This document shows positions 1 to 64,000 of a stretch of 64,000 nucleotides of DNA, piece by piece; positions within the stretch are counted from its first letter, which is position 1; every line of letters starts with the position of its first letter. The position numbers were made by a program, and so were the translations under genes. The notes under the pieces were generated by a model. The model saw only the letters and a list, made by a program, of their open reading frames with translations, was not told the DNA's origin and did no database searches. The DNA is taken from assembly GCA_026770025.1 (NCBI GenBank), contig JAMXDE010000006.1, positions 3,230,001 to 3,294,000 on the forward strand, read 5' to 3'. The stretch comes from Craspedostauros australis (taxonomy: Eukaryota; Bacillariophyta; Bacillariophyceae; Mastogloiales; Achnanthaceae).

Positions 1-15
1 CCAAACACTCCCAAC

Positions 16-909
16 ATGCTCTGCGCCATCCAACCACAGCCATACCCACAGCAGCCACAACAACAGCAGCAGCAGCAGCAACAGCAGCTCCAATTCAGCA
101 CAGCGACCGTGTCAGCACCTGCAACAGCTCCAATGATGAACCCACTGCTTTTCTCCTCTGTCAACGCAGCCAACATCGCAAGTGCGACGCAGATGCGGAT
201 GGCCAGCAACCAAGCAGCATTCCTGCTGGGCAAGATGAGCGCCAGCTCCCATACCCGCATGGGCGCCAACTACTTCCCGCTCTCTCCTATGCGCTCGTGT
301 GCTGCCCCTCCCTCGTTGCGCACCGCATTGCCATTCGCGGCAAGCCAATCCGCCATGGCAATGCACAACCAATCGACGGCCGTGGCTGCTGCCATCCACC
401 TCGCCCAATGCGGCAGCAAACGCCCCATGATGCCACTCGCAGAACAGCAGCAGCACATGGAATCCATGCCCACCAAGAGACGCAGAACGCACAAGAAGCG
501 CGTCGCCTTCTCCACGGCGCCACCTTCCGTGATGCCCGCAACAGCGCATTCCAACAAGTCCACGTGGATCCACAGCTCGGATCTGCGCAACAACAAGCAG
601 GAGATCATCCGCACCATCAAGAAGTACAACAAGTACAGCAAGACCTCCATCCCGGCGCCGGCCATCCTGCAGGTCCTGCACGACGGCGGGTTCTGCACGC
701 GCGGACTCGAGGGACATCTCACCCACGCCGTCGCGCAGGCCACGAAGAAGAGCCGCCGGCAGCATGCCAGGCGCCTCGTGCAGGTCCAGATGAAGTGCAC
801 CAACCCAGAGATCCTGTACTTCGTCTCCCTGCGCAGTTCCCAATGCCATCGTCAGATCGCCATCAACCGTGCCATGCGGGATGCGCAGCAGTATCTGTTC
901 GCTGCATGA
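16..909 (+). CDS. CRGLE-motif family protein with polyglutamine N-terminus
   Basis: Open frame of 297 residues starting at the ATG at 16. The N-terminal half is low complexity, with a Gln run of about ten residues at positions 16-25 encoded mostly by CAG, then Ala/Ser/Met-rich sequence. A basic stretch near residue 155 (KRRRTHKKRVAFS) looks like a nuclear localisation signal. The C-terminal 130 residues carry the family core: a KRVAFS-type strand, a Trp followed by SSDL, a TRGLE motif near residue 233, and a helical tail. The same order of elements recurs in the proteins at 21565-22212 and 24519-25433. No biochemical function is known to me for this family. The gene lies close to the window start and upstream exons cannot be excluded. 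Confidence is high that it is coding and moderate for the family grouping. Confidence 0.75.
   Translation: MLCAIQPQPYPQQPQQQQQQQQQQLQFSTATVSAPATAPMMNPLLFSSVNAANIASATQMRMASNQAAFLLGKMSASSHTRMGANYFPLSPMRSCAAPPSLRTALPFAASQSAMAMHNQSTAVAAAIHLAQCGSKRPMMPLAEQQQHMESMPTKRRRTHKKRVAFSTAPPSVMPATAHSNKSTWIHSSDLRNNKQEIIRTIKKYNKYSKTSIPAPAILQVLHDGGFCTRGLEGHLTHAVAQATKKSRRQHARRLVQVQMKCTNPEILYFVSLRSSQCHRQIAINRAMRDAQQYLFAA
58..95 (+). repeat. CAG/CAA repeat encoding polyglutamine
   Basis: A run of CAG and CAA codons inside the first gene encodes about ten consecutive glutamines. Such tracts are prone to length variation. Confidence 0.85.
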
Positions 910-1768
910 ACATACAGTGCAATGCAATGCAGTGCAGTGCAATGTCAAACATCATGAGCAAGTATCCATGCCACCACATACAAACACATACAAACACAAT
1001 ACCATAGAGGACACACACAATAGAATCACTCCAATTTTGACCACTCTGCCATGATAGCTCCGCAGTCTTACTTCTGTTGGTTTCCACAGCAATAGAATAG
1101 CATTGGTCGTACTACTACTCGTATCAGCAACGGGCATGCAATTGGGTGTTCCTCTTGGTTGACCAAACGATGGAAAGCAACACCACAAAGCGCTCCTATC
1201 TTGTCAGTTGTAGCATCCGTATTGCAAGTCTTGGAACGTTTCAATCGCAACAGTTGATTCGTGGATTCATGCAGTCACGTTTTTCATCCCATTCGCGCAT
1301 TCTTGAGTGAACATCACGCGTAGAAATCGTACCAGCCGAAAAATGGTCAATCGAGTTGGTCGATGAGGCGTTCGCAAAACACAAACAGCATCAATTCTCG
1401 CGCGCAAACTGCCCGCCAAGACGTGACAATGGCAACGGCAACACCAGGCGCTGAATTGACAGTAGTTACGGGCTCTCTCCTTGGCTTGTTGCTTTGATGT
1501 CAATCTCACAATCCGTTGCTGTTGCGAGTCAGCTCTGGGAGTTGGAACAAGCGAGAAAGAACGAACAAACGAGCAAAGCAAAGTGGCAAGTAAGAAGGTG
1601 CAACACGCACTTTGCGTCGGTGTTGGCATCATCGCTGAAGAGAGGAAGACGACAACCGAGCAAATCTGTTTGATTCGAACAGAGGCAAAGAACAGAAACG
1701 CGAGGCTTCACGCGTACACCGCTACGAGTATAGTAATACTCTAGTGCGAAAGGCAGGACGCAGAGAGG
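910..1768. other. Intergenic region upstream of the Argonaute gene
   Basis: About 860 bases with no convincing gene. It contains short repeats of the AATGCA type near 920-945 and CATACAAACA repeats near 978-1000. It must hold the 3' end of the first gene and the promoter of the Argonaute gene, but no core element is clear by eye. Confidence 0.5.
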
Positions 1769-4700
1769 ATGCCAGGAAGAGGCGGCAGAGGCGGTCGAGG
1801 CGGCGGACGCGGTCGAGGTGGAGGCCGGGGATATGACAGCGGAGGATATGGTGGCGGTAGAGGAGGTCGCGGAGGCCGTGGCGGCGGAAGAGGTGGAGGA
1901 GGCGGCTACGGAGGTAAGTCCACCATACCATGCGACTACTCCACTCGGAGTCTGTGTTATCAGTATCATACATGTGATGCGTGTGATGGGTGCGACAGAT
2001 TCATCCACTGTCTGTCAATGCGTTTCATCTCCCCTCGACTACATCTCAAACAATCCATCCCAACATCTCGTCAACACAACTATTCTATTAAACTATATCT
2101 CTGTATCCATATCTTCCTTACTGCCCCTCACTGCCACTGCAACCATCATTCTGCACACGAGCAAAGGAGGTGGTGGCGGCAGAGGCGGAGGCAGAGGTGG
2201 TGGAAGGGGCGGCGGGAGAGGAGGCCGCGGAGGAGGCCGTGGCCGCGGACCAGATCTCTCAGGTCTCAAGTCCTGCATGACCAACATCATCCTGGCCACA
2301 GTCACCCCAGGCTTCAAGTTCTACCTCTACTCCGTCAACTCCACCAATGCCAAGGGCGGGCAGATCGAGAGTCGCCATCGTCGCACGGCGCTCTTCAATG
2401 CCGGCATGTGGGACGGCCTCCTCACTGGCATGTCGGAGGCTGCCAAGAAGGATCTCAGGCGACGCGTCTTCTTCAACGGATCCTTCTTCTTTTCGTCGCA
2501 AGTCATTCCAGGTCTGGAGCCAGAGAATCTGCCCCTCCAGCTACCCATTGAACACAAGGTGGCAGAAGGCGATGCGCTGGAAGTGCAGCACTGCGTGCAC
2601 TACCTGTGTCCCAACGAGCTCAGGCAGCCGGTCAAAGCAGCAGCTGCTGGCGGCAAGCTCGACGTGACCTTCGACCTGCGCTGCGCCAACTGCACCAAGG
2701 CCTTCACGGACGTCTCCTCCATGCTTCAGCATTGGTGAGTTGCAACATCATGCTCTTCTACGTACGAGCATGAGTAAGAGTGACTGTGTCTTGCGTTATA
2801 TCATATATGTATGGTACATCGTGCCATTCATTTCAGGAGTGTTGTACTCTCATCATTCATCCAGTGCTATCCAATGCCATCCAATGCTCTGTACACCGTA
2901 CTTGTCGTATCATGTAAATCTCACTTCATCACGCTCTTTGCAACACGCCATGCCATGACCATGACAGCCAACAACAAGGGCATCAGCCAGTCTACCTCGA
3001 TCCCGACACAAAGTCGACCGATGTCAAGCCCCAACCCGCGACCCTTCCGATGTTCTCATCCTACGTCAACGTTGCGCTGGAACGCGCTCTCAGCGAACGG
3101 CTCTCTCGATGGGGATCCGAGTTCATTGATCCAAAGAAGTTCACCGAGCCGACCGATCGGCAGGGCAATTCGATGGGCGTCAGAGTCTACGAGGCCATAT
3201 CCTGCACATTCGGCATCGTGCGATCCAAGAAGACGAACATGTGCCACTTGGCGCTCACGGTCGATCTTCGAGCCAAGGTGGTCCGCACCATGAGCGTCTT
3301 GGACCACATCACCGACAGACCCAGCTCATTCCGCCCCAACGAGAAGGAGCAGAAGAGGCTGCGCCGAGAATGGATCGGGGAGGTGGTGATCGCCATGCAC
3401 GACAAGAAGTGCTACTCCGTCACAGACCTCATCTTCAACAAGAGCGCAGCAACGCTGCCCGTGGAAGGTCTGGGCATGTCGCATGCGCAGTACTTCAAGC
3501 AACGTCGCAAGATCGACCTCAAGTACCCCAACGCCGTCCCCGTGGTGGCTGTTCAGGGAAGGCGCAACGACACCATCTACTTCCCAGCAGAGCTTGTTGC
3601 CGGCAACGAACTCGAACGCCGCGTCAAGGAGCAGCTGCCCATGATCGCGAGTTACAAGCCAGATCAACGCAACGCCGCCATCGAGGAGATCCGCAAGTAC
3701 CTCGTCCCCGGCGCGCAAACAACGAGAGGCGCGTCTGGATTCCTCCCAGCACTGGGAATCATGGTGAGCAACGGCCGGCTGCCTGCCACAGCCAACGTCA
3801 TGCCCATGCCGCAGATCCTGGCGGCCGGTGTGGAGATTCCCAAGCACAAGCGCGAAAACTGGGCACCCAATGTGGGCATGGCCAGGTTCAACGTGCAAGC
3901 CAACAGCGCCAACACGCTCAACGTGGTGCTCGTGTGCAATGAGAAGATTTCCAAGGGAGCCGACAAGGTGTACCAACGCATCCGCAACACCGTCAACAAG
4001 TTCAACACCTACTTCCGGCTCGGCGACAGACCGTACAAGATCGTGCAAGCTGGACATGCGGAGAAGCACTGGGGCGCTGTGGAGAAATCCATGGCCAACG
4101 AGAAGAAGCCGAACATCTTCGTCTTGGACTTCAACTATCCCAAGGGAGGCACAGATCCAGCGTACTCGGTGGTCAAGCAGATGCTGGCGTCCAAGGGGCA
4201 TCTATCGCAGTTCGTCAACTTCAGCAACTACCGGCACGACGAGCCACGAGACATGAAGCGCAGTGACATCATCCTGCAGGGCGTATCCAGGCAAATCCTG
4301 CAGAAGGCGGGCGTCCGTCTGTGGTACGTGACGCTACCAAAGCCACTGCCAACGCCAACAGTCTTTGTCGGAGTCGACGTCTTCCACGCTCCTCGCAAGT
4401 ACGACCCCATCGCCAAGGAACGACGCGCGAAGGCGTCCTGCGCAGCAATAATCGTGCAAGTCGTGCGCGACGGTGGCAAGGGTGGTAGCAAGAAGTCCAC
4501 TTCGACGGCCGCTTCAAAGATCGAGATCTACTCCAAGACGTACGCCAGGGAGGCTGGAATGGAGTACGATCTTGGGGTGGCGCTGAAGGAGACGATGGCG
4601 GAGGCCATGAGTGAGCTCAAGGTCAACCCCATGTCATGCATCGTGTGGCGCGATGGTATCGGAGACGCCGCATTCGACCTGCAGGCCAAGGAGGAGATCA

Positions 4701-5536
4701 GGGCCATCCGCGAAGGCCTGAACGGAACGTCTGTGGGCCAGAAAGGGGGCGCAGCAACGGCAGGAGGCAAGGCCAGGAACGTGCCGCTGTCATACGTGGT
4801 GTGCCAGAAGCGCATCGCCACGAAATTCCTCACGAAGGATGTGGCAGGCGAGCAAGATGGCAAGTACGGAGCTCCATCGGGGACGCTGGTCGAGGGCATC
4901 CAGGGCATCAACTACAACACCTTCTATATCAACGGTCGCGCGCCGCCATACAGCACGCCAAAACCTGTCCGTTTCATCGTGGTGGAGCAAGACCCTGCAT
5001 TGAGGAACGTCCACCTTGCCAACCTGACCTGGGATCTGTGCCATGACTATCCCAATTGGGCAGGACCAATCAAGGTCCCAAGCGTATGCCAGATGGCACA
5101 CAAGTAAGTCGCTGCGGGTTGATGCGTGCTGGAATGCGCTGCAGATATAGGCGCATTGGTATCAGGATGATGATTGTTCGTGTCATTTGTGTCATGGGCT
5201 GTAATGCAGCACAATGCAATGTACCGCATCGGATGCCTTTGCAATCGTTGTGCGTGTGTTGCCTTGCACGTATTGTGCTTGTGTCGGTTTTCTGTTGCAC
5301 ACGTCAAGCACTTCCGCTTCTCACCTCCCTGCTTTTCATACTTCTGGTGTTGCCTGCTTCCCCTGCACGCACGTTGGTGTATCGTTTTGCGTACCGTCGC
5401 ATGATGAAACGCAACTCTACTCGATTCAATCGCACATGCACATACGCACAGACTGGCTGAGCTTGGAGGAGGAATGCCTGATTGCGGCAGGTCGATAAAT
5501 GCCAAGAAGCTCAAGAACACCGTCCATTTCCTCTAA
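1769..5536 (+). CDS. AGO: PIWI-clade Argonaute with RGG N-terminus and C2H2 finger
   Basis: Small-RNA-guided silencing protein. I read four exons, 1769-1913, 2167-2734, 2968-5103 and 5452-5536, all GT-AG and in phase, giving 977 residues. Residues 1-75 are almost pure RGG/RG. An N-domain-like region follows. Residues 221-243 form C-X2-C-X12-H-X5-H, a C2H2 finger completed across intron 2. A PAZ-like region lies around 300-440 and PIWI around 620-977. Catalytic-type residues are visible at D708 (VGVDVFH), D800 (WRDG) and H949 (MAHKLA); the glutamate finger is not certain. The tail NWAGPIKVP...AHKLA resembles PIWI rather than AGO-clade proteins, and the protein ends in the usual hydrophobic NTVHFL. 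Slicing competence is inferred from the conserved residues only. An internal finger is not part of the usual Argonaute layout. Confidence 0.92.
2397..2754 (+). other. Zinc-finger-coding end of Argonaute exon 2 and donor site
   Basis: The 3' part of exon 2 encodes the CANC and LQH part of the C2H2 finger. It is followed at 2735 by a GTGAGT donor. The second histidine is supplied by exon 3 (from 2968), so a functional finger exists only in the spliced message. Confidence 0.65.
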
Positions 5537-6041
5537 CGCTCAGCAGCGTAGCATCAACATCAATGTGATAAAGAAGCTCCTGGGCAAACACGGGGTTGGC
5601 TCAGATGAGATTGTTGAGGGCACTGGCGAGGTCAACCAATCAGTCAGACAAACATCGCAGGCGTCACCTGTTCGCGAGTTGCGCACGGCCATGCGCCGCA
5701 AACCTTTTGCTTTTCTAACCTCCTCATACATATAACATTATTCTGCTCTAGAGAGTGTTATAGCTCATCACGTACTGGAGTAGTACACGCAACAGACAAA
5801 CATAGAGGTCCAGCATAGGATTATTCACTCTGTGTCAGGAGAACGGTGTTACGTGGTGCCACAGCGTGTTGTTCCACGCTCTTATCACTGGTTTCAGGAG
5901 ATGCATCTCGACTCTGTTTTGCCGTGTTCTTTTCTACTCTAAATACTTCACTACCATTGTAGACTATCATGTCATACACTACACTCAGCTGCCACACACC
6001 ATGGCGAGCTGTTCTGCATGGTCGTACGAATACAGTGCACT
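5537..6041. other. Convergent intergenic region
   Basis: About 505 bases between the ends of the Argonaute gene (plus) and the ankyrin-like gene (minus). No further gene is supported. It probably holds both 3' UTRs. Confidence 0.5.
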
Positions 6042-9000
6042 TCACACTTGCTTCCTTCGCACACGATTCTTGCTTGTTGGTCGTCTCATGGCCGGCTCAT
6101 CCTGCGGACTTGGTGCTGGACCGCTGAGTTCTTGAATGTCCGGAATCGTGCTGATGTCCCACGCAGCCGCATTGATGTTGGTCGTATCCAGATTTTGCCG
6201 GGCGAAGTCTTGGGTGGAGCTGGCAGATGAGTACGTCGACATGTTCGCGGAGGAGGCCGACTGATGCCAACGACCAGCACCCTCATTTTGTGACATGGAT
6301 CTCCATGAGCTCGTGTCCGTGTCGAATGAGGCCGCATCCGCGTCGTAGCGTGCCGAGTACGAGTCATCATCTGAGCTTCCAGTAGATGCAAATGCGAAAT
6401 CGTCCGCCGTATGGTTCGACATAGGACCAAGGAGGTTGTCGGATGGCGTCCTCGTCGACATTGGTTCGGTCGTTTGGAATTGTTGCTGGCTGTACGGCAT
6501 ACTCCCATTTCCACCACCGTCATTGCTGCCGCCACCGTCGTTGTACTCGTACTCCACTTCATCGAAGGATTCCGCGATCGCGTCGGATGCATCGCCCACA
6601 CCGCAGCTGCCCGTCAAGTCGAAGCTGGTCAAGTTCTTGCGCAGATCGCTCCATGCCTGACTTGTCGACGGTTGCGTGAGTCCCAAGTCAAATGCCGGCG
6701 GCTCCGCTTCAACTTCATCGACAACCGGTGGCATTGCAGCCACGAGGCGCGGGTCCGACTGGTGCTGCTGCTGCTGCTGAGGTGGTGCAGTGTTGCCAGC
6801 CATGCCTTGTGCACGTGCGCTGTTTGCATTCGTTGAGGCCCGTGCCATGCTTGCCGAAGGAGCTTGCGCGACATGGCCGGCTGCGGCGCTTCCCCCGGCA
6901 CCTCTCTGATTTGGTTGCTGCGCACCCACCATCAAGTTATCGGCGCGTTTGGAAACATCCGGGTTTTGGTTGGTCACACGCACCAGCGCTTGCATTTCGT
7001 ACCATGTCTTCCCTGCCGCGGTCGCAACTTGGATGGGGAGACCTTGTGCGTTCTCCACGAAGGCCGCTTCCGGGAATGCCTCCAGCACCATCTGCAATGC
7101 CGACGCTGAGGAGAGCTCTTCGAAGTCTTGTGCGACGTACGTTGGCGTGCGTGCGGCTATGTGCAATGGATATTCGAACGCCCCGTGCACGCCGAACGAT
7201 GGCAACGACGCCGAAAGCGGGTGGATTGCCAGGATGAGCTGAATGATAATCGGAGGGGTGTCCTCATTTGCCAGTGCCGCATGAAGCAGGAGCGAATCCT
7301 TCGGTGACTTTGCTATCTCGCTCGAGTTCGTCGGAGTGCAGTACCATATCCAGAACTTGCATCGTTCCCACCATGGCCCCAGCTGTGGTGGGATTGCCCT
7401 CGTATCGATGGCATGCCGGATCAGGTCGTAGTTCTGCGGAATCAGTACCCAGTCTTCGATCTCGTCCTCTGTCATGATCAGATCGCCGCGCACAACGAAG
7501 CTCCGTGATGCGAAGGACTGATTCATGGAGCTGACCATGGTCTTCTTGGATTCCGTGGCATCATCCTCCATGGTGTAGCTGTAGTCGTTCATCCGCGAGT
7601 GCATCGTCGAAATTCCCGTGGCGTCATCATCGCTTTGGTGTTCGCTGATTGCCATCCTTTGATCTTCCCCGATCTCTACCTTCTCCTCTTCACCATCTTC
7701 ATCTTGCGTCTGTTGCGCTTTGCCCTTCTTCTCCTTCTTGCCTCGCTTTTTCTTCTTCTTTTCCTTCTCTTTCTCTTTCTGTTTGTTCTTTTTCTTTTTC
7801 TTGTCCTTCTTCTTTGACTTCTTTTTCTTCTTGTCGTCAACACTGCTATCGTCGTCGCTGTCGGGATCCGCGTTGCTCCCATCTTCATCATCGTTTCCTT
7901 TCTTGCCTTTGCCTTTGGTTTTCGCCTTCGCCTTGTCCTCATTGTCTCCATCAGCATCGACTTCACCCTCTCCTTCCTCCTCGTCGTCATCGTCTTCGTC
8001 TTCCACCCCGATGACATCCGGCACCATGTGCCTGTAACAGAACTGCAAATAATGCGCCGAGACCATACCGCGGCCAGTCGCGTCACGAAAGGCCGATGGC
8101 TGCGCCAACGAGGCCCCGCTGGCAATGGCCTGCGGAAAGATGCGCAGCAGTTGGTACGTGATGCTGAACTGCTCCAGCTCCTGCTTCTCGACGATGCTCT
8201 GCACCGCGATGGCGCGCTGTCTGGGCGTCATGTGGGTCCATTCCTGAGAATGACGCGCGTGTGCCCACAGCGCGGCGTTGCGGTTGATGACGACGGCGTT
8301 CGTGGGGAAGAGGCTGTTGTTGTTGTTCTCGTTTGTGATGAGGGTCGCCGCGAGTTGGAACGGATAGAGCTTGGTGATTGGGTCGCGTTGGGATAAGGTG
8401 AGGCGGTCTATCTGCGTCAGCGATTGGAGGAAGTCCCATGTTTTGTAGCTTGCGATGGCATGATGCAACGGCAGTCTCTTTTCGTATCGGTTGCGCGTGA
8501 GGGAGGGATCGGAGGCGAGGATGATGCGGACCACCTGATCCATCGGCGGTTCCGGGTCGATGGGGAAGTCTATGCCAAGGCCCTTGGAATGGGGGAAGAG
8601 ATTGTAGCGCCACGACTTGCAGATGAGATGGATGAGCAGGGCGTTGTTGGCTGGATGGGGCAGCGCGAGCGACTTTGGCGACAGGACCATGCAGAGCTGG
8701 ATGAGCGACGGTGGCGTCTCCGGGTTGGATAGAGCGGCATGCAGGAGATGAACCTTGCGGAATTTGGTCTTATTGGTCTCCACGTTCTCGTGACCGCAGA
8801 GCTTCATGAGGGCCGTGCACTTGTCCCACCACTCCGCGCAGGCGAGCGATGGCTTGCGGTTGCCGAGCGCCTTCTGCTCCATCTCCTTGCGGAACGTGGG
8901 GATGGTGTCGTCGTCCGCGAGCTGGCACCCGGAGGTGTAGTACTTGGTGAGCAATCGCCTGGCGGCCTCCATGGTCTCCTTGTTCTGGACGGGGAAATGA

Positions 9001-10844
9001 TGCAGGAGGAGATGCAGGTTCTTGATGGGATACTGTCGGCGCATGAATAGATGCAGCGCCGCCGATGCCAGGGTGGGATCCGTCTGCAGGAGCTTCTGCG
9101 AGGCGAAGAGGGCGACCTCGATGACGGAGGGCGGGGCGGCGTGATCGATGACCCACAGGAGGAGCTCTCGCTCGCTGGGCTTGAAGATCTTGCGTCTCGC
9201 CGAGTACGCCGACAGCATGAATCGCACCTTCTTCCAGTGATTCTCCTGCAGCTCCTGCCATTGAATCTGATCCTGCGTGCGCGGGATGCCCCACGTGGTC
9301 TTGGCGTAGGGGTCGTTGGTGATGGAGGTGAATTTGATCTTGTGAATCTTGGAGGTCAATAGCTTGGAGGATGATTCGGGCACCGAGGCCGATGATTTGG
9401 TGGTGATGGCGGTGCGCGTGGAACGCAGGGACATGGACTGCATCATGAGGTGCGCTCTCGGGTCGTTGACTTGGCCGACGTTGGAGATGATGGATGCCAT
9501 CGACTTGCCCAAACCAGCGGCATCATCGTCATGGCCATGGCCAGCATTATCGTCATCTTCGTCGATGGCTGTCACCACGGCATCCGCGACGGTGGAATAA
9601 TGCGTCGTCCCGTCCTCCTTCTCCACGAAATCGTCTTGGTTGCGGTAGTACGATCGTGTGGAACGGGACGTGAAATCCCGCATCGACGAGTCTCCACGGA
9701 AGCTCCTGCCGTGCGTTGCCGTGATGACGGTCGCATCGTCATGAGCGTTGCCGTTGTCGTTGCCGTTGTGGTTGCTGTTGTCGTGGTACGTGGACCTGCT
9801 GCCACCAAACAGGCTGTCGTCAGAGACCATGGAAGCATCGACGATGGACGCGTGCGCGATGGGCATTGCGTCATGACCACTATCATGCTCAAGTCCGAGC
9901 TGATCGATATCGTCCACGGGCCTGACGGCGGGAATCTCCTCATGATGCTCCATGCCGTACTCCGCCGTGAGGATGGTGCGCTGGATGCAGTACCACAGCG
10001 CCGTGCGCGACGACGCATCCTCCTGCGCGATGCCAGGTATGTTGGCCCGCATGAGCTTGTCGATGACCTTGATGGACTTGCCGCTCTTGGTGGCGATGTG
10101 CAGCGGCAGCTGTCCGTAGTCGTCGCGGACCTGCGCGGCCATCTTCTCGGACTGCAGCGTGCGCAGGAGGATGCGATCGCCGACCTCGCGGATGGCGCAG
10201 AGGGAGTGCAGCGACGTCCTGCCGATGGCGTCGCATCCCAGCAGCGGCGAGATGGGGCGCGTGGGGTCGTTGATGAGCAGGTCCGGGTCGTCGTCGTCGT
10301 CCTTCTCGGGAAGGAGGTAGTTCTTGACGTTGATGGCGCCGCGCACGATGCGGAGGCGGCGCTTGGGCTTGGCAGCGGCGGCAGCGGTGGCCTTCTTGAC
10401 GATCTCCTGGTGCTTCTTGTGCTCCTCCTGGTAGTGCTGGAAGTCGTAGTTGAGCAGCAGCTCCCAGAGACCGTCCCAGTCGTTGTTGCGGATGCAGGCG
10501 TGGTAGAAGACGGCCTCGTCTATGTACTCGTCGTCCGTGGAGGCCAGCGACTGCAGCTTCGTGGGCGGCCTCCCGGTGCTGCCGCCCGCGCTCTGGTGCA
10601 GCTCCAGCTGCCGCTGCCGCCGCTTGTGCTCCTGGAAGGCGGCCAGCCGGTCCTCGATGCGGTATCCTATCTGCGGTTCCTCCTTCTTCTGCTGCTTCTG
10701 CTGGGTGCTGCCGCTCTGGTCATCTTCGGCCTCCTGGGCTGCCAAGTTGGCCTGCAGTTGCCTCTCTGACTTCGCCTTCTTCTTCTTGTCACGCTTGTCC
10801 GTCCAGCTCTCGTACAGCTCGAACACAGCTCCGACGCCCGTCAT
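6042..10844 (-). CDS. Large ankyrin-like repeat protein with Lys-rich segment
   Basis: Single open frame of 1600 residues with its ATG at 10844. Residues 1-120 are Gln/Lys-rich. Ankyrin-type helices appear early (GRTSLHSLCAI, YGQLPLHIATKSG), again in the middle (KRLPLHHAIASYKTWDFLQSL) and late (FEYPLHIAARTPT, GLPIQVATAAGKTW), separated by long insertions. A Glu/Asp block followed by a Lys-rich stretch lies around residues 940-1060, and the last 300 residues are Ser/Asp/Gln-rich and probably disordered. No catalytic or membrane segment is seen. The repeats suggest a scaffold or binding role, but that is only inference. The absence of introns across 4.8 kb is notable beside the multi-exon Argonaute. 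Confidence 0.8.
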   Translation of the reverse strand: MTGVGAVFELYESWTDKRDKKKKAKSERQLQANLAAQEAEDDQSGSTQQKQQKKEEPQIGYRIEDRLAAFQEHKRRQRQLELHQSAGGSTGRPPTKLQSLASTDDEYIDEAVFYHACIRNNDWDGLWELLLNYDFQHYQEEHKKHQEIVKKATAAAAAKPKRRLRIVRGAINVKNYLLPEKDDDDDPDLLINDPTRPISPLLGCDAIGRTSLHSLCAIREVGDRILLRTLQSEKMAAQVRDDYGQLPLHIATKSGKSIKVIDKLMRANIPGIAQEDASSRTALWYCIQRTILTAEYGMEHHEEIPAVRPVDDIDQLGLEHDSGHDAMPIAHASIVDASMVSDDSLFGGSRSTYHDNSNHNGNDNGNAHDDATVITATHGRSFRGDSSMRDFTSRSTRSYYRNQDDFVEKEDGTTHYSTVADAVVTAIDEDDDNAGHGHDDDAAGLGKSMASIISNVGQVNDPRAHLMMQSMSLRSTRTAITTKSSASVPESSSKLLTSKIHKIKFTSITNDPYAKTTWGIPRTQDQIQWQELQENHWKKVRFMLSAYSARRKIFKPSERELLLWVIDHAAPPSVIEVALFASQKLLQTDPTLASAALHLFMRRQYPIKNLHLLLHHFPVQNKETMEAARRLLTKYYTSGCQLADDDTIPTFRKEMEQKALGNRKPSLACAEWWDKCTALMKLCGHENVETNKTKFRKVHLLHAALSNPETPPSLIQLCMVLSPKSLALPHPANNALLIHLICKSWRYNLFPHSKGLGIDFPIDPEPPMDQVVRIILASDPSLTRNRYEKRLPLHHAIASYKTWDFLQSLTQIDRLTLSQRDPITKLYPFQLAATLITNENNNNSLFPTNAVVINRNAALWAHARHSQEWTHMTPRQRAIAVQSIVEKQELEQFSITYQLLRIFPQAIASGASLAQPSAFRDATGRGMVSAHYLQFCYRHMVPDVIGVEDEDDDDEEEGEGEVDADGDNEDKAKAKTKGKGKKGNDDEDGSNADPDSDDDSSVDDKKKKKSKKKDKKKKKNKQKEKEKEKKKKKRGKKEKKGKAQQTQDEDGEEEKVEIGEDQRMAISEHQSDDDATGISTMHSRMNDYSYTMEDDATESKKTMVSSMNQSFASRSFVVRGDLIMTEDEIEDWVLIPQNYDLIRHAIDTRAIPPQLGPWWERCKFWIWYCTPTNSSEIAKSPKDSLLLHAALANEDTPPIIIQLILAIHPLSASLPSFGVHGAFEYPLHIAARTPTYVAQDFEELSSASALQMVLEAFPEAAFVENAQGLPIQVATAAGKTWYEMQALVRVTNQNPDVSKRADNLMVGAQQPNQRGAGGSAAAGHVAQAPSASMARASTNANSARAQGMAGNTAPPQQQQQHQSDPRLVAAMPPVVDEVEAEPPAFDLGLTQPSTSQAWSDLRKNLTSFDLTGSCGVGDASDAIAESFDEVEYEYNDGGGSNDGGGNGSMPYSQQQFQTTEPMSTRTPSDNLLGPMSNHTADDFAFASTGSSDDDSYSARYDADAASFDTDTSSWRSMSQNEGAGRWHQSASSANMSTYSSASSTQDFARQNLDTTNINAAAWDISTIPDIQELSGPAPSPQDEPAMRRPTSKNRVRRKQV

Positions 10845-12647
10845 GGTTGTTGTTGGGGGGTGGTGGTGTTGTTGTTAGTGTCGATGGTAGTGTCGATGCT
10901 AGTCTGCTATTGGTAACTCAACAGATGAACAGAATAGACAGCATGAGCAGAATAGGCAGCATTAACGTGATGGACGGGATTGGATCAAATGGCCCTTCGG
11001 TTTGCTATCCTTTGTTGCTATTGCCTCTTCGCAGGTGAGCGAGGTTGTGTTCGCCAGAGGGTGAGGCAACTCAATGCAACTCAATGCAACTCAATGCAAC
11101 TCAATGCAAGCGGATGCAACTCAATGCGAAGTTGGATTTGAATGTCCAACAAAAGTGAATCGATGAGATGTGGAGCGACGGGACTTCGTGCCGTTGTCAT
11201 CTTGCTCCCATCTGCCTTGGCGAAATTGTGTTGCTGTTGGTGTTGCTGTTGTCGCTGACACAGGCGCCACGGTCTTCTCGTTTCTCACGACTTTTTCTTG
11301 GATGCATGTTCGCTCCTGCCCTCCTTGTTCTGCCTCTGTTGTGCTCTTTTGTCTTGTTGTTTTGGTTGTCCGCCTTTGTGAACGTCGTTGTTGTCATTAA
11401 ATACCATGTCACAGGTCATTCGTCAACAGTGACTGGGCGCGTGGCGGCGACCTGACCCCTCGAGCACAAAGTCCCTCTTTCTTTCACACCACGACGCAGA
11501 TGGCCGATCAGGTTAAACCTATTCCTTAGCTTGGCACCGACCATCGCAGGGAGCAACAATGCTCTCATCCAGACCCACCAGGACGACGACGATGATGATG
11601 CATCAGGTGAAAAAACATCATGATGGATCTCTCCGTTAGTTGCGTGCGACCAGACACGCAAAAGTCCAACGCCGATCCGTGCCTCTCGGACTTCTTGGCG
11701 TTTGCAATCTCGGTGGCGTTTGTGCCTTTCGTCAGCTTTGGCTGCAGTTCCGCCGGCGCAACTCAATGGAGTGGATCGATTGGAACTATGCAGACCTCCC
11801 GAGAGTGTCGCTGACACATTAATAGCGACGACTGAATCCAAACCTGGAACCGACAACGACCTACTCTGCGACATGCCGCTCCACTCTATTCTACTACCTC
11901 CAGGTCGCAGTTGATGCACTCACGATAACACTAGTTGTAGAGTTTTGGCCCCTTGTTGCCACTGGTTTGCTTGCTTTTGGGAGAAACGGCGATTGGATAT
12001 TTGGAGCTATTGTGTGTTTGCTCTCGCTGATCCGTCTTCTACGTCACAGCGAACGGATTCCACGTCATGAAAAACGAGTCACAACAGAGGAAGAGACATC
12101 GTGTGACTCTTCCTCTGCAAGACAAGATGATGACTGCGCGCGGCAACAACAGAATGTGCCATGCCAGGACAGCCAACAACACTCCACGTTGACCAGTCTC
12201 ACAATGGAAACCAGCAACATCCAATCGTCTCGGAATACGACGAAGCGCATTGGCGATCTGTACGACGCAGACGACAGTGCTTCGCCAATCACCACGACAT
12301 CGTCTTCACCTTGGCTGCCAATCCTGTGAATGATGCATGCACAGCTCACCCAATCCACATTCTTGCCACTGTTGCGGTTTCCATTTTTCTTCTCCGATAA
12401 CATGCGGTGCGCACATGATCAACATGGTACGGTATGCATCCTGCGCAACCGTGCAGCACGATCCTCCTGCAAGAACGCCAAGGCGCAAGGGACGACATCA
12501 ACACAACCGAAAGTACCAATCCAGCCACGAGTGTGAAGGAGCCTTGAAGCAAATACGAGCAATGGTAAACCGCTCGTCCAAATTCGAGAGGAAAGAAACA
12601 GCATTCCAGCAAACCACAACCAAGCAAAGATCACGTGGAAACCGAAG
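10845..12647. other. Long intergenic region with a 10-bp tandem repeat
   Basis: About 1.8 kb without a convincing gene; the open frames here are short and lack recognisable motifs. It contains the GCAACTCAAT tandem repeat at 11066-11125. The ends must hold the promoters of the flanking divergent genes. Confidence 0.45.
11066..11125. repeat. 10-bp tandem repeat (GCAACTCAAT)n
   Basis: Six consecutive 10-bp units; five match GCAACTCAAT exactly and the fifth in order is diverged (GCAAGCGGAT). Confidence 0.9.
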
Positions 12648-15369
12648 ATGCTCAAGTTCAAGGCAGCGACCATCACGGCGATCTTGCTCGCCGAATGCAA
12701 GACAATCGATGCCATCCTTCGCGGCCATAGATTGGTTGACCCAACCGACGAACTTCATGTCGCGATGCAGGCAACCAGACTGCTGAAGAGCGACGGCGGT
12801 TTCATCCCAAAGAACTTCAAGGGTAACAAACAGACGGGAGCACCGTCCAACAATCCGAGCAGCAATCCCAGCGTGGCACCAACCAGTTCGCCTACCAGCT
12901 CTCCTACATTGGCATCAACTGCATTGGCTGGAATAATGACGACAACACCGACTTCTACACCAACCTTGCCACCAACTGGGGCACCAACTTCAAGGCCAAC
13001 TGGGCGGCCAGTTGCCTCGGCGACCAGCAATCCAACCTTGAGGCCTACCTCATCACCGACCGACCAGCCAACAGGCGGAGCAACCAGCATGCCGACATCG
13101 GGGCCTACATCTGCATCAACTACCGCCTCGTTTGCATTTGATTCCAGCATCTCCGTGGCCTGCGAGCCAGATGTTGCGCCGCCATGTTTTCCGCCAGATG
13201 CATTCGACCCAAATGCCATCATCTGCAATCCATCCAAGACATCATGCCGCGAGGCCGTCACTGCTGTTCGAAGCACACCAGGATTGCAGAATTACTTCGC
13301 ATGCGCTGACCTCTTGACCGAAGGGGATGTGCGCAAGCTATTCAACCGATATGCATCCAACCCCTTGCTAGCTGAGGAGCTGACGCTATTGTCCGCCGCC
13401 GGCACCACTCTGCTCACAGCTCTCGGTGGCGAGGACATCTACTACATGTGCCAGGACGCTGGGGCTCCAAGCTGTGCAGAGGAGTATCACTGTACCAGCG
13501 CCGACGGTTACAGTTTCACAACCATTGCCACCACTGCCTGCATTGGGTCTGGATCTTGCGACAGGATGGGACTAAACACATTGGTCCTGGATTCATCCTG
13601 TACCAGCAAAGGGGCATGCGCCGGCATGAACTCTCTTTATGTTTCCGATTGCTATGGTCCTCACCCAACGTACGGCGTCACCTTCATTGGTCAACTGGCC
13701 TGCACTGATTATCTTTCCTGCACCCTCGTTGGCAATTATTCCTGCAGAGACGTCATCATACAAAGTGGCGCCTGCGTTGGACCCTACGCCTGTGCGGGCG
13801 ATGGCTACCGCGTTGAACAGTACAGGCCCAGTTGTTCCCAGAGCCACGTCAGAATTGGGTTCAATGCATGCCTTGGTGAGTTTGCATGCACTGGAGCACA
13901 TGCGAGCTTTTACTACGACTGCACATGCACACCGTCGCCGTCAGCTGGGAAGATTCAGGGCAGCTTGATCATCAGCGACAATGCCTGCGCCACAGCCTAC
14001 GCTTGCGCAGGATTGGGATTCGGTGACTCAATGACGACTGACATCATTGTGCCAGAATATGGCTGTGACAGCAGCGGCGCATGCTACGAATGCATGACAA
14101 AAACCAACTGCGACAGCGACGAAGTCTTCATTATCTGCGATGCTGCCGTCGCCTGCCCCAAAGACGTCGATGGCGACCCAACCAGTGAAAAGGGTCGATC
14201 AATTCTGCATCAACAAAGACCAACGCCCAACAGATTGCCCAACTTTCGCCCCCTTCTCCGCTGGCAAGCGATACCCCAACGATGATTCCGACAGAGCAGC
14301 CATCCAATCTGGCAACTTTTGTTCGAACAAACTCCCCAACCATCAACAAGACCACCCTGCAGACCCTTTGCTTGAATGAGGCTGGGGAGGTTGCTGCGGG
14401 CTTCACCTCCGGACCAGTCGTCCTCTGCGATGATGATGTGGGCACATGCGCGCAATTCGTCAACGACATCGAGTCTCTCCCAACGAACAAGGACAGGTTC
14501 GTGAAGAGCATCTTCGGATGCGATGACGACCAAGGCAGCCGGACGTCGCAGGAACAGGTGCAGGTGCGATTCCATCGCATCAAGAATGACCCCCAAGCAA
14601 TCGCAGCCATCCTCACCGCTCTCGAAGGCGATGGCATCCTTCTCACTGCGAACGCCACAAGCCTATCCACGAGATGCGGTGCTGTGGGCGGGGCCTGCCG
14701 CCGAGGAACTCTCGGTTGGACTCTCAGGAGCGACATCACGATCACCCTGGACTCATGTGCAAGCAATAGTTCCTGCGAAGGGGTTTCAAAGAATGCCATC
14801 ATCCTCGGCAGCTGTCTCGGACCAAAATCCTGCAAGAATATTGGATCTTTTTCCAGCCCTCCCAGCGCCACGGCCACCATTGGCTACCAGATCATCGGGC
14901 CGCCGCATGCACCAGCACAAACAGCTGTGAGAATCTTGGGCAGAACATCTACGGCAACATTCGGATGCAAAGCGGAGGACGCAATGGCGTGGATGGCTGC
15001 AAAGGCCATGGAATTTGCGCTGCCCAGTCTGCCAGTATCTCCACGCCTACGCTTGCCAACATCGACGTGGGGACGAACGCTTGTCAGGGACAACACGCTA
15101 GTCAGAATGTTCACGCTGGCCCGTTCAAGACTCTCGGTGGTATCACCATCGGCAGTGGCGCATGCTTGTCACGAGACAGCTGAAATGGTGTTGCCAACTC
15201 CAACTCGGCGGTTGATGATTTGGTCGTGGCAGCGAACACCTGCGCGGCTCCAAGCAACTGTCAGGACTGCGTGGCGACAGACATGTGCAGTGGCCCTCCT
15301 GGCCGGACCTACATCATCGACATCCCATCCAACAACTGCCCTGGACGCAGTAGTGATACGTGCTCTTGA
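12648..15369 (+). pseudogene. Decayed Cys-rich secreted protein with PT-rich spacer
   Basis: The frame opens with an ATG at 12648 and a modest hydrophobic stretch (AATITAILLA) that could be a signal peptide. A Pro-Thr-Ser spacer (PTSSPTSSPT type) covers residues 65-160. A Cys-rich array of CxxxGxC-like units (ACIGSGSCDR, CTSKGACAG, GACVGPYACAG, NACLGEFACTG) follows. The frame ends at 14285, but homologous sequence continues in another frame from about 14165 and in a third from about 14282 to 14930, where a second unit begins (TLCLNEAGEV). It then shifts again to 15369. The last segment contains an in-frame TGA at 15181 at a position where neighbouring units suggest Cys. Several frame changes plus a stop point to a pseudogene, though unrecognised introns could explain one or two shifts. 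The protein would be extracellular; its function is unknown. Confidence 0.65.
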
Positions 15370-16114
15370 AAAATGAAATGGCAGACCGCACTCTCAGGGC
15401 GCGCACAGGAATGGGAGTTCGAACATCACGACGTGTCCACATGTACGCCCATGCTCATACGGTCGCATCTTCCGCAGCGGCAAGACAGCACGGATGCGAT
15501 CCATATTCAGAACGAATGGCTCAACTCAACTCCATCGTTGCATATGGCACGATGATCGAAGAATAGAATACATGTTACAATACGGTCGTGGAACAATCGT
15601 TTGCATCCTGTGCTGCGCCGCGCCTTGCCAGTTGTGCATTCTCGTACTTCCATGTGCTAGTATAGCATGATATGGTACCTTCGCCCATGACTTCAAGGGA
15701 GCATATCCGAAGATGAACCACACAACTTGGCTGCAGTCTCAACCACTCTGTCCAGAAGTCCATACGAAGGCACTGGCGTTCTCGTCGTACAACTCGCCGA
15801 GTACTTCAAACTTGTCCTGTCCGAGGCCAGCTCATCGAGGAAACGGTATGTGCGAACTAAAACGAAGACTTGGTGATGCCATGCTTGGCTATCTGGAACG
15901 TCTGTGTCTGCAGGAGGGGGCGTCCTGCATCTTCGTCTTCAGCATGCAGACGACGGAATGGTTCATCGAATGTGGACTTGACGAGGTCGATGTCAGCTGG
16001 CTGTCACCCAGCCATCACACCGCGTACGATACCAAGCGCAACAACATGATTTGCCTGAAGAAGATCACCAGCGTTCGAGATTTGGATGCCTCCGAAATGT
16101 GGTGGAATAGATAG
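15370..16114 (+). pseudogene. N-acetylglutamate synthase C-terminal fragment
   Basis: The frame 15713-16114 contains a clear match to the acetyltransferase (GNAT) end of amino-acid N-acetyltransferase: RLGDAMLGYLERLCLQEGAS, then FVFSMQTTEWFIECGLDEV and a DTKRNNMICLKKI tail. These correspond to the acetyl-CoA-binding helix and final strand of the first arginine-pathway enzyme. The kinase-like N-terminal half is absent. Just upstream, in another frame, is YEGTGVLVVQLAEYF and, further up, a GTMIEE string that could be eroded remnants of the linker. I call it a truncated, frameshifted pseudogene; a functional gene elsewhere is presumed. Only the 15840-16075 part is well supported. Confidence 0.6.
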
Positions 16115-16926
16115 ATTACACAAGAAAGGCACAGTGGGTGCAATGGGCACAATGCATAGTCGTATGTAACGTATTATAGGAGCTGCACTGGCACATCACA
16201 TCACATCACAACACAGCATAGTATAGCATACGAGCATTGTATGGTGTGTATTCGTTGCGATCTGCTCTACTCTACTCTACTCTACTCTGCTCCAACAATA
16301 CATGGCGATCGTGCTAGTGGCAGTGTCGTCGGCAGGGCACGAGCAGAGATGAATGATCAGAGGATGCATCGTTGGTGCTCCAGTGACGAGTACAGACGCG
16401 TGGACTTGATGGCAGCAAAGATCGCGAGGGTTGCACATGTGTGATGAAGAGAAAGCGGAATACTGGCATGGTACGGTGTGGTACAGACGTACGAGTGTGG
16501 TACCAACAAAGAGGAGCCTTTGCCATTCGATTGGTTTGTGCGACACACACCGATTGTGCTGGCGCTCCGATCGACGCAGTTGAGGCCTTGGAGCGTTTTG
16601 TGTGTGTGGTTCGGCTGGAATTTTTCCGACCAGAGCGGCACGACACAACGCGATGGCTCCACAACGCGATGGCTCCACAACGCGATGGCTCCACGACGCA
16701 CACCATTCACGACACAAAAATAACGATCCGTGTCACAAAAATCACATCACAAAACACAAAACAAACACCACTCGTCACAAAACAAACACCACACATCACA
16801 TCACAAAACACACACCACACACACCACACACCACAATCCTCCTTGCCATCAAGCAGACGATGCGCACATAGGCACTCCAATCACAGGTGTGCCTATAACA
16901 TATACTACTACTACTTCGATTTGCAG
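16115..16926. other. Intergenic region with simple repeats
   Basis: About 800 bases between the NAGS fragment and the mariner transposase. It holds (TCTAC)4 at 16266-16285, a 16-bp tandem repeat at 16645-16692 and CACACCA/CAAAACA-rich sequence at 16735-16845. Near 16868-16896 the octamer ATAGGCAC and its complement GTGCCTAT face each other. No gene is seen. Confidence 0.5.
16645..16692. repeat. 16-bp tandem repeat, three exact copies
   Basis: ACAACGCGATGGCTCC occurs three times head to tail without mismatch, which suggests recent expansion. Confidence 0.95.
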
Positions 16927-19473
16927 CTACACCTCTGCTGTGTTGGTATCCTCTTCTGCTTTGCTGTGATGCTCGTCCTTGCCAACGAACATGGCCACTT
17001 CGAATGTGTTCATGGTGGGTGCTGCTTCGGCTTTGCTGTTGTTGTTGCAAGGCTCAATGATGTCGGCTTTGCTCTTGCTGGGTTGCTTCTTTCTCTTCTT
17101 GTCTTTCTTCTGTTGCTCAGCCTCCTCATTGGCTCTGGTTGTCGCAACGATTTGCTTCACCAGCAACGGAATGAGGCTGCTGGTTGTTGGCAGATTCGTT
17201 TTCAGGCATTGCAGTCCACTGACAGCCATCACATTGAGCGCATCATCATACATACCTTTGATGTCGGGCTTGGTGTATTTGAAGCCAGCTGATTTGCCTT
17301 TGTTGCCTGTTGCAGTTGGTTTCTTGGTGGTCGCGCGGGTTGCCTCATCCTCCTCCAACACGAAGTCCGTGTGAGACACAGTAACGCCGATCTCGTTGCC
17401 CTCCTTGTCGAATTCAGTGGACGTTTGTTTCCGCACATTCATGTGCAGTCCCTTGCGCTCCGTCACAAATTCGTCACCTCCTTTTGCAGCACAAATTGCG
17501 TAGGCAATCTGATGGTGGCGAACATACGCGCTAGCCACCTTGTCCAGCTTGAATTGTTTCCAACAGGTTCCACAAGCATTCCACAACGCCTCAGTGGTAA
17601 GCAATCGGCTTCCGTGGTGCTCACCTTGATACGCTGACACGTGTTTCGACATCGCTGGGAATATCGCATCGTCTTTCACATTCGTGATGGGAGAATTTGG
17701 TGGTTGCAGTCGTAAGTGCCATCCGCGACTGTCGAACTCCTCGTTGATGAATCTAAGTAGCTCCGTGTCTCTGTGTGGCCCTGCGCCATCCATCTGGTAC
17801 CGAATCACCACGTTCTTTCCGGTTTCGGCCTTGATTTTGCTGGCGAGCGAATCCAGTGCGGGGAGTTCTTTTTCGCGGAAGAATTTCTTGAGGCTGTACT
17901 TCGGCTTGGGCTTAACACGATGACCATCTGTTTCCTTGCTGCCCGTGATTTCCAGTGGTTGGAAGTACAGTTCACCCTTCTTGCGAGAGATTTTCTCAGG
18001 ATCAGGAAGGTGCTTGTACTTGGTCGGCGAGACCCAAGTTCGCTTGTACGTGGTCTTCTGCGCTCGGACCATGCGCCCAACACGTTCGAAGTTCACCTTA
18101 TACGCCTTTCCTCCTTCCGCAAAACAGTTATTTGTTGGGGCAAATGCTGTTGATGCAATTGCCATGGTCTTGTCAATGTGACACTTGTGATGCACAGTCT
18201 GCTTCACAGGCTTAACTCCCATCTGGGGCACATGTTTCAGATGCATGCGAGCGACAATGGAGTAGAACCACTTTTCGTCCATGTGGACAAGGACAACTTG
18301 CGTATTCTCAAACAGCTTAGCTGATTCCCAGAACACACAGAAGTCCTTAGCCCAGATGTCGCGCTTTGCTGTAGTGGTGCCATTGATCAGAGGGAGTATT
18401 GTTGTAGAACGGTACTCACTGCCTTCCAATCCCATGACGAATTTGCGGATACACTTCGGACCAACAACTTGCGGGTTTCCGCTGCCTGCCAGTTTCCATG
18501 CAATTCTGTCCCACGAGATTGCGCCATTGCACTGTCGCAACACATCCTGGAGCTCAAATCGCAGGAAGGGACCACGCTCCAACCACAAATCAGCCAGCAC
18601 TTTTGCGGATACCAGCTCTTCCGGCGAAGCAGAGGCATAGGCAGAAGCGATTTCGTCGTTCTTGAACTGTTGCTCTGGATGTCGAAGACGTAGTTGTTTC
18701 TCGAAGGCTGCGCGCGGCGTGAAGTACTGTCGTTGCTTGATGGGGCAGGTGAAGATGCTGCTGCCTGCGTCACTTCGCTTCTTGCATTCGAGCGTCTCTG
18801 TTTGGAATTTCAAAATGTTGCGCCCTACTGTGGTGCGGTCGATACCCCATGCATGGGCGATCAATTTCGTGTTGGCTGGAATCGCACCCAAATTGAAATA
18901 GAGAACAGTGTAGTTCCGATTGTCTTCTTTGTCAAGGCGTTTGCCAGCATCACCAGGCTTAGCAATACTACGCCCTCCATCCTTTCGCAACCATCCTTTT
19001 GTTTTCGCGCCTTTCTTCATCTGCTTCGTGAGATGAGCGATTGCTGTTGCTTTCTGACGCCGCGAGACCTCGAGAAAAGCGGCGATTTTGGCTTCTTGCG
19101 ATTCCGTGGTAGTTGGGGATGGTGTGGGGGGCTTAGCCTTGTTGTTGGCACGCGTGGCAGCGATGGAGTGATGCTGGGGAGAAAGGAGGGAAGGCTTAGC
19201 AAGGCCACCAGCAGTGCGAGTCCGCGCGAAGGTAGCGATGCTGTGTGGTGCGCACAGATCCTCACGAACAACATACATTCGGCTCTGCCCCATCACTGGG
19301 GTCACCATGACCATTGCCGCCTCTCCTGGTGCAAGAGGCCCATCACGTTTGATTGTAGCGCCATCCGTGGTCTGCTTCATTGCAAACTCAACATGGCATA
19401 CGCCCAGGTCACGGATCCTGTCATTGGAGTCCGTGTGAGGTGCCACCTTCACACAATCACCAGCGCGCAGCAT
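16927..19473 (-). CDS. Mariner-like (DD39D) transposase
   Basis: Intact 848-residue frame with an ATG at 19473. The central part is an IS630/Tc1/mariner-type DDE transposase: HMDEKWFY with D399, YQMDGAGPH with D562, and PPNSPITNVKDD with D602. That leaves 39 residues between the second and third aspartates, the spacing of plant-type mariner-like elements. A helix-turn-helix-like region (NTKLIAHAWGIDRTTVGRNILKF) precedes it. The N-terminal ~130 residues and a Lys-rich C-terminal ~130 residues are extra compared with mariners of 350-500 residues. No clear terminal inverted repeats were found by eye, so the element ends are undefined. The intact frame suggests recent activity or domestication. 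Confidence 0.88.
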   Translation of the reverse strand: MLRAGDCVKVAPHTDSNDRIRDLGVCHVEFAMKQTTDGATIKRDGPLAPGEAAMVMVTPVMGQSRMYVVREDLCAPHSIATFARTRTAGGLAKPSLLSPQHHSIAATRANNKAKPPTPSPTTTESQEAKIAAFLEVSRRQKATAIAHLTKQMKKGAKTKGWLRKDGGRSIAKPGDAGKRLDKEDNRNYTVLYFNLGAIPANTKLIAHAWGIDRTTVGRNILKFQTETLECKKRSDAGSSIFTCPIKQRQYFTPRAAFEKQLRLRHPEQQFKNDEIASAYASASPEELVSAKVLADLWLERGPFLRFELQDVLRQCNGAISWDRIAWKLAGSGNPQVVGPKCIRKFVMGLEGSEYRSTTILPLINGTTTAKRDIWAKDFCVFWESAKLFENTQVVLVHMDEKWFYSIVARMHLKHVPQMGVKPVKQTVHHKCHIDKTMAIASTAFAPTNNCFAEGGKAYKVNFERVGRMVRAQKTTYKRTWVSPTKYKHLPDPEKISRKKGELYFQPLEITGSKETDGHRVKPKPKYSLKKFFREKELPALDSLASKIKAETGKNVVIRYQMDGAGPHRDTELLRFINEEFDSRGWHLRLQPPNSPITNVKDDAIFPAMSKHVSAYQGEHHGSRLLTTEALWNACGTCWKQFKLDKVASAYVRHHQIAYAICAAKGGDEFVTERKGLHMNVRKQTSTEFDKEGNEIGVTVSHTDFVLEEDEATRATTKKPTATGNKGKSAGFKYTKPDIKGMYDDALNVMAVSGLQCLKTNLPTTSSLIPLLVKQIVATTRANEEAEQQKKDKKRKKQPSKSKADIIEPCNNNSKAEAAPTMNTFEVAMFVGKDEHHSKAEEDTNTAEV

Positions 19474-21564
19474 GTTTGCAAGGTGAAGAGTACAGTGATT
19501 GCACGATTGTTTGTACTGTGTTAATGGAGGCTGCAGTGTACTTCAAAGACACATCGCGACGCACACCAGAATCACGAGGACAGCAACACAGCGCACCGCA
19601 TCATCAGCCATCGAAGCACAGCACGGCGCAGCGCGTCACAGGGGGCATGGGCAACATTGGATGGTCACAAGGTGCATTGTGTCGTCCGCTCTCTCCCATG
19701 TGGACAGTCACAGTCATTCTACATTGTTGTACAATCAGTGGCTACAAGCAGCAGAGAATCAACAGCAGGTCGTCCCAGATGTGCAATGTTTCCGTTGTCC
19801 ATTTTGTGAGGTCAGTTTTGTTGTTGTGGAATGGAGGCGCAATTCGGGACTCGCAAAGTGTTCTCATTGATGGGCACATTCGGTAGAATTGTGGTTAATC
19901 TCCATGGCCCCCAACAGCAAAAACTGTTTGAGAACACCAAACACAACACAACAACACGACAATGGAGAAACACAACAAAACTCCTCAAGCGCCGTCGAAC
20001 GGCATCATCGGCACTGCGACAGCCAGCGGTCCAGTGCAAGATCCGAGGGCATAGGCGGAACCGCCATGTAAAGATTGGTGGATGAGCGAGAGGGGGATGC
20101 CGGAGTGGTTGATTTGGGGTCGTGGCAGGCCCACGCGCAAGCGACACGATTCGGAGGAACATCTGCTCGTTGGATATGGTCTCTGCCTGGAATGCACAGG
20201 CCATTCCAATGACTATTGATGGGCAAGACGCATCCAAGAGGATACGATGAAGATGCACACGAAGTTTGAGGGTCGGGGGTGGCCTGGAAGGTGCCCTCCG
20301 CAAGAACCAAGCCGAGGGCAGGAGTTTTTTGGTGGGTGGCAGCGGACACATCACGTGACTTCGCTGGTGATGGGTGCCATTGACAAGTCACCCAGATCGC
20401 CAAGCCACCCATTCAAGATGTGTTCCGAATTAACTCAGGGATCGGTTCCTGAAGCGTCGGACAAATCAAAGCTCTGGAAGAGGCTGCAGCCTGGGATGCA
20501 CAAAAAATGGTTTTTTTGGGGTGTCGGAAAAACAGCATGATGGCATCATCACATGGAGATGTACCTTTGGAGGTATGGGCGCCCCACCCATTCTGAACAC
20601 ATCAGTGTGTCGACAGAGAATGTGGGAACGCACGAGGGGCATGTGGAGGAGCTGCAAGGATCGTATCGACGAGATACGGATCCAAATACGAACGGCATCC
20701 GTGTCGGAATCGGGTGTTCGAAATTTCTGCGTTTCAGTGCAGGGAGCCTTTGGGATATCCAATGCGCCCAGATTTGCCTGTCCTTCCTGGAGTGGATAGA
20801 TGGGGGGTATCCGGAGCCAATGTGATGCGCAGATTGTGAAAATGTCAGGGATGATAATGATGATCATGGGTGCTGAAGGTAGGGCAGCATGGTGCCATCG
20901 AGAATTTTTCGCACCCACCACCTGACAGACAGCAAGCCAAAAGGACATTAAAAATAAAGTTCATACAAATTTAACTTTGATATTCGGAATAAACGATAGC
21001 CAAGCGTCCGAATGCACTGTCTAGTTTTAGTTTTAAATGGTGTGGTGTTGAGATATAACATCATAAGCAGTTGTTTGGATGGTTTTGGATGTGCTCTATT
21101 TTAGTCTACTTTATCACGACTCATCACGAGTAAAACTCAAAAAACACTCCACAACTAGTGTTATCGTGAGTGCATCAACTGCGACCTGGAGGTCGTATTC
21201 TCGGTGCGCCACCCTGTCGCTCTTCATCTTCGAGTTGATTCAGCCTCTGGCCGAACGCAAGCTGAACAACATCGTCAGCCCCAGCTCCTGTCTTCCTGTC
21301 ATTTGGTACGTCCCGCAGCGCCCCTTTCCATAGTTGTCTTGATCATTCCTGGCGAAATAAAAGTCCATTCTTATTATCTCGGACACTCTTGATCACACGG
21401 TCGGTGGACAGACGGAAACAATGATTTCTTTACCCAGTACGACACAATAACATAGACCAAAGCATGAACAAACAGCCATCGTGGAGATCACCTCCTCCAT
21501 TGGTAGCGACCATGCTATCTCTAGATATATTACAATAGCCACGGTACGCGCACCCTCCTCCGAT
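19474..21564. other. Intergenic region right of the mariner transposase
   Basis: About 2.1 kb with no confident gene. The 5' flank of the mariner transposase occupies the first part. From 20250 to 20950 several overlapping frames are open on both strands, but none shows a recognisable motif. From 20940 the sequence becomes AT-rich. Confidence 0.4.
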
Positions 21565-22212
21565 TCACAAGTATTTCGCACTATGCCACTGCCGCCGTCC
21601 TGCGTGGAACGCATCGCTTCGGGCCTCCGCCGAAATCGTCAGGTACGCCATCGAGATCAGCTCCGGGTCGCTCGTCTCTTCGCTCAACTGCCAGTCCTGC
21701 TCCTCCAGCACGGCATCCCAGGCTTTGTGTCTCAGATCGCGCTTCCTGCGCTGTCCCTTCACGGTGCGGCACCCGAGACCAAGCAAACGCGGATCGTCCT
21801 CCTCCATCCTTCCGCGGTTGGCCATGCTGACCATCAGCCGAGCCTGCTTGCGAATGTCAGCCAGCTCCTTTTCGGTGAACCAAACGGCGTCGGTCTCCTG
21901 CGGCGTGAGTTCGCGATGGCTCGGGATGACCCGGACGCGAACAGAGGGTTTGAACGTGATGGAGACGGGCCGCTCCGGCGTTGGCGACGGGCACGTGATG
22001 TGTGTGCTGTCGCCATTGGCGTTGTCCTCGTGCTTCGTGCCATCGGCCGTCATTGTGGAATGCTCCGACGTGTCGATGGTGCCTTTGGAATTCGATCTGG
22101 GTTCTTGCGGATACTCGCGCTTCATCTGTCCATTGATCATGTTCGTCATGTTGCCGGAGGCGACATTGTTGAGGAACACTTGCACAACGCTGGCGTGTCT
22201 CGAGACGGTCAT
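21565..22212 (-). CDS. CRGLE-like family protein, second copy
   Basis: The first in-frame ATG is at 22212, giving about 215 residues (upstream in-frame codons lack an ATG). A disordered Ser/Thr/Asn-rich N-terminus is followed by the family core: a SVRVRVIPSHREL strand, VWFTEKELADIRKQAR, a degenerate LLGLGCRTVKG at the position of CRGLE, then KAWDAVLEEQDWQL and a helical tail. It is clearly related to the protein at 24519-25433 and more distantly to that at 16-909. The CRGLE motif itself is altered to GCRTVKG. Function is unknown. The two minus-strand copies are 2.3 kb apart and in the same orientation, consistent with local duplication. Confidence 0.72.
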   Translation of the reverse strand: MTVSRHASVVQVFLNNVASGNMTNMINGQMKREYPQEPRSNSKGTIDTSEHSTMTADGTKHEDNANGDSTHITCPSPTPERPVSITFKPSVRVRVIPSHRELTPQETDAVWFTEKELADIRKQARLMVSMANRGRMEEDDPRLLGLGCRTVKGQRRKRDLRHKAWDAVLEEQDWQLSEETSDPELISMAYLTISAEARSDAFHAGRRQWHSAKYL

Positions 22213-24460
22213 GGTGCTGGCTTTGAGTGTTGGAAGTGTTATCAATTGCCGTACGAGTACGGTTGTGTGCGTGCGTGTGTGCCTGCTTCCGAGAAGGCCG
22301 ATGATGGTGATGATGGCGATGATGCAGAATTATGACCAAAGTAGCAGATGTCGGCGGTTGATGTGGACATGATTGTAATTGCCGCTTGAGCGATGCTGGA
22401 GATAGGAACTGAGAGGTGTGTGAGGGGTGAAATATCACGCGATCAGAGCGGCGTGAAGCTGCTCAATCTGGACCATTTTGCTCGGACTTGATTGGCCTTG
22501 TCATTGTGGATACCATTTGGCTTTGACGGGGAAATAGATACAGCATTGCATCATGCCGCACGCAAGTGGACTTACCATCCTCCGCTCTACTTTGCGTGGA
22601 ATAGAGTAGAGCATGGAAGTCACTTTTCGGAAACAGGGCGAATCGATGCGAGCGAACAATACCTGGCCGCCTTTTCGGCTTCATCATGATACCAACGTCG
22701 AGTCGGGATGTTGTCGAATATAGTAGAGTGAGTCCTCTTGGCTTGTTTGTGCGTTGCGTTGTGTCGTGTTGCATCCCTGTTGACCCTTTGATTTGGTTTC
22801 GGCGCTGTGGTGTTTGGTGTTGGTTGGTGATTTGGGGTATCGAAAAGTGTGGAAACGGAAACGAGTTGGACCACGAGGCGCACTTGTGCAGAACGGACTT
22901 TCTGCAGCGTCATCGTCCAATTGGTGGGAACCGTGTGCCGTCGCAATCATCAGATGATCAGGTCTCTCTCTCTCTCTCGATGTGGATGGAGAGAGTGATT
23001 TCGCCGTCATCCTCATGGGAACGATGATTGAATGATAATGATGAAGTCGACTGCAGCAGTTAAGGCACAATTCGGAAAGAGACCATCGCGTTTATGAAAC
23101 GATGCGACCTTTTGTGCATCTATTGCTGCTCCTGTTTATGCCGCCCATGTCGAATCGGGCATGTATGAATTGTGACACCGTCATCGAAGTACGAGAAAGA
23201 GCGAGAGATGTAGTCGCAAGTCCCTCGAAAAATGATGCCGAGACGACAGCAGATGATCGTCATGTTCCGTTTGCGATGGACGCTGTATGTTGGACAAGTC
23301 ACTTCGCGTTGAATTTCTGTTGCAGCACCATCCTGATGTGCAACGACTTTCGGCTCTTCCATCTCCATCCTTTATCGCCAGATGCTCAGCTGCGTCGCCT
23401 CAACCAGCCATCTTCCGTGCCTCCATCTCTTGACTCTCGCGCGTGTTTCACGCCGGCACGAGGGCGTGAGGAAGAGTACGTACGATTCGTTCACCTCGTC
23501 AAATTGAAACCGGGGAGAACGGCTTGAACGGCTGAACTGCCGGTGCGGCCAAAGGTACAGCTGCAGGTGCAGGTGCAGTTGCGAGTTGTCTTCGCAAGTT
23601 TGGGAAATCCCATTTCGAAAGCGAGAGAGACGAAGGAGGTGGTGAACGAAAAGATGAGCGGGTCGAGAAAAAGAAGGGGAGACATGCGGCTGCTAATCCC
23701 GAGTGCTCGATGTACATCATTGGGGACATTCCAACAACTCAAACATGAAGAGCACGAATACGAGTACGAACCCACGCAGACGGTCATAGCTAAGGCCCAA
23801 ACATACAAAACACGTTGAACGTATGCGAAACGACGATCAACATCCATGGCAAGGTTGATCACGGAGAAATGTAACGAGGCTTATGATCAATCACGGTGAG
23901 AGTTGAGAACCAAAATCGGCTTTTGGCACCTTCCCCAATCGCCAACATGGAACCCAGACCCACAACAAACCTCAACAACCCGGTGGCGAATCAACTTCAC
24001 ATCGTTGCGACTATCCAAACGGACAGCTGTAGTTTGTTCCTTCGCCACTTGGTGATCGATCTTCCGTCACACCAATGCTCGTTGCTTTGTGATGTGGTTG
24101 GCACTCATGCCAATGCAAGTGCAGATGCAAACGTAGTGCGAGCACGAGCGCGGGTTCGAGCGCAAGAGGGATACCAACAATGCAGGCGTTGTTCCTTTCA
24201 TCATTTGTCGTCTCTCTCTCCTGAGCGAGAGGGGGAGAGCAAAGAAGAACAGATTGGAGCAGAGATAAGGTAGCATAGCATTCTTAATCTAGATAGAGAG
24301 AGCTGTTGCTTTGTTAACACTACTGGCATCGCACCACCAGTGGAGCACCATTCACTTCCCCACGAATGTGTTGTGTACTTTGAATCGCTTGCTTCGCCCG
24401 ATGCATGAACGAGATGTTGAGAATTGGTTTGACCGGTCAACGATCTCGCCTCAGCGGCCC

Positions 24461-24499
<39 letters not shown>

Positions 24500-24518
24500 C
24501 TCTCTTTTCGTTCGCCGT
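22213..24518. other. Intergenic region with microsatellites
   Basis: About 2.3 kb between the two CRGLE-family genes. Open frames are short and without motifs. It contains short CT runs near 22966-22978 and a long (TC)16 at 24465-24496. The promoter of the 21565-22212 gene should lie at its left end. Confidence 0.45.
24465..24496. repeat. (TC)16 microsatellite
   Basis: Thirty-two bases of uninterrupted TC repeat lie just downstream of the stop codon of the minus-strand gene that ends at 24519. Confidence 0.95.
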
Positions 24519-25433
24519 TCACTGCATCCAGGCATCTCTGTGATCCATCATGCCAATGTGCTGCGCGGTGACCTGCGACATGATCGTTGATTCAGTGTAG
24601 ACATCAGCAATCGCATCTTCATCCACGATGGAGTCCTTGCGCAGCTGCTCCTGCTTTTCCAGCACGACATCTCTGGCGGTCTGGCGCACCAACTTCCTCT
24701 GCTCGGCTCTCGCTGGCAGCTGGATCTCCAATCCGCGTCGGCAGTACTCATGCGTGTCGTAAGGAAGCTCGTCTTTGTGCATCATCATGACGGTCTCCCT
24801 CGCATCGCGTCGCAGCCCTTTGAGCTCTGGCTTGGTGTACCAAATGTCATGAGCAACGCAGCGACTGCTGTTGTTGCTGCCCTCAGCTTGCTCGGCATTG
24901 TCACCGTGGGTCTCGGCGTTGGTGCTGCTGTCAACATCAACGCTGCTCTCGCCATCGACCATTGCGTATCGCGGCATTGTCTTCACTCGCACGGATGAGT
25001 AGAAAGTGACGTTCCTTCGCTTCTTCTGCTTCTTGTTGCTGCTCTTGCTCTTTCTGCTTTTGTTGTTGCTAGTGATGATGTTGTCAACAGCGTTGATGCT
25101 GATGCTGGTGGCTTTCTTCATGCTGCTTCGGAGGCCATTGTTGGCGTTGCCATCACCGTCATTCTCCTTGTTGCTATCGTTGGCATCCACGCTGGCATCC
25201 ACGCTGACATCATAGTCGGCATAGCCATGTCTGGCAGATGGCAACGGAAGGTCGGATGGTGGATCGAGAGGACGTCTCTTGGATGATGTCGGCGACTTCC
25301 TGCCATTCTTTGGGATAACGGAGACAGTTGAATGCTCAGAACGGCCAGAGTCCGAGTCGGCGATGGCGATCGCAAGTGCAAGTGAGAGCGATATGGGACG
25401 TGCTTGGTGTTGGTGAGAATCGTTGCGAACCAT
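24519..25433 (-). CDS. CRGLE-motif family protein, third copy
   Basis: Open frame of 304 residues with an ATG at 25433. Residues 1-130 are disordered and rich in Ser/Asp/Asn, with a basic KSRKSKSSNKKQKKRR block that may act as a nuclear localisation signal. The core then reads RNVTFYSSVRVKTMPR, IWYTKPELKGLRRDARETV, EYCRRGLEIQLP, RQTARDVVLEKQEQL and a tail with Ala/Ser-rich helices. This is the most canonical of the three family members in the window. I know this arrangement as recurrent in diatom genomes but know no function for it; the conserved RGLE and the following VLEKQ helix would be the place to look. No introns are evident. Confidence 0.75.
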   Translation of the reverse strand: MVRNDSHQHQARPISLSLALAIAIADSDSGRSEHSTVSVIPKNGRKSPTSSKRRPLDPPSDLPLPSARHGYADYDVSVDASVDANDSNKENDGDGNANNGLRSSMKKATSISINAVDNIITSNNKSRKSKSSNKKQKKRRNVTFYSSVRVKTMPRYAMVDGESSVDVDSSTNAETHGDNAEQAEGSNNSSRCVAHDIWYTKPELKGLRRDARETVMMMHKDELPYDTHEYCRRGLEIQLPARAEQRKLVRQTARDVVLEKQEQLRKDSIVDEDAIADVYTESTIMSQVTAQHIGMMDHRDAWMQ

Positions 25434-26961
25434 CTTTGCGTTGTTGTTGTTGTCGTGCGATCTGGAGTTGTTGTTAGAACGTTGTGTGTTACTGTGTGGT
25501 TGTTGTGATTCGGTTGATCCTGTTAAAATTGTGAGAGATAGATGAGGCGAAGCTCCGACTGTCGGTTGTTGTTGGAGGTATCCTTCAAGTATTTGAAGGT
25601 ATGTGTTGATTAGCGCTGAGTATTGCTACGTATTGGTATGTACGCTCTCTCTGTCTGTCTGCATTGTGTCGTGCAAAGTATTGGCAGAGGGTGGCTATTC
25701 ATGCACAACGACCAGCGGGATGTCACTTCGTTGGGTCACGCACACCTACGTCAGGCGAAAAGCAATGCTAGCGCCAACGACAACAAGAACAACATCAACG
25801 AACGTCCCTGGTTTCTCATGGGGATCCAAGTTTCTCTTCTTGTTTCGCTCTTCTCTGTCGTCTTGTCGGCCACCCAAGCCAATGCTCGTAACACCGCCAG
25901 GCCAACAACTGTAGTTTCACGGACAGGGAAAACCATGACAACGACAACAAAAACGAAAACGACCACAGCAGCACAAGTTACATGGCTCGTAAGACCACTC
26001 CACGCTGATGAACACTCGTACGTACTTACGCTCTCGCCCACACCAAGGACGAACAACTCACGCGACAGCGATCACGACAACAACAACAGCAACAACAACA
26101 ACAACACGGAAAAGAAAGTGAGACTGGATTGCCTGCGTACAGAACACGGAGGTTCCAAGACAATCCAAAACAATCCAGACACAAGCAGAAAATATCTCCA
26201 TTCCACCGACGCTTCGTTCTGTTTGCTACTGAAAACCATGTCGCATTCTCTTTGCATTTCTCCGTCTTTGAGTGACACCTTGGACGCATCTTGTTTGAAT
26301 CCAATACCCATGCCTCAAGCATAAATACTATCAGAGGGGCTTGTCATTCCAAACGTCACGACACCATGATCACTCACTACGACATGTTTGACAGGTCACA
26401 ATAATTATGCTTCAGAGCCTTCTATTCGTACTCGTAACCCACGTTCTTCGCGTGACGAGAACGGACTATCCGCTGTGACATTTAAAACACCGAGCAAACA
26501 ACACGGATCGAGAGACAGCACAACTTTGAAAGTAGCGGTAGAATATACATAAAGACACGAAACAGAGAAAGCGAACACGAGAGTGAATGAACAAAACGGA
26601 CAGCGAAAACACAAATACGAACAACTCTACATACACGTCTCAATGGCACATCAACCCAAACGTGCCATGCCAACACCACAAACAAACCAACAACCGGACT
26701 TCAGCAAATGAAGATGTCCCAGCGACCCATTGGTGAATGCATTGAAGATCCTCCACCGTTGGATAGACAATTACAGTTACATTTTACATTTACAGTACCA
26801 TTGACATCGGAACATTAATCTGCGACTGTTGCGTCTGCACTTCCGATTGAACACTTGCAATGCAATGCAATGCAATGGACTAGCTCGCACTCTACGAGCT
26901 ATCGCGGCCTCGCTTCCGCTTCCGTTCCCACTCCCACGCTCAATATTTACTCCAACGTGCT
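25434..26961. other. Intergenic region, no supported gene
   Basis: About 1.5 kb. A 233-codon frame at 25623-26324 starts with a non-ATG codon region, is rich in Thr and Asn runs (ACAACAACA repeats near 26075-26105), and shows no domain. I do not call it a gene. The left end should contain the promoter of the 24519-25433 gene. Confidence 0.4.
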
Positions 26962-27171
26962 CTACTTAGCGACGTTCGCAGGGGTGATTCGTTTCCTTCG
27001 GTAGAAGAGGACGTACGCCATTTCGGACACGACGTGCCGCGGAGGTATGGGCTCGACGAGGTCATCATCGAACTGGAGCCAGAGCGGGTTGGAGAACGTT
27101 ATTCCTGCTCTCAGCGATGAAGAGACAATGGAATGCAATTCATCTTCGTCCATGTTTGGCAGGGCAAACAT
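26962..27171 (-). pseudogene. Ubiquitin-specific protease C-terminal fragment
   Basis: Sixty-nine codons ending in WLQFDDDLVEPIPPRHVVSEMAYVLFYRRK when read in pieces: the FDDD followed by AYVLFYRRK pattern is the end of the UCH/USP catalytic domain, where the strand with AYVLFY closes the fold. The upstream catalytic Cys and His boxes are not found in the neighbouring sequence. It is probably a truncated copy or an orphan exon. The match is short, so confidence is limited. Confidence 0.45.
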
Positions 27172-28299
27172 AACTGGTTGGAGCAGAGTCCTTGGATGCT
27201 GAAAAATGGCTGCGAGGCTCGAGCTTCATTCCATTGCTCTGCAATCTTTGATCCGCCATGGGCATGATGGGCATGCTCATCATAGCTTTGTCCAGTTCAC
27301 CGTTTACTTCCATGCAACAAGCTAGAATCGCAATATGATGTGTGGCCAATGAAATAGTGGAGCGAGTCACACATACAAAGCTGCTGGCTTCTATGCAAGT
27401 GTGCTGTGCACATGGTATCAACGTGATCTGACCATTCTGGCACTCTTGACATCATCATGGAGCTTGAGGCCAATGTGCTAGTAGCTTTCTATGATACCTT
27501 TGGGTGAGGACCATCCCTCCATCCATGAGTGTCGAGATGTACATGTGAGTATATGTCGAGATGTACGTGTATATGTGCATCGTTCACCTGTTATTCTCTC
27601 ATACGCACTTGGACGGTATAACTACACTCGTGTCAATAGTATGCTGTGATTCGTCAGAATTACAGCGGAAATGGAACACACGAAAAGGGGCAAGATTTCT
27701 GGAGGAAATTTGCAAATAACGATTTCTGAGAGAATTGGAAGATCGTCCGTCCATCCATCAATGGTACCAAGAGAATCTCGAGGTACTTCCCAACTAAACC
27801 TCAGATGACGATATCATCTGACAGACTCCTGCATCACCAATGGAACGTGACATCTGGAGAGCAGAAGGACGCCTACTGACGTCAACAGGATGTCATCATG
27901 TCACCACGTCGACATCTGTCTCCAAGTCAGAACAGGAGGCAAAGATCCGATGACCGAAGGGCATCAGCATCATGGATACAGAAGGTGAACTTCAAATGGT
28001 AAGTACTCATGGAGTAGGAGCCAGTACTGAATGAACAGAGTGTCGAATGCGGAGTACGCATCGAACACAGAGTATTGTGTAGCACGAGCACACGCTGTTG
28101 AGAGAGAAAGAGAGAATACAGAGAGGAGCGAGAGAGCATCTCGCGTACCGACTCATAGTCGGAGACCGAATCTACAAAACAGATTGAAACACCGAGAGCA
28201 TCAGGCAAGAGAACGGGCATACACCAAGAGGATCGGAGTAGCCAAGTAATGAAATAGCAAACAAACGACTATCAACCAACACCATCTTCCACGATCGTA
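27172..28299. other. Intergenic region, nothing recognised
   Basis: About 1.1 kb with scattered short frames and no domain. A GAGA-rich stretch lies near 28100-28135. Confidence 0.4.
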
Positions 28300-28317
28300 G
28301 GTTACCATGAGCGGAAC

Positions 28318-28570
28318 TTGCCAACAGATGTCAACAAACGAAAAACTAGACGAACGGAAATAGATCAAGTGCACAGCCACACAACACAACCAGACACATC
28401 GACAGCCAACAAGCAACGGATTCAAACCATAACACTCAATTGTAATTATCTGATTTACACACCATACCATACCATCACACCAAACTGTATCCTGAAGCAG
28501 TCCTTCGGATTATATCTGGGTAAAGACCGACTGCAGTGTCGTTGTTTCAACATAGCTACAATTCCATTCT
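28318..28570. repeat. Interspersed repeat, copy A
   Basis: Sequence around GACAGCCAACAAGCAAC and CAATTATCTGATT closely resembles 45600-45830, which lies just upstream of the ankyrin-BTB gene. The match is clear over about 130 bases and weaker over the next 100. By eye I estimate roughly four fifths identity in the best part. Origin is unknown: a mobile repeat or a shared duplicated 5' flank. Confidence 0.6.
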
Positions 28571-28584
28571 GCTCTATTGTCAAG

Positions 28585-28754
28585 ATGAGCACTGAAAGCA
28601 AGCCGGCTGTGCCAAAGAAGCCCAAGCCGGATGGCGCAACCAAATCAAACCTGGCCAACGACCGCACGCTGTTCATGCGTCCTCCCAAGTTTGTAGGAGC
28701 ATTGGGCTGACCTGAAGAGCTACATGTTCGATCGCGTGGTATGAGCTCAACGCT
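28585..28754 (+). pseudogene. Short broken ORF of unknown family
   Basis: An ATG at 28585 opens 41 codons rich in Lys/Pro, followed by LANDRTLFMRPPKFVG. The frame then stops, but the next frame continues plausibly as HWADLKSYMFDRVV before a stop. A single missing base near 28700 would join them. I do not recognise the product. It may be the first exon or remnant of a larger gene. Confidence 0.3.
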
Positions 28755-29376
28755 ATATTTCAAGCAATAGTGACACCCGTTGACCAATCAGAAAAGATTC
28801 TATTCCCCGTTTCTCTGCCGTTGAACGGGAATCTTGGTGTGACATGATGTCATGACATGCGTGTGTTGCATTTCGCGTTGCATGAATCGTGTTCCCTCCA
28901 TTCACTGACTTGGGAGGACATGGATCAACTTTCTTGCCCGCCCTAAATTCTGAGAAGGTTCTTTCACCCAATCAGGACAGGCCCTGATCTTGGATCCAAT
29001 ATGTTCGAATGGATACAGACCTTCTCAAAGGTATACGGTCAATCGTGTGACTGTACTACTAGCGACATCGTGAGGAGTTGCATCCTAAACGCAGCATATC
29101 ATGTGTTTGGCTTCCTGACTTTTGCAAGTTTGAATTCATGTAGTAACACGCACATTTGCCATGATGTCTCCACGTAAAATTCCACCAGAATGTGCTTGAG
29201 ACTTGCAAACTCTCCCTCATGCTCACAGTTCCAATATCTCAATCTTTGGAGCTCATCAACATCCTACCATATGAATAACTCAATAACCAACAACTACCTC
29301 ACCAACAACGAAGACTTGATCACTCTACATTCTAGGTGTGGTACCCTACAACCCTTCAATTATGTTGAAACAAGAT
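28755..29376. other. Intergenic region left of the LINE
   Basis: About 620 bases without a supported gene. Confidence 0.4.
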
Positions 29377-29395
29377 TGGACATCTGAAGTTGATA
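29377..29395 (+). repeat. Target-site duplication, left copy
   Basis: TGGACATCTGAAGTTGATA here matches 37800-37818 exactly over 19 bases; flanking bases differ on both sides. It marks the 5' boundary of the LINE insertion. Confidence 0.93.
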
Positions 29396-29480
29396 TAGTT
29401 TCGGAACTCCGACAAACCAAACCAAAGAAAAATAAAAACTAATTAATACCCTAACACAACACAAACAACAGCAAAGCAAA

Positions 29481-32093
29481 ATGACTTCGAACGACGAACC
29501 CAACACGAGCAACCGCGAAGAGACGAAGGCAGAAGATGGCCCAACCTTGCCACCTCCCACCAAGGAACCTGACAAACCTGCGAACCCAAGAGAGGACGAT
29601 ACAGGCAACCATCATCGCGCCCGACGACAAGCAAAAAGAGCCATCCCTTACGATGGAGGAACCGAGGAGAACGACCCCGACGACGTGTCCATCACCTACA
29701 AGCCAAGATCCAGCACGTTCAAGACCGCGGCCAACAAGACCGGCATCGACATCACGCCATTCGCACGAGCAACAGGAGACGGATCCATCGACAGATCAGC
29801 AAAAGCAGCATGGAGAGCCAGAGCAATCTGGTATAACAAGGATGAGGCGACGGCCGACCGCGAAAACCCGACCATCAAACAGTGGGAGCACTTCTTCAGA
29901 GATCTCGCAGACGGAAGGGTCACATCATTCGGGCCCATCACGCTGCCCAACAGAGACCCCACAAGAATGAGGCTCCTGCAATTCGTCATCAACGTTGCAT
30001 CCACCGATCCCCACGAGGTATTCAAAGTACATCTTAACGACGACGGCACGGTACGAACGGCAAGAGCAGTCAAAGTATGGAAGGCCGCGAATCGACTCAT
30101 GGGCTCCAACTACGATCTGGGAGCAGCACCTCTCGCAGACAACGACATCCACATCGACACAATGGAAGGCCTCACACTCCAGACGGAAGGCGCGGAAGCG
30201 AGCACAGCCAGGATGTCCACAAGCCAAGCATTTGCAGCCATGCCAATCGACACAACCACGGGATCCATCAGCACAGACAGCGAGTCGTACACCAGCCGCC
30301 AGCCGTCCAAACGCACCAGATTCAAATCTCCGAAACAGACAACCGACATGCCACGAGTCAGCCAGAACAGCACGAACAACTCGCAATCTTCAGGGACGAC
30401 AAGCAGCAACGATTCGTCAACTGACTCAGGCGTGACCAGACACAGAAGTGGCCCTCGGAACCCTGCCAACCGCAAGCCGTCCACAGACGACAACTCCGTC
30501 AGCTCAGATGAGGAATCCAACACATCCCAGGCAAAGATAGCACCACCGCGACACGAGCACACCACCAGATTCACAATCAAACTCAACGTCGACAGAACCG
30601 AAGACGACACCACAGCCGCAGTGCGAGAGCGCATCAAGCGATGGTTCCGGCAGGTCCGACGAATCGATCCTACAGCGGTGATCCTCCCATGGAGAGAGTC
30701 GGCCAACACAGGTCCCCACATCGCCCACTCAGGACAAATTCCAGAGAGAATGGAGGACCTCAGAACCTTCTTTCAAGGATTGCGAGCGCCATCCGGGGCA
30801 ACAGGAATCACGTACGCGAAAGTCCGCATCACCACCAGAGATGATCCCTTCGACATCACGGCAGACCGCAACGCGGAGCTCAACCCATACTACTACAACG
30901 AGCATGAGGGATTGTACAAAGCCCAGCTCCAAGACGCAGAAGAGGTGAAAGAGATCGGCTTCCTACTATACTCTGGAGGATTCACAGACGTGGACAGCAC
31001 AGTGGAAATCATAAACAGGAGCTTCCGACGAACAAACAGCGACATCAGAGTGGGCGGAAAGATGAAGAACATCATCCAGGTCAGCGACGAAACCAGAGAA
31101 AAGTACAGAGAAGGCAAGCGACACTGGACAGTCCAACCTTGGAGAGCGGTGAAGCTGGAAGTCGAAAGATCACAAGCTTACGCTGCGGTCGAAGAAGTCG
31201 CAAACCTCTTTAACACACGAGCGGAGAGACCGGGAGCCACCAACTTCCGGTTCTTGCCCGACAAGAAGTTTGAGCAAATGTCCCGAAAGAAGAGCGAGTT
31301 CCGAGACGGCCTCATGGCAAAACACCAGGCCATACTTGCAGTGATTGAGTACTCGGACTCCGATGGAGTACTGCACCTGGACAAGAAAGTCAAAGGCAAG
31401 GACAACCGCTCCATCACTCTCCGTAAACTCATACTCCGAGAGACAACCAACGACGGCAAACGGATCTTCCACAGTGTGGACAGAGCCCGAGGCACCGACG
31501 ACCAAGTCGTGGCGCACTCATTCCCCGAATACCTGGAACCAGCAAAGCATTTCATGAGCCTCCTGCCTGCAATCGCCCGACACAAAGTAGGCCCCAAAGC
31601 CGAAAAGTGGTTCAGTCCGGAGGTGTGGATTGCCAGCCTCAACATTGTGTACGACCCAGCGACCAACGACTACACGTCCCCTGACACGCACAACCTGGAA
31701 GACATCGCCGATGAAGAGTTCCCCGCCAGTGTGATCATCACCAATATCCCCGATATGATGCCCACCACTCACAGGCCAGCGGCTCTTGACAATCGAAGCC
31801 TGTTCAATCCCAACTCGACGATCGGCACCGCCAACAGGTCCATCGACTCAGCGTACACAGCTGCCCCCAATCTGACCACAGGAGACCAAACAGACAGCGG
31901 ATCCAACGCACCGAACACCCCCAACACAACCTCCCACACCACCGAAGGAATCCTGCGTACCGGCGCCAACACAAGATACAACCAGCCCCAGACAAGGGAA
32001 GCACAACTACTGGCACAGGTGCAAGCACTCCGGCGAGAACTTGGCAAACCCGACGGCGACCCTCCGCAGCCCAATGGAGGCCAGTCACCATGA
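29481..32093 (+). CDS. LINE ORF1 protein
   Basis: First frame of the retrotransposon, 870 residues. The N-terminus is acidic and Pro-rich. A first folded-looking block runs over residues 60-215, a long Ser/Thr/Asn-rich linker over 250-365 and a second block over 370-740 (starting TRFTIKLNVDR). The C-terminus is disordered. ORF1 proteins of this class normally bind RNA and chaperone it, often through CCHC zinc knuckles; I see none here, and no obvious RRM signature. Nucleic-acid binding is therefore assumed from position only. It ends in TGA that overlaps the ATG of ORF2. Confidence 0.85.
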   Translation: MTSNDEPNTSNREETKAEDGPTLPPPTKEPDKPANPREDDTGNHHRARRQAKRAIPYDGGTEENDPDDVSITYKPRSSTFKTAANKTGIDITPFARATGDGSIDRSAKAAWRARAIWYNKDEATADRENPTIKQWEHFFRDLADGRVTSFGPITLPNRDPTRMRLLQFVINVASTDPHEVFKVHLNDDGTVRTARAVKVWKAANRLMGSNYDLGAAPLADNDIHIDTMEGLTLQTEGAEASTARMSTSQAFAAMPIDTTTGSISTDSESYTSRQPSKRTRFKSPKQTTDMPRVSQNSTNNSQSSGTTSSNDSSTDSGVTRHRSGPRNPANRKPSTDDNSVSSDEESNTSQAKIAPPRHEHTTRFTIKLNVDRTEDDTTAAVRERIKRWFRQVRRIDPTAVILPWRESANTGPHIAHSGQIPERMEDLRTFFQGLRAPSGATGITYAKVRITTRDDPFDITADRNAELNPYYYNEHEGLYKAQLQDAEEVKEIGFLLYSGGFTDVDSTVEIINRSFRRTNSDIRVGGKMKNIIQVSDETREKYREGKRHWTVQPWRAVKLEVERSQAYAAVEEVANLFNTRAERPGATNFRFLPDKKFEQMSRKKSEFRDGLMAKHQAILAVIEYSDSDGVLHLDKKVKGKDNRSITLRKLILRETTNDGKRIFHSVDRARGTDDQVVAHSFPEYLEPAKHFMSLLPAIARHKVGPKAEKWFSPEVWIASLNIVYDPATNDYTSPDTHNLEDIADEEFPASVIITNIPDMMPTTHRPAALDNRSLFNPNSTIGTANRSIDSAYTAAPNLTTGDQTDSGSNAPNTPNTTSHTTEGILRTGANTRYNQPQTREAQLLAQVQALRRELGKPDGDPPQPNGGQSP

Positions 32094-35000
32094 TAGGCAG
32101 CCACAGACGGGCACAGTCCAGCCCGGACACCGACGGACCCAACACGCCAGGGAATTCGAGTTCGGATGAATCGAATCTCCAACAACAACACCTCGGCCAA
32201 ACCACCAACCAAAAGGCCAACACCCAAATCAGGATCGCCACCCTGAACGTAGGAAGCCTACCAACCGACCCTACGGACCCCAAAAACGACGACCTATGGC
32301 AAACCATACGCCAACACCACATTGACATACTGATGATGACGGAAGTGGGCATCAACTGGAGCAAGACCCCGTCGGACTCCACGCTTGCCCGCAGAGCTGA
32401 CAGACAGCTACGCATGGCGAAGATTGCCACAGCACACTGTCACACAGACAGCGACAGCCCACGACAATGGGGCGGCACCGCCGTACTTTCCCACGGAAAC
32501 ATCGCAGGCCGAGTCCTCTCCAGCAGCAACGACCCCGGAAAGTGCGGCAGATGGGCAAGCGTACTACTCCAGGGACGACAGGGCATCAAAGTCCGAATCG
32601 CCTCAGTTTACGTCCCCACCAAGTCCACCCAAACCTCTGGAACCGTCTACAACCAACAAGCTGTCAAAGCCGCCCAGCGCCAATCGACACTGGACCCCAT
32701 CGATCTGCTCATCGCCGACCTGCAAGCACAAATAGCACGATGGCAACAAGCAGGCGAGACAGTGATCATCGGAGGTGACGTCAACATGGACGTGCGACGG
32801 TCCAAGATCACCAACATGCTGCTCGCCGAAGGCCTCCAAGAACACCACACCAACAACATACGACACCCGTATGCCACCATGATCAGAAACAGACGACGGA
32901 CCCCCATCGACGGAATCTGGGCCACGAACGACGTCCAACCCAATCAAATGGGGCTGACACCGTACGGCAGCTGGGACCACCGCATGGTGTGGTTCGACAT
33001 CAGCACGAACCACCTATTCGGGCACACCAAGCAGCCAACCCCACCGTTCCGAGGGAGACGACTCCAACTCAGCCAACCCACCACGGTCAGAAGATACGTG
33101 CAGGTATACGAAAGCCAAGCTAACTCGCTACATCTTCTGGAACGGGCGCAATCTCTGAACCAAGCAGTCAGCAATGACCAGATGACACCGCTGCAGATTC
33201 AGACACTCGAGAAAATCGACAACGACAGAACTCAGGCCATACTCCAAGCAGAACGCAAGTGCCGCAAGATCAAAGCTGGGAAGGTGCCCTTCTCACCGAT
33301 AGTGTCCAAGCTGAGGTGGGAACATCAGTTCTGGACTCTCAGCATCAAGAGGAGACAAGGCCACAACATCAAAGGGCGCACAATCGACAAGGCGAAGAAG
33401 AAGGCCCACATCCAGCAACGCACGAAGCACATGACAACGGCAGAGATGCACCGGCACCGCAACGCGGCGTGGAAGGCATATCAACAAGAGAAGAAACACG
33501 CCACTGAACACCGGAGGTCATTCTTGGCCGACGACGAAGACGAGGTGGCCAACACCGGAGGCGACACAGCCAAATACCGAGCCCAGCTGCTACAGCGAGA
33601 GGAGACCAAGGCAACATACCGAAGAATCCGGTGGTCCCTGCAGGCGGATGACTCCAATGCCCAAGTGTCCATGGTCATAGATGACGGCCCAGGGGGTGAG
33701 AACAATCTGCTAACCGCAGGCGAAGAAGTGGCCCGAGCGTGCTGCAAGACCAACATTGACAAGTACAGCCAGGCGTGGCAAGCGGAAGTCTGCCAGCGAC
33801 CACTTAAGCGCAGCCTGGGGCGATTCGGATCCAGCCCAGCCGCCACCGCCATACTCAACGGCATCATCCCGTCGCAGATACGCAACAACACCAGCGACAC
33901 CCTTCACTCACTCCGGCGGCCCCAAAGAGCCACACCGTGGCCCCCCGACCTTCTACATATCAGCCAGGAAGACCATTCGCGAGGATGGGCACGCATCAAG
34001 GAAAGCACGTCATCGGGTCCTTCCGGAATACACTTCGGGTGCTGGAAGGTCAACGCAACCATCCCCGCCCTGGCAACCATCGACTCCATAATGAGAGCGA
34101 TCCCGTACCGCACAGGATACAGCCTCAAACGATGGCAGCAGTGCATCGACATACAGCTCCGGAAAAAGCCAGGCAACTTGGCAGTGACCAAAACGAGGAC
34201 CATCGGGCTCATGGAAGGCGACTTCAACATGAACAACCGACTCCTTGGCAAACAAGCCAGGTCGCATGCAGAATCCAATCTCACCCTGGCAACGGAGCAG
34301 TTCGGCAGCCGCAAGGCGCACACAGCCCAAGAAGTGCTACTCAACACAGTCCTCATCGACGACATCGCAAGGATCACAGGCGCACACTATGCCATATGCT
34401 CCAACGACGCAAAAGGGTGCTACGACCGCATTGCCCACCCCATCTTCAGCCTAGCCCTTCAACGGCAGGGAGTGCCTACAGCACCCATCACGAGCACTCT
34501 TCGCACCCTCCAGTCGATGACCCACCGCATCCGCACGTCAGCCGGAACATCAGTTTCGTCCTACTCCGGCAAGCAGCGCCACAACTACCTTCAAGGACTG
34601 GTCCAAGGGCTCGGATCCGCACCGACAGGGTGGCTGCTCATCAGCTCCGCCATTATTGATAGCATGAGAGCCAGAGGGTACGGCCTCAACCTCCCCGACC
34701 CCATCACTCGCGATGGCCATACCATCATGGGCACCGCGTACGTCGACGACACCAACATCATGCAAAGCCTGCCCCCCACAACACCCAACGAGCAAGCGCA
34801 ATCCTTCCAGGCAGCCGTGGACCACTGGGACGGCCTCCTTACCGCCACTGGCGGGGCACTGGAGCCATCCAAGAGCTTCTGGCAGCTCATACGGTTCAAG
34901 TGGCAGCGCACGAAGTGGGTCTACGACAACAAGATGCCCACCACGAACGTCTGCATGAACACTCCGACCGGAGAACGCACCCAACTAGCCCTCACCGGCC

Positions 35001-37648
35001 CCAGGTCGGCCTCCAAATACCTTGGCATGGTGTCCCGGAGAGACGGACGCCAGTCCGAACACACGCAATATCTGCTCCAGAAATCCCTCACCTGGGCGGC
35101 ACGCATCCGAGCGTCTCGCATCACCCGACAAGACACAGAGGTGGCTATCAAATCCGTACTTTGGCCATCGCTGCAATACTCGTCTCCGGCAACCACAATG
35201 TCCACAGACCAATGGAACAAAGTGATGAGCACAGCACTCACGACCGCACTGCCGGCCATGGGAATCGCCCGCACCATTGCACGCCAGTACGTGTTCGGCC
35301 ACAAAGACGCCATGGGAATGGGAGTACTGCACCTGTACACAGCCCAGGTGACGTCTCACTTGGAAATGGTTCTCAAGCACTTTGAACGCCCCACAGAAAC
35401 AGGACGACTACTACGCACCTCACTGCATCATCTCGAGCTGTGGACGGGATTGCCAGGGCTACTTCAACAGCATGAGAAAGCGTGGGGAAACTGGACCTGC
35501 TCCGGGTGGTGGCAAAACACATTCAAATCGGCGTCCAAGCTCGGCATCCAGATGACAGACCAATCCCACCCATCCAAAATCCCCCGGACCGGAGACAGCC
35601 CCATCATGAACCTCGCCATCACTTCCGGCCTCCATCGACAGACTCTGGCGCTCGCCAACGTTGCTCGACTACACCTGCGAGTGCTCTGGCTGTCAGACAT
35701 CTCCACGGCCGACGGAAGTCAGATACGACCGACGATCCTACAACGCGAAAGGCTGCCATCGAGAGGCATCACCTGGCCCAGCGTTGGCAAGGTCACCAAG
35801 TCGGCGTGGGAGGCGTGGGAAGCGGTCCTATCAACAGTGGCGGCCCCAGACCAGCCAGGATGGCACCTACGGACCCAACTCGGGCCATGGCAAGGCGCGC
35901 CGGCAGGGCGTGACACCCAACTACCGGATGGCACCATCTCCCCCTTCGACCGACCGGCCCCAGCAGCGGCCACGGACCCTCGCCCGGCCCTCGTGGTTGA
36001 CCGCGCTCTTCGCAGATCCGGCATGGCCATCACATCCAGCGGGAGAATCGACAGATCGCCAACGCCCGCCACCATACGAGAATGGCTGCATCGGAAAGGC
36101 CCCGCAGCGGAGGCAATGCTCCCCGATATACACATCCGAGGCGATGTCCATGCAATAGTTCGGTCCATCGCAGCCGGCACCTGTGTGGCATGCAGCGATG
36201 CCTCGGCCAAAGACCACAAAGGATCTGCCGCGGCTATCATCCAGAGCGGCCTGCAGGACGATGCGCACCAGATCGTGGCGACAGCCGCCGTTCCCGAGGG
36301 CTCTCACCCAACCGACTCCAACAGAGCGGAGCTTGCGGGGGTCCTCATATCCATTTGGCTCATCACCTCGGTAGCAGAGTGGTCCGACATCCAAGGTAGC
36401 GCCACCGTCGCCTGCGACAACAACAGGGCACTGCAGGCGATAGACCCTGACAGGTGGCCGGAGCCACGAAAGAAGGACTTCGACCTGTGGTCCGAGGTGG
36501 TCCGCAACCTTCGCCAGACCAGAGTCCGATTCACTCCCCAGGAGGTCAAGGGGCACGCAGACGACTCCGGTGAACCCATCACCGCCTGGGAGTCGCTGAA
36601 CGTCCTCGCCGACGGCTATGCAGGGTACCACTGGGATCGGTTCTATGCAAGCAGCTCCCGAGCCCCAGCAATGGTGGTGCCTACGGAAGGATGGACCCTA
36701 AGCACCGCTGCCGGTCCCCTCACCGATCTCGACTACTGGACAGTCTCGTCTCTCATCGACGATGGCGGCATCAAAAAGAAGTGGTGCGAAAGATGGGGAG
36801 CCTCCAGCCCGACGAACGTAGATTGGGAGCCCATGCGCTCGGTCTCCCGGAGATGGAGCGGAGGCAAGCGGCGAACGTTGCTCAAGCTCATGACGGGCAC
36901 CGGCGCCAGTGGCAAGAACATGCAGCGACGCCAGCAGGAGCAATCCGCAGAATGCCCCAGGTGCGGCAGGCCGGAAGACAACACACACATCCTCATGTGT
37001 CCCAGCGCTGCGAGCCAGTCCATTTGGGCCAAAGCCATCCTCAAAGTGCGGTCAATCGTGAGACCGCCCACCACCCCACCCGAAGTCGCCCAGCTAGTTT
37101 GCACGGCAATCAAGCGCATCACATCTGGAGGCATTCCTCCCTCAGGCATAAGGACGTCGCCCACTCAGAACATCCAGGTGAGACAGGCCAACATCGGTTG
37201 GGTAGCTCTAATCTGGGGCGGCTGGTCCACCTCGTGGCGAGACCAGGCCCCTCCAATGGCTCCTCACCGGAGACGACGTGCTCCCAAGCTGCTCCGAGAC
37301 TGGCAAGTGAGCATCACAAACCTCATGTGGCATACCGTCCTGCAACAGTGGCATGACCGCAACGAAACCAAGGCGGAGCAGACGTCGCAAGGCATGACGG
37401 CTCTCCTTCAACAACAGCTTCAACGCCTCCGTACAACACCCACCGACGCGATCCCAGCAGTGCTGCGACCGCTATGGTCCAACCCACCAGCAACAGCCCA
37501 AATCGCCGCCCTAGTCCCGTGGGTCCAAGCGATGCAACAAGGACTCGGCCTCGCGGCACCGGACATCCCGACCGTACTCACCAACTGGATGAAAAACCAG
37601 CGACGTCGCCACCGAGCACCAGCCACTCGCCCCTCGAACCCAGCCTGA
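32090..37648 (+). CDS. LINE ORF2 polyprotein: endonuclease, RT, RNase H, zinc knuckle
   Basis: A frame of 1852 residues. An APE-type endonuclease covers about 45-310: ATLNVGS, the Glu in MMTEVG, VYVPTK, GGDVNMD, DGIWATND and SWDHRMVW. The reverse transcriptase covers about 560-950, with SNDAKGCYDRI and the active-site YVDD at about residue 884. A helical connection with the HKDAMGMGVLHLY motif follows. RNase H lies around 1365-1490 with the full acidic set: CSDAS, NRAEL, ACDNNRA and KGHADD. A CX2CX7HX4C knuckle (CPRCGRPEDNTHILMC) is near residue 1621. It would nick target DNA and prime reverse transcription at the insertion site. No stop or frameshift is present. Confidence 0.95.
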   Translation: MIGSHRRAQSSPDTDGPNTPGNSSSDESNLQQQHLGQTTNQKANTQIRIATLNVGSLPTDPTDPKNDDLWQTIRQHHIDILMMTEVGINWSKTPSDSTLARRADRQLRMAKIATAHCHTDSDSPRQWGGTAVLSHGNIAGRVLSSSNDPGKCGRWASVLLQGRQGIKVRIASVYVPTKSTQTSGTVYNQQAVKAAQRQSTLDPIDLLIADLQAQIARWQQAGETVIIGGDVNMDVRRSKITNMLLAEGLQEHHTNNIRHPYATMIRNRRRTPIDGIWATNDVQPNQMGLTPYGSWDHRMVWFDISTNHLFGHTKQPTPPFRGRRLQLSQPTTVRRYVQVYESQANSLHLLERAQSLNQAVSNDQMTPLQIQTLEKIDNDRTQAILQAERKCRKIKAGKVPFSPIVSKLRWEHQFWTLSIKRRQGHNIKGRTIDKAKKKAHIQQRTKHMTTAEMHRHRNAAWKAYQQEKKHATEHRRSFLADDEDEVANTGGDTAKYRAQLLQREETKATYRRIRWSLQADDSNAQVSMVIDDGPGGENNLLTAGEEVARACCKTNIDKYSQAWQAEVCQRPLKRSLGRFGSSPAATAILNGIIPSQIRNNTSDTLHSLRRPQRATPWPPDLLHISQEDHSRGWARIKESTSSGPSGIHFGCWKVNATIPALATIDSIMRAIPYRTGYSLKRWQQCIDIQLRKKPGNLAVTKTRTIGLMEGDFNMNNRLLGKQARSHAESNLTLATEQFGSRKAHTAQEVLLNTVLIDDIARITGAHYAICSNDAKGCYDRIAHPIFSLALQRQGVPTAPITSTLRTLQSMTHRIRTSAGTSVSSYSGKQRHNYLQGLVQGLGSAPTGWLLISSAIIDSMRARGYGLNLPDPITRDGHTIMGTAYVDDTNIMQSLPPTTPNEQAQSFQAAVDHWDGLLTATGGALEPSKSFWQLIRFKWQRTKWVYDNKMPTTNVCMNTPTGERTQLALTGPRSASKYLGMVSRRDGRQSEHTQYLLQKSLTWAARIRASRITRQDTEVAIKSVLWPSLQYSSPATTMSTDQWNKVMSTALTTALPAMGIARTIARQYVFGHKDAMGMGVLHLYTAQVTSHLEMVLKHFERPTETGRLLRTSLHHLELWTGLPGLLQQHEKAWGNWTCSGWWQNTFKSASKLGIQMTDQSHPSKIPRTGDSPIMNLAITSGLHRQTLALANVARLHLRVLWLSDISTADGSQIRPTILQRERLPSRGITWPSVGKVTKSAWEAWEAVLSTVAAPDQPGWHLRTQLGPWQGAPAGRDTQLPDGTISPFDRPAPAAATDPRPALVVDRALRRSGMAITSSGRIDRSPTPATIREWLHRKGPAAEAMLPDIHIRGDVHAIVRSIAAGTCVACSDASAKDHKGSAAAIIQSGLQDDAHQIVATAAVPEGSHPTDSNRAELAGVLISIWLITSVAEWSDIQGSATVACDNNRALQAIDPDRWPEPRKKDFDLWSEVVRNLRQTRVRFTPQEVKGHADDSGEPITAWESLNVLADGYAGYHWDRFYASSSRAPAMVVPTEGWTLSTAAGPLTDLDYWTVSSLIDDGGIKKKWCERWGASSPTNVDWEPMRSVSRRWSGGKRRTLLKLMTGTGASGKNMQRRQQEQSAECPRCGRPEDNTHILMCPSAASQSIWAKAILKVRSIVRPPTTPPEVAQLVCTAIKRITSGGIPPSGIRTSPTQNIQVRQANIGWVALIWGGWSTSWRDQAPPMAPHRRRRAPKLLRDWQVSITNLMWHTVLQQWHDRNETKAEQTSQGMTALLQQQLQRLRTTPTDAIPAVLRPLWSNPPATAQIAALVPWVQAMQQGLGLAAPDIPTVLTNWMKNQRRRHRAPATRPSNPA

Positions 37649-37787
37649 TGCTGACCCGACCTCAGAGCAGACGCCTCCACACACCGACACCTAGTGTCCA
37701 TCCGTTCCCGCTGCGTGCATACACGTTGAATCAACGAGGCGGAATAAAAGCGCCCTCGGCGCATGACTTAACAGTTATAATCCGTGT

Positions 37788-37799
37788 GTTATATATATA
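37788..37799 (+). repeat. (TA)n tail of the LINE
   Basis: The element ends in a run of alternating TA immediately before the right target-site duplication, replacing the poly(A) tail seen in many LINEs. Confidence 0.8.
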
Positions 37800-37818
37800 T
37801 GGACATCTGAAGTTGATA
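37800..37818 (+). repeat. Target-site duplication, right copy
   Basis: Exact 19-base match to 29377-29395; defines the 3' boundary of the LINE insertion. Confidence 0.93.
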
Positions 37819-37911
37819 GAAATGAAGAACTCACAGTTCAAAGAAGCAGAATCAAATTGCACATTGGTCTGTTACTACTATCACTACCCCAGATTTCCAA
37901 CAAGAACAATC

Positions 37912-38175
37912 CTATTGGCATGTGGCATGAAGCAGAGTGCAACCCTGGCTGCTTTTCATCTTGTTGATATCACCTCTTTCATTCTGCTTCTTCCATTTCT
38001 TCAATGCTGACAGTTCGCCTGTACTGGCAGCAGCGAAGAGTTGCTTGTTCGAGACATCTGGCATGTTGAGATGGTGGTTGATAGCTGTTGAGAGGTTGCT
38101 GGATGGGTGTTGGATGATTGGTTGGATGGTTGAATGGCTGGATGTTGTATGGTATCCCATGGTGCCTCTTGGCAT
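37912..38175 (-). pseudogene. Truncated N-terminus of an ankyrin protein
   Basis: Eighty-seven codons. From the internal Met at about residue 38, MPDVSNKQLFAAASTGELS and the following KKWKKQNERGDINK parallel the start of the ankyrin-BTB protein at 43863-45476 (MPNVSDLQLINAAETGDLS, then REWKRQNEGRDVN). The frame stops at the first ankyrin repeat (LLHATCQ) about 95 bases from the LINE's right end. No further ankyrin repeats are found on the far side of the LINE, so the copy was probably already truncated. It is evidence for duplication within this ankyrin cluster. Confidence 0.6.
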
Positions 38176-39272
38176 GGTACAAGCATGGACTCATGCCGTG
38201 CACGGCTTGTCGAGGAGGACCGTCAGCGTGGAATGCAGATCCTCGTCATGTTCAGGTCTGAGTTGTGCAAAGTGTTGGGTACGAACGAAGCGAAATGAGA
38301 TGGAACAGAAGAAGACGTGTTGAGAAAAGGGTATCCATGACCAGTGGAGAACAAGGAATGCGAACCATCCTTCGTTGACAACACACTAGTCGCAGTCAAG
38401 CTAGAAGTATGCGAACAAATCGGAATCCAAACACGCAAATGACCAACACAAAGATCTATCACAAACACGCACATCTCTGGCAGAACACAACACCAACAAC
38501 AACAACATTGACATCAACATCAACAGATCCGCACACCACAAACCACTGACATTGATTCTATTTGGAACCGTCACCAAGTCAAAACCATTCCTACTGACAT
38601 AGCATCTACAATAGTTCATATAAAACCGTACAATACATACATACGAGGAGAGAGGACTCGACCTTCCTGATACCCATATTGGTACATCGCACAGCCACAC
38701 CTGTCCAAGCCTCAACTCAACAACAAAGAGCAGATCGTTGCGAGTATGGATCGCCGTCGACGCAGCATGGATCTCCCCTTCCTACCATCTTTCAACTTAC
38801 CGAGCTACTCACTTCCGCGCATACCCAGGCGCATACCCAGGCGCATACCCAGGTGCATACCCATTCGCATGGACATGCTCATGCACGGGCCCATGTGAGT
38901 GCACTGCTTGTACTCGCACTTGCCCTTGTGCTGGCGTCTACCGAAATGGATGCATGCATGTGCCAACCCATGAAACGTGGTAGCTGCGTGGCTGCGGAGA
39001 TGGTGGTAACCTCCCTTGCATGAACGACTTGACGTCTACCTTCCTGTCTGCGAACCAGTATTTTCATTTGTTCCCCTGCCTCTTGATCGCACCTGTGTGC
39101 ATTTGTACTCGTACATGTGGACCCACAGGCTGAGCTCACATGACACTGCCATCTGCTTCCACTTGCCATACACTCACGTTGACGCAACCCACCCTCTCTT
39201 CCTCTCTCTTCCATCCAACTCTGAATGAATCCGCTGAGGCATATTCTCTATTCTACGATGCAATCAAAATGA
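38176..39272. other. Intergenic region between ankyrin genes
   Basis: About 1.1 kb with a 12-bp tandem repeat at 38817-38864. It may contain an unrecognised first exon of the ankyrin gene that follows, because that gene lacks an in-frame ATG. Confidence 0.4.
38817..38864. repeat. 12-bp tandem repeat, four units
   Basis: GCGCATACCCAG repeated three times exactly, plus a fourth unit with two changes. Confidence 0.9.
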
Positions 39273-41339
39273 AACTGGAATGGAAACAGTGATGACATCG
39301 ATGACAGATGGCTTGTGCGATTGTACAAAGCATGTAATAGGAACAACTTGGCATCGGTGCAGGCCTTGGTCGAATCATGCGAGGAGGGCACGCTTTGCGA
39401 TGTTGTGCGCGAGCTTAGGGATATACCACTCCATCGTGCTTCCTATCATGGAAACATGGCCATTGTGAAGTACTTGGTGGAGTCTGATCGAATCAAGGTG
39501 GATGTCAACCTCCAGGATCGCTTGGGAATGACAGCAATCCATCGTGCTTGTGAACATGGACACATGGATATCGTGAAGTACCTGATGGAATCCGACCGCG
39601 TTCACGTGGATTTCAACATTCCAGACAGGGACGGCAATACGCCAATTCACATTGCGTCCGAGCATGGATACAGAGATACCATTGAGTACTTCATGCAATC
39701 TGATCGAAGCGATGTGGATGCCAATGCCCAAAACAACAAAGGGCAGACATTGCTCCATCTCGCTTGCAGGAGAGGAAAGAGAGATCTTGTTGAGTACTTG
39801 ATGGAATCTGATAGAATCCACTTCATCATGGATGATACTGATGGCAACAGCTTACTCCACCATGCCTGCGAACAAGGACACATCGATGTGCTGAAGTACT
39901 TGGTGCAATGTCCCCAAGTTGATGCTGCTGCCAACATCAACAAGCAGAACAACGAAGGTGACACGCCTTTGCATGCAGCATGTGAGGAGATGGAGATCAG
40001 CTGCATTCGATACCTGGTGGAATCAGATGATATCAGTGACAATGTCAATCTCAACATTCGCAACAACAATGGTGATACACTTCTCCACCTGGCTTGTTAC
40101 ACAATCTGTGTTGATGTTCAGGATACGATTGCGTATCTGGTCCATTGCGGCAAAATCGACACAGACAACCACATTCGCACCCAAAACAATGACGGTGACA
40201 CACCATTGCATCGCCTTTGCTATTACGGTAGCTGTCAGTTCTTACCTTGCTTGAAGCTGTTGCTGGAAGAGTACCAACCCAACAATGACAACAATGAAGA
40301 CAACAGCAACAGCGAGTTGAGTATCGATGAAATATTCAAGATTCAAAACAGCCACGGGAACACACCTCTCCATTTTGCATGCAAGCATCAGAAACGCGAC
40401 GCCATTGAATACCTGCTCAAGTCGTCCAAGATCAACAGCAGTTTCAACATCCAGAACCATGACGGTGACACACCTCTCCATGTTGCTTGCGAGCATCAGG
40501 AACGCGACTTCATTGAGTCCATGCTCCAGTCGTCGAAGACCAACGGCAGCTTCAACATCCAGAACCATGATGGTGACACACCTGCGCACCTCGCCTTCCG
40601 CAGAGGTCTTTTCGTTCCATTGAATGACACCACCAGACTCACCCACCTCTTCGAATTCATCCAACACCAACTCATCCCCACCACCAACCTCAGCGATCTC
40701 TCACACCTCAACAATCGTGTGGGAGATACAGTCATCACCAAACGATTGATAGAAGAGGCCAAACCAATTGCAAACATCCAGAATCGTGCTGGGAACACGC
40801 TTCTACATCTTGCATGCATGGACAAGGACAGTGAAATGTCCATCCTTCAACAGTTGGTGGGACATGACTCAGTAGACGCAACGCTTCAGAATAGTGATGG
40901 TAATACTCCGTTGCATTGCATCTGCTGCGCCGACACTGGTACCGGAAGCGATACCGGAAGTGATGTCGGAAGCAACGCCAACGACCATGACAACTGTCTG
41001 GAGAAGATCAAGCTGCTGATTGAATCGAGCAACGTGACGGTGGATGTGAACATGATGAACAATGGCGGAGACACAGTCCTTCACCGTGCGGTCAAGTTTG
41101 GTCTGGTGGCGGTGGTCGAGTATCTGATGACGCTGGAAGAGATCGATGTTCATGTGCGGAACCAAGCTGGCAATACGGCATTGGAGTGTGCGCAGAAGGC
41201 AACCTATGATGCGAAGATCTTGGCTTTGCCTGAATTGGGGCTGGCTCACCATCCCACCGCGAAGAGGGATCGGCTGAACTGCAGTCCTGACGTGTCTGTG
41301 GAAGGCGAGATAGAGACAAAGACAAAACGGCAACGGTAA
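39273..41339 (+). CDS. Ankyrin-repeat protein (about 14 repeats)
   Basis: The frame is open from 39273 to the stop at 41339 and encodes almost nothing but ankyrin repeats, for example GNTPIHIASEHGY, GDTPLHAACEEME, GNTPLHFACKHQK and GNTLLHLACMDKD, spaced at about 35-40 residues. Asp/Asn-rich loops occur around the middle and near residue 545. There is no ATG between the upstream stop at 39270 and the first repeat (39315 is GTG). Either an upstream exon supplies the start, with possible acceptors at CAG near 39289 or 39307, or a small frameshift separates it from the ATG at 39280. No other domain is seen. It is a likely protein-protein interaction scaffold. Confidence 0.82.
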   Translation, partial: NWNGNSDDIDDRWLVRLYKACNRNNLASVQALVESCEEGTLCDVVRELRDIPLHRASYHGNMAIVKYLVESDRIKVDVNLQDRLGMTAIHRACEHGHMDIVKYLMESDRVHVDFNIPDRDGNTPIHIASEHGYRDTIEYFMQSDRSDVDANAQNNKGQTLLHLACRRGKRDLVEYLMESDRIHFIMDDTDGNSLLHHACEQGHIDVLKYLVQCPQVDAAANINKQNNEGDTPLHAACEEMEISCIRYLVESDDISDNVNLNIRNNNGDTLLHLACYTICVDVQDTIAYLVHCGKIDTDNHIRTQNNDGDTPLHRLCYYGSCQFLPCLKLLLEEYQPNNDNNEDNSNSELSIDEIFKIQNSHGNTPLHFACKHQKRDAIEYLLKSSKINSSFNIQNHDGDTPLHVACEHQERDFIESMLQSSKTNGSFNIQNHDGDTPAHLAFRRGLFVPLNDTTRLTHLFEFIQHQLIPTTNLSDLSHLNNRVGDTVITKRLIEEAKPIANIQNRAGNTLLHLACMDKDSEMSILQQLVGHDSVDATLQNSDGNTPLHCICCADTGTGSDTGSDVGSNANDHDNCLEKIKLLIESSNVTVDVNMMNNGGDTVLHRAVKFGLVAVVEYLMTLEEIDVHVRNQAGNTALECAQKATYDAKILALPELGLAHHPTAKRDRLNCSPDVSVEGEIETKTKRQR

Positions 41340-43862
41340 GTCATAATGCATCATACAATGTATTAGAGTTGATCTGAAGTGCCGTACCGTGTCTGTTGCT
41401 GCTAGTTGTTGGATACCGCCAGAGTGCTCGACTCCAAACTCTACTTGGAAGTGCTCGCCCCATGTTCGCCCGCAGCAAATTGAATCAGTCCGTGCGAAGA
41501 GGACCAACGCATGTCGCCGATGTGGAAAGAATGGAAGTTCCGCGGCGTGCAAAATGGTGTGCCGACGTACGTAGCCTCCTACAGCAATGTCTCGTTATTC
41601 TACCAACCATCATGGTCAACGTCAGTCCCTACTTTGCCGCACTTGCCACATTCGGCCCTTCTTCATCCCACCTGATTCCCAGCCTGGCAGCGGCGCTGAC
41701 ATCAACTTCGTATGTGACCGATGGGCAATGATGTGCTGCGGCTTCGTTGACACCAGCTGAGTTTGTGCCGCACCTGTTGGTCCGGTGGATCAATGAAATT
41801 GATGCTATGAAGCGCGGTTTCGTGTGTCATTGCCAGCATTTGTTGCAGACACCTCGTTGCCTTGCTGCCTTTGCGGTGGATGCCGCGTGCAGGAGGCTGC
41901 GATCCTCAAAGCCTGTCGCTGCAGTGCGTGATGCTGACGCAATGTGCGCTTGTGTTTGTGTGCCTTTCCACGGAAGCGCACGGACCCGGCAGTCCAGCAC
42001 CGTAGTCTGACACCGTCGTCTTCCATCAACTCCATTCGTTACGATCGCATCGAATGCCGATCAGAGCATCAGCCTGGACGCTTTCCTGCTGCAACTGTTG
42101 GTCCTCATGGATGCTGATGCCGCATTGTCTTGTCCCGCTGTACATGATAGGTATGCTCATGGTGTGAAGGGATGCGGTACGAGGAAGATGGTGAGCAGAT
42201 GTGAGTTCCTCCTCAGCTGTTCCATCATGGCGCTGCCGATGTCGCCTCTCATTTCTGACCATTGTGGTCGGTGGCCATCGTCGAACGGGGTTGCGCAACA
42301 ACAGACAGGTGACCGTGTTTCTCTGTGATCGTGTTTGTGAGTGTCATCATCACTCACACACCAATTCCACGATCGTGACAAATTGAAGTGCGTCACCCAA
42401 ACACGATCAACCACGGATGACAGGCAGACGATTGAAGCGCGCCAAAAATTCTCGACATCACCGAAAACAACGAACTGTTGATGTTGTGGCTACACAGAAC
42501 AACTACTCGACGACGATGGCAATACATGTCCTCGTTCTGTGTAAGAGATCATGGTTGTACTTGCGTACGACTACGTGCATTGATGGAGGTGTCAGCCAAC
42601 GTATCATACGTACGCAGACATGACCAGTAAAGCAATGCATCAAGGAAACAAGCAGCCACGCACAACGTCGCATGGCAAAAAGGATGGACGAAGGCGACCA
42701 TGGCAAGAGATGGAGATGGAGACGATGATGACGACGAATGGGAAGTGGCGATGAGGAGCGATCGCAAACGCATCGCATCGATCGGCGACATTAGAAAGGA
42801 AGATATCAAGGCAATTGCATAGGTAAACAATCACATGAACAATCGCAGTACCAACAACGGTGCCAATAACAGTGGCAAACGACGCCATGGTTCCGTGATA
42901 AGCCCAGGATTCAAGTGATCTGCAGCAGCGCCCACACCGGATGCGCCGTTGGCAGCTGAGATTCAATACCTGCTGGACGAGTACATTCATGAGATCGGAC
43001 GCAGCAACTTCTTTGGGACCTTTAGCACCAGCTGTTAGGAGATACTCCTTCTATTACGCCACCACTGCACGCATCATTACCACCAATGCCTGCTCATGCT
43101 GAAGCTCAAAGCGATGCATCGCAGCCACAACTGCAACTGATGAGATGGAGGCACTGTGTCATCGGACCCACAAATCGGAGAAATCATCTGCCAAGGAATC
43201 AGCAACTTTTCCCATGGCTCGTCATCTTTGCCGGCCGCATTGGAGCCCATGTGGCAGCTGGCATGCGCTTGCGACTTGCGTGATACCATCCAAAAATGGC
43301 GGCAGCAACACCAACGAGCCAACAGTCGCGATACATTCATCCCGCCCCGTCAAGTTGCAGTGGAGTACGACGATCCATGCATGACGCCAGCGGATACCAC
43401 CTTCCTTTTCCACACAATTCCTTCCGCACAACTCCTTCCACATCATTGAAACCAACGAACGCGGAAAGCACTTGATTGGCGACGACGGCCACGGCAACAG
43501 TGGTGGCCAGACCATCATCGTCATGCCACACTGCCCAATGAAGATGTATGGTGCACCAACGTGCTGTTCACCAACCAGGATCATCTGCTGCTCAGCGGCA
43601 TGATCATCAGAAATGCATTGGCCAAAGAGCATGCCTTGCTGTCCAGCCAGTCAGGTTGTGCTGCAAATGATACGGTCGTGCATAGAACATCACGCTGCGC
43701 GAGTCACCAAAGGCAAAATCCAAGACTTGCCGGGCGCACCATTGGATGTATCACTGATAGCTTTCTTTCGAAGTATGGTAGTGTAGTTATTTCTCTGATT
43801 ACAGCCTATTCATTTCCTCTTCTTCATGTCATGCTCACTTCTCTGTCTACTGTTGTTGTGAT
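41340..43862 (+). pseudogene. Gene-poor stretch with decayed coding-like segments
   Basis: About 2.5 kb without an intact gene. Several plus-strand segments look protein-like but sit in different frames: an Asp-rich segment ending RKEDIKAIA before 42822, EIQYLLDEYIHEIGRSNFFG near 42957-43018, VEYDDPCMTPADTTFLFHT near 43360-43420, and NVLFTNQDHLLLSGMIIRN near 43560-43615. Together they suggest a heavily frameshifted or multi-exon gene. I cannot name the family, and chance open frames are possible for part of it. Confidence 0.3.
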
Positions 43863-45476
43863 TCACTCCTCTTCTTCAGCGGCAGCGCCATCGGCCTCAG
43901 CCACCCTGCAAGGTGTGACGGACCGCACGAAGTTCACCAACGCTCCACGATCCATGTATGAATCCACTTGCGCAGTACCCTCGCTTTCATCCACGACCTT
44001 GTACAAATCCATCATGGACATGGCATTGTACTCGTCATCGACTTCATTGCTTGCCGCTCCCCCACTGCAGATGGCATGGATCTCTCCTGGCAGTTGAGGG
44101 TGTTGAAACAACTTGCTGGAATCTTTCCGAGCGTAGAAGGTCTGTATATTTGCAGCTGCCAGTCTCATCGACGCATCTTTCAACAGTAAACAGCCATGTT
44201 GATCAGCGAATATCAACGCATCTACCATGGTGTCGTCTGTGAGATGAGTGTGGGCCAACTCTGCTTCAAGAACAAGCTTGAGTCGCCAGAATCCGAACTC
44301 GTTGGCCACAAGGATCAGCTGGTGTAGATCGTCCTGTCCATTGGCGGTGGGAGTTGGCTGGTCAGCGCCATCATCATCGTCATGAGCGCCATCGCGGGTA
44401 TCAGTATCGTTGTCCGGAGTGCTGTGATCGAAGGATATCTCACCTGTGTAGATACATTCGAGGACACGTTGGACGTATTTGGGTTGATGGTTGGGAAGAG
44501 GGATGAGCCTGGGGGGTGGGGCAGTGGCAGAATCAGTGCCGTCATCAGTGCTGTCATCTACGTGCTGATGTTGGATTCCCGAGTCGATCAATGTCTGAAT
44601 GGACGGAACAGTGACCATGAGGACTCCGGAGTTTGCTTTGATTGGCTGTTGTTCGTTGCCTTGTCCGCACAGGAAGGTGATGTCTGCCTTGGCCTCAGAA
44701 CGAACAGCGCTGCGACGATCTTGGCCGATGCTGATGTTGGTTGTTGTGTGGATTTTAGGATTGTCGTGCTTGGTTGGTGTTGTGATGGTGTTTGTGTGGC
44801 TTTGCTCGCGCACCTGTGTCTCTGTTTGCAGCTGTGTCTGCAGTTGCAAGTTGCATTGACTGAGATGACCGAGACGCTTCATGATTGATGTCATCATCTT
44901 GACCTGATCGTCCGCTTTGATTAATTCGACGGGTGTTTTGTTTTTGTTGTTTTGGATGTCGATATTGACCTTGGTTGATTCGATGAGGTACTCGACGCAT
45001 TCAGAATAGCCGTTGTAGCATGCCTTATGAAGTGGAGTGTCGCCATAGTTGTCTTTGCAGTTGACATCAGCGTTGCATGTTTCAACAAGGTACTTGACAC
45101 ACTGCGGATAGCCTTTAAAGCATGCCCAATGGAGAGGAGCGCTGCCATAGTTGTTTTTGCAGTTGACATCGGCGTTGGTTGATTCGATGAGATACTTGGC
45201 ACACTCCAGGTGGCCTCCACTGCATGCCTTGTGAAGAGGAGCGTCGCCATAGGAGCCTGTGACCGTGTTGACATCACGTCCTTCATTCTGCCTCTTCCAT
45301 TCCCTCAACACTGACAGATCACCTGTCTCAGCAGCGTTAATGAGTTGTAGGTCTGAGACATTTGGCATGTTGGTCGTTGGTTGTTGAGCTGTTGGTAGAC
45401 AAACAATTGCTGGATGATTGCTGGATGTTTGCTGATGTTGGGGAAGGCGAACAAGGCGTGACTCCGATTGTGACAT
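43863..45476 (-). CDS. Ankyrin-BTB protein
   Basis: Minus-strand frame ending at 43863. In-frame ATGs are at 45476 and 45368; the second (MPNVSDLQL) matches the start of the truncated copy at 37912-38175 and may be the real one. Using 45476 gives 537 residues. About four ankyrin repeats follow (APLHKACSGGHLECAKYL, APLHWACFKGYPQCVKYL, TPLHKACYNGYSECVEYL). A Gln-rich linker leads to a BTB/POZ domain: ADITFLCGQ, VPSIQTLI, VLECIYTGEISF, then LVANEFGFWRLK and DALIFADQHGCLLLKDA. Ankyrin-BTB proteins usually act as adaptors for CUL3 ubiquitin ligases or in transcription; that role is inferred. Confidence 0.85.
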   Translation of the reverse strand: MSQSESRLVRLPQHQQTSSNHPAIVCLPTAQQPTTNMPNVSDLQLINAAETGDLSVLREWKRQNEGRDVNTVTGSYGDAPLHKACSGGHLECAKYLIESTNADVNCKNNYGSAPLHWACFKGYPQCVKYLVETCNADVNCKDNYGDTPLHKACYNGYSECVEYLIESTKVNIDIQNNKNKTPVELIKADDQVKMMTSIMKRLGHLSQCNLQLQTQLQTETQVREQSHTNTITTPTKHDNPKIHTTTNISIGQDRRSAVRSEAKADITFLCGQGNEQQPIKANSGVLMVTVPSIQTLIDSGIQHQHVDDSTDDGTDSATAPPPRLIPLPNHQPKYVQRVLECIYTGEISFDHSTPDNDTDTRDGAHDDDDGADQPTPTANGQDDLHQLILVANEFGFWRLKLVLEAELAHTHLTDDTMVDALIFADQHGCLLLKDASMRLAAANIQTFYARKDSSKLFQHPQLPGEIHAICSGGAASNEVDDEYNAMSMMDLYKVVDESEGTAQVDSYMDRGALVNFVRSVTPCRVAEADGAAAEEEE

Positions 45477-45954
45477 CGACTGTGATGATTGGGAGACGAT
45501 ACAGGATGTGTTGTGTGTGTGTGATGATGTGATTATGATTATTTCCGGCTGAGGTTGCGAACACGGGATTTGCTGCTGCACTGTCTGTCATGGGACCGTA
45601 CACCAACATCGACAAGCGAAAAAGGAAACGCACGGAAACTAACCAAGCGCACAGGCACACATCACAACCAGATACATCAACAGCCAACAAGCAACAGACT
45701 TGGTCCATAAAGCTCAATTGCAATTATCTGATTACAACCACTGCTACAATTGCACTGCTCAGCCTCTGGATCTGTCTCTCGGCTCGTGGTTGGGCGGAGA
45801 CCGACGGTTGCGCTGTTGCTACAACATTCACACGGATGCTGCGTTGATTGATGCATTCAAGTCCGAGTATGTTGGCATTCGTCACCCCTTTCGCCGATCA
45901 ATGCATGCGCATGGTTGCATCCCATGTGATCTCGCCAGCTAACGATCGAGCTTA
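45477..45954. other. 5' flank of the ankyrin-BTB gene, includes repeat copy B
   Basis: No gene is supported. It contains the second copy of the interspersed repeat and probably the promoter and 5' UTR of the ankyrin-BTB gene. Confidence 0.45.
45600..45830. repeat. Interspersed repeat, copy B
   Basis: Resembles 28318-28570 in the same orientation, with shared blocks ACAGCCAACAAGCAAC, CTCAATTG and AATTATCTGATT, then a weaker match around GACCGACGG. Confidence 0.6.
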
Positions 45955-46715
45955 TGGATCAGGGTCAGCAGCACGGGACTGCTTGCTGGAGATACCGTAG
46001 ATCGGGTTCATGTTGTGGTATCGCATGTAAGCACGCTGGGCGGCCTGGTACTCTGGATTCATGGTGACTGGAAGCTTCTGGTTCACTGCGCGATTTGAGA
46101 GGCAACCGTTTCGGCATAACATCAACATCAACATGGACGGCCAGGCAGGTTCCGACGTCAATCAAGTGGAGTTCGTTGTCGCCGGAGGAGATGATGCAGG
46201 ATTCATCATCAAGATGATCGTGCGGATTCGATCATGTTCAAGTTCCCGTTCACCAACATTGACAGTGACACATCAATCCACAAGTGAACGTTGGAGAAAA
46301 AAAAGATTAGTTTGTTGGTTAGCATTTGAAAGATGTGATCGACATTGATGGTTGATGCCCCACACGCTGCGCTCCGACATAGCAGCACTCTACGCGCGCA
46401 GCGAAAAAGTGGCGCGAAGTGACATTAAGCAGCGCAATGAGTCACGCTTTGGCGCAGCTTGGGACCGAGATGCCTTGCGTCTGTCGCTTTCCAACAGACG
46501 TTTGGGCCGAGGACAAGGTACGAGTACTTACTTAGTGGAATGTAGCACAGAACCGAGATGGCAAGGACAGGGAGGCCGACGGAGACCATTGGACGGGCCT
46601 TGCTCAAGCGCTTGAGCAAGGTTGGCATGGCCTCGGTCTCCATGTAGTATGGAGACGGGCGGTTCAAGTGTGTTCTTGGGCCGTAAGGCGGGGGTTCGTA
46701 CCAGACGCGCACCAT
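45955..46715 (-). CDS. Small single-pass membrane protein, two exons
   Basis: I propose exons 46532-46715 and 45955-46085, joined across a GTAAGT donor at 46531 and a GCGCAG acceptor ending at 46086 (intron 446 bases). The product is about 104 residues: an aromatic/Pro N-terminus (MVRVWYEPPPYGPRTH), a basic segment, one hydrophobic helix (MVSVGLPVLAISVLCYIPL), then a hydrophilic tail with EYQAAQRAYMRYHNMNPIYG. Size and layout resemble accessory subunits of respiratory complexes in the mitochondrial inner membrane, but I cannot assign a subunit. The in-phase junction and the conserved-looking tail support the model; the exact acceptor is less certain. Confidence 0.5.
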
Positions 46716-47375
46716 GGTCAGCAGTTGATTTGTTCTCGTTGCTTGCTTTGGGTGTTGTTGTGTCTCGCTTGGAGAGGGTGTTGCAGCGAGGATGCTCGTG
46801 CTGCTCTCTTGTTTCTGTTGCTCTTGTCGGTGTTGTTGAGATTGCCGTCAGCTCTTGTCGCTGCTTTCGTTCGCTCTCGTGTCGTTGCTGTCTCGTTCGC
46901 GCTGCTTGTTGTTGCGTGTTGCCCTTTTTCGTTTTGTCGTTGCTGTTTTGATTCGATGGAATCGTACTTCGACTCCTTCGGCGTTCGCGTTGGCGAGTTC
47001 GGAGTTCTGCTGAAGGCAAAGATTCCATCCAGATGAGATTCCCATTCGTGACGTCATCATGTGACACCCAAACCAAATCCGTTCTCCATGTCTGGAGAGA
47101 TCCGCAACATGATTCTGAACAGCGTAGAACAACGCGGCGAAGTTCTCAGATCATCCCACCCACCCATCATCAACGATCTGCCAATAGTCATCCGACTACC
47201 AACCTCCACCAATCCATGATGCAGACCTTGCAATAGTTGGCATCTGTCAAGTGAATCATCACAAGAAGCGCACACAACAGTATACACATATACACATATT
47301 ATATTTTATAGAATATTATATAGACTAGAGTGCACTGGTACGACCAATACCACGTTGGGAGCGGAGTTGAAGAAG
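46716..47375. other. Divergent intergenic region
   Basis: About 660 bases between the small membrane-protein gene (minus) and the YgfZ-like gene (plus), presumably a shared promoter region. An AT-rich stretch lies at 47290-47325. No gene is seen. Confidence 0.45.
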
Positions 47376-49688
47376 ATGCGCACTTCGTCGATCGCACTTG
47401 CGGGCGCGACGCTGTGCTTGTCGAAGGTGCGAGTGCAATCATGGATCCCATCAAGCGAGACAGGCAGCAGTGGTCAACGAGTGCCGCTGCTCTCGCAACT
47501 TCGGTTGGTGCATGCTGGTGCAGCAACTGCTCCATCCACTACATCGTCGACAACACTTTTAACAACATCACTGTTAACAACATCACTGTTAACAACATCA
47601 CTAATGCTGTCGTCAGGTTCCGGCGACCTGGATTACGAGTACATTCCGCCGAATCCGGAGCCATCATCGTCATCGACGGTCGACAGCGCGACCCTGCCAT
47701 CGGCCTACCCTGCGGATACCCCATCGGGGTTGCGCGGTGAGGCCGTGCGCAGCGCATTGCGCAGCGACCGTTGCGTCGTGTGGGATCTGTCCGACACGCA
47801 GCTTTCGCACGGTGGGATTCTGCGCGTCACGGGCAAGGGCACGCTGAATTTCATCAACAACAAGTTCACGCAGTCCTTCGATTCCACCTCCAACCAGTAC
47901 AAGGAGGCATGCTACCTCACATCCAAGGGCAGGGTGCTGGACCGGCTCAAGATTGCCGTGCAGTCGCCGTTGGAGGCCTACATCATGACGTCGCCCGGTC
48001 ATTCCAGCCAGAAGCTGTTCGAGAGCTTGGATCCTCTCATCTTCCCGATGGATCAGGTCAAGCTGGAGAACATGGTCAGCAACACGAACGTGGTGTCATT
48101 CACCATGGCGTCTGTCAAGATGAAGCATGTTCACAAGGTCATCCAACAGCAGGTGCTGCATGGTTTCGATGTCGAGATTGACTTTGAAACCACGAGGGCG
48201 CAGTCATCCGCATCACCAGTGGGATCCATGGAGAAGAGCACCATCATGGTCCAATTGAACGATTCCACGAGCCTCCTGCTGTTGCCATCCACCGGGTTGC
48301 CGGCCGTGGCGTGCACGGGATACACGCTGGTGTTTCTCTCGGATGACGTTTCCGTGGGACGCGATATCTGGCAGTTCCTCATCAGCGACGACAACGCCGA
48401 TGGTCCCATCGAGCTCGGTGCGCTGGAGTACGACACGTTGCGGATCGAAGCAGGCCAGCCGGCGTTTGATTCCGAGTACATCGGCAGCAACAAGAAGGAG
48501 GCCAAGACGGGCCCGCTGGAGCTGCATTGGAAGGGCGAGGCCATCGATTTTGACAAGGGCTGCTACCTCGGTCAGGAGGGCGTCGCGTCCGTCTTGAAGA
48601 ACGTGCGCGGTCCGCCAAGGCTCCTGTATTCGGTCGCCTTCTATGACAACGACAATGTCTACAACACCGAATCGCGCGGCGACAACAGCAAGGTCAAGAA
48701 CAAGACGCGGCGACCGCAGGTTGGCGATGTGCTCTGCGTGCTTGGCAGCAACGATGCCATCTCCGTTGGCACGATCACGTCGCTCGCCGAACCGGGCGGA
48801 ACGGGAGATGCTTGCATCGTCGGATTGGCGTTGGTGAAGCGCGCGGATTCCATCCTCAAGCAGATGAAGGATATGGAGCTGGAGATCGATCGATCCAACC
48901 CATTCGGCGGCTTCGACTCGGGCGACGGCTTTGACGACTTTGACGACGAGGAGGGCGGAATCGATGCCTACGAGAGGGCCATGAACGCGGCGATGGACAA
49001 AAGCTCCAGAGGCATGGTGGACGAGTCGATGCTGGATCCCTTGGACGGGTTGGAGGTGATCCTGAAGGACAGCTTCACGATTGGCAAGCTCCGCATGATC
49101 CCGTCACGACGGTACCTGCAGGGCCGCAACATGTTCGACGAGACCATTGGCTCGGATGAGTCACAGGGGGAGCTGTACGAGTTGAATATGCCCGACGAGA
49201 TGGCCAGATTGATGAAGCAGCAGGAATTGGAAGAAGGCATGCGGCAGGCATCATCGCCGGCATCTTCCCCTGACAACAGTGGTATTGACGACAATGTTGT
49301 TGAAGCTCTTGTTGATGACAATGAAGTTGACAACGGTGTTCTTGATGCTGATGCTGAGCTGCAACAGGCCGAAGAGGAGGCGAAGAAGGCTCAGATGGAG
49401 GCGGAGGCCGCAGCAGCAGAAGCGCAACGCAAGGCCGAGAAGATGGAGATGCTGAAAAAGAGAGCGGAAGAAGCGATGGCACGACGAAAGCAAGCCAAGG
49501 ATGATGCTGACACGCAACAGCAACACCAGAATCAACAGCCACAAGGAGAGGCCGCCGATACTGGTGACGATTCCAGCCAGGATGCGAAAGAAGCAGAAGC
49601 CAAGCGCAAAGAAGACAAGATGAAGATGCTGAAGAAACGGGCCGAGGAGGCCATGGCGAGACGGAAGTCGAAGACGCAAGATAAATAG
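47376..49688 (+). CDS. YgfZ/COG0354-family folate-binding protein, likely organellar
   Basis: The ATG at 47376 is the first in frame (the longer open frame begins at a TTG), giving 770 residues. The first ~75 residues include a hydrophobic start (SSIALAGATLCLS) and Thr/Ser/Leu repeats, and could be a plastid or mitochondrial targeting region. The GcvT-like core runs to about residue 480: FINNKFTQSF, then LTSKGRVLDRL, and the family signature KGCYLGQE near residue 390. Members use folate to help repair or assemble Fe-S proteins. The C-terminal ~280 residues are an unusual acidic and then coiled-coil extension, in which KMEMLKKRAEEAMARRK and KMKMLKKRAEEAMARRK are near-identical copies 59 residues apart. 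The extension is not part of the normal family and its role is unknown. Confidence 0.85.
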   Translation: MRTSSIALAGATLCLSKVRVQSWIPSSETGSSGQRVPLLSQLRLVHAGAATAPSTTSSTTLLTTSLLTTSLLTTSLMLSSGSGDLDYEYIPPNPEPSSSSTVDSATLPSAYPADTPSGLRGEAVRSALRSDRCVVWDLSDTQLSHGGILRVTGKGTLNFINNKFTQSFDSTSNQYKEACYLTSKGRVLDRLKIAVQSPLEAYIMTSPGHSSQKLFESLDPLIFPMDQVKLENMVSNTNVVSFTMASVKMKHVHKVIQQQVLHGFDVEIDFETTRAQSSASPVGSMEKSTIMVQLNDSTSLLLLPSTGLPAVACTGYTLVFLSDDVSVGRDIWQFLISDDNADGPIELGALEYDTLRIEAGQPAFDSEYIGSNKKEAKTGPLELHWKGEAIDFDKGCYLGQEGVASVLKNVRGPPRLLYSVAFYDNDNVYNTESRGDNSKVKNKTRRPQVGDVLCVLGSNDAISVGTITSLAEPGGTGDACIVGLALVKRADSILKQMKDMELEIDRSNPFGGFDSGDGFDDFDDEEGGIDAYERAMNAAMDKSSRGMVDESMLDPLDGLEVILKDSFTIGKLRMIPSRRYLQGRNMFDETIGSDESQGELYELNMPDEMARLMKQQELEEGMRQASSPASSPDNSGIDDNVVEALVDDNEVDNGVLDADAELQQAEEEAKKAQMEAEAAAAEAQRKAEKMEMLKKRAEEAMARRKQAKDDADTQQQHQNQQPQGEAADTGDDSSQDAKEAEAKRKEDKMKMLKKRAEEAMARRKSKTQDK

Positions 49689-51479
49689 CCATGCTACAAT
49701 CAGCACTGCATAGAGTAGAGTGGATACACTGGCATGACCGTCTGTTAATGTTCTACTGTGCAGGCGCACAAGAGTGTGGGAGCGGAGTTGCATTCGCTCG
49801 ATGGCATCCACATGCAGTTGCACCCTGCAAATCATCGGCTCTCGGCCCACCATGGCGAAATCACACGGGATGGTTTGCCGTTCATCCCACGTCTTGAGAA
49901 AGTTGGTCTGCCTGCTGGTATCGTTGGTTGCGATGGGTCAAACCCAACTCGCTGTTCACAGGAATGGTCCAGCAGTGAGCAAATTAAAATACAGGTGCAA
50001 AGATGTGAGTTCACGCGCATTGACGAGGATTGTATCGTGTGGCACAATGATGGCATGCATGGTAGGTCTATGCCGACCATTGCATGCATTCGGATGGTCT
50101 GCTGATGATGAAGTTGTTAGCTAGTACGACGGCTCGTTGGACAGTGGGGTTATATTGATGTCACAAACGAGTGCTTTTTGTCCGCTATTGCTTCGATATT
50201 CGCAATGTAGATTTGAGGTTGTAGAAAGCTTTGTTCCCATCTTTCATTGTCAGAGAAAGAGCCTCACAGTACACGATTGCGTTGGGTGATTGATTTGCTT
50301 GGTGCTTTGAGTTTTGTGCTTCACGCCTCATGGCTGCATTTGCAATTGCCATTGAAAGCACGAGGCCGGATGATGATGAACAACAGAACGAGTTCAGAGA
50401 CAGGAGGATGCCTGTCTCTTGGGTTTCTGCTACTCCTGCTTTCGGTGTTTGCTTACATTGATTGCTGTCTTCGGCACTATTTGTTGAAGTGCTGTCCTCT
50501 TTCGACCTTGCATGCGCAATGGCTGGTCCATCAGCACAAGTAGCTGTGCATGCGTCAGTACATGAGGGCAGTCAAGCGCCCATCCAAGCGATCGGCCCTC
50601 CCGTGGAATGGGGCATGCTGCGGCGAGGTGTTCCTCTCAGAGCGCTTGGGCACGCGCAAGCGAGGCATGCAGAGTATGCTTCCTACCATGCTGTGCATCC
50701 GCAGCCATCACCCTGGCACCATCGCTACTCCAGCCTCCGCGATCAGCCTTCGCCATCGACCTTGGCGCCGATGGTGTCCTTGAAAAGACGAAATCATCGT
50801 CAACGGCCCCGATGCTTGCTGCAATCTTCTTGCATGCCTTCTCAGTCGACGCAATCATTCTTCATGATTGATCCTCGTTGCTCTTGCTCTTGCGCCATCG
50901 TCATCGCCATCGTCGTGGCGTCTCCATCATGTTGCCGTGAGTGCTTGTCTGTCCCATGCTTTGGTTGTTTGTGATGATGACGCTGGGAGACCATCGCGTT
51001 CTGACGCCAACACGATCCTCCCTCGATCTTCGTTTCTGGTGTTTTGGTTGCGTTTGGCGATGCCATAGTCGACTGGTCCGACTGTAGTTACCGTATTACT
51101 ATTCCGCAGAACAGTGTTTGAATTTGGCATTAGATGCTGTTTGAGTACCTTTTTCATGCCGTGGATCGAGTACCAGAGCGCACGTGAAGCACTGAAACGA
51201 AGGGACAGACGGTCTGACGGACACAGAAGCAATCACCAAGAAGCAATCGACAACAGAACGTCGCGGTGTTGTCGTCTTCGTTGTTTTGCGCCCAACAGGC
51301 AGTGTCCGCCATCGTGGAAGTCTCTCCTGTTGTCTCTGTGCACGTGGGAGCTCCTCGTTCAAACACCAGCAACAGCAGCATCAGTAGCAACGCAGGCGAC
51401 CGCATCTGCACCACCATCACCTTGGTCGATCGACAACATCAGCTCAACAACAATCGAGTTTTGAAAACAGCAAGCAATC
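49689..51479. other. Gene-poor region between YgfZ-like and eL19 genes
   Basis: About 1.8 kb. A protein-like frame at 49758-50105 (MQLHPANHRLSAHHGEITR, then GLPFIPRLEKVGLPAG) and another near 50550-50783 could be gene remnants, but neither is recognised. The right end holds the eL19 promoter and 5' UTR. Confidence 0.4.
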
Positions 51480-53130
51480 ATGGCGGGTAAGGATACGACA
51501 GTCCCCACCATGGGAATGCTCGATGGGAAGCACGAAAGATGTCGGAGGGTCTTGGCTTCTTGCAGTGTTGGAGAGCAGCAGCATCGATTCGTTGGTGCTG
51601 ACGTTGGCAGCAACAATAGTAGCACCAACAGCACGGCAGTATCATGAGCACGAGAAGCAACGGAAGCAGGAGGAACCGTAGGAGCCATGCAATAGGATCC
51701 TCAGACACCCTGACATGCATGCGGACAGACAGCCAGCCAGCCAGTGCTTTGATCATCGCCGTCATCCCAACGTTCGAATGGGGTGACGCCGCGGATGAAC
51801 AGCACGGATGGTGTCGTGGGTCATGATCGCAGCTGCTGTGGCGCATGGCCTCACTGTCGCTCGTCTTCTGCGGACGCTGCTGGCGACACCGAACTGCGGC
51901 TGTGACAGCGTGACCTTCGCACACACGGCCAACCGGCCCGCTTCCTCGGCTTGGTGACAACATCCTCGACACTCAACTGCTGATTGAACCGTAGACTCAC
52001 TCGTGAACTCTTCTCTGTTCGACTTCGATTTACCCCCACGTCTTCCCGGCCGCAATCTCGCGCTGCAACTTCACGCACATGATCCTGGCGATCGCAGTGT
52101 CCCTCAAGTTGCAAAAGCGTCTGGCCGCTTCCGTGCTCAAGTGCGGAAAGCGCAAGATCTGGTTGGATCCCAACGAGATCAACGAAATTGCCTTGGCCAA
52201 CTCCCGACGCAACATCCAGAAGCTTCACAGCGATGGTCTCATCATCAAGAAGCCATCCATCGTCCACTCCCGCGCTCGCGTGCAGGCCAGAAATGAGGCC
52301 AAGCGCAAGGGCCGACACACAGGTACGTTCAAATCACGTCTCTGTCACTCTTTCTCCCTCGTTCGCTCTTGTCTCCTTGTTTGCTTGTTTGTTTAGTCGA
52401 AGCAACCAGGCACAAACACAGAGGCACACGCCCCATGCTGGATGTGGGGCTGCGATTCATTCCCCGTATCACAGCCTTGCTACCACAGCGAATTCACGTT
52501 CGCGCTTGTGGGCATGTGGGCAACATCACTACCGCAGTGGTTGCGCTCCGCGAGGAGCGTGATCCCGGGCCGGCCAGACAACCGGCAGTCCGCGTTTTCA
52601 CACACCGTTTGTGCATCCTATCACATGAACGATGTACTAATAACGACAACATCTCTGTGCACGACCTTGAACGCATGGGTGATTGCGACATGCATCCACT
52701 CACTCACTCAAACTCACCCCCTTTGCCGCCCTTCCACTCATAACCACTACGAACCGAACCATTGCTTGCGCGATTCACAGGAACTGGTAAGCGCAGAGGT
52801 ACTGCCAACGCCCGTCTCCCATTCAAGGTCATGTGGATGAGACGCATCCGTGTGCTCCGCCGTTTGCTCAAGAAGATGCGTGACGCCAAGAAGATCGACA
52901 AGCACATCTACCACAGCTTGTACATGCTCTCGAAGGGTAACCAGTTCAAGAACAAGCGCGTCTTGATCGAGGCCATCCACGAGCTCAAGGCCGTCAACCT
53001 CAAGGAGAAGGCCCTCGCCGAGCAGGCTGATGCCAGAAAGGGACGCGCCAAGTCCCGCCTGGAACGAAGAGCAGCACGTGAGGCCAAGAAGGCCGCCGAT
53101 GCCGCAGCAGCCGACCAAGCCTCCACCTAA
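51480..53130 (+). CDS. RPL19: 60S ribosomal protein eL19
   Basis: Large-subunit ribosomal protein. I read three exons: 51480-51486 (only seven coding bases), 52098-52322 and 52781-53130, giving 193 residues. The tiny first exon ATGGCGG joins across GTAAGG and GCAG to give [20 protein letters not shown]. Exon 2 contains [19 protein letters not shown] and ends at GRHTG before GTACGT; exon 3 resumes [19 protein letters not shown]. The C-terminus is the usual long Lys/Arg/Ala helix. Length and sequence are typical of the family. The introns of 611 and 458 bases are long compared with others here, and a start-codon exon is common in ribosomal protein genes. Confidence 0.95.
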
Positions 53131-53232
53131 ATAAATGACAATAAAACGAAAACAAACAACAAAACACCCACGCCTCCCATCTTCCACCAGCATCATGTTT
53201 GGGTTGAGCAGGGTGCATCCACAACATCGCCT
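53131..53232. other. Convergent 3' ends of RPL19 and IMPACT genes
   Basis: Only 102 bases separate the two stop codons, so the 3' UTRs probably overlap. AATAAA is present at 53129-53134 and AATAAAA at 53139-53145 on the plus strand, directly at and after the eL19 stop. Confidence 0.55.
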
Positions 53233-54483
53233 CTATCTCTTGTTATCTGCATTTGGGCTGGTGTCAGCCAGCAGATCGCGAGCCACATTGACGATGTGCG
53301 CAAAGCGTTTGGGTCCCAGATGGATGCCGCCGTACCACCTCGACACCACGATGAGGACGTTCTGCTCCCGTCGCATGTCCAGGAGGTAGGCCAGCTTGGA
53401 ACCGCCTCCATGTTCTCCATCATCCTCGTTGTCGTGTTTCTGGATCTTCATTCCGTTCGTATTCTCTTCCACGATGCGCCAAGCATACTGTCAAGCATGT
53501 GGGCGTGGATGTGAGCGTAGATGTGAGCGTAGATGTGGGCGTGGGTGTTTGTGTGTTTGTAGCATTCAAAGGAATCAACAACGTGAGCGTGAGTGTGAAT
53601 GCGAGCGAGGGTGTGAGCATGAGCATGAGTAGAACACACACAGAGAGCGGCACGCAGTGTGGAGCTTAGAGCAAAGCACTGCAGTGTACGAATACGACAT
53701 CCGCCACAGAGATGCAGGGACGACAAGCAGCCAACTCCCTTGACTCACAATGTTGTGCGTCGCACGTTGCAATTTGGAGCTGGTCCCGATGAGCTGATCC
53801 AACGCCATGGCAACATGTCGTTCTTGCGTGATATCGTAGCATGCGTGTGCCTGAAACGTGGATTTACGATCGATGATGGGTTGTCCGGAGTGCCACGCGA
53901 ATTGGAATGTCAACTCATCTTCTTGCTGCTTCTGTCCTCCGGCTGCCGCAGCGGATGCATGAAGATCTGTGCCGTCGTCGTCATGACCATCACAGTTGAA
54001 TTCTTCCTGATGATCGGACCATTCCTGCAACGCCACAGAACAGCACGTGAAGCTGCCCTCCATCTGATCCTGAAAGCATTCGTCGGATGCCTGGCGAACG
54101 GCCACCAGTGTGAGCTCCATGCGTTTCTTTTCGGAGCTGCTGGCGCAATGGAAGGAAGCGACCGCGACGCTAGATTGCGCAGGGTATCCTTTGTTCAGTT
54201 CGAAGGTTATGCTGCAGTTGGTGCTGCTGCTAGTGCTGTTCACATTGGCGGCAACAGAAGACGGAAACCTCAGTGTGAACTGTATTGGGAACGTCAACGA
54301 CGACAGATCTGCATGAGCGGAACCCCGAATGGACACCTCATCAGGATAGGCTGCCATCAGGATCTCCAGATCTGACAGAGCGCGCTGAAGCGATTCGTCA
54401 TCATCGTCATCAATGCCAACGTCAATGCCAACGTCATTGTCATTGTCATTGTCATTGTCATTGTCTACGGCCGCGTCGCTCAT
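53233..54483 (-). CDS. IMPACT: IMPACT/YIH1 homologue (RWD plus UPF0029)
   Basis: Two exons, 53749-54483 and 53233-53487, with a GTGAGT donor and TGACAG acceptor in phase 0, giving 329 residues. The ATG at 54483 is the first in frame. An Asp/Asn repeat tract precedes an RWD domain at about 30-150 (LSDLEILMAAYPDEVSI, then FELNKGYPAQ). The IMPACT domain follows at about 205-325: WHSGQPIIDRKSTFQAH, KLQRATHNI joined to YAWRIVEENT, and VLIVVSRWYGGIHLGPKRF. IMPACT binds GCN1 and limits activation of the eIF2-alpha kinase GCN2 under amino-acid stress. A cytosolic role is expected. The junction RATHNI/YAWRI is exactly where the conserved motif requires it. Confidence 0.92.
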
Positions 54484-54934
54484 GACAACTGATTTTGATT
54501 GCAAGATGGGATCAGCTAGCTGCTCTTATTGCCAATGAAAGATCTATCGTTGAAGCTTCTCTGTTGAGTGTTGTCGTCTGTATGGTGTTATACGATAGGA
54601 GCAGAAGTGTGCGCAGCTTTGTCAGTCGCACATCAACACATCAACAATCGCAAGAATCGCAGTTGATTTTTGGCGCCAATTGTGTCAGTCACGGTCATGC
54701 TGAATCCACGATTCACCTTCTCGACGCACACGCTCGCGCCAAAGGCGTCTCAGCTCCAAATGCATGTGCACTTCCACATCAACGGAGGTATCACTTGTAC
54801 ATTCCTTGTGCATTAGTTGGATTGCGTGACTTTGCGGGTCGCACCAGGACTCCTCAATTGCTTCAAAGGGAGCAGAGAAGCGTCAAGGGAGGTATCAACA
54901 AGCGGATATACTACTCTGCAGCTGGACTACAAGT
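54484..54934. other. Divergent promoter region of IMPACT and ALG12 genes
   Basis: 451 bases between two divergent start codons. No gene and no clear core promoter element are seen. Confidence 0.45.
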
Positions 54935-56839
54935 ATGTCCATGCTACGGAACAGAAAGCAAGGCAGCAAGGCGACATCAGGAACTGATGCTTCAGGTGCC
55001 ACCACATCCACAAGCACAGGCGCAACTGCAGGTGCAGGTGCAACAACAGATGCGGCAACTCCCGCATCAATAGCCAATCAGAAACAGAAGCAGCAGCAAC
55101 AACAAGCCGAAGTGCTCTACTGGATCGCATTCTCTGTGCTGGCGCTGCGGATCCTCTTTGATCTGTACGTCTGTCCGCACTCCAAAGTGGAAGAGAGCTT
55201 CCAGCTGCAGGCGACCCATGATCTCTTCTATCATGGCGTCGGGCCTGCCATCTCAAGGCTCCTCGGTTCCAACGGCGACGTTTCTGATGCGGTCTACGAT
55301 CACTGGCAATTTCCTGGAGTGGTACCACGCACTTTTGCAGGTCCCAGCATCTTGGCGCTGTGCTGCACCATGCTGCGATGGGTCCTGCTCCCGATCTACG
55401 GTGATATTGCGCTCGATCCCATGCTGGTGCAATTCCTGGCGAGGCTCAGCCTGGCATGCTTCGCTTTGCATGGCTGGTATCATCTTTCGACGGCCTTGAA
55501 CGCTTCCACGGGTGTCACAATCGCCGCCCCAACATCATCATCATCGTCGGCATCGACACAGCCACCTCCCTCCAGATCCTACGCAGGGCACTTTCTGCTC
55601 CTCATCACGGCATGTCAATTCCATCTGTGTTTCTACGCCAGCCGCATGTTGCCCAACACATTCGCACTCGTGGTTGTTCTTCACGCTGTCGCATTCTGGA
55701 TCCAGAAGCACGCCTACTCTTCATCAACAACATCACCAACCTCTTCGTCTTCTTCCGCAGCAACAACAGCAGCAGCACGGGTCGTTCCCAAAGCCGCAGC
55801 CGCCATCGTATTTGGAACCGCCGTCTTCCGATGCGACATGCTCCTCCTGCTGTTCGCTATGGGGATATCGTGGCTCCTATGTCGTGACCTGGGTATCCTG
55901 CAGGCCCTTCGGATCGGCGTCGTCACGGGCATCCTCAGCTTGGCGCTTACGTGTCCTCTCGACAGCATCCTGTGGCAACGGCCGCTGTGGCCAGAGGGGC
56001 AGGTCTTCTACTACAACACCATCCTTGGAAAGTCCAGCAACTGGGGCACCTCGCCCTGGCACTGGTACGTCACATCCGCCATCCCAAAGGCCATGCTCTG
56101 CACCATCTTCCTCATACCCTTCGCATTCATCAACGTATCCAAACTATTCGTCTCGCGTGCGCATACTAATATGCATGCGCAGGCTTCAGCTACCTATCTG
56201 GATTTGGCCTGGTTGGAGTACCTCCTCCCTGTCATGGGATTCATCTTCCTCTACTCCTTCCTGGGACACAAGGAACTGCGATTCCTCTTTCCGGCATTTC
56301 CCATCTTCAACATGATCGCCGCGGTCGGATTGTCCAAACTGCGTCCCACCATGCTTCACGCAGTGGATGCACGCCGGCGCAAGTTATGGTGGATTTTGTA
56401 TTTGGGCGTGATTCTCTTCTGTTTGGGGACGACCTTGCTGGGGAGCTTGCTCTTTGTGGCCGTCTCGCAGCAGAATTATCCTGGCGGTGAAGCACTGATG
56501 CGTCTCTCCACTCATCTGCAACATCAGCGACAACGACAACAACAACAGCAGACGATCAAGGTGTACATCGACGTCGCTTCCGCAATGTCAGGTGTTTCAC
56601 TCTTCGGACAGCGATCTGTGCAATACGTAGCATCCGTATCGGCTGTGCAATTCGACAAGGGTGGATACGAAGCAGAGAATCAATTGCCCTTCCTCGACGA
56701 TGTCACGCACATTCTCACGGAGACGAGCCAGCTGGACGGATTCACGATCATCGACACAATTCCAGGCAACCCTCGTCTCAATCCGCGCCAGCTAAGGATC
56801 GACACTGCGCCAGCCATTTACGTGATGGAACGTGAATAG
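54935..56839 (+). CDS. ALG12: ALG12-type dolichyl-P-mannose alpha-1,6-mannosyltransferase
   Basis: Endoplasmic reticulum GT22 glycosyltransferase of N-glycan precursor assembly, adding the eighth mannose to Man7GlcNAc2-PP-dolichol. The frame has 634 residues with an ATG at 54935. A Thr/Ala-rich, Gln-rich N-terminus of about 55 residues precedes the first helix. Family signatures are clear: KVEESFQLQATHDLFYHG in the first luminal loop, YDHWQFPGVVPRTF, and YYNTILGKSSNWGTSPWHWY. About ten hydrophobic segments follow, including SFLGHKELRFLFPAFPIFN, the GT22 HKELRF motif. Ser and Gln runs in loops are lineage-type insertions. PIG-B and ALG9 are related, but the HWQFPGVVPRTF and NWGTSPWHWY strings fit ALG12 best. 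Confidence 0.9.
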   Translation: MSMLRNRKQGSKATSGTDASGATTSTSTGATAGAGATTDAATPASIANQKQKQQQQQAEVLYWIAFSVLALRILFDLYVCPHSKVEESFQLQATHDLFYHGVGPAISRLLGSNGDVSDAVYDHWQFPGVVPRTFAGPSILALCCTMLRWVLLPIYGDIALDPMLVQFLARLSLACFALHGWYHLSTALNASTGVTIAAPTSSSSSASTQPPPSRSYAGHFLLLITACQFHLCFYASRMLPNTFALVVVLHAVAFWIQKHAYSSSTTSPTSSSSSAATTAAARVVPKAAAAIVFGTAVFRCDMLLLLFAMGISWLLCRDLGILQALRIGVVTGILSLALTCPLDSILWQRPLWPEGQVFYYNTILGKSSNWGTSPWHWYVTSAIPKAMLCTIFLIPFAFINVSKLFVSRAHTNMHAQASATYLDLAWLEYLLPVMGFIFLYSFLGHKELRFLFPAFPIFNMIAAVGLSKLRPTMLHAVDARRRKLWWILYLGVILFCLGTTLLGSLLFVAVSQQNYPGGEALMRLSTHLQHQRQRQQQQQTIKVYIDVASAMSGVSLFGQRSVQYVASVSAVQFDKGGYEAENQLPFLDDVTHILTETSQLDGFTIIDTIPGNPRLNPRQLRIDTAPAIYVMERE

Positions 56840-57107
56840 TAGTAGCAACACTAGGGCAACAGTTGCAAACACCAAAGCTGAAGTAGAAGACGTGTGTCCG
56901 AGCACTACAATAGTCCGGATATGTAAGTAGTGATACTATTCGACCACTTCGTTTGTGTTGGGAGTCGACAATCGATTCACTCTACTCACCCTACACTTCC
57001 TTTCATCGGAGGCACATAACTGCTTCTCCAGAGAGCGAAAGAGGAGGAGGATAGTTGTACCAGAGAGTACCAGTGTGTGGTTTGGAATCCTGACTCTTCT
57101 GCATCTT
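56840..57107. other. Convergent intergenic region
   Basis: 268 bases between the ALG12 and MATH-BTB stop codons; nothing further is seen. Confidence 0.45.
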
Positions 57108-58601
57108 TCAAAACACAAAATCTGAGATTGCTTCGTCATCCTCCTCGTCAGCTTGGTTCGATCCATCGGGCTGGTCGGGTTCCCCGTCCGCTGCAGCATC
57201 CAGAGATCGCAACCGCCCCAGCAGCATCTGTCGGGTTCCATCGGAAGCGATCTCCTCGCCCCTCTCTTCGAGTTCCGCGTACAGGAGCGCCGATGACATA
57301 TGGGAATACCCATCATCCACGCCATCCATGGCGACTCCCGCCAGTTTGGCTGCGATTGCTTCCATTAGCGTCGCAGACTCCGCGACGTTTGTCCAATCGT
57401 CATGAGCCCTGTGCAAACGCAAATTTCCGACGATGACATCCAGCGCAGCCTCCTTCAGCATGGCGCAGCAATTGGCCTCGGCGAGCAGCAGCAGATGCAA
57501 CGCCGTCGCGTCGTCAAGCTGATGCTGGATGATCTCCGCCTCCATCTTCACCTTCAGCTGCCAGCAGCCAAACTGGTTGGCTATCTTGAGCATCTCTTGG
57601 GTTCTGACATCGGGATCGAGCTCGCCATCGCTTCCATTCGCACCATCGTCTTCATCATTGCTGAACTTGGTGCTGTCCGTGTAGGCGTACAGTAGAAGCC
57701 GCTTGAAGTTTGCCGGGTCGACGTCGAGCAGAGGAACGGTGGTAATTCCAGGCCCAACACTTGTTGCTCCAGGCGTCGCTTCATCATCGTATTCACCATC
57801 AATATCTCGAAGGTATCCCGACAGAACCGGAATGCGCATGTGAAGAATGTTTTTGTGCGCCATGATGCTGATCTGCTCCTGGCCCACCAAGAAGTTGACA
57901 TCCGCGCGAGCGGCGGAGGCAAAAAGTCGCTTCATATCATCCTGCAGCGTAGGACGCTTCGGAATCCATGGTTGGTGCGCGTGGAACATGGTGGTGCGAG
58001 ACAAATCTATGTTGTTGGCAACAGCAGCGACGCCCAGCTCCGGTACTTCCACTTGCATGGTCAGGTTGATTGTAATGCGATCGTTGGTGGCATGGGCACA
58101 GTGGTCCAGGATCGTCTGGCGTTGGCAGACCTCGCTCCAGCCCCAGCTTCGGCCCACGCCGAACAAGGTTTTGGCGCTCCATCCGATGCTGAGCCCATCC
58201 AGTCGGACGGAGAAGTTGACCATGATGTCGGACTGATGGTTGCGCTCGTTGCTGCTGTCTTCGTCGTCCACCCCCACGACTTCGAACGGAGCCGACGCCC
58301 CACGGACCCTCCGAGCAGCCGCGATCTCCGCTGCGGCATTGTTGAGACGCGACGCCTGCGGATTGCCATCGCACACGGACACCAGCTTCAGGCACAGTGA
58401 CACGTATCCACGTGACGCGGCCCAGCCTTCGTTGCCACCGGGGTAGATTCGAATGCACCAGCGAAATCCGTTGCATTCGAACGAAGGAGAAGTGGTGACG
58501 TCGCCAGGGTAGTGTTTCAACGAGCTGAAGCGGTGGAAATGAATGCAGAAGGACTCCTCGGGAGCAAAGATCCGTGGAGTGCCAACGTGGATGTCTCTCA
58601 T
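57108..58601 (-). CDS. MATH-BTB protein with SAP-like C-terminus
   Basis: Frame of 497 residues, ATG at 58601. The N-terminal 215 residues form a MATH domain (FSSLKHYPGDVTTSPSFECN, then RWCIRIYPGGNEGWAASRGY and WGWSEVC), with an insertion around residues 85-125. The BTB domain runs about 230-400: ADVNFLVGQEQISIMAHKNIL, PVLSGYLRDI, FKRLLLYAYTDST and ANQFGCWQLKVKMEAEI. The end (ALLYAELEERGEEIASDGTR, then LLGRLRSL) resembles a SAP motif. MATH-BTB proteins such as SPOP bring substrates to CUL3 ubiquitin ligases. The ANQFGCWQLK segment resembles ANEFGFWRLK in the ankyrin-BTB protein at 43863, so the two BTB domains are related. The SAP call is tentative. Confidence 0.88.
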   Translation of the reverse strand: MRDIHVGTPRIFAPEESFCIHFHRFSSLKHYPGDVTTSPSFECNGFRWCIRIYPGGNEGWAASRGYVSLCLKLVSVCDGNPQASRLNNAAAEIAAARRVRGASAPFEVVGVDDEDSSNERNHQSDIMVNFSVRLDGLSIGWSAKTLFGVGRSWGWSEVCQRQTILDHCAHATNDRITINLTMQVEVPELGVAAVANNIDLSRTTMFHAHQPWIPKRPTLQDDMKRLFASAARADVNFLVGQEQISIMAHKNILHMRIPVLSGYLRDIDGEYDDEATPGATSVGPGITTVPLLDVDPANFKRLLLYAYTDSTKFSNDEDDGANGSDGELDPDVRTQEMLKIANQFGCWQLKVKMEAEIIQHQLDDATALHLLLLAEANCCAMLKEAALDVIVGNLRLHRAHDDWTNVAESATLMEAIAAKLAGVAMDGVDDGYSHMSSALLYAELEERGEEIASDGTRQMLLGRLRSLDAAADGEPDQPDGSNQADEEDDEAISDFVF

Positions 58602-59998
58602 CTTGTCAAGCGCCGTCTGATCTGAGTTGTATAATGTCTTTTACACTCTGTAATAAATTGTATCTCTGCTTGCAATCTGCCAGATGAGCTGTGCCTTACC
58701 CTTTCTCTTCCTCCTTTTCTATGCGCGCTCATCCCCGTCCCTTTCACCCGATCGCACCCCAAGAAGAGGATCCAAAACAGAACCAACAGGGAGTTGTCGG
58801 AAAAAGAGAAAATCGCGTTTTTTGTGTCGGAGTCTGTTCACAAATGACAAGAAACTGCCAGTTGCCAGTTCGCCACACGTGATGGAGCGCACTCGATTCG
58901 AGATGTTCGACTCATACGACTACTACAAGAATGCCGAGTTGGTTCACGAGAGCAAACGATCATTTCTGAGTCCCGCATTGTGGCGTGTGTGGAGATGGGA
59001 TTTCCTCGCTGCGGCGGTGTTTTGGTGTTGCTCATTCTCGTCACACTTTGCTGCGGTGGTCCGGAAAGCGCACTGTCGTCTTGGTTGGCAGAACAAGTCC
59101 TTGTCTTCTGGTTTGTTGGCTTGTACTACTGTTATATTGAACTCATCAAAAGCCCACCAGGGACGATCGAGTATCGTTCCTGACCCCACGCCATTTACCT
59201 TCTTGACGATGTGATGCGTTTGATTCCCATCAGTGAGAGTTGCCTGTAGGGTAGAGTGCAAGGAATCCACCAGCAGTATCGCACGGCAAAAAATCACCAC
59301 AATGCGAGGTGGCCTGATGACCAACCACCAATCGTCACTCTTCACATCGTTATGCACTGGGTGTCACTCTCATCCATCTTTGTGCAACATTGATAGCAGC
59401 AGACTCAAGGAGTAGCAGCCCAATCGATGTTGATAGAGTATGAAGCCTTGTCCCATGCAATGATGTCAGAGCTGATCACGCGCCAACACGCTACATTTTG
59501 TTGCAACATGTGCAGACCGCGCACGCACACCGCAGCATACTCCCTCTGGAGAGAGAGAGAGAGAGAGAGATCGTACCTCCATGGTCGCGTTGTTGAGTCT
59601 CGTATCGTTGAATACGAAGCAATGTTGTACACACTCAAGCGAAAGGGGTTCCTCGATTGGGTCTCCTTCGCTGCGCTTTGTTCTCGAGTTGACTGTCTGA
59701 AGAGCGCACACAATTTGGCGCACACAGAGTAGTGCAGCGCTTTCTCATCGTGCTGCGCTTACGTGCTCGTTGACGTCCTACCCATCCCAGAATTGCTGCA
59801 TTGTCTCACAGTTTAGGACAAGGTGTGGTGTATCTGGTCAATAGAATAGTTGAGAATAGATCTAATGCAATTATAGTATATGAGTGGTGGTGCAGTGCTC
59901 TTCTATTTGCCGGATTCGACGCGATTCAATCTCCTGGTTGCTGTTGCAAGATGCGTTCCAGACCACGAATCCCTCAGTATTGTTGAAACTTGTATGAT
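58602..59998. other. Intergenic region with (GA)n
   Basis: About 1.4 kb. Open frames here are short and lack motifs. A GA microsatellite lies at 59549-59570. The right end probably contains the 3' flank of the PIF/Harbinger transposon. Confidence 0.45.
59549..59570. repeat. (GA)11 microsatellite
   Basis: Twenty-two bases of GA repeat. Confidence 0.95.
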
Positions 59999-61118
59999 CT
60001 AGTATTGTACTTGGAATAGAGAGTTGCCATGTTCGATTTGAAGCTGGGTTATAGTGACAATTGCTTTCATCACATGCTTGTGCAACATCAGGTCATGGCG
60101 GAAACGATGCTCCAGGATCTTCCAATTCTTGAAGCGGCCATTCACAGTCTCATGGCGAGCACGAGCTTGGCTTTTGGCTTGCTTCTCCGCCTCTGTAACA
60201 AAATCATCGGATGTTCGGACAGCTTCGTCACCGCGGTATCCACGATCAGCCTCCACCATCTCACCATCATCCAAGTACTGTTTCAGCAAAGAGCGAAAGA
60301 TCTTGAGGTCTGGGTGCCGCCCACAAGCAAACGGACCATTCATCCATACGATATCCCCCTTTTGGATCGACACAGCGATCTCATATCTGATTCCAGCCGA
60401 TCGGAACTTGTGCGAATACCACTTGCGGTCAAATGGGGTTGGCTCGTTGATCTTGAAATCAGTGCCATCAACAGTGACCAGGCACGATCTGTTCAAATCG
60501 CCTGAGTATCGGTTCTCCCACAGGATCTTTTCATGGTGACGTCGAAGAGAGACAAGCAGTGCAAAAGATGTGAGCTTGTTTGTTGCTGAATCAATTGTGA
60601 GTGAAATGCATTCCCCTTGGACTTACCACATCATTTTTCAAATCCGCTACAGCCTTGATGGCTGACCAGATATGGAGCTTGAGAGTCTTATCTGTGGTCC
60701 GAAGGAAGACGCATGCCATGCGCACGGATGGGTAGTGCCGCATGTAGTAAAGGGCCCAAAGGAGATGCTTTGGCTTCAGGTCCCCACGACGTGCTGCAAG
60801 TGCCCACAGCACAGAGCAGAGATGAGGCGAAATCCCAAATGCAACGGTAAAGTCCTCCCCGAATGCACCTGATCGGCATCGTAGATTGGTGATGCACTGA
60901 CCAGGGGTGAGAAGGATGTAGCGCGCAAGATCAAGAAAGTCTTGCACGCTGCCGATGGAGTATCGCTGATCGTAGGCGCCATTCAACATTGGTTGGGTAT
61001 TGGATCGAAGGAAGAAGTTGAAGCTGAAGTGATGGCTGTCCCTGCCTCTCCAAATCATGAAGGATCGGCCAACTGACTTGGGAGAATCCGTGTCCAATGA
61101 TGAAGTTGTTTGCTTCAT
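59999..61118 (-). CDS. PIF/Harbinger-like (DDE_4) transposase, two exons
   Basis: I propose exons 60627-61118 and 59999-60574 with a 52-base intron (GTAAGT donor at 60626, AAG acceptor), giving 355 residues. Exon 1 carries a helical DNA-binding type region (LKPKHLLWALYYMRHYPSV). Exon 2 holds the catalytic core: VTVDGTDFKI with D near residue 200, WYSHKFRSAGIRYEIAVSI, GPFACGRHPDLKIF, VEADRGYRGDE and ARHETVNGRFKNW, consistent with a DDE triad. Without splicing the first half ends shortly after the donor, so an intron is likely; the acceptor choice is tentative. All motifs are intact. The accessory MYB-like gene of typical Harbinger elements was not found. Confidence 0.8.
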
Positions 61119-62328
61119 CTGTTCTCTTCTGTAAATGGTTGCTGGCTTGCACCAGTAGATGCAGCCACTGGCATGGAGCCATTCGCATCCCTCTACATTT
61201 GAATCGTTGGAAGCAGAGCATCACGTTGTGTTCGTAGCCTTTGGTTGATGTTGGCTGTGTGATGATGGCGATGCGAAAACCGAAGAGCATGGTTCTGCGT
61301 TGACCAGAACATCCCAGTAGATGATGTCCTCCACCAAGAGACCACCTCCGGAAGGGTTGGATGGTGTTCTCCCTTTGTCTGAACTCAACGCAGGAGAGAG
61401 GAGCAAGAGATGTTGGTGCTCAACTTGAATCGTTGTTGTGAAGCACCACCCCTGGTTCGTGTGTCTGCTTCCATTGCATGTGGCAACGCAAATCGGAGAA
61501 CAGGCCGATCGGCCAAAGCGCACCTCTGCGATGAGCTGTCGTGCGACAGGGTCAACATGCTGTTTGGTGGGACTGGCTTCGACACAAGCCAATGACAAGT
61601 AGAGTCGAGTACTCCACTCCACACCATTTCAAAAAGGCGTCCGACAAGTACACAATCCGCATCCGACAAGTACACGATTTCCATCCGACAGATACTAAAT
61701 AGGCAAGGAAAGTAACGTTTTTGTAACCGTCGGACTAGAACTTTTGACTCGTCGGACCAGAAATTGTGAACCACAAATTCTGTCTTTTGTTTTCTACGTG
61801 AGCTACTACTGACTGTTGCGTAGGAAAGCACACATGAGACTTGTCGGCGAAAACCAGGTACTTGTCCCCCCAAAAACGAATACCGTCGGTTCCTAAGAAT
61901 TTCTTGTCGGAGGGTCAATATACAGATTTGAAGACATCATTCCAAGCGAGCCGTCCAAAGCACATGAAGCTGAGTATGCTCACCAAATCCAACTGAGCTC
62001 CCACAAAAAGCAAATTCGACCCACGAGGAAGTTGCATTCCAAACCAAACAGGATGATGGCACCTCATGCCCTCATGTACGCACCACGATCCTCCTCATCT
62101 GTGCAATACTGCTGATTGAAACAGGCAATGACGGATGTGACAGCCTGGATGCTTGCCGTAGTCTGGCTGCGTTGCTCCTACCTGCGTGTTTGAATTGAAT
62201 AGACAGCTGATTGATCGATCGATGATACCATCTCCCAGCATTGGTCAAGTTGTTTGCAGCGTTGCACTCGCAGTATCTGCTGTAACAGGGGTGTCCATCA
62301 CAAGCCCACAATTCAGCTTACCTCCAAG
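61119..62328. other. Intergenic region holding a GTCGG motif array
   Basis: About 1.2 kb between the transposase start and the gene at 62329. It includes the repeated motif array at 61640-61913. Short frames on the minus strand (61385-61918) are not convincing. Confidence 0.45.
61640..61913. repeat. Inverted array of TCCGAC/GTCGG motifs, 21-22 bp spacing
   Basis: TCCGACA begins at 61640, 61662 and 61684, exactly 22 bp apart, with the longer match TCCGACAAGTACAC in the first two. The opposite orientation then appears: CGTCGGAC at 61728 and 61750 (22 bp apart), and GTCGG or GTCCC at 61843, 61864, 61885 and 61906 (21 bp apart). Two-helical-turn spacing with inverted halves is typical of subterminal protein-binding sites of DNA transposons. 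The binding protein is unknown; the neighbouring PIF/Harbinger transposase is a candidate. Confidence 0.65.
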
Positions 62329-64000
62329 ATGGCACAAATCCAAGTTGCTCGAGCTCAAAGGTGGTCACCCGCAGGAGATCACGCTGCTTACATCATCAAA
62401 GGCTTCATCTCCAATCCTCCTCGCTTCCAACCAACCAAGGAAGGCTTCTCGAACTTCTGGGAGTCGCACGTCGAGTGGCACAGTCTCTACAGCCAAAAGA
62501 ACACGAAGAAGAATTTTCTCAATTGTTGGGCCCGTCTGCTGAAGTTCCTCGAGAGTGGAAAAGGTGCGTCCGTTTTGTGATGTTCTCTGTTGTGACTATT
62601 ATTGTGATCGCCGACTGTCCTGACATGCTCGTGAACCAAATCTCTTCTCACACAGCTCTGATTTGCTTCGCTGTGCACAGGATTTGGATCTGATTTTCGC
62701 AAGAGGTGCGGTCTGGATTCCACAGAACGCCTCGCAGAGTTGCGTCAAGAACGCGGGATCAACCTCAACTACCGACCAGCACAAGGCGCTGTCAACAACA
62801 CCAATGCCAATCACCCTCCTGCTGCTGATCTTGCTCGCGGTTCTTCTTCGGACGACGACGAAAGTTACCTTCCTTCTGTTCATTCTGATCGTCTCGGTTC
62901 TGCTGTATCTTCAGACAGCTTGGAGCTCGACCCAGGATTCGTTGACGACGATCTCTCTCAAGCTACCCCACCATTCATTATGCCTCGTCGTGGAGTTCAA
63001 GGCCCTCGTGGACCCCCTGTCCGAGACGTGAACAAACCAACACCTCCTCCTGCCCCCAAGCGCGACGCCACACCCAACGACAAGACCATCGTGGATGCCA
63101 TGGGCAAGATGGGAATCCGTAGTGCAGATCGCGCCATGAGCCCTGCACTGGACATGGTCAAGCTCGGATCATTCACTGAACGTGCTTTTGATCCATTGAC
63201 AGCTGCAAATGGAACAGGGCGCTACCGGGAGGGGATTCACATGTTTGTGGTCCTGGACGCAAAGGTGGATCCAGATTCTGTGGCACTGTCTACAGAGGAT
63301 GAAGGATGGACACTGAAGCTGACCTACAAAGTGCCAAAGATGTACTTCACAGCAGAGTGCATCTACGGAGTCTATGGTTATGATAAGGATTTTTCTACAA
63401 GCCTTGCGGCAGCTAAGAATTATTTCCAGGACCTCGCTCGAAAGGTCACCGATGATGCAGGCGAGCTCGTCGTCAGCTGCCAGTTCAGCCTCCCAAGGAA
63501 GATCGACAGTCTCTTCCGCAATGTCAAGACCAAGGACCTCGAGGAGCCCAACTTTGAGATAGTTGAGAACTATCTCGGCACCACCACACTGGTGACATTC
63601 TGCTTTTTTCAAGAGAGCTTCAATCAGCAGCAGTTTGGGACGGCTGGTCGTCGTGGCGTCCGAGGCTTGGATGGGATGGTGTACTCCTTCAATCCCACCA
63701 TGCCTTTGCCTGCAGCCCCAACCGCACAAGGATTCGGATCCCACCCCTTTGGCCATCCTGCTCCAACCCAACCAGGCGGCGCCAGCGGCAACCATCATCC
63801 TGCTCCGTTTGGATCTCCGATTCCCAATTCTGGTGGCGGGTTTGCCAGCCCTGCAGCAACCACCCAGAATGCTGCCCAGACTGCTGCGATTCGCCAGCAG
63901 ATGGAGCGCGAGGCCGCGGCCCAAGTTGCTCGAGCGCAAGAGCTAGCTCGCAAGGAACGGGCCGAATGCGAGGCTCTCTTGCGTGCGGCAAAAGAGCGCT
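62329..64000 (+). CDS. Unrecognised protein, 3' end beyond window
   Basis: Exon 1 runs from the ATG at 62329 to 62563 and exon 2 from 62681 to beyond the window end, joined in phase across GTGCGT and GCACAG (intron 117 bases). At least 518 residues are visible. The N-terminus has an aromatic-rich region (GFSNFWESHVEWHSLYSQK, then FLNCWARLLKFLESGKG). An acidic Ser/Asp linker and a Pro-rich segment follow. A folded block comes next, around REGIHMFVVLDAKVDPDSV, GWTLKLTYKVPKMYF and VVSCQFSLPRKID, whose strand pattern loosely recalls an Hsp20/CS fold. A Pro/Gly/Gln-rich region and the start of an Ala/Arg/Glu coiled coil end the visible part. Function is unknown. It lies divergently from the PIF/Harbinger transposase across the motif array and could belong to that element. 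Confidence 0.7.

Follow-up and report, generated by a model that had tools for sequence, protein, structure and literature searches.

Eukaryotic Argonautes have a highly conserved order of domains, and we know of no solved PIWI structure with a zinc finger in its N region. The question raised by the locus examined here is whether a predicted Argonaute of the PIWI type contains such a finger, and, if so, how the finger is accommodated in the fold and what it might do. The locus lies in a window of 64,000 nucleotides (C4:3230001-3294000), part of a genome of 74.8 Mb in 90 contigs. The explanation that we favor, and to which we give about an even chance when it is taken as a whole, is a slicing-competent PIWI-clade Argonaute in which a strand-turn-helix element of the N domain has turned into a one-zinc C2H2 finger.

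The predicted gene occupies positions 1769-5536 of the window on the forward strand. Its four exons (Table 1), when spliced, are translated into 977 amino acids, from the ATG at 1769 to a stop codon that ends at 5536, and the complete model, with the same three introns, bears out the coordinates proposed in the initial annotation. The protein begins with an RGG-rich tail (window positions 1769-2252), which is broken by intron 1; residues 1-76, encoded by exons 1 and 2, are 91% Gly or Arg and include 13 RGG. Alternative acceptors for intron 1, i.e., 2169 and several further ones in frame, would alter only this Gly-rich tail.

Table 1. Predicted features of the finger-bearing Argonaute gene (coordinates in the window) and the location of the second Argonaute of the same genome (genome coordinates)
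Feature	Coordinates	Strand	Remarks
Exon 1	1769..1913	+	Start codon and first part of RGG-rich tail
Intron 1	1914..2166	+	GTAAGT...AAAG
Exon 2	2167..2734	+	Remainder of tail, N-domain-like region, finger residues C221, C224 and H237
C2H2 motif, first part	2682..2734	+	CANCTKAFTDVSSMLQH and 2 bases of codon 238; Pfam matches to models of the zf-C2H2 type do not reach the cut-off
Intron 2	2735..2967	+	GTGAGT...CAG; splits the finger
C2H2 motif, second part	2968..2983	+	Last base of C238, then QQQGH including H243
Exon 3	2968..5103	+	Linker and MID positions from general Argonaute layout
Intron 3	5104..5451	+	GTAAGT...CAG
Exon 4	5452..5536	+	PIWI C-terminus, end ...NTVHFL
Second Argonaute	C1:3517001-3522653		Multi-exon, divergent

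Intron 2 deserves the closest attention, because His243 is part of the protein if this intron is spliced as modelled; its retention would add one Trp after H237, followed by a stop. The donor at 2735 (TTG/GTGAGT) is, as judged by eye, the sole good one among the donors tested near the finger. With acceptors scanned to 3300, this donor keeps the Argonaute frame when joined to 2967, 3093 or 3294, and gives an open but wrong frame with 3185 or 3272; weak donors, for example 2712, also yield several open in-frame pairs. Residues 239-280 are kept by acceptor 2967 only, and they contain the SSYVN segment that is aligned with TSFVN in the second Argonaute of the genome (see below), so that acceptors 3093 and 3294 would remove a stretch with landmarks common to both proteins. 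The third-position bias of the gene is maintained across codons 210-250 (GC3 of 0.80 vs 0.74 for the whole gene; the overall GC of the intron is 0.44). The predicted gene model is good but unproven.

The assignment of the protein to the PIWI type, made in the initial annotation, is upheld by profile searches. The PAZ (residues 362-465, 8.3e-12) and Piwi (residues 633-956, 2.1e-28) models of Pfam both match above cut-off, and no ArgoN or L1 (linker-1) model was listed for the whole protein or for the 44-residue piece used in the finger searches. The catalytic set DEDH is complete (D708, E770, D800 and H949, assigned by visual inspection of HMMER alignments to PIWI structures). PIWIL1, EfPiwi/Piwi-A and Siwi (PDB structures: 9s0z, 7kx7 and 5guh) have the same PAZ-PIWI order, the same tetrad, and, in common with our protein, the C-terminal stretch YNW-G-I-VP--C--AHKLA; its N region, with the C2H2 motif, sets the protein apart from these animal and sponge PIWIs, as far as can be said from printed PIWI alignments that start at residue 331 or later. 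The predicted protein is apparently an active PIWI-like slicer.

In the comparison of the whole protein with PDB, the top four of the 36 rows listed are PIWI proteins (60.9-68.3 bits); they are followed by AGO4 (53.8 bits) and six AGO2 rows (48.2-48.4 bits), which come before the first Piwi-like 2 row (48.1 bits), and Drosophila Piwi (42.5 bits) and Siwi (38.0 bits) are lower still. When the PIWI domain alone is used, the first 12 of the 35 rows listed consist of 11 PIWI rows, several of which belong to one protein, and HrAgo1, and all of them precede the first AGO row (37.3 bits); in this search, LCHDYPNWAGPIKVPSVCQMAHKLA aligns with 25 residues of Piwi-like protein 1. Because the PIWI-domain ranking puts these PIWI rows before every AGO row, the notion that the protein has a greater affinity to the PIWI than to the AGO group is supported, in the sense of a score ranking, not of a phylogeny.

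The motif itself spans residues 221-243 and reads C221-A-N-C224-T-K-A-F228-T-D-V-S-S-M-L-Q-H237-C-Q-Q-Q-G-H243, i.e., C-X2-C-X12-H-X5-H with the canonical Phe at position +4 after the second Cys; as the initial annotation had stated, the second His is contributed by the next exon (H243 in exon 3). A PROSITE-type C2H2 pattern, taken as C-X2-4-C-X3-[hydrophobic]-X8-H-X3-5-H, has a single match in the protein, at residue 221. Among 20000 shuffles of the whole protein, 11 contain this pattern, which was picked after having been seen, and 1 contains the exact spacing of the motif. Shortly N-terminal of the motif there is a further cluster of Cys and His residues (H190, C191, H193 and C196; window positions 2589-2609), which could provide extra or alternative metal ligands.

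Searches with sequence profiles give a less definite picture, and the claim of a C2H2 finger has to be qualified accordingly: it stands at the level of a sequence motif, the Phe at +4 included, and every Pfam finger match is below cut-off. No zinc-finger family matches above the curated Pfam cut-off, either with the whole protein, for which the best finger model has an E-value of 0.034 and the OTU1 model covers residues 216-244, or with the 44-residue piece, for which the best finger models reach 20.3 bits against a cut-off of 26.9 and 20.6 bits against a cut-off of 30. Nine families are listed for this piece, all below cut-off: six of C2H2 types (zf-C2H2_2, E-value 6.8e-4; ZNF451 C-terminal, 7e-4; OTU1, 0.018; zf-C2H2_4, 0.062; ZNF451 sixth, 0.073; PF00096, 0.091), two zinc ribbons, and an unrelated hydrophobin, which takes the third rank (0.0036). 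None of the nine is a U1/JAZ-type model, in a search where HMMER filters drop most weak matches. An NCBIfam search returned one chance match only.

When the same 44-residue piece is compared with PDB, 39 of the 41 sequences listed at E-values of up to 10 are zinc-finger proteins (identified by name or by their known nature); of the remaining two, one is a designed helical repeat and the other a protein of an R2 retrotransposon. In this search, the lowest E-values are sums over several fingers; 2ep3, a 46-residue chain with one matched stretch, has an E-value of 0.018, and the best single stretch among the five printed alignments has 0.061. We infer zinc binding by the motif, and a finger at this place is likely but not proven.

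The second Argonaute helps to place the motif in the N region. A six-frame search of the genome finds at least two places with a Piwi domain, the present gene and C1:3522024. The gene at the latter place has many introns, its ArgoL2 and PAZ matches are below cut-off, and its PIWI domain has, by eye, RNGG where RDG is expected, so that slicing has probably been lost and the protein is probably not a slicer. In a MAFFT alignment, for which the sequence of the second Argonaute was joined by hand and which has 21% identity, GKLDVTFDLRCANCTKAFTDVSSMLQHCQQQGHQPVY stands opposite RFDGVYLKEVA--TISLDNLADCVRMARGEGPFKAL; the SSYVN/TSFVN landmark follows, and then DPK-F-EP in both proteins. The second Argonaute has these common flanking landmarks and no Cys pair in the stretch aligned to the finger. 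Compared with the second Argonaute, the present protein is longer by about two residues at the finger cysteines and by some 16 in the stretch directly before the finger.

It is this small number of extra residues at the cysteines that favors a conversion in place over an added domain, and an inserted foreign domain, which was also considered, was dropped for the same reason. The register of the alignment is weak: a local alignment is confined to residues C-terminal of the finger, and 20 of 1000 shuffles reach its score; a global one, made on a chosen stretch with other gap costs and equalled by 9 of 1000 shuffles, puts the finger region elsewhere. That the finger would be a rebuilt strand-turn-helix of the N domain, not an extra domain, is only modestly supported. 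The position between the N domain and PAZ given in the initial annotation is refined accordingly, as MAFFT sets the finger on the strand-helix of the N region itself, in a weak register. Neither a profile made of both Argonautes nor one exon of the second, searched by itself, gave a PDB match.

AlphaFold2 models, built without alignment from contiguous exon 2 translations of 161 and 48 residues, both ending before H243, have pLDDT of 39.0 and 45.4, respectively, values too low to be informative, for or against, on the clustering of zinc ligands. In the model of the shorter piece, at its pLDDT of 45.4, strands at approximately 205-209, 212-221 and 224-228 are followed by a helix at 232-235, and the last three of these elements are in the strand-strand-helix order of a finger, with H243 outside the piece; at this confidence the order does not count as evidence.

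The N domain of Argonautes serves as a wedge at the 3' portion of the duplex of guide and target, and the mechanism that we propose builds on this role. The strand-turn-helix of the N domain at residues ~212-243 would have become a one-zinc C2H2 finger, with the two cysteines at the turn after the strand and the two histidines on and after the helix; the finger would consist of the strand and helix of the domain itself, made rigid by zinc. This stiffened part would face the guide-target duplex on its 3' side, where it may steady or read duplex RNA, with protein docking as the second choice. Contact with RNA is preferred because of the place of the finger and because C-X2-C-X12-H-X5-H is the spacing of RNA-binding fingers of the U1/JAZ type; the likeness to that type would be one of spacing only, the family being absent among the nine listed by Pfam.

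Other readings of the same data have to be weighed. The four residues may have come together by chance on the strand-helix of an ordinary, divergent PIWI N domain that binds no zinc. The sub-threshold Pfam scores are compatible with such an accident, and so are the low-confidence AlphaFold2 pieces and the abundance of other Cys and His residues in the region (H190, C191, H193, C196 and C238); moreover, scans of viral contigs and of bacterial and archaeal genomes yielded no orthologue in which conservation of the ligands might be seen. The rarity of the pattern, and even more so of the exact spacing, in shuffled sequences speaks against chance, and we regard this reading as rather unlikely. The gene model may also be at fault, if the transcript is spliced from a donor further upstream, or to acceptor 3093 so that residues 239-280 are skipped; the finger would be incomplete in either case. 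The donor at 2735 does give open, in-frame products with 3093 or 3294, and so do several pairs in which the donor is weak (2712, for example), but acceptor 3093 would delete the very SSYVN/TSFVN segment that is aligned with the second Argonaute, and the other in-frame donors are, by eye, of poor consensus; we regard an error of this kind as very improbable.

A subtler alternative accepts the finger as real and denies it a partner: zinc would replace the hydrophobic core of a rearranged N domain, in a purely structural capacity. The two or so extra residues at the cysteines in the MAFFT alignment may represent such an in-place rebuild, in the weak register noted above, and a zinc finger that stands alone is rarely enough for sequence-specific binding. 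As a full account of the finger we find this possible, if on the unlikely side; it overlaps with the favored explanation in everything up to the last step, and the likelihoods that we attach to the different readings do not sum to one. For the last step taken by itself, a zinc site with a structural role and nothing more is almost as likely as RNA contact. The favored explanation, a rebuilt N-domain finger in a slicing-competent PIWI-clade protein, adds to the structural site a probable contact with duplex RNA on the 3' side of the guide.

The genome has other components of RNA silencing, with two RdRP and three RNase III matches, and a single PAZ match, which is in the finger-bearing gene (the domain counts of the genome search are lower bounds). 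An exon-wise search of the genome with the finger, in which the best candidates were scored, matches this gene alone, and there is therefore no sign of its origin from another finger gene. No orthologue in the viral-contig scan or in the scan of bacterial and archaeal genome contigs is what one expects of a nuclear eukaryotic gene.

The chlorophyll-binding family has 61 matches in the genome and the silicon transporter family has 88 in an exon-wise search, as fits a photosynthetic, silicifying alga of diatom type. Of the silicon transporter matches, 32 cover at least 480 of the 513 model positions, and 28 of these 32 are without internal stop; two on different contigs (C9 and C61) are 98% identical over 533 residues, and in an alignment of three 500-base upstream flanks, the two from C9 are very alike and the one from C54 is not. 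In a survey of Thalassiosirales, 1-6 silicon transporters per genome are given for 37 genomes (PMC10700740); the count obtained here may reflect a strong recent expansion or an effect of the assembly.

Elsewhere in the window, positions 29481-37648 contain two long ORFs, the second of which has, by eye, text similar to endonuclease, reverse transcriptase and RNase H, and probably represent a LINE-type element. An ORF of 848 residues on the reverse strand (16927-19473) appears by eye to be transposase-like, and ankyrin-like and BTB-like ORFs are seen, also by eye, at 6042-10844, 39456-41339, 43863-45476 and 57108-58601. An Rfam scan of the 64,000 nucleotides and a tRNA scan of the same sequence with the bacterial code returned nothing.

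Comparable proteins include the AGO-like proteins of Phaeodactylum tricornutum and Thalassiosira pseudonana, which are described as diatom Argonautes with PAZ and PIWI domains that occur together with Dicer-like and RdRP genes (PMC3155517, PMC4247016, PMC3145265). Neither PMC3155517 nor PMC4247016 uses the word zinc in its main text, and the same finger may sit unnoticed in these proteins. No PIWI protein is reported for the two diatoms in PMC4247016 and PMC3145265. An Argonaute of a further diatom, Chaetoceros tenuissimus, is named in PMC8613185 (accession GFH61989.1). The Argonautes of Ectocarpus and Phytophthora are likewise from stramenopiles, and the one from Ectocarpus has a disordered N-terminal extension and DEDH, but these proteins are grouped in the AGO clade in the two papers concerned (PMC12867755, PMC6284064); the word zinc is absent from the main text of both. 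A published tree puts the diatom homologues outside both main groups (PMC6284064). Fingers with a long His spacing, of the U1/JAZ type and the OTU1 type, have the same C-X2-C-X12-H-X5-H and Phe at +4; unlike them, the present motif is a single finger inside an Argonaute, with no family match above cut-off. Judged by titles and the beginnings of abstracts, searches of open-licence papers listed no Argonaute with an embedded zinc finger; novelty is not established by this, and a new variant of Argonaute is credible, with a function that we infer.

The Argonaute N domain participates in duplex unwinding, as stated in PMC6284064, and a metal-binding motif within it, if true, would be a new way of tuning the domain that unwinds the duplex; the finger could change the grip of the protein on RNA or on its partners. 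Diatoms may even use a PIWI-clade slicer whose N-domain wedge has turned into an RNA-binding zinc finger that grips the 3' end of the guide-target duplex, with zinc tuning loading, slicing or release, a scheme that we consider quite unlikely as it stands. The small RNAs of P. tricornutum are for the most part 25-30 nt long, match transposons and have a 5'-U bias, and no PIWI protein was found there (PMC4247016; see also PMC3145265). Whatever the role of the finger, the PIWI-like DEDH slicer of the present genome, with its diatom-like features, is a concrete candidate effector of such small RNAs.
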